DNA from: a virus
Length of the DNA: 20,638 nucleotides
Reading direction: 5' to 3' (one strand)
Virus record (IMG/VR): IMGVR_UViG_3300017751_000324
Location: 1 to 20,638 of that record
The notes under the pieces were generated by a model. The model made no database searches. It saw only the letters and a list, made by a program, of their open reading frames with translations, and was not told the DNA's origin. Both the position numbers and the translations under genes were made by a program. Positions 1-20,638 of the stretch are shown in pieces. Positions within the stretch are counted from its first letter, which is position 1. The number at the start of each line of letters is the position of its first letter.

Positions 1-1
1 T

Positions 2-106
2 GAAAACAGAATACACAGCGAGGAGATTATTCCAAAACTTTTATATCTAGGTGATAAGCTCTGGAATGTAGATGTACAATATTTTTTAGACAATGGAGAC
101 TTTTAA
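2..106 (+). CDS. 3' end of an unidentified gene (partial)
   Basis: A reading frame is open from the left edge of the window and ends with TAA at 104-106. It encodes 34 residues, ending in WNVDVQYFLDNGDF. The other two plus-strand frames are closed early here. The end overlaps the next gene's ATG (93) by 14 bases, a common arrangement in phage operons. I do not recognise the product; only its C-terminus is visible. An alternative is that it is the N-terminal part of the kinase-like protein that follows, separated by a frame change, because that protein lacks the first strands of the kinase N-lobe. Confidence 0.45.
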   Translation, partial: ENRIHSEEIIPKLLYLGDKLWNVDVQYFLDNGDF

Positions 107-521
107 GAAAAAATTTCAAACAAAAACGAAAATGGAGAGGGAGGTTTATTTTTTAAATAAGCTATCTTCTTATAAATATTTTCCCAAAGTAGTGAGCGTG
201 AATAAAGATACAAATGAATTAGAAATGTCTTTTTGCGGAGATGTTTTAGAGGAAGGTTTCGAACCTAAGCTTTGGAAAAAACAGACAAGGGAAATAATTA
301 GCATTTTAGAAAAAGAAAATATATACCATAACGATATTCATGATGAAAATTTTCTCTGCAAGGATAATAAAATCTTTTTGGTGGATTTTGGGAGAGCGAC
401 AGAAAATAAAGAGGCATTCCCTTTTTTGAATGTACCCTCTTCCTGCTTGAACGATTGCAATTCTTTTTTTCATGTCTTTTTATATGCAGAAAAGAACTTT
501 AAAAAAATACACAGAGTATGA
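93..521 (+). CDS. Mini protein-kinase-like protein (RIO/Bud32-type core)
   Basis: This 142-residue protein carries the core signatures of the protein kinase fold. A glutamate in an EREVYFL helix (about residue 16) sits where the alpha-C helix glutamate is expected. A catalytic loop HNDIHDEN (79-86) supplies the catalytic Asp81 and metal-binding Asn86, and a VDFG motif (97-100) supplies the second metal ligand. By family knowledge such proteins bind ATP and phosphorylate proteins or small molecules; the substrate here is unknown. The glycine-rich loop is missing and the C-lobe is very short, so it is a minimal or N-terminally truncated kinase, resembling small predicted kinases seen in other phage genomes. 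It overlaps the upstream frame by 14 bases and the terminase start by 4 bases (ATGA at 518-521), so it is probably co-translated with the terminase. No Shine-Dalgarno is visible. Confidence 0.75.
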   Translation: METFKKKFQTKTKMEREVYFLNKLSSYKYFPKVVSVNKDTNELEMSFCGDVLEEGFEPKLWKKQTREIISILEKENIYHNDIHDENFLCKDNKIFLVDFGRATENKEAFPFLNVPSSCLNDCNSFFHVFLYAEKNFKKIHRV

Positions 522-2368
522 GTTGGGATACAGGAAATCAAAAACCCCTAGATAGGGATAATATTAATAAACAAGTTTTAGATCTAGAGGGCTACCTTGA
601 AGATAACAAAGCTAAGTATTACTTATATAAGTTCTTAAAAGACAACGTAACATTCACAACAGAATTATTAACTGGCGTCGAATTATTCCCTTTCCAGCAT
701 ATGGCTGTAAAGGCCATGATGGAGAATGATTATTTTCTGGGTATATGGTCTCGCGGCATGTCTAAATCGTTCTCTACGGGCATTTTCGCGCTATTAGACG
801 CTATGCTGAATCAGGGTGTCCATATCGGTATTATTTCAAAATCTTTTCGTCAATCAAAAATGATTTTTCGCAAGATTGAAGATATATCTCAAGATAAAAA
901 AGCAGAATTATTTCGACAGTGTATCGGTAAGGTTAGCAAATCAAACGATGAGTGGTCAATGCAGATTGGGAAAAGCAGAATTACAGCCCTTCCCCTCGGC
1001 GATGGAGAAAAGCTTCGCGGCTTTCGTTTTCAAAGAATTATTGTTGATGAGCTTTTGCTTATGCCTGAAAAAGTTTTGAATGAGGTCATTATGCCATTCT
1101 TGGCTGTTGTGGAAAACCCGACGGAAAGACAAAAAATTAGCGATGCAGAAGATTGTATGATTGCCGCTGGCAAAATGACAGAAGAAGAGCGTACGGAATG
1201 GCCTTCTAACAAAATGATAGGACTGTCGTCGGCTTCTTATAAATTTGAATATTTGTATAAAATGTATCAAGCTTATGAAAATATGATCTTTAATCCTGGC
1301 GCTAAAAACCAAGGCAGAAGATGTATTATGCAATTTAGTTATGATTGCGCTCCAAAAGCCCTGTATGATGAAAACTTAATATCGCAGGCCAGGGGCACGA
1401 TGAGTCAGTCACAGATTGATAGAGAGTTTAACGCTCAGTTTACTGATGATAGTGCTGGTTATTTTAAGATTAGTAAAATGGCAGACTGCACAATCGAAGA
1501 TGGGGAATCCCCTTCTATAGAGGTTGCTGGAGAAGAGGGCTCTGAATACATACTAGCGTTTGACCCATCATGGTCCGAATCTGAAGCTTCTGATGATTTT
1601 GCTATGCAGGTTATTAAGCTAATACCAGAAAAGAAAAAGGGCGTTGTGGTACACAGCTACGCTCTTCCTGGAACGAACTTAAAAAAGCATATGACTTACT
1701 TTAAATATATTATTGATCATTTTAATGTGATTATGATTGTGGGTGACTATAACGGCGGTGTACAATTTATGAATTCTTGTAACGAGAGCGATTTATTTAA
1801 GAAAGATAAACTAGAAATAGGTATGTTTGATGCTGGTTTAGATAACCCGCATGATTATGTAAAAGATCTAAAAGAAGCGAGGAGGGGTTACAATGTCTCA
1901 AATAAAACTATTTGTTACTTAAGAAAACCAACTTCTGTTTGGATTAGAAATGGTAACGAAATGTTGCAGACCGCTTTCGATAGGGAAAAACTTTATTTTG
2001 CAGCTACAGCTATGGACGACAACTACTCGATCCAGAGGGCTAAAAAAATACCAATAAAAGATTTAAAATTTTCCAAATACGAAGACGAAAAGAATGCTGG
2101 CGCAAAAATGATTGAATTTGTTGAACACCAGAAGGATATGATTGACCTGACAAAGGCTGAATGTGCTTTAATTCAAGTTTCTAGTTCTAATGGTGGCACT
2201 CAAAGTTTCGATTTGCCCAGCAACCTAAAAAGGCAGAAGGGTGTGGATAGGCCAAGAAAGGACTCTTACTCCGCTCTGGTGCTAGGCAACTGGGGAATGA
2301 ACATATATTATGATATGATGGATATACCAGAAGAAAGCAATCACGGCTTCACTCCTATGTTTATTTAA
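518..2368 (+). CDS. terL: Terminase large subunit (ATPase and nuclease)
   Basis: This is the DNA-packaging motor that drives genome translocation into the prohead and cuts the concatemer. The N-terminal ATPase shows a deviant Walker A, SRGMSKS (78-84), a Walker B, IIVDE (174-178), with catalytic Glu178, and a coupling motif GLSSAS (235-240). The C-terminal RNase H-like nuclease has Asp349 in ILAFDPS, Asp410 in IVGDYNG, and Asp582 in RKDSYSALVLG, the expected three-acid pattern. At 616 residues the length is normal. The residue before the Walker lysine is serine rather than glycine, as in lambda gpA. The start overlaps the kinase-like gene by 4 bases, and the portal follows after 52 bases. No small terminase subunit is recognisable in the window; it may lie further upstream. 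Confidence 0.95.
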   Translation: MSWDTGNQKPLDRDNINKQVLDLEGYLEDNKAKYYLYKFLKDNVTFTTELLTGVELFPFQHMAVKAMMENDYFLGIWSRGMSKSFSTGIFALLDAMLNQGVHIGIISKSFRQSKMIFRKIEDISQDKKAELFRQCIGKVSKSNDEWSMQIGKSRITALPLGDGEKLRGFRFQRIIVDELLLMPEKVLNEVIMPFLAVVENPTERQKISDAEDCMIAAGKMTEEERTEWPSNKMIGLSSASYKFEYLYKMYQAYENMIFNPGAKNQGRRCIMQFSYDCAPKALYDENLISQARGTMSQSQIDREFNAQFTDDSAGYFKISKMADCTIEDGESPSIEVAGEEGSEYILAFDPSWSESEASDDFAMQVIKLIPEKKKGVVVHSYALPGTNLKKHMTYFKYIIDHFNVIMIVGDYNGGVQFMNSCNESDLFKKDKLEIGMFDAGLDNPHDYVKDLKEARRGYNVSNKTICYLRKPTSVWIRNGNEMLQTAFDREKLYFAATAMDDNYSIQRAKKIPIKDLKFSKYEDEKNAGAKMIEFVEHQKDMIDLTKAECALIQVSSSNGGTQSFDLPSNLKRQKGVDRPRKDSYSALVLGNWGMNIYYDMMDIPEESNHGFTPMFI

Positions 2369-2393
2369 AAAAAGTTAAAAAAGTAACTTTTAA

Positions 2394-2415
2394 ATTGTGT
2401 AAAGTAACTTATAAT
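2394..2415 (+). promoter_or_regulatory. Candidate phage promoter upstream of portal gene
   Basis: The terminase-portal gap contains TTGTGTAAAG (2395-2404), a member of the repeated GTGTAA motif found before other genes here, followed by a perfect TATAAT (2410-2415) five bases before the portal ATG. No convincing -35 box lies 17 bases upstream. If either element is a -10 box, transcription would begin at or just before the start codon. Confidence 0.45.
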
Positions 2416-2420
2416 ACATC

Positions 2421-4373
2421 ATGCCCAAAAGAAAATACACAAAAAAATCCGATTATTGGAACAACTTTAAAAAGGTTACCCCAGAGGCTTCAAAATTTCA
2501 AGAAGTGGCTGAGCCTGCTACAGCGGGCGAGGCATACCACGTTTCCCAGGGGTCGTACAGCAGATCTGGTTCTGTGAGTAATCTCTCATCGTCTACAACA
2601 AGCACAAGAATAAATAGATCTTCTGTTACGACCCCACCAAACAAATTTAGCCAAATAAGAGCTGGAATGCTTCCTTATGAAATGGCTTCTGATGGAGCTA
2701 ATGTCAGAGATGCTATTGAACTTTGCCAAAAGGCTTACGCCAATGTACCTATCTTTAGAAATACTATTGATATGATGTCTGAGTTCGCGAATGCGGAACT
2801 TTACTTGGAGGGAGGAAACTCAACTTCTAGAAATTTTTTCAACAAGCTGTTGGATAGAATCAAAATTTGGGATCTTAAAGATCAGTATTTCAGGGAGTAT
2901 TATAGAAGTGGAAATATCTTTCTTTACAGGGTGGACGGTAAATTCAGCATAGAAGATTATAAAAAGTTTTCTCAAACTGTTTCAGATGGCCCTTCTTTGA
3001 ATAAGTTCCCATTAAAATATGTTGTTTTGAACCCTTTTGAAATAGTAGCTAAGCGGAGTACCGTATTCAACACAAAAGATGGGGGTTACGCAAAAATACT
3101 TTCTGAGTTCGATATAGAAAGATTAGCTAGCCCTAAAAACGATTATGATAAGGCTGTGTTTGACGCCTTGGACCCAGAAGTTAAAGAGCAAATTAAGGGC
3201 GGCGCTTATTTTAAAGACGGGCTTCAGATAAATTTAAAAAGCGAAAAAATGTCTTATAGTTTTTACAAGAAACAAGATTACGAGCCATTTGCTATCCCGT
3301 TCGGTTACCCAGTTCTTGAAGACATAAATGCAAAGATGGAAATGAAGAAGATGGACCAAGCCATCATGAGGACGGTTGAAAACGTAATTCTTATGATCAC
3401 AATGGGTGCGGAGCCAGATAAAGGAGGCATTAATCCCAATAACGTGAAAGCTATGCAGACTCTTTTTCAAAACGAATCTGTTGGACGCGTTTTAGTTTCC
3501 GACTACACAACAAAAGCAGATTTTGTTATTCCAGATATTAATAAGGTGGTTGGTCCTGGCAAGTACCAAGTTATTAATCAAGACATCAAAGATGGTTTGC
3601 AGAACATAGCCCTGAATGATGATAAGTACAATGGCGCTGAAATGAAAACTCGCGTATTTTTGGATAGACTTAAGGAAGCTCGCGAGGCGTTTATCCAAGA
3701 CTTTTTGCAGCCAGAAATTCGCAGAATTGCTTTAGACTTGGGTTTTAGATCCTACCCGACTGTTAAGTTTAAGGATATTGATTTGCGTGACGAAACTCAA
3801 TTGATGAGAGTCGCTACAAGACTTATGGAGCTTGGTCTTATTACTGCAGAACAAGGCATGGAACTCTTCCAAACTGGTAAATTTCCATTAGCAGAAAACC
3901 TAGAAAAAGCTCAAGAAAAATTCGTAGACCAAAGAGAAAAAGGTTATTTCAACCCAATAGTTGGCGGAGTTCCTATGATTGATTCAGAAACTGGTGAAGA
4001 AGAACCAGCAAAAACCAGCAACCCAACAAAAGGTATGTCGGGTCGCCCAGAAGGTTCAAAAGACCAGTTCTCTAGGGAAAATATCCAAGGCACTATTTAT
4101 GAAATAGAAGCATTAAACTCTATAGCTAAAGAAAAAATGCTAGAAAAACTGAACATAGAATCTCTTAACGAAAACCAAGAAAAAATGATAAGCCAATTAT
4201 GCGAATCTGTTATTTGTGCATCGGAAAAAGAAAATTGGACAGAAACCGTTGCTTCTTGTGTAAACGATTTTAGTGAAATCGAAAAACTAGGCTCACTGGA
4301 AGGCGTGCTTAGTATTTCAGAAGCGCACAGATTAGAAATTTACCCTTCAGCAATTTTACACCATTCAAAATGA
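2421..4373 (+). CDS. Portal protein
   Basis: A 650-residue protein directly after the terminase and before the protease-scaffold, the standard place for the portal. The portal forms a dodecameric ring at one capsid vertex, the channel for DNA and docking site of the terminase. The sequence has a basic, Ser/Thr-rich N-terminal extension (1-75), then a long mixed alpha/beta core with a segment rich in aromatic residues (REYYRSGNIFLYRVDG, about 155-175) and a helical stem/wing region rich in MK and DR pairs (about 290-430). A polar linker near 540 contains GMSGRPEGSKDQ, a low-complexity turn that I have seen in portal C-termini of related phages. The last 100 residues are acidic and helical and may extend inside the capsid. 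Its ATG overlaps nothing upstream, and its stop overlaps the next ATG (4370). Confidence 0.85.
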   Translation: MPKRKYTKKSDYWNNFKKVTPEASKFQEVAEPATAGEAYHVSQGSYSRSGSVSNLSSSTTSTRINRSSVTTPPNKFSQIRAGMLPYEMASDGANVRDAIELCQKAYANVPIFRNTIDMMSEFANAELYLEGGNSTSRNFFNKLLDRIKIWDLKDQYFREYYRSGNIFLYRVDGKFSIEDYKKFSQTVSDGPSLNKFPLKYVVLNPFEIVAKRSTVFNTKDGGYAKILSEFDIERLASPKNDYDKAVFDALDPEVKEQIKGGAYFKDGLQINLKSEKMSYSFYKKQDYEPFAIPFGYPVLEDINAKMEMKKMDQAIMRTVENVILMITMGAEPDKGGINPNNVKAMQTLFQNESVGRVLVSDYTTKADFVIPDINKVVGPGKYQVINQDIKDGLQNIALNDDKYNGAEMKTRVFLDRLKEAREAFIQDFLQPEIRRIALDLGFRSYPTVKFKDIDLRDETQLMRVATRLMELGLITAEQGMELFQTGKFPLAENLEKAQEKFVDQREKGYFNPIVGGVPMIDSETGEEEPAKTSNPTKGMSGRPEGSKDQFSRENIQGTIYEIEALNSIAKEKMLEKLNIESLNENQEKMISQLCESVICASEKENWTETVASCVNDFSEIEKLGSLEGVLSISEAHRLEIYPSAILHHSK

Positions 4374-4690
4374 AAGAAATTAAAAACCCACTCGTAGCGA
4401 ATATAAATCGCTCTAACGGAGATGTAGAAATCTCGATTGCTAAAAAATACAGCGAAACAGAGGAAGCTATGTACAAATCATATATGAGTATTTGTTCTAT
4501 GGACGACAAAGCTCTGATTGATACTTCAGGCATGGATGAAGGAGCCACTGCAAAAAGTTGTGGGATGCAGTATGACAAAATGAGAGCTATGATGAACGAA
4601 GTCGGTGAGGGCGGATTGACAGAAAAACAAAAACAACTCCCCGCAGCTTTGCAAAAAGCAATCCTTGAAAAAATGAAAAAGGATGCATAA
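4370..4690 (+). CDS. Small conserved-position head protein, function unknown
   Basis: A 106-residue soluble protein with no transmembrane segment or signal peptide. Its start overlaps the portal stop (ATGA at 4370-4373) and its end overlaps the next start by 8 bases, so it is translationally coupled to both. The C-terminal half is helical and lysine-rich, with LTEKQKQLPAALQKAILEKM near residues 83-102. I do not recognise a family. The position between portal and prohead protease suggests a minor head or assembly protein, but that is inferred from context only. Confidence 0.75.
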   Translation: MKEIKNPLVANINRSNGDVEISIAKKYSETEEAMYKSYMSICSMDDKALIDTSGMDEGATAKSCGMQYDKMRAMMNEVGEGGLTEKQKQLPAALQKAILEKMKKDA

Positions 4691-6236
4691 GTATACCACA
4701 ACTTTCGAATTTGAAGTTAAAGCCTGTGAAGAAATAGCAGGAATTAACGTGAGCGAAGCTAATATTGAAAATCTTAGATCTTTAATACCGACATCGGTAG
4801 ATCTAGAAAAAAATATCGACTTGATTGGTGTTGCATTTAATGCTGCTGTTGTAAACGAGTTCAATAAAAACGGAGATGGCATTGATACCAAAACCGCAAT
4901 TGAATCAGTGCAACAATTCATTCATAAGCCAACTAATATAGAGCACAATAAGAAAAAAGTTGTGGGTCATATTGTTAACGCTGGGTTTAGCGACTATTCA
5001 GACAGCACTGTTTTGATTAATATAGACGAAAATCAAAAAGATGCATTCAATATTGCTCTTGGCGCTGTTGTTTATAAAACCGTTGATAAGGATTTTGCTA
5101 CAATGCTTGAAAATAGCACCAACCCAAAAAACAAAATGCATAATACAGTCTCTGCAAGTTGGGAAATAGGGTTTAGTGAGTACAGCATTGCTATTGGCAG
5201 TAAGAATTTAAAGGATGCCGAGATTATTTCTGATCCCGAAAAAGTGAAAGAAATGAAGGGTGTTCTTAAGAGCTTTGGGGGCAAAGGAGTGACCGAGGAC
5301 GGTCGCCCAGTTTACCGATTAATTACTGGAAAAGTATATCCTCTTGGTATTGGTTTTACTATGAAACCTGCGGCTAATGTCAAAGGCGTTATCAGCAACG
5401 AGTACAAAGAAGAAGAAAATATTAAACAAGATAAGGATCAACTTGTTGATAATTCCAACAAAGCCCAAGCGGCTCATTTAAAAAAAATATCCGCCGAAAT
5501 TTCACAAAATTTAAAAAATACTGTAAATAACACTAAAATCATGGACTTAGAAACACTCTTATCAGAATTGAAGGACTCTCTCGCGGAAAAGAAATTCTCC
5601 GAAGAAGCGGTCGCTGGCATGACTTCGACTTTTGCCGAAGCCATTAAACAAAAAGATGACGAGTACCAAGCTTCTCTTGAGGCTGCAGAAAAAGAAAAGG
5701 CTGAAATCGCATCCGCGAGAGAAGAACTTGAAAAATCTGTAGAATCTATAAAAGAGGAACTTAAGGTAGCTCAGGAGCGCATTGGCGATTTTGAATCAGA
5801 GAAGAGAGCTGAAGAAGCTGTCGCTCGTTTCAACACACGTATGGAAGAAATCGATTCTATTTACGATCTCGAAGAAAGTGATAGCTCTTTTATCGCTGAG
5901 AAGATTAAAGGTCTTGATGATGCAGAAGAATCTTTCGCATCTTTCAAAGATGAACTCGCTGTTTTTTGGGCTTCTAAAAATAAAGAAGCTAAAGCAAAGA
6001 TCGAAGATGAAATCAAAGCTCGTGTTGAAGCAGAAATTGAAAAGCGCCTTACTACAGTAGAAGCCTCTGAAATCACTGAAGAAGTGGTTGCTGAAGAAGT
6101 TAATGTTGAGAAGGCTCTTGAAAATGCAGAAGCTACTGACACTGTTCTCCCTAACAATAACGAAGCTCAAGCTTCAAAAACAACTTTAAAGGAAAAGTTC
6201 GCTGCTGCGTTTAGCCGCGACAATGTCCTTGGATAA
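4683..6236 (+). CDS. Prohead protease-scaffold fusion
   Basis: A 517-residue protein that appears to join two functions. Residues 1-235 look like a phage prohead maturation protease of the assemblin/U35-S78 type: FIHKPTNIEHNK (79-90) provides the candidate catalytic His88, and TVSASWEIGF (145-154) provides candidate nucleophile Ser147 or Ser149, the usual His then Ser order. Residues 287-517 are highly acidic and helical, with a predicted coiled coil at about 325-385 (repeating E/K heptads) and a short basic helix at the very C-terminus (KTTLKEKFAAAFSRD), the classic composition of a scaffold that binds capsid protein. In known phages the protease degrades the scaffold during maturation. Its start overlaps the upstream gene by 8 bases. 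An internal in-frame ATG at 5541 could give the scaffold alone. The exact catalytic residues are inferred. Confidence 0.8.
   Translation: MHKYTTTFEFEVKACEEIAGINVSEANIENLRSLIPTSVDLEKNIDLIGVAFNAAVVNEFNKNGDGIDTKTAIESVQQFIHKPTNIEHNKKKVVGHIVNAGFSDYSDSTVLINIDENQKDAFNIALGAVVYKTVDKDFATMLENSTNPKNKMHNTVSASWEIGFSEYSIAIGSKNLKDAEIISDPEKVKEMKGVLKSFGGKGVTEDGRPVYRLITGKVYPLGIGFTMKPAANVKGVISNEYKEEENIKQDKDQLVDNSNKAQAAHLKKISAEISQNLKNTVNNTKIMDLETLLSELKDSLAEKKFSEEAVAGMTSTFAEAIKQKDDEYQASLEAAEKEKAEIASAREELEKSVESIKEELKVAQERIGDFESEKRAEEAVARFNTRMEEIDSIYDLEESDSSFIAEKIKGLDDAEESFASFKDELAVFWASKNKEAKAKIEDEIKARVEAEIEKRLTTVEASEITEEVVAEEVNVEKALENAEATDTVLPNNNEAQASKTTLKEKFAAAFSRDNVLG
5521..5530 (+). promoter_or_regulatory. Variant promoter-like motif inside protease-scaffold gene
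   Basis: CTGTAAATA lies 11 bases before an in-frame ATG (5541). The same nonamer, preceded by a similar A/T run, lies 12 bases before the tail tube start on the minus strand. This is a weaker relative of the GTGTAA motif seen elsewhere in the window. It lies in coding sequence, so chance occurrence is possible. Confidence 0.25.
5541..6236 (+). CDS. Possible nested scaffold protein (internal start)
   Basis: The ATG at codon 287 of the protease-scaffold gene starts exactly at the boundary between the protease-like part and the acidic coiled-coil part. Translation from it would give a 231-residue scaffold beginning MDLETLLSELKDS. Many phages make free scaffold this way, lambda Nu3 inside gene C being the best-known case. 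The upstream bases are A-rich like those of other genes here, and a promoter-like CTGTAAATA precedes it. It is an alternative product of the same frame, not an independent gene. Evidence is positional only. Confidence 0.4.
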   Translation: MDLETLLSELKDSLAEKKFSEEAVAGMTSTFAEAIKQKDDEYQASLEAAEKEKAEIASAREELEKSVESIKEELKVAQERIGDFESEKRAEEAVARFNTRMEEIDSIYDLEESDSSFIAEKIKGLDDAEESFASFKDELAVFWASKNKEAKAKIEDEIKARVEAEIEKRLTTVEASEITEEVVAEEVNVEKALENAEATDTVLPNNNEAQASKTTLKEKFAAAFSRDNVLG

Positions 6237-6259
6237 AAAATATTTAAACTAAAAAAATT

Positions 6260-6880
6260 ATGGCATTAAGATTACTCCCATTCAGACAATATAACGAGCA
6301 TGACGTAGTAAATATGTTTGCTCTTAACTCCGCTTCGGTTCTTGAGTCCACCACTGGTGATGGCGCAGGTTCCAATGGCGTTTTTGTTAAAGTAACAAAC
6401 GGAAACTTTGACCAAGAAGTCATTACTTACGGTAGTGATTCTTACCTTGGCAAGACAGATTATCCTTTTGTTGGCGGCGACATGTATCCAACTAACCCTC
6501 TTGAAGTCAATGTTGCTGCTTCTGGCGAAATCCCTCTGGGACTGACTCTGAATCAAACAGCTAAAGCTGACGAAAATGGAGAGAAGCTCATTTACAATAC
6601 AACCAAAAAAGAAGAGCTTCAAGCTGTTCTTCCTGGCCAAAGCGTTCCAGTTGTAACTAAAGGCATCTTCACTCTTTCTGCAAATGCTATCGAAGGTGGC
6701 GCAGCTTCTGTATTCACTGTTGGTGATGGTTTTGAAGTTGCTGGCGCTGGCACTGTTGGCCCTGCCACTCTAGGCTCTGCCACTTCTCTCGGTTCTATTC
6801 TTGGAACTGGATCTCGCGCCTCTCAAGGCGGCCTCACTGATCAATTCGCTGGTGACTACGTAGTCGTCAAAATTGGTTAA
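6260..6880 (+). CDS. Probable capsid decoration/stabilising protein
   Basis: A 206-residue protein directly upstream of the major capsid gene, the usual place for a head-decoration protein. The N-terminus MALRLLPFRQYNEHDVVNMF is a conserved opening I associate with proteins preceding the capsid gene in marine phages. The middle (about 65-140) is beta-rich, with PLGLTLNQTAKADENGEKL and a VLPGQSVPVVTKGI segment that suggests a small beta-barrel. The C-terminus is glycine/alanine-rich and low in charge. There is no signal peptide. Codons favour C-ending synonyms as in the capsid gene, consistent with high expression. The upstream leader is A-rich with no Shine-Dalgarno. The decoration role is inferred from position and composition; a head fibre or minor capsid protein is possible. 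Confidence 0.65.
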   Translation: MALRLLPFRQYNEHDVVNMFALNSASVLESTTGDGAGSNGVFVKVTNGNFDQEVITYGSDSYLGKTDYPFVGGDMYPTNPLEVNVAASGEIPLGLTLNQTAKADENGEKLIYNTTKKEELQAVLPGQSVPVVTKGIFTLSANAIEGGAASVFTVGDGFEVAGAGTVGPATLGSATSLGSILGTGSRASQGGLTDQFAGDYVVVKIG

Positions 6881-6899
6881 TAAAAAAGAATTTAAGAAT

Positions 6900-7991
6900 A
6901 TGAAAATTACTTTAAAAAACACTCCCGAACAAGTCGAACTGGTAAAAGCAATGGCTTCTCGCAATCGCGATGTAGCTTATGAAGCACAAACTGCTCTTGC
7001 CGAATTCATTGGCCCTGTTCTCGCAGAAGTTATCAACAATGCTCCAGCATTGTCTAACCTCTTCACCACTCTTCAGTATAATGCTGATGATAATCCTTCA
7101 ATTCCTCTGGATCTGTATTTCGACGTTTCTGACGAAGATTATGTCAAAGTATTCAGCCAAAGCCGTGCTGGCGGTCTTCCTACTTCGGAAGTACTCCCAA
7201 CATCTGCAGAACTCAAGATCGCTACTTACAATCTTGATTCCGCAGTGAGCTTTGATCGCCGTTACGCTGCTAAGAGCCGCATGGACGTTGTCGCTAAGAC
7301 AATGACTCGTGTTGCTCAAGAAATCCTTCTTAAGCAAAACACAATCTCCGCTAACGTAATCATGAAAGCCCTTGCTAATGCAACTACAAACGGCTATTCT
7401 CACGTTATCGGCGCTCAAACAGCAGATCGTTTCACATTGGCTGATTTGAATGCACTTACGACACGCTCTAAGAGAATCACCACTTCATTTGCTGGTGGCA
7501 CTCCTGACGCTCGTCAAGGCCGTGGCATGACTGACATCATCGTTTCTCCTGAAATCGTTGAAGAGCTTCGTGCAATTGCTTACAACCCAATCAACACTAA
7601 AGCTGCTCCTGGTGCTGGTGCCAACTCTAACGTTCAAACTGCTGACGTTATTGCTGAAGAAGCCTACCGCGCTGCTGGCGCTCCTGAGTTCTACGGCATC
7701 AATGTCATTGAGCTTAATGAATTTGGTGATGGGCAGAAGTTCAACGCTATCTACGGCGCAGCCGCTGGTGTTGGTTTCACTCCTGCTTCAGATCAAATCG
7801 TTGTTGGTATCGACCGTAGCCGTGAGGCTCTTATCCGCCCTGTAGCTGTTGACAGCGAAAACGGTGGAGAGTTCAACCTCATCGCTGACGATCAGTACAG
7901 TATCCGCCAAAACAAGATCGGTTACTTCGGTGGTCTTGAAGAAGGTCGTGTTGTTCTTGACAACCGCGCACTTGTTGGTGTGACTGTTTAA
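6900..7991 (+). CDS. Major capsid protein (HK97-fold type)
   Basis: A 363-residue protein that would form the icosahedral shell. Features that fit: it follows protease-scaffold and decoration genes; it is moderately acidic, has no membrane segment, and has a typical capsid length. An N-terminal helical region (about 10-45) is followed by a segment with aromatic and acidic residues (YFDVSDEDYVKVFSQS, about 69-84) like an E-loop, a long helix near 125-155, and a beta-rich C-terminal half. The gene ends at the strongest terminator in the window. I chose ATG 6900 over an in-frame TTG at 6873 because the ATG has an A-rich leader like its neighbours, while the TTG lies inside the upstream gene. Codon use is the most biased in the window, as expected for an abundant protein. 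Confidence 0.88.
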   Translation: MKITLKNTPEQVELVKAMASRNRDVAYEAQTALAEFIGPVLAEVINNAPALSNLFTTLQYNADDNPSIPLDLYFDVSDEDYVKVFSQSRAGGLPTSEVLPTSAELKIATYNLDSAVSFDRRYAAKSRMDVVAKTMTRVAQEILLKQNTISANVIMKALANATTNGYSHVIGAQTADRFTLADLNALTTRSKRITTSFAGGTPDARQGRGMTDIIVSPEIVEELRAIAYNPINTKAAPGAGANSNVQTADVIAEEAYRAAGAPEFYGINVIELNEFGDGQKFNAIYGAAAGVGFTPASDQIVVGIDRSREALIRPVAVDSENGGEFNLIADDQYSIRQNKIGYFGGLEEGRVVLDNRALVGVTV

Positions 7992-8013
7992 TTCAGATTA
8001 AATACTTAAAACT

Positions 8014-8043
8014 AAGCCGTCCCATTTGGGGCGGCTTTTTTTT
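8014..8043 (+). terminator. Intrinsic terminator after major capsid gene
   Basis: A 10-bp stem pairs 8014-8023 with 8028-8037 around an ATTT loop (AAGCCGTCCC with GGGGCGGCTT, one G-U pair) and runs into eight T residues (8036-8043). It lies 22 bases after the capsid stop. The candidate promoter for the next gene begins inside its T-run. Confidence 0.93.
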
Positions 8044-8052
8044 GTGTAATAT
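8042..8052 (+). promoter_or_regulatory. Candidate phage promoter after capsid terminator
   Basis: TTGTGTAATAT follows the terminator directly, 26 bases before the ATG at 8079. A promoter is needed here because the terminator should end upstream transcription. It is a member of the motif set at 2395, 8715, 11880, 12942, 12975 and 15000. Confidence 0.5.
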
Positions 8053-8078
8053 TGGTGCGTTTCTTTTATCATATAAAT

Positions 8079-8711
8079 ATGAAAGATTCATCAAAACAAA
8101 CTAATAAAAAAGGACAGGCACAGGAGAAATTACATGAAGGTATCCCTGTAGACAAGCAAAAAACAAAAGAATATATGAAAAAAGTCAAGCAGCATATTGC
8201 CACTGCAGTTGAAAATGACGAACCTAGTAACGAGCAAATGCAAAAGGAGGATGTTTTGCGAAGCTTAGAATATACAGATGGCAAGCAAAGAGATGAAATC
8301 GACCAAATTGAAGACAAAGAAAAACTTATGGGGGTCGATGTTATTTCTCCATTTGGGACTGGTAATCCTAGAGTGTTTAAAAGAAAACTAGAATCTATGG
8401 GCCACGTCAAAAAAACTAAACTTGCCGAAAGGACAGGCACAAGAATTTTTGCAGATGCAGAAGCCCAAGATAGTGCCTTGATCACAGCCTTTAATCAGTG
8501 GAGGGGAGGGAATTGGAGTTCCACTGGCAGCCAAACTGAAGCAAAAATAGGCGTGCTTGCGGCAGATTCTATGAAGGAGTTTGAGGTCAAAATAAAAAAT
8601 AAAACCCTCTCAGAGCTTCAAGAAATGGCCATGAAATTAGGTTTCACTCCTAGTTTTGACAGAATTAGATTAATCTCCGCTCTGAAGCAGGAGTATTTAA
8701 AACGTGGCTAG
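8079..8711 (+). CDS. SAP/Rho-N-like C-terminal protein, function unknown
   Basis: A 210-residue soluble, charged protein. The N-terminal 90 residues are Lys/Gln/Glu-rich and probably disordered or helical. The C-terminus (about 174-210), LSELQEMAMKLGF followed by RIRLISALKQEYL, has the helix-turn-helix-like spacing of SAP, HeH or Rho-N domains, which bind nucleic acid or mediate head-tail contacts. The middle contains a short motif ISPFGTGNPRVFKRKL (about 87-102). The function is not known to me. Position between capsid and adaptor suggests a minor head protein, perhaps DNA-associated. I take ATG 8079 as the start; in-frame TTG 8052 and GTG 8055 lie inside or next to the promoter-like motif. 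Confidence 0.72.
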   Translation: MKDSSKQTNKKGQAQEKLHEGIPVDKQKTKEYMKKVKQHIATAVENDEPSNEQMQKEDVLRSLEYTDGKQRDEIDQIEDKEKLMGVDVISPFGTGNPRVFKRKLESMGHVKKTKLAERTGTRIFADAEAQDSALITAFNQWRGGNWSSTGSQTEAKIGVLAADSMKEFEVKIKNKTLSELQEMAMKLGFTPSFDRIRLISALKQEYLKRG

Positions 8712-8714
8712 TTT

Positions 8715-8726
8715 TTAGTGTAATAT
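8715..8726 (+). promoter_or_regulatory. Candidate promoter upstream of lysine-rich gene
   Basis: The 20-base gap between genes holds TTAGTGTAATAT. If TAATAT (8721-8726) is a -10 element, transcription would start around the ATG at 8732, giving a leaderless mRNA. There is no room for a Shine-Dalgarno. Confidence 0.5.
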
Positions 8727-8731
8727 AATAT

Positions 8732-8977
8732 ATGGAAAACAAATCAGACGATATTTTAAATACCCTAACCCTTGCTAACGGGAAAGAAGAAGTTAAAAAA
8801 GCGACTACTCCAAAGAAAAAAGCAGTCAAGAAAGCAGCTAAAAAGCCAAAGTACTCTTATGAAGAATTGAAGAAGAAAAAGCCCTACGAGCTTGAGGCAA
8901 TATGTAAGGAATTAAGTATTTTAGTAGGCAGATTTAATAAAGTTGAAGTCATTAAAAATATTTTAGATAAAAATTAA
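8732..8977 (+). CDS. Lysine-rich small protein with SAP/Rho-N-like tail
   Basis: An 81-residue protein in which about a quarter of residues are lysine. Residues 18-40 form a histone H1-like tract of KK, AAKK and PKKK units; residues 43-81 form a compact helical segment, YELEAICKELSI then KVEVIKNIL, like the SAP/HeH/Rho-N fold. This is the same kind of C-terminal element as in the preceding gene, so the two may be partners or distant duplicates. A basic tail plus a small helical domain fits a DNA-condensing or head-internal protein, but this is inferred. The adaptor-like gene follows after one base. Confidence 0.7.
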   Translation: MENKSDDILNTLTLANGKEEVKKATTPKKKAVKKAAKKPKYSYEELKKKKPYELEAICKELSILVGRFNKVEVIKNILDKN

Positions 8978-8978
8978 T

Positions 8979-9422
8979 ATGAGTAATATCGGAAATTTAG
9001 CGACCTCTATATATATAAACGAATTTGACTCTAGCGGAGTCACGGTAGAATCTATTTCTGGGTGGTTGGACAATAATATTGGGCACCTTAATAATGTTCT
9101 CCATACCAGTTTTTCTGGATTAAATGGAGAGGTTGATGGGCTAAACCTTGAAGAGCAGAGCATCTATAAGGAAATGTATTTGTACCATTACTACACCAAA
9201 CAAACGAGAAATACTATTCGCGGGATAGCTGATGACACGGACGGTAATATTTTAAGCGTGAGGGATGGTGATAACGCCATTACATTCGTTAATAAGAATG
9301 AAGTGTCCAAGGTTTATAAGAGCCTCGCTCAGGACGCTTATGACAGCTTGCAGGGCTTGATTGTAAATTACAATAGCTACCAATCGAGCCCAAGGCAAGT
9401 TGGCGGCATTGAAGCTTCCTAA
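8979..9422 (+). CDS. Head-tail adaptor-like protein
   Basis: A 147-residue protein that I recognise as similar to marine-phage virion proteins at the head-tail joint. It has an N-terminal helical bundle (SISGWLDNNIGHLNNVLHTS, about 26-45), a helix EEQSIYKEMYLYHYYTKQ (58-75), a central segment with VNKNEVSKVYKSL (about 104-116), and the characteristic end YQSSPRQVGG (about 134-143). Proteins of this type bind below the portal and connect it to the neck. The rest of the neck genes lie just beyond, on the opposite strand. The gene ends at two terminators. The start is preceded by A-rich sequence only. The adaptor assignment rests on position and remembered similarity. Confidence 0.65.
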   Translation: MSNIGNLATSIYINEFDSSGVTVESISGWLDNNIGHLNNVLHTSFSGLNGEVDGLNLEEQSIYKEMYLYHYYTKQTRNTIRGIADDTDGNILSVRDGDNAITFVNKNEVSKVYKSLAQDAYDSLQGLIVNYNSYQSSPRQVGGIEAS

Positions 9423-9459
9423 AAAATAAATGATTTACCCCTCAGAGCTTGTCTCTGAT

Positions 9460-9490
9460 AGCGTGATCTCGAAAGGGGTTGCGCTTTTTT
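9460..9490 (+). terminator. Intrinsic terminator, plus strand
   Basis: An 11-bp stem (9460-9470 with 9475-9485, including several G-U pairs) is capped by a GAAA tetraloop (9471-9474) and followed by six T residues (9485-9490). It ends the transcript of the adaptor-like gene. A small hairpin (CAGAG/CTCTG, 9443-9457) sits just upstream. Confidence 0.8.
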
Positions 9491-9500
9491 GTTCGAGCAT

Positions 9501-9529
9501 AAAAAAACCCCGTCGGATTCGACGGGGTT
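9501..9529 (-). terminator. Intrinsic terminator, minus strand
   Basis: A perfect 10-bp stem (AACCCCGTCG at 9506-9515 with CGACGGGGTT at 9520-9529) has a 4-base loop. Read on the minus strand it is followed by seven T residues (complement of 9501-9507). It lies 22 bases past the stop of the tail tube gene. Plus-strand function is less likely because only a broken T-tract follows. Confidence 0.9.
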
Positions 9530-9551
9530 AGTTTAGTTTGTTAATTTATTA

Positions 9552-10979
9552 TTATGATAAGCTCACCGACGCTGTGATGTCAGCACTTACAGAGTTATCG
9601 GTAGGAGCAAACGAAAGAGCAGTAGCTACTCCACTAACCCCTGTGACACTATCAACACCATTATTACCAGTAATTGTTCCACCAGCGGTAGAAGTCAAAT
9701 CAAGATCATCTGATCCAATATAGCTTGTAACAAAGGATCTGCTAACTTGACCGTCAACGTAACCAATTGTTTTAGGCGCGTCGCCAGAAGCAATGGTTAC
9801 ACCGTTGATGGTGACTGATTCAGTTGCAGTGAGTCCTCCGTCAGCAATAATAACTGGCTGAAGAGCATACTTGGCGTCAGTGTTTTTGCCAGAGAAGAAA
9901 ATATTATTTTCTAAGTCATCTGGGCCACCAACAGAAAGACTAAAAGTAAGATCTACTGACTTGTTTGGTCCAACACTTGAACTAAATGATTCAGAGTCAA
10001 GCTTTAGATTTGTAAGTTTATAAATTGCAGAGTAATCTCCAGCGGAATCTTTAATCTTGATTTGAGCGCTAGGAATAAAACTATCATTCGCTACAATATC
10101 AGACAAGGCTCTTTGCTGTGTCTCATTGACAATAGCAGAAACAGAAAGAGTAGGTGTAATTGGGAAATCCACAGTTCTGGCGTAAGGGAATTTTGTCCCC
10201 AGTCTTTCGATTGGAGTTCTACTAAGAGGTATACTCAAAGATACGCTTTGGACGTGACCACCATCCGCACCCGCAATAGATGCGATTGTGCTTGAGTCAG
10301 CGCTTGCTAGATCAAATTCAATATCAGCAGGTCTCAGGGCTGTCGCTATGCCAGATTCAGTGCCAGGATCAGCACTTCTGATCTCGATGCCATCGCCAGC
10401 TACCTGATTGGCGATTGGCGTACCCGAAACAGGGTCAATGCCAGCACCACTAAATGTGCCAGAAAAACCATCATTACTGCCGCTAACATTTGTTGAAGCA
10501 TTAATGTTTGAACCTTCAAACGAAACAGAAACCGTAGGAAAGCCTCCAACCGAAGCTTCTAGGGAATAGTCAGTGACAAATGCATTACCGATTCCTATAG
10601 AACCAAAAGAGCCAGTACTAAAGTTGGCGTCTTTGCCCTCTGGAGAGGTCATAATGTACAAGTTTTGACCGCTGGAAGAAGTGATTTGGCCAGAAACAAA
10701 ACCCACATTTAGGTCTGAATTAGCGAAATTAAGAACTTCTTCGTTATACCCATCTGTCAGGTAATAAGAAAGGTCAGCCGAAACTGTAGGAGCTTCAAGA
10801 ATCAATGAATCAATTCTAGATAGCTGACCAAACTGATTGATGTCAGTACGGGAAACATTAAAGGAATAATTCGCGGATTGAACTCTGCGAAGTTGCATGT
10901 GATCTGCTTTGCCTGTAGAATCAATGTTCTCACTAGCGAAGAGGGCTTCTGATTGGTAAATAACTCTATTTCTACTCAT
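9552..10979 (-). CDS. Major tail tube protein with duplicated tube domain
   Basis: A 475-residue beta-rich, cysteine-free protein, the likely tail tube subunit. Two halves are similar: residues 33-157 and 243-350. Each begins VQS, has an SRT turn, and then alternating-residue strands, for example LEAPTVSADLSYYL against PITPTLSVSAIV, and each ends with a strand pair such as PTVSVSFEG against KSVDLTFSLS. In phage T5 the tube protein pb6 is a known case of duplicated tube domains forming trimers with pseudo-sixfold symmetry; the same may hold here. A glycine/serine-rich linker lies between halves, and residues 360-475 form a further beta-rich domain that could project from the tube. It is the last gene of the minus-strand operon, before a terminator. 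The leader has the CTGTAAATA motif. Confidence 0.82.
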   Translation of the reverse strand: MSRNRVIYQSEALFASENIDSTGKADHMQLRRVQSANYSFNVSRTDINQFGQLSRIDSLILEAPTVSADLSYYLTDGYNEEVLNFANSDLNVGFVSGQITSSSGQNLYIMTSPEGKDANFSTGSFGSIGIGNAFVTDYSLEASVGGFPTVSVSFEGSNINASTNVSGSNDGFSGTFSGAGIDPVSGTPIANQVAGDGIEIRSADPGTESGIATALRPADIEFDLASADSSTIASIAGADGGHVQSVSLSIPLSRTPIERLGTKFPYARTVDFPITPTLSVSAIVNETQQRALSDIVANDSFIPSAQIKIKDSAGDYSAIYKLTNLKLDSESFSSSVGPNKSVDLTFSLSVGGPDDLENNIFFSGKNTDAKYALQPVIIADGGLTATESVTINGVTIASGDAPKTIGYVDGQVSRSFVTSYIGSDDLDLTSTAGGTITGNNGVDSVTGVSGVATALSFAPTDNSVSADITASVSLS

Positions 10980-10991
10980 AATTTATGTCTG

Positions 10992-11000
10992 TATTTACAG
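10992..11000 (-). promoter_or_regulatory. Variant promoter-like motif before tail tube gene
   Basis: On the minus strand CTGTAAATA lies 12 bases before the tail tube ATG (10979), in a 42-base gap. It differs from the main motif by C in place of G before TGTAA. A separate promoter would fit the high demand for tube protein. Confidence 0.35.
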
Positions 11001-11021
11001 TTAAAAATTTAAAATGTGAAA

Positions 11022-11870
11022 TCACACCCTGGGAAATCTACTTGTGGAAACTTCAAAGTCTATAAACCCTATTTGTAAATCTCCTGCCATCTTATTTTGC
11101 GCTCTTTCTGAAAATTTTGAAACAACTACGTCTTCTATATAATAAGGGTTAGCTGTTAGGTATTGATTTGATAGATCGATATAGTTGTAAACTCCTTCTT
11201 TCACATCTCCGTATTCAGTGGAAGGGTTTTTGGAAAAAGGTATTTTTGCAATAGCTTTTCTGGTTGAATCTGCAAATATAGACAATACTCCATCTAACTG
11301 ATAAGAATCTTCCGCCAACACAACAGCTTTGATTGTGTTGGTTGTTTTTTCTTCCCCTCCAAAAGCAAAGCCCTCGTTTCTCATATACTCGCAATTAATG
11401 AATATTGCTGGAGCCATTTGGTCGTATGGAGGCGTTCCAGATGGGGATTTTAAGTACCTACTGTTTATTTCAAATTTGTTTTCCAGTATCAAATCTTCTT
11501 CCGTTTCATTTGTTAGGTAAACATTAAAATCTTTTACTGCGAATGTCCCGCTAAGAATTTCATTTTCGCTAAAATTACCTCCAGTTTCAATAATTCTTCC
11601 ATTTTCAAAATCAAATATAAGATCGTCGTTTCTGTCGTACCCGTTAAATGAACTAGGTATAATCGGGTTTGTCTCGCCAGTTATAGAAGAATCTTTAACC
11701 CATTGTTTGTATGGGCTAGAGTACGTTTTATAAGAGCTAGGTAGCCTAGAATCTTGAAAATTATACAAGTAACCAGTTTGATTAGAGTAAGCTTCGCCTT
11801 TTTGAAGTAGGTGATTGTCAAACCAAAGAAAGAAACTTGACATTAATTCGTGCTGATATTGAGGCTTCAT
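11022..11870 (-). CDS. Neck/tail-joining structural protein (tail-terminator position)
   Basis: A 282-residue soluble protein. The N-terminus, QYQHELMSSFFLWFDNHLLQ (about 4-23) followed by KGEAYSN, matches a conserved virion protein I associate with marine phages, encoded next to the tail tube gene. Aromatic and acidic residues are frequent, and a beta-rich middle (FAVKDFNVYLT, about 110-120) precedes a mixed C-terminal domain. Its order after the head-closure and gp10-like genes and before the tube is that of a tail terminator, but it is about twice the usual length of that protein, so it may combine functions or be another connector. The start follows a TAGTGTAAA motif by 9 bases with no Shine-Dalgarno. 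Confidence 0.65.
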   Translation of the reverse strand: MKPQYQHELMSSFFLWFDNHLLQKGEAYSNQTGYLYNFQDSRLPSSYKTYSSPYKQWVKDSSITGETNPIIPSSFNGYDRNDDLIFDFENGRIIETGGNFSENEILSGTFAVKDFNVYLTNETEEDLILENKFEINSRYLKSPSGTPPYDQMAPAIFINCEYMRNEGFAFGGEEKTTNTIKAVVLAEDSYQLDGVLSIFADSTRKAIAKIPFSKNPSTEYGDVKEGVYNYIDLSNQYLTANPYYIEDVVVSKFSERAQNKMAGDLQIGFIDFEVSTSRFPRV

Positions 11871-11877
11871 ATGTTAT

Positions 11878-11888
11878 TCTTTACACTA
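11878..11888 (-). promoter_or_regulatory. Candidate promoter overlapping upstream stop codon
   Basis: On the minus strand TAGTGTAAAGA runs from 11888 to 11878; its TAG is the stop codon of the upstream gp10-like gene. The ATG of the next gene (11870) is 7 bases after TAAAGA. Confidence 0.45.
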
Positions 11889-12476
11889 TGGTAGTTGTAA
11901 GTTTTCGAATTCTTTTTTATACTTTTTTAAAAGAGCGGAGATGTATTGCATATTTTTGAATTTGGATGAGCTTTTTCTAACTTTTCGCGAAGATTGGATG
12001 CCTAAACCAGATCTACTGTTGTCTGTTTTTATTTTAAGGTAATACCCCAATCCAGATATACCTCTTTCTATACCTCGTGCCCAACTTCTTCCTGGAGCCC
12101 AGGGCATGGGGGTTACTGAAAAAATTTCTTTAGCATCTGGAAGGTCAATAGCAAACTCTACGGATTTATTTGTTACTCGTAAAAATTTAAATGTAGTTTG
12201 GCTAAGCATATCTTCTATTGGCTTTGTCGGGTCTGAGCCTCCGTCAAAACCTATAAAAGAAAAAAGGTTGCCGCTCCCGCCTCCTAGTGTGCCGCTTATA
12301 TTACTTGAATTCACACCAGCCTTTAATTCAATTGTAACTGGATGGTTTAAAAACTCTACCATCATTTTGTTTTTAAGTTTTTGAAAAGCAGCCCCGAACT
12401 GTTTTTGAATTTGAGTTCTTGCGGCTTGTGGTACTTGCTTCTTTATACTTGAAATAGTATTCTGGTCTAAAGTCAT
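11886..12476 (-). CDS. HK97 gp10-like neck protein
   Basis: A 196-residue basic protein placed between the head-closure-like gene and the tail genes. It has an N-terminal helix rich in K and Q (10-40), a glycine/serine stretch (about 57-72), then a central motif MPWAPGRSWARGIERGISGL (124-143) that resembles the turn-helix of gp10-like tail-completion proteins, and a very basic C-terminus (about 155-190, RKVRKSSSKF). Such proteins sit at the head-tail interface. The start overlaps the last base of the upstream stop codon (position 12476 is shared), so the two are coupled. Identification is by position and motif and is moderate. Confidence 0.6.
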   Translation of the reverse strand: MTLDQNTISSIKKQVPQAARTQIQKQFGAAFQKLKNKMMVEFLNHPVTIELKAGVNSSNISGTLGGGSGNLFSFIGFDGGSDPTKPIEDMLSQTTFKFLRVTNKSVEFAIDLPDAKEIFSVTPMPWAPGRSWARGIERGISGLGYYLKIKTDNSRSGLGIQSSRKVRKSSSKFKNMQYISALLKKYKKEFENLQLP

Positions 12477-12934
12477 TACTCTTCGATTGGGGATAAATAA
12501 AAGTGGTAATATTGAGGGCCAAATATCCCAGTTGGGTTTCCTTTGCTAGATATTGTATATCTCCTACCTTCAAATTCACAACGTTTGGCTTCTTTTAAAA
12601 TTTCAAAGCCGTCTTCATTTACGGTTATTCTAACTAATCCGTTAATTGTTTCTATGCCGAGCTGGCTGCCTATTTTACCATCGGTTATATTGCCCTCGTC
12701 AGCCTTAATATATTTTATTCTAGCTTTCACTAAGTGAGAAACGACGGTTTTCTCTGTGGTTTTTTGGCCATTCATAGATCTCCCATAGATACCGTTAAAT
12801 TGAGAACTTGCAGATATTAAAACTTTTTCTCCTTCTTCGTATACGGTTATTGTTCGAGCAAAAGTTTCATGAATGTCGTCAATAATAGCTTTGATGGTGT
12901 TTTTTTGGGATTCTGAAATTAAGGAGGTTGCCAT
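12476..12934 (-). CDS. Head-closure (stopper)-like protein
   Basis: A 152-residue protein, first gene of the minus-strand operon. It opens with a helix ISESQKNTIKAIIDDIHETF (6-25) followed by ARTITVYEEGEKVLI, a beta-strand arrangement like that of head-closure connectors, which have a helix then a small beta-barrel. The remainder is beta-rich with a C-terminal FGPQYYHFYLSP strand. Such proteins plug the portal after packaging and later connect to the tail. The start is 7 bases after a TAGTGTAAA motif, so the mRNA may be leaderless. Confidence 0.6.
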   Translation of the reverse strand: MATSLISESQKNTIKAIIDDIHETFARTITVYEEGEKVLISASSQFNGIYGRSMNGQKTTEKTVVSHLVKARIKYIKADEGNITDGKIGSQLGIETINGLVRITVNEDGFEILKEAKRCEFEGRRYTISSKGNPTGIFGPQYYHFYLSPIEE

Positions 12935-12939
12935 GCCTG

Positions 12940-12950
12940 TGTTTACACTA
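12940..12950 (-). promoter_or_regulatory. Candidate promoter of the minus-strand neck-tail operon
   Basis: The minus strand reads TAGTGTAAACA from 12950 to 12940, with a T-rich stretch (TTTTTC) just before it. Five bases separate TAAACA from the ATG at 12934. It faces away from a second copy of the motif at 12975, forming a divergent pair. Confidence 0.55.
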
Positions 12951-12974
12951 GAAAAACTACAGAATGTCCTAAAA

Positions 12975-12985
12975 AAGTGTAACCT
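12975..12985 (+). promoter_or_regulatory. Candidate promoter of the right-hand tail operon
   Basis: AAGTGTAACCT lies 21 bases before ATG 13007, in the 72-base region between divergent genes. It is the only copy here with a weak AAGG (12998 area) before the start codon. Confidence 0.5.
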
Positions 12986-13006
12986 TATTTAGGGTTAAGG
13001 ATTATT

Positions 13007-13297
13007 ATGATTGCAAAAGAGTTTTTAAATGATCGGTCGGATCATCATATCAGGTTTCTGTTTAAATATTTTTTACAGACTTTAGAGGAGATGCAAGCTG
13101 TTCACGAAATTAATTTCGCCAAGCTTTACGATGGCCTGCCATCAGAAAATCACCCAATTATTGAAATGGCGGATTATTTTGATGAAGATCATTATGAAAT
13201 GTATAGGAAAAAGATCTTGGATATTGGAAATTCTGTTTTGAGAGATTATAATAGTGAGTTAGAAAATCTAACAGTAGAATTTACATTTAAGAAATAA
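13007..13297 (+). CDS. Small protein preceding tail chaperones, function unknown
   Basis: A 96-residue acidic, aromatic-rich, mostly helical protein with no membrane segment. The middle is rich in H, E, Y and D (ADYFDEDHYEMYRKKI, about 55-70), and the C-terminus (NSELENLTVEFTFKK) could be a beta-strand. I do not recognise a family. It begins the right-hand operon and is 2 bases from the tail-assembly-chaperone-like gene, so a role in tail assembly is likely from context. Confidence 0.72.
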   Translation: MIAKEFLNDRSDHHIRFLFKYFLQTLEEMQAVHEINFAKLYDGLPSENHPIIEMADYFDEDHYEMYRKKILDIGNSVLRDYNSELENLTVEFTFKK

Positions 13298-13299
13298 AT

Positions 13300-14034
13300 A
13301 TGGCTAAGGAAAACATTTACGAATTCACAGTTAACAAATCTGAAAAACAAAAGGTTGAAGTTAATAGAAAAAACAAGGAAACTGGAGAAGTAGAAACTGT
13401 CTTGCAAAATAAGACCGTAAAGACTCCAGTCAATTTTATTGTAAATAAACCAACCAGGCGTATCGCTGACGAAGCAGAAATTCATTACTCCATTCAGCTT
13501 AGTAAGGCAATTAAAATGGGAATAGTTACAAAAGCTATGCTCGTTAAAAAGTACGCCGACAACGGGGGCGCTTTGTCAGAAGAGGAGTCAAAAGAACTAT
13601 TGAAATCTCTTAAAAAGTTAAACGACCTAGAAAACGAGTATAAGTTGGTAGCGGCCACTAAGGATAAAAAACAAAAGGCTAGAGAAAATGAGTTGGAGCT
13701 AGAAATCTCGACACTGCGAAGAGATATGATAAGCCTAGAATCTTCGCTACAGTCTGTCTATCAACACACAGCAGACGCAAAGGCTGAAAGAGAAACTCTT
13801 TTGTGGTATGTCATAAATTTATCTAAGGTAAAAAACGCAGACGGCGAAATTATTGATTGGTTTGAGGGCATGGATTTTGAAGAAAAGCTCGAAGATTTTT
13901 ATAATAAATATGAATTGGAAGAGGGTTTCGATTTTGAAGTAGTGTCCAAATTATCCAAGATTGTTGGTTTTTGGTTCTATTCTCAGGATTCCTCACAAGA
14001 ATCTATAGCTAAGTTCATCGAGGAAGATGAATAA
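13300..14034 (+). CDS. Tail assembly chaperone-like protein 1
   Basis: A 244-residue protein upstream of the tape measure, where tailed phages encode tail assembly chaperones. The N-terminal 48 residues form a small beta-rich, lysine-rich unit; a conserved-looking segment KPTRRIADEAEIHYSI (50-65) leads into a helix with LSKAIKMGIVTKAML; a long coiled coil spans about 90-165; and the acidic C-terminal domain (about 166-244) contains DWFEGMDFEEKLEDFYNKY. By analogy with lambda gpG it would keep the tape measure soluble and recruit tube subunits. It overlaps the next gene by 8 bases, but in a different frame and without a recognisable slippery sequence, so a G/GT-style frameshift is not evident. 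The start is preceded by AAGAAATAAAT. Confidence 0.65.
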   Translation: MAKENIYEFTVNKSEKQKVEVNRKNKETGEVETVLQNKTVKTPVNFIVNKPTRRIADEAEIHYSIQLSKAIKMGIVTKAMLVKKYADNGGALSEEESKELLKSLKKLNDLENEYKLVAATKDKKQKARENELELEISTLRRDMISLESSLQSVYQHTADAKAERETLLWYVINLSKVKNADGEIIDWFEGMDFEEKLEDFYNKYELEEGFDFEVVSKLSKIVGFWFYSQDSSQESIAKFIEEDE

Positions 14035-15001
14035 TGATCAAAATTTAGATATAGTATCCGAAATATTGCAGGGCGTTTCTATTGTAGATAGCAGCTTTGG
14101 CATTTTATATTTTAAGCATTTATCTCAACAAGAACAAAGAGAGATAATATCAAAATCTAAGGTTTTTAAAACCGAGGCAAAGTCGAAAGGTTTAATGACT
14201 GAAAAAGAAGCGCTTTCTGAACTTTTTTCTCAGGAAATGTGGACCGAAAGCGAGGAAGCTTTGATTGTAGAATATGAAAAAGAAATAGAAAACTCAAAAG
14301 AATCTATGGCTCTTCAGGTGTTACCATCAAAAGTAAAACTCCTGCAAAAAAGTATTGATAGCGTTGATGAAAAATTATCAAAAATACAATCTAATAGGAG
14401 CAGTCTTCTGGGGCTGACTTGTGAAAAGTACGTTCATAATAAAACCCAAAAATCAGTAATTGAAAACATACTGTATTACGATAGCGATTTTAAAAAGCCA
14501 GTTTTTGACGAGCTATACATAAACGAAAGCTCCAGGGAGGTAGAAATATACAAGCTTCAACAGGGGTTTTTCGAAAAATTTCAAGACGATAATATTTCTA
14601 AAGCTGTTTTAAGTGATTACTTTTCAATGTATTTACCTTTCTGCGAAGATGTTTTGGGCGTTTTTGGAAAGCCTTTAAAAGACTTAACTAATTATCAATT
14701 AAAGTTGATATCTTATGGGAGGTATTTTTTAAATATTTTTAAAAATACAGCAAAAAGTATTCCCGAAAATGTAGCAAAAGATCCAGAATTATTGATGAGC
14801 TTTTATCAGTCACAGAGAAGTGATTCAAAGCCCACCAAGTCAAGAGAAGGTCAAGGAGCATCAACTTACTTTGGAGCCAGCAGGGAAGATATAGAGGCGC
14901 TAAAATCAGATAATGAAAAATCAATCGACTTGTCCGAGGAGGTAAAGAAAAGAGGCGGCTCTCTAAATATGCAGCAAATGATGGAACTGCACGGAGTTTA
15001 A
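14027..15001 (+). CDS. Tail assembly chaperone-like protein 2
   Basis: A 324-residue soluble protein between the first chaperone-like gene and the tape measure. It has a helical N-terminus (DIVSEILQGVSIV), a coiled-coil region around residues 75-130, a mixed central domain with many Tyr and Phe residues, and a flexible tail with a Ser/Lys-rich linker (about 266-285) ending in LNMQQMMELHGV. The closing segment resembles the short C-terminal peptide of chaperones that contact the tape measure, but I do not recognise a named family. Its ATG lies inside the end of the preceding gene (ATGAATAA), suggesting translational coupling. Role by position: the second of the two proteins usually found before the tape measure. 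Confidence 0.6.
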   Translation: MNNDQNLDIVSEILQGVSIVDSSFGILYFKHLSQQEQREIISKSKVFKTEAKSKGLMTEKEALSELFSQEMWTESEEALIVEYEKEIENSKESMALQVLPSKVKLLQKSIDSVDEKLSKIQSNRSSLLGLTCEKYVHNKTQKSVIENILYYDSDFKKPVFDELYINESSREVEIYKLQQGFFEKFQDDNISKAVLSDYFSMYLPFCEDVLGVFGKPLKDLTNYQLKLISYGRYFLNIFKNTAKSIPENVAKDPELLMSFYQSQRSDSKPTKSREGQGASTYFGASREDIEALKSDNEKSIDLSEEVKKRGGSLNMQQMMELHGV

Positions 15002-15010
15002 GTGTAATAC
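15000..15010 (+). promoter_or_regulatory. Candidate promoter of the tape measure gene
   Basis: AAGTGTAATAC begins within the stop codon of the upstream gene (TAA at 14999-15001). ATG 15017 is 6 bases after TAATAC, leaving no room for a ribosome-binding site, so a leaderless transcript is possible. Confidence 0.5.
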
Positions 15011-15016
15011 CATTAC

Positions 15017-18000
15017 ATGGCGGTACAAGTAAAAGTCACTCTAAATCCAGTAGATACAAGCAAGGTTGATGCGGCTTTAGCTAGGATACAATCCAAGGCT
15101 AAAGGTGTTGATTTTGGAGGTGGAGCGAGGTCCATAGAAAAGCTTTCCAGGCCGCTAGGAAAAATAAATGGACAGGCTACTGAATTCCAAAAATCCCTAG
15201 AAGCTTCTAACGCTCGTGTTTTGGCTTTTGGCGCTTCTGTTGCTGTTATAAATAAACTTTCTCAAGCTTTTTCTGCTCTTGTCGCCAACACAATTGAAGT
15301 AGAAGCCACCTTTGCTAAAATTAATACTATTCTTGGCGGCACTCAAAAGCAATTGCAGCAATTTGGTAATGGCATTTTTGCTGTGGCTCAAAAAACAGCT
15401 ACATCATTCGACGATGTAGCGACAGGCGCTCTTGAATTAGCTAGACAAGGTTTGAGTGTTGAAGAATCTCTTTCTAGGGTAGAGACAGCATTGAAGCTTG
15501 TTCGTGTCGCTGGGGTTAGCTCAGAGCAAGCCGTATCTGGTCTGACTGCAGCTATTAAAGGGTTTGAGGGTGCTGGTTTAACCGTAGCAGCGATTGGTGA
15601 TAAGCTGTCAGAAGTTGATACAAAATTTGCTGTATCTACTGAAGATTTGATTAATGGTCTTGAGCGAGCGTCGGCATCTGCCCGTGTAGCTGGTGTTTCC
15701 TTTGACGAGCTTTTGGCTGTTGTTACGACGGTACAGGAAAGAACTCAACGTGGTGGTGCTGTTATTGGTAATGCATTTAAAACAATTTTTGCTAGACTAG
15801 GTAGGGTAGATACTCTGGTTGCACTAGAAGACCTAGGTATTAGTGTTTTGGATACTCAGGGTAATGTTAGATCTGCTATTCCTTTATTTGAAGAATTAGC
15901 TGCAGAATTAAATAAGCTTGGGCTAAAAAGCGTTGAGGCTGGAGACATTATTCAAAAGGTAGCTGGTGTCCGTCAAAGAGATATTTTAATTAGTTTAGTT
16001 GAGGATTTAAACTCTAGCCAAAGTCAGTTTTCTAAAGCTTTGCAAACTTCAGCCACCGCTGCTGGAGCGCTAGATTCAAAGAACACTTCTCTTAACCAGA
16101 CCTTAGAAGCTTTAATAAATAATTTAACTGTTGGCGGGCAAAAACTTGCTTCCATTTTAGGAGAATTAGGGTTTACTGATGCAGTTAAGGATATATTGAC
16201 AGTATTCTCATCTGTGGTTAGTGGCCTCACTGATTTATTACAAGGCGATTCGATAGGGGCAAAGTTTGCGCAAGGTATAGTGAAAGGAATAGGTGGTGTT
16301 TTAACTGGGCCTGGGCTCGCTTTAGTTGGTGCTATATTTATAAAATTGTTTGTAGATCTAGCTAAGTTTGGAGCTTCGTCTCTTACTAGTTTGTTAGGAA
16401 TAAATAAAGCCGCCCAACAGCAAGCTGCCTTGCAGCAATCTGTTTTACAGACCCTTCTTCAAAACGAAAACATACAAAGAGAAATCTTAGCGCTTGAGGG
16501 GAATAAGGTTGCGCAAGAACAATTACTTTTAAAAATTTATAATCAACAAGCTGCCGCTTTAGCTAGAGTTCAAAAAGCTGCGGCCACAGTAACTCCTGGG
16601 CTTTTCGGAGCTGGGTTAAGGGGTGGCGAAAAAGGTGTTGCTCCAAAGACGAAAAGAGCTGCTGGTGGATACATAGCTGCAGAAGCCAATGATGTTTCTC
16701 GTGGGGTTGGTGGAGCGCCATCTAGCGCTAAGGTTGTTTCGATTCCTAATTTTGCTTTTGGTGGAGGCAAGCGCGGGACGATGGTTGCTAATACCAGCGA
16801 ATACGTTGTGCCAAATTACGCTGGCGGTGGAGATGCTATATTTAATCAGGATATGGTTAAGACTATGGGTCTTCCTGCTGGAGCTAAGAAGTTGAATGCT
16901 GCTGGTGGGTTTATTCCTAATTTTGCTGCACCAAGAAGCTTGGAAAGGTTGAGGGGTATAGCAAAGGGTCGGGGCCCAGAAGCTCTTGCAGCTAAATCAG
17001 AATTAAGGAAAAGAGAAAAACAAAATTCTTCTCAAAAACTTATATACGATCCTCGTTTTGCTATGGTAGTTCCACAAGTTTTGGGCGCTAAGCAGCAAAT
17101 ACAGGGAACGAGAAAAGGCAAGAAGGTGGCTTTTGATTTGGTTGGCTATGAACCTGGTGTTGGTTCTAGGGTTAAAAATGACGAGCAGTTGGATCAATCT
17201 ACTAGAAAATTTGCACTGGGTCTAGCAAACCAACAAGCGGGTCTAATGGGTGGCCCGCCACAGGCGAGTAAAATTTTAAAATTAGCAAATTCTGGAGCAA
17301 TATCGGCTTTATCTGGAACTATTTTTGAGACAGCGGTGAGTTCTTTGTTATCTTCAAAGGATTTTGATTCAAGGTCTGAAATTTCTACTTTTGACTTTGT
17401 TGGAAGTGGTGCAAATTCAAAATTAAAAAAACTTTTTCCACAATTGGGGGCTGCCACACAAATAGAAGCTAAGATAAGACCCAGTCCAGATAATAAAAAA
17501 AGCATGTTTGATAAAGTGTTGAAGGCAACAGGTAATGCTGCTGGAGGTTATATCCCAAATTTTGCTGGCGGAGCTTTAGATGAAGCAGTCGCAAGAGAGC
17601 AAGCTGCTGGTCTTCCGATAAACCAAATAAGAATTAATCAAAGCGGCAAACTACGCAACTCACAAAACCCTCAAGGTCTTGCTGTTACAAATACAAGAGA
17701 CGAACCAACTGGAGCAATTCCAAATTTTGCTGCTGGAGGAAGATCAACACCAGCAACGCCAGGAGGTTCTTCTGATGGTTTTAATGGGGGGATTTTGGCC
17801 GCTTCTACTGGGCTTTTCTTCTTGAGCAGTGCATTTAGTAATGCGGAAAGCGGTATTGGTAAATTTATTAGTGAAATAGCTTTTGCTGCTTCTGCTCTAA
17901 CCTCACTCACTTTATTAAAAGGACCAGTGGAAAACATTGGGGCTAAGTTATCAAATTTTGGATTGGATTTAGCTACTAAACCTAAAGGAGGGAAGGTGGC

Positions 18001-20386
18001 TGGCGGCCTAGGCAGAGGTATAGCTGGAGTTGGTGGTGCGCTTCCTGGCATTGGTGCTGCAGTTGCAATTGGCGCAGTCGTAGCTCCATTAGTTTTAGAG
18101 TTAACAAAAACAAAAACAGGATTTGAAAGACTAAACGAAGAACTCAAAAATATTGATCTGGGAGAATTGTCGTCTGGGTCAAAAGAAGCTTCCGCAGCTT
18201 TAAAGTCGGCATTTGTCGCCGACATAAAGGCGGCTCAGAATCAAGCAGAGCTTAAAGGAAAATTAGGCTTTGAAGCGGATAAAGAGATAAGTATAGAAAA
18301 AATACTCGAAAAACAAGTAAAAGGCTTAACGGGCATCAATAGGGGAGCTTTTGGCGGCGTAAAAGATAAAGAAACATTAAGTGCGTCTTTGGCAAAGGTT
18401 GGAGACAAAAACGCTTTGCAGAGCATAATAACCGCGAGTCAAAAAGACGTAACAAAGGTATTTGAAAACCCAGTTCGAGGGACAACAAGAACTACAGTCT
18501 CGAAGCAGTTTGATGCAGAGTTGTTTGCCCAAAACATGATCAAGGCAATTGATCTTATTGATGCCGCTGCTGCAAAAGCCGCTGAAGGGGCTGCAAAAGT
18601 AACCCGCGAAGCTAATTTTGGCAAAGGAGCGGTAACTGGAGGTAAGGCAAAAAAGGATTTTGAAAAAAACATAGATCAAGGAAGATTTGCGGCTGGTGGG
18701 TTTGACAAAAAGACCAGAACACCTGGTAAGGGCCTTCTGCCAGACGGATCTTTCGATATTGGCGAGTCGGTAATAGAAGCAGGGCTTTTATCCAAGATAA
18801 GATCTGACGAATTTGCATTAGCTAAAGCAATCACCACTGAAAGCAAAGTAGCCTTAGAAAACCAAATAAATTTAGACAAAAACTCTATAGAAGCAGCTAA
18901 AGCGAGATTTAGCATCACAAAAGAGTATGTCAAGAGCATTGAAGCTTCATCTGTATTTAGGGCTGACGAACTTGAAACCATACAAAAATTAGTGGCCGAG
19001 GGAAAAGATTTAAATCAAATAGAGCAAGAACTATTAGCTCTGGGGACAAAATTAAATGTTACTGAACAGGAATCCTTTAAATTGGCTCTGGCGAAATTAG
19101 AGCTGAAAAACAGAGAGTTAGAATCCCAAGAAGAGGAGATAAAAAATCAAAACGAAATAAACAATCTTAATAAACCGCAAGGATTTAGCGCGGGAATAAG
19201 TAAAGGTCTTGGTAGTTTAGATAATGATATAGCTTTCTTTCGTGATGAATTGGGCGAAAATATACCACTTAAATTTAGTGATAATTTAGGCTCCGCTATG
19301 CAAGAGGCTGTTAGCGGGGCAAAAGATTTAGATGACGCCTTATCCGACGCTGGAAGAAACTTTTTAGGATTCATAAGGGATGCTTTCTTACAACAAGCAG
19401 CTAGTCAGCTTACTAGTGGCCTGTTTGGAGGTGGCGGAGATGGCCAAAAAACCAGTGGGCTGCTCAGTGGAGCGGTAGATGGGGTAAAGGGTTTTTTCAA
19501 CAAAGGGGAAGCTTCTGGTGCGGCTAGTGCAGCTGGCGGAGCAGAAGCCAAAAGCGGGGGAGTTGGAGGATTTTTAAGTGGAATTTTTGGAGGCGGAGGC
19601 GGAGGCGGGGTGCTTGGAAGTACCCCTTCGAACCCAATGTTCGTTAAAGAAGTCGGCAATATGAAGCTGGGCCTAGGTCAAGAAGGAGCTGACAAGGCTG
19701 CTGGGGGCGTAGCAGAGCAATTAACTGGAGAAGGCGGCGGAAGTGAAGGCATATTTTCAAAACTCAAAAGCACTCTGATGGAATCTTTTGGAAATTTGAA
19801 AACAACATTCGGTGATTTGTTTGGAGGGCTAAAAGAAGGTCTTGGTGGAATTTTTGGAAAACTGACGGGCAGTTTGGGCAGCTTATTTAGTAACCTAGGA
19901 GGCGGCGGAGGAGGCGGAGGAATAGGCGGAATTGCTAACATGGTATTAGGTGCTTTTGGTTTTGGTTTTGCAACGGGCGGTCCAGTAGGATTCGCTAATG
20001 GCGGATCAGTTGGGTCAACGGATACTGTCCCCGCAATGCTAACTCCTGGAGAATTTGTGGTTAAGAAATCATCTGTAGATAAGTATGGGACAGACTTTCT
20101 GTCAAATTTAAATAGAGGAATGTTGCCAATGCAAGGTTTCCAAAATGGAGGCACTGTTTCCCCCGTATCTTCTGAGTCTGGAACGGGGGGCGCTGGAGCG
20201 GGTCAAATTAATAATAATTCCGACTTCACCTTCAACATACAGGATGGCAAAGTAAACCAAGAAGGTGGACAATCCTCGACGCAAGATCAACAAGAATTCG
20301 CTACCAGAGTAAGGTCTGCAGTAACAACAGTTATACAGGAAGAATCTAGAAGCGGTGGAAGTTTAAACTATTTATACAAAAAATAA
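15017..20386 (+). CDS. Tail tape measure protein with IPNFA repeats
   Basis: A 1789-residue protein that sets tail length and is ejected ahead of the DNA. Residues 60-400 match a TP901-type tape-measure core (VEATFAKINTILGG, ELARQGLSVEE, RGGAVIGNAFKTIFAR). Hydrophobic segments lie near 432-450, 925-965 and 1000-1030. IPNFA-type repeats occur at 576, 598 (VPNYA), 633, 846 and 901; between 637 and 841 is a segment with a PD-(D/E)XK-like signature. Residues 851-900 (AVAREQAAGLPINQIRINQ) are of the kind that accompanies such repeats in marine phages. A charged helical region (1255-1385) looks coiled coil. The C-terminus has poly-glycine runs (1525-1531, 1628-1635) and the common closing motif ATGGPVGFANGG with LTPGEFVV (1675-1682). 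Rough scaling of 0.15 nm per residue gives a tail near 250 nm, less if the inserted segment is globular. Confidence 0.93.
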   Translation: MAVQVKVTLNPVDTSKVDAALARIQSKAKGVDFGGGARSIEKLSRPLGKINGQATEFQKSLEASNARVLAFGASVAVINKLSQAFSALVANTIEVEATFAKINTILGGTQKQLQQFGNGIFAVAQKTATSFDDVATGALELARQGLSVEESLSRVETALKLVRVAGVSSEQAVSGLTAAIKGFEGAGLTVAAIGDKLSEVDTKFAVSTEDLINGLERASASARVAGVSFDELLAVVTTVQERTQRGGAVIGNAFKTIFARLGRVDTLVALEDLGISVLDTQGNVRSAIPLFEELAAELNKLGLKSVEAGDIIQKVAGVRQRDILISLVEDLNSSQSQFSKALQTSATAAGALDSKNTSLNQTLEALINNLTVGGQKLASILGELGFTDAVKDILTVFSSVVSGLTDLLQGDSIGAKFAQGIVKGIGGVLTGPGLALVGAIFIKLFVDLAKFGASSLTSLLGINKAAQQQAALQQSVLQTLLQNENIQREILALEGNKVAQEQLLLKIYNQQAAALARVQKAAATVTPGLFGAGLRGGEKGVAPKTKRAAGGYIAAEANDVSRGVGGAPSSAKVVSIPNFAFGGGKRGTMVANTSEYVVPNYAGGGDAIFNQDMVKTMGLPAGAKKLNAAGGFIPNFAAPRSLERLRGIAKGRGPEALAAKSELRKREKQNSSQKLIYDPRFAMVVPQVLGAKQQIQGTRKGKKVAFDLVGYEPGVGSRVKNDEQLDQSTRKFALGLANQQAGLMGGPPQASKILKLANSGAISALSGTIFETAVSSLLSSKDFDSRSEISTFDFVGSGANSKLKKLFPQLGAATQIEAKIRPSPDNKKSMFDKVLKATGNAAGGYIPNFAGGALDEAVAREQAAGLPINQIRINQSGKLRNSQNPQGLAVTNTRDEPTGAIPNFAAGGRSTPATPGGSSDGFNGGILAASTGLFFLSSAFSNAESGIGKFISEIAFAASALTSLTLLKGPVENIGAKLSNFGLDLATKPKGGKVAGGLGRGIAGVGGALPGIGAAVAIGAVVAPLVLELTKTKTGFERLNEELKNIDLGELSSGSKEASAALKSAFVADIKAAQNQAELKGKLGFEADKEISIEKILEKQVKGLTGINRGAFGGVKDKETLSASLAKVGDKNALQSIITASQKDVTKVFENPVRGTTRTTVSKQFDAELFAQNMIKAIDLIDAAAAKAAEGAAKVTREANFGKGAVTGGKAKKDFEKNIDQGRFAAGGFDKKTRTPGKGLLPDGSFDIGESVIEAGLLSKIRSDEFALAKAITTESKVALENQINLDKNSIEAAKARFSITKEYVKSIEASSVFRADELETIQKLVAEGKDLNQIEQELLALGTKLNVTEQESFKLALAKLELKNRELESQEEEIKNQNEINNLNKPQGFSAGISKGLGSLDNDIAFFRDELGENIPLKFSDNLGSAMQEAVSGAKDLDDALSDAGRNFLGFIRDAFLQQAASQLTSGLFGGGGDGQKTSGLLSGAVDGVKGFFNKGEASGAASAAGGAEAKSGGVGGFLSGIFGGGGGGGVLGSTPSNPMFVKEVGNMKLGLGQEGADKAAGGVAEQLTGEGGGSEGIFSKLKSTLMESFGNLKTTFGDLFGGLKEGLGGIFGKLTGSLGSLFSNLGGGGGGGGIGGIANMVLGAFGFGFATGGPVGFANGGSVGSTDTVPAMLTPGEFVVKKSSVDKYGTDFLSNLNRGMLPMQGFQNGGTVSPVSSESGTGGAGAGQINNNSDFTFNIQDGKVNQEGGQSSTQDQQEFATRVRSAVTTVIQEESRSGGSLNYLYKK
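16742..17740 (+). repeat. IPNFA-type protein repeats in the tape measure
   Basis: Copies with a common core of two alanines, two glycines, an aromatic or Ile, IPNFA: SIPNFAFGGG (16739 area), VVPNYAGGG (16805 area), NAAGGFIPNFAAP (16895-16933), NAAGGYIPNFAGG (17534-17572) and AIPNFAAGG (17714-17740). The DNA copies differ at third positions, so the repeats are conserved as protein, not recent DNA duplications. They separate unlike segments, as linkers or docking sites would. Confidence 0.8.
17024..17536 (+). other. PD-(D/E)XK nuclease-like segment within the tape measure
   Basis: Residues about 670-840 lie between two IPNFA repeats and differ in composition from the rest. The order helix with Glu771 (SALSGTIFETAV), strand with Asp793 (STFDFVG), 23 residues, then strand with Glu817 and Lys819 (TQIEAKIR) followed by a basic helix (DNKKSMFDKVLK) is the layout of the PD-(D/E)XK nuclease core. 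This is a motif reading, not a proven domain; no fold search was possible. An inactive structural relative is equally possible. Confidence 0.45.
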
Positions 20387-20389
20387 ATA

Positions 20390-20638
20390 ATGAGCGAGTT
20401 ATTAGCAACTTACGATAGGGACGATAATGTAACTGGTTCTATTCAGGCAAATTCGTTTGTGCCAGAATACGGGTCCACTGTATCTTTCGAAAATAAAAAC
20501 GTACATTTTTATACTGCGGACAACAATTACCAAAAATTCTCCAAAGGCTTGAATGGCGCGGAAATAAAGTTTAATTTAAAATTTTCTAACAAAACAGAGG
20601 ATGAGGCTAGGTCTTTTTTGCATTTATTGGAAGAAACA
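20390..20638 (+). CDS. Tail protein downstream of the tape measure (partial)
   Basis: Open from ATG 20390 to the right edge (83 codons seen, no stop). The leader AAAAATAAATA is A-rich, with only three bases between the tape-measure stop and the ATG. The visible part has FVPEYGSTVSFENKN, then YQKFSKGLNGAEIKFNLKFSNKTEDEARSF in order (about 22-75). The end resembles a distal-tail or baseplate-hub subunit N-terminus, in which a beta-barrel face is followed by a helix, as in the first gene after many tape measures. Probably a tail-tip component; the product cannot be named from the fragment. Confidence 0.7.
   Translation, partial: MSELLATYDRDDNVTGSIQANSFVPEYGSTVSFENKNVHFYTADNNYQKFSKGLNGAEIKFNLKFSNKTEDEARSFLHLLEET

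Follow-up and report, generated by a model that had tools for sequence, protein, structure and literature searches.

A strict GTGTAA element at operon heads in an uncultured phage group: a candidate -35-less promoter core with probably leaderless transcripts

In T4-type phages, late promoters consist of a lone and strict -10-like element, TATAAATA, which precedes structural operons with no -35 element, and late transcription involves the sigma factor gp55, the co-activator gp33 and the sliding clamp gp45 (PMC1524935; PMC2988020; PMC7892883). Another compact arrangement is found in Deinococcus-Thermus, where a -10 motif, TANNNT in the housekeeping case, is adjacent to the ORFs and yields leaderless mRNAs (PMC12340547). 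The element studied here, GTGTAA, has features in common with both systems. It was noticed in a 20,638-base fragment of a tailed phage, the entire record being hereafter called the window. In the explanation that we consider probable, GTGTAA would be the core of a phage-specific promoter, -10-like and devoid of a -35 part, placed at operon heads, read by a phage sigma factor and giving rise to leaderless transcripts.

GTGTAA in the window and in its relatives

The window carries the last part of a kinase-like gene, the gene of the terminase large subunit (518..2368, + strand), a portal-like gene (2421..4373, +), a major capsid-like gene (6900..7991, +), a block of four genes on the minus strand and the tail tape-measure gene (15017..20386, +). 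The portal-like gene is designated from position and synteny and the capsid-like gene from position and abundance, both without a family match; a comparison of their products with 50,697 phage records gave no match, while hundreds of environmental contigs carry relatives of them. The tape-measure protein contains repeated IPNFA-type motifs in Gly/Ala-rich surroundings. Two strong terminator hairpins, one of them bidirectional, are located between convergent gene blocks at 9460-9529.

An exact search of both strands of the window finds 11 copies of GTGTAA, at 2397, 4258, 8044, 8718, 10154, 12977 and 15002 on the plus strand and, by their low coordinate, at 4356, 9797, 11881 and 12943 on the minus strand. 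The initial annotation had counted nine, missing the copy at 10154 and one minus-strand copy. Its seven copies near gene starts are all present, 14-35 bases 5' of a start codon and, as it had remarked, always in the orientation of the gene; the remaining four are intragenic. Although the total is ordinary (11 versus 7.8 expected), such upstream slots make up only 1.4% of both strands, and the probability that at least seven of the 11 copies fall in them is ~3e-11 in the window, which bears out the clustering beyond chance first proposed. The fuller flanked consensus held less well. The exact core stands, the flanks of aligned sites show only a weak preference for A as the preceding base and for A/T on either side, and WWGTGTAAWR with one mismatch allowed is not enriched in the window. 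Since the loose 10-mer is not enriched and the raw count is ordinary, the signal resides in the placement of the exact hexamer.

On the plus strand, the copy at 2397..2402 lies 24 bases from the ATG (2421) of the portal-like gene, and TATAAT then follows at 2410-2415. The copy at 8044..8049, 35 bases from the ATG at 8079 (an alternative TTG start at 8052 is possible), stands directly after the intrinsic terminator (8014..8037, +) located 3' of the major capsid gene, as had been described; the capsid gene itself is operon-internal and has no GTGTAA. Shorter distances are observed at 8718..8723 (14 bases to the ATG at 8732) and at 15002..15007 (15 bases to the ATG of the tape-measure gene, 15017). 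On the minus strand, the copy at 11881..11886 lies 16 bases from the ATG at 11870 and that at 12943..12948 lies 14 bases from the ATG at 12934. The latter is the divergent partner of the copy at 12977..12982 (+), found 30 bases from the ATG at 13007 with an AAGGA-type sequence, a Shine-Dalgarno match, in the leader. This pair, already recognized in the first description, recurs in several relatives.

Searches with the terminase and the capsid gave well over 100 related loci, all of them on metagenomic contigs, mostly incomplete. When upstream regions of orthologs less than 85% identical to one another were compared, GTGTAA was found before the portal gene in 27 of 34 cases, before the tape-measure gene in 10 of 10, and before the 8732 and 12934 genes in 5 of 5 and 15 of 15, for these last two genes always at 14 bases. 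The corresponding counts are 4/5 for the 8079 gene, 16/28 for the 13007 gene and 8/36 for the 11870 gene. Eight control genes of the window have GTGTAA in one of 236 ortholog upstream regions (capsid, 0/74); a ninth control, the 8979 gene, has it in 15 of 36.

Gene calling in the relatives was mechanical and admitted only ATG starts, and near-identical upstream regions were removed. In the resulting 376 non-redundant regions GTGTAA ranks first of the 4096 hexamers against a second-order background (114 versus 16.8 expected, z 23), in a statistic that ignores phylogeny and in which orthologous sites are still non-independent. It is again the top hexamer in the near subset alone and in the far subset alone. 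Each of 12 large relatives (59-140 kb) carries 4-15 copies at 14-16 bases before an ATG, versus 0.03-0.23 expected, so that the motif is commoner before genes than chance would have it in these genomes, as the promoter idea had required. In the distant relative G019:C12, whose capsid and terminase are ~45% and ~40% identical to those of the window, GTGTAA is the top hexamer of the whole contig (15 versus 0.3 expected), often farther from the ATG; a 21-kb part of this contig, taken alone, seemingly has none at 14-16 bases.

The core tolerates almost no change. Among 852 genes, exact GTGTAA occurs 80 times at 14-16 bases before the ATG, versus 1.1 expected, and the single-mismatch variants occur 0-4 times each. 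No conserved -35 element accompanies it, either in 94 aligned tight sites or in 239 aligned sites, in agreement with what had been seen in the window. GTGTAA marks operon heads and is nearly missing from operon-internal genes. None of 276 genes overlapping the previous gene has a tight GTGTAA; the element heads the genes of PhoH (6/7), the portal protein (9/10), the ribonucleotide reductase small subunit (8/9), the 12934-type protein (10/11), the DUF5824 protein (9/9) and the tape measure (4/4). GTGTAA would be used genome-wide before operons of structural genes, PhoH, ribonucleotide reductase and others, and the functions of these genes would suggest a late class. In a phage group that is widespread, its placement offers a simple rule by which transcription units can be located and true start codons recognized.

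Transcription start and neighbouring promoter classes

Measured at 339 non-redundant sites, the first G and the ATG are 14, 15, 16 or 17 bases apart in 103, 70, 42 and 24 cases, respectively, and 13 bases apart in a single case. At 76 sites with longer leaders, in which these positions are not occupied by an ATG, a set including several orthologs of the portal and 13007-type genes, purines amount to ~41% at +10 to +13 and to 83% at +14. From this jump and from the distance cut-off, we infer that transcription would start about 14 bases after the first G, the element then occupying about -14 to -9. The A of the ATG would be at +1 to +4 in most GTGTAA-led genes, and most of their mRNAs would be leaderless, beginning at or near the start codon. 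Shine-Dalgarno-like sequences are found before 8% of genes overall, near the control level, versus 60% in the T4 late region, and before 1% of the genes with a tight GTGTAA.

Other genes of the relatives have abundant host-type CTTGACA-N17-TATAAT promoters, in which TTGAC peaks at 35 bases and TATAAT at 11 bases before the ATG. With ordinary sigma-70 geometry, this spacing would make host-type transcription begin with the A of the ATG or immediately beside it. Rows of small genes (L162:955-7874, minus strand, with similar arrays in G002), many with their own CTTGACA-N17-CATACTG/TATAAT promoter a few bases before the ATG, are probably early genes. Furthermore, TATAAT boxes with no -35 part, 11-13 bases before the ATG, accompany or replace GTGTAA at 2410-2415 in the window and before orthologs of the 8079 and 13007 genes. 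They may correspond to a host promoter, to a second phage class (a third class overall) or to a wider specificity of one sigma factor.

In their sequence, the CTTGAC-type promoters are close to CTTGAC-N17-CTATAT, the consensus of Sinorhizobium (PMC2873474), a likeness that gives no more than a hint of an alphaproteobacterial host. The bins of metagenome-assembled contigs to which relatives belong are mixed (Flavobacteriaceae, Rhodospirillales, Rickettsiales, Verrucomicrobiales and others) and were uninformative about the host. Two further upstream sequences were observed. An Hsp20-like gene of the relatives (L164:6094-6459, minus strand) has TTGGCACG-N4-TTGCA ~30 bases before the ATG in most of eight orthologs; judged by its sequence, this box is a textbook sigma-54 (RpoN) promoter, and a box of the same kind stands ahead of a gene in the distant relative (L277, just before 1301). 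In the window, the region 10994-11021 (minus strand), 5' of the 9552-10979 gene, contains TTTCACATT and TTAACTGTAAA, kept in many relatives, GTGTAA being absent there.

It is tempting to imagine an abundant group of uncultured phages with a near-absolute six-base regulon element, a sigma factor of its own and no -35 element, in which most transcripts, from promoters of the host sigma-70 type and of the phage type alike, are leaderless and the promoter is locked to the start codon genome-wide. We give this broader picture an even chance. The leaderless placement would suggest a phage lineage dependent on leaderless translation.

Candidate sigma factors and rival explanations

Two proteins resembling sigma-70 are encoded by the relatives, SigA in the vicinity of the terminase and SigB next to SSB; Sigma70_r2 was found in 10 of 13 relatives, above the cut-off in 6. 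SigA (~223 residues) is encoded two genes ahead of the pair formed by terminase and kinase, ~2 kb to the left of the former. It combines a sigma region 2 with a helical C-terminal part; its fold matches are weak, the best of them being sigma factors. SigB (~185 residues) has dNMP-kinase-like and SSB genes as neighbours and matches sigma factors by both profile and fold. A phage sigma or RNA polymerase gene elsewhere in the genome had been named in advance as support for the promoter, and both proteins are encoded on IMGVR_UViG_3300025666_000015, a contig with a terminase 96% identical to that of the window. In the genome to which the window belongs, SigA would be expected ~2 kb left of the terminase, past the end of the record. 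A small zinc-ribbon gene is found immediately before SigA in ten relatives (L162:14103-14423, plus strand, and orthologs); it is a possible co-activator candidate.

The reader of GTGTAA would most likely be the host RNA polymerase associated with one of these factors. In several relatives, SigB operons begin with host-type TTGAC promoters, so that early expression of SigB through the host enzyme is plausible and SigB is the likelier of the two sigmas to be made first. The SigA operon is found, in many relatives, behind the GTGTAA-led PhoH gene, often with a TATAAT-like box of its own. SigB is only slightly favoured as the reader. G019:C12 has SigA and GTGTAA, and SigB was not found there; this contig lacks replication genes and looks incomplete, so its SigB absence does not allow a choice between the two. 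A helical C-terminal part is present in both sigmas at the place expected for region 4, yet the GTGTAA sites have no -35 element. The initial annotation had proposed a phage-modified or a phage-encoded polymerase. A phage-specific -10-like promoter agrees with the placement of the element and with the sigma genes, whereas the phage RNA polymerase was abandoned: no T7-type enzyme was found in the relatives, the T7 positive control being detected, and no RpoB-type subunit or multisubunit RNA polymerase either.

Reading by a host factor is unlikely. In this case, sigma-70, perhaps helped by a phage co-activator, would take TGTAAT as a variant of TATAAT, or a host alternative sigma would be used. 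Host-type TTGAC/TATAAT promoters are plentiful in the same genomes, GTGTAA and TATAAT boxes interchange in some orthologs, and TTGAC occurs together with GTGTAA at the ribonucleotide reductase gene. However, the two classes mostly head different genes, a well-placed TTGAC being found in 107 genes, only 8 of which have GTGTAA as well. The mismatch-intolerant, -35-less GTGTAA sites are also unlike sigma-70 sites, and the phages carry sigma genes of their own. It is more doubtful still that GTGTAA is the binding site of a phage activator or repressor overlapping a promoter; a strict hexamer at a fixed site near the start would suit a regulator too, but the word is non-palindromic, always has the orientation of the gene and is surrounded by no further shared promoter element.

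A translation signal, in the form of a ribosome-binding site of unusual type or of a start-stop mini-ORF (GTG-TAA), would account for the fixed distance to the ATG and for the missing Shine-Dalgarno sequences. Such a role is most improbable and both versions were rejected, as GTGTAA is absent from operon-internal genes, which need translation signals too, as the copies in G019:C12 are mostly farther from the ATG with an AAGGA-type sequence in between, and as ATGTAA, GTGTAG and GTGTGA are not enriched. Finally, an artefact of chance or base composition, with which the ordinary total in the window would agree, is refuted by the placement in the window, the hexamer rank in the relatives and the excess at 14-16 bases, and its probability is negligible.

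Comparison with known systems

In SPO1, the middle and the late promoters are composed of a -35 and a -10 part. The presence of two phage sigma-like genes together with host-type early promoters recalls the sigma cascades of SPO1-type phages; the lone hexamer distinguishes the present system from the SPO1 promoters. The likeness to Deinococcus-Thermus lies in a -10 element a few bases before the start codon, with no Shine-Dalgarno sequence and, as we infer for the phages, a leaderless mRNA. Unlike the housekeeping TANNNT, GTGTAA would be a phage-specific word, used beside host-type promoters of the same geometry.

Membership of the T4 type is unsupported. TATAAATA is scattered with no peak before 1252 genes of the relatives, and comparison of the SigA and SigB profiles by hhalign with a single, divergent T4 gp55 sequence gave no credible match. 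No bacterial-type beta clamp was found in the relatives, with a model that also misses the clamp of T4. The geometry differs as well, the element lying 14-17 bases before an ATG with no Shine-Dalgarno sequence, versus 22-36 bases with one in T4. In the literature, as seen in titles and abstracts, no GTGTAA phage promoter of such kind was found. Nevertheless, GTGTAA, like the T4 late element, is -10-like, -35-less and placed before structural operons in phages with their own sigmas, although the word itself is not TATAAATA. The best reading of these sequences is that the GTGTAA system would work like T4 late promoters while differing in sequence, in sigma factor and in its leaderless output. 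If so, it would join that of T4 as a second design among phage promoters devoid of a -35 element, with candidate sigma factors at hand.
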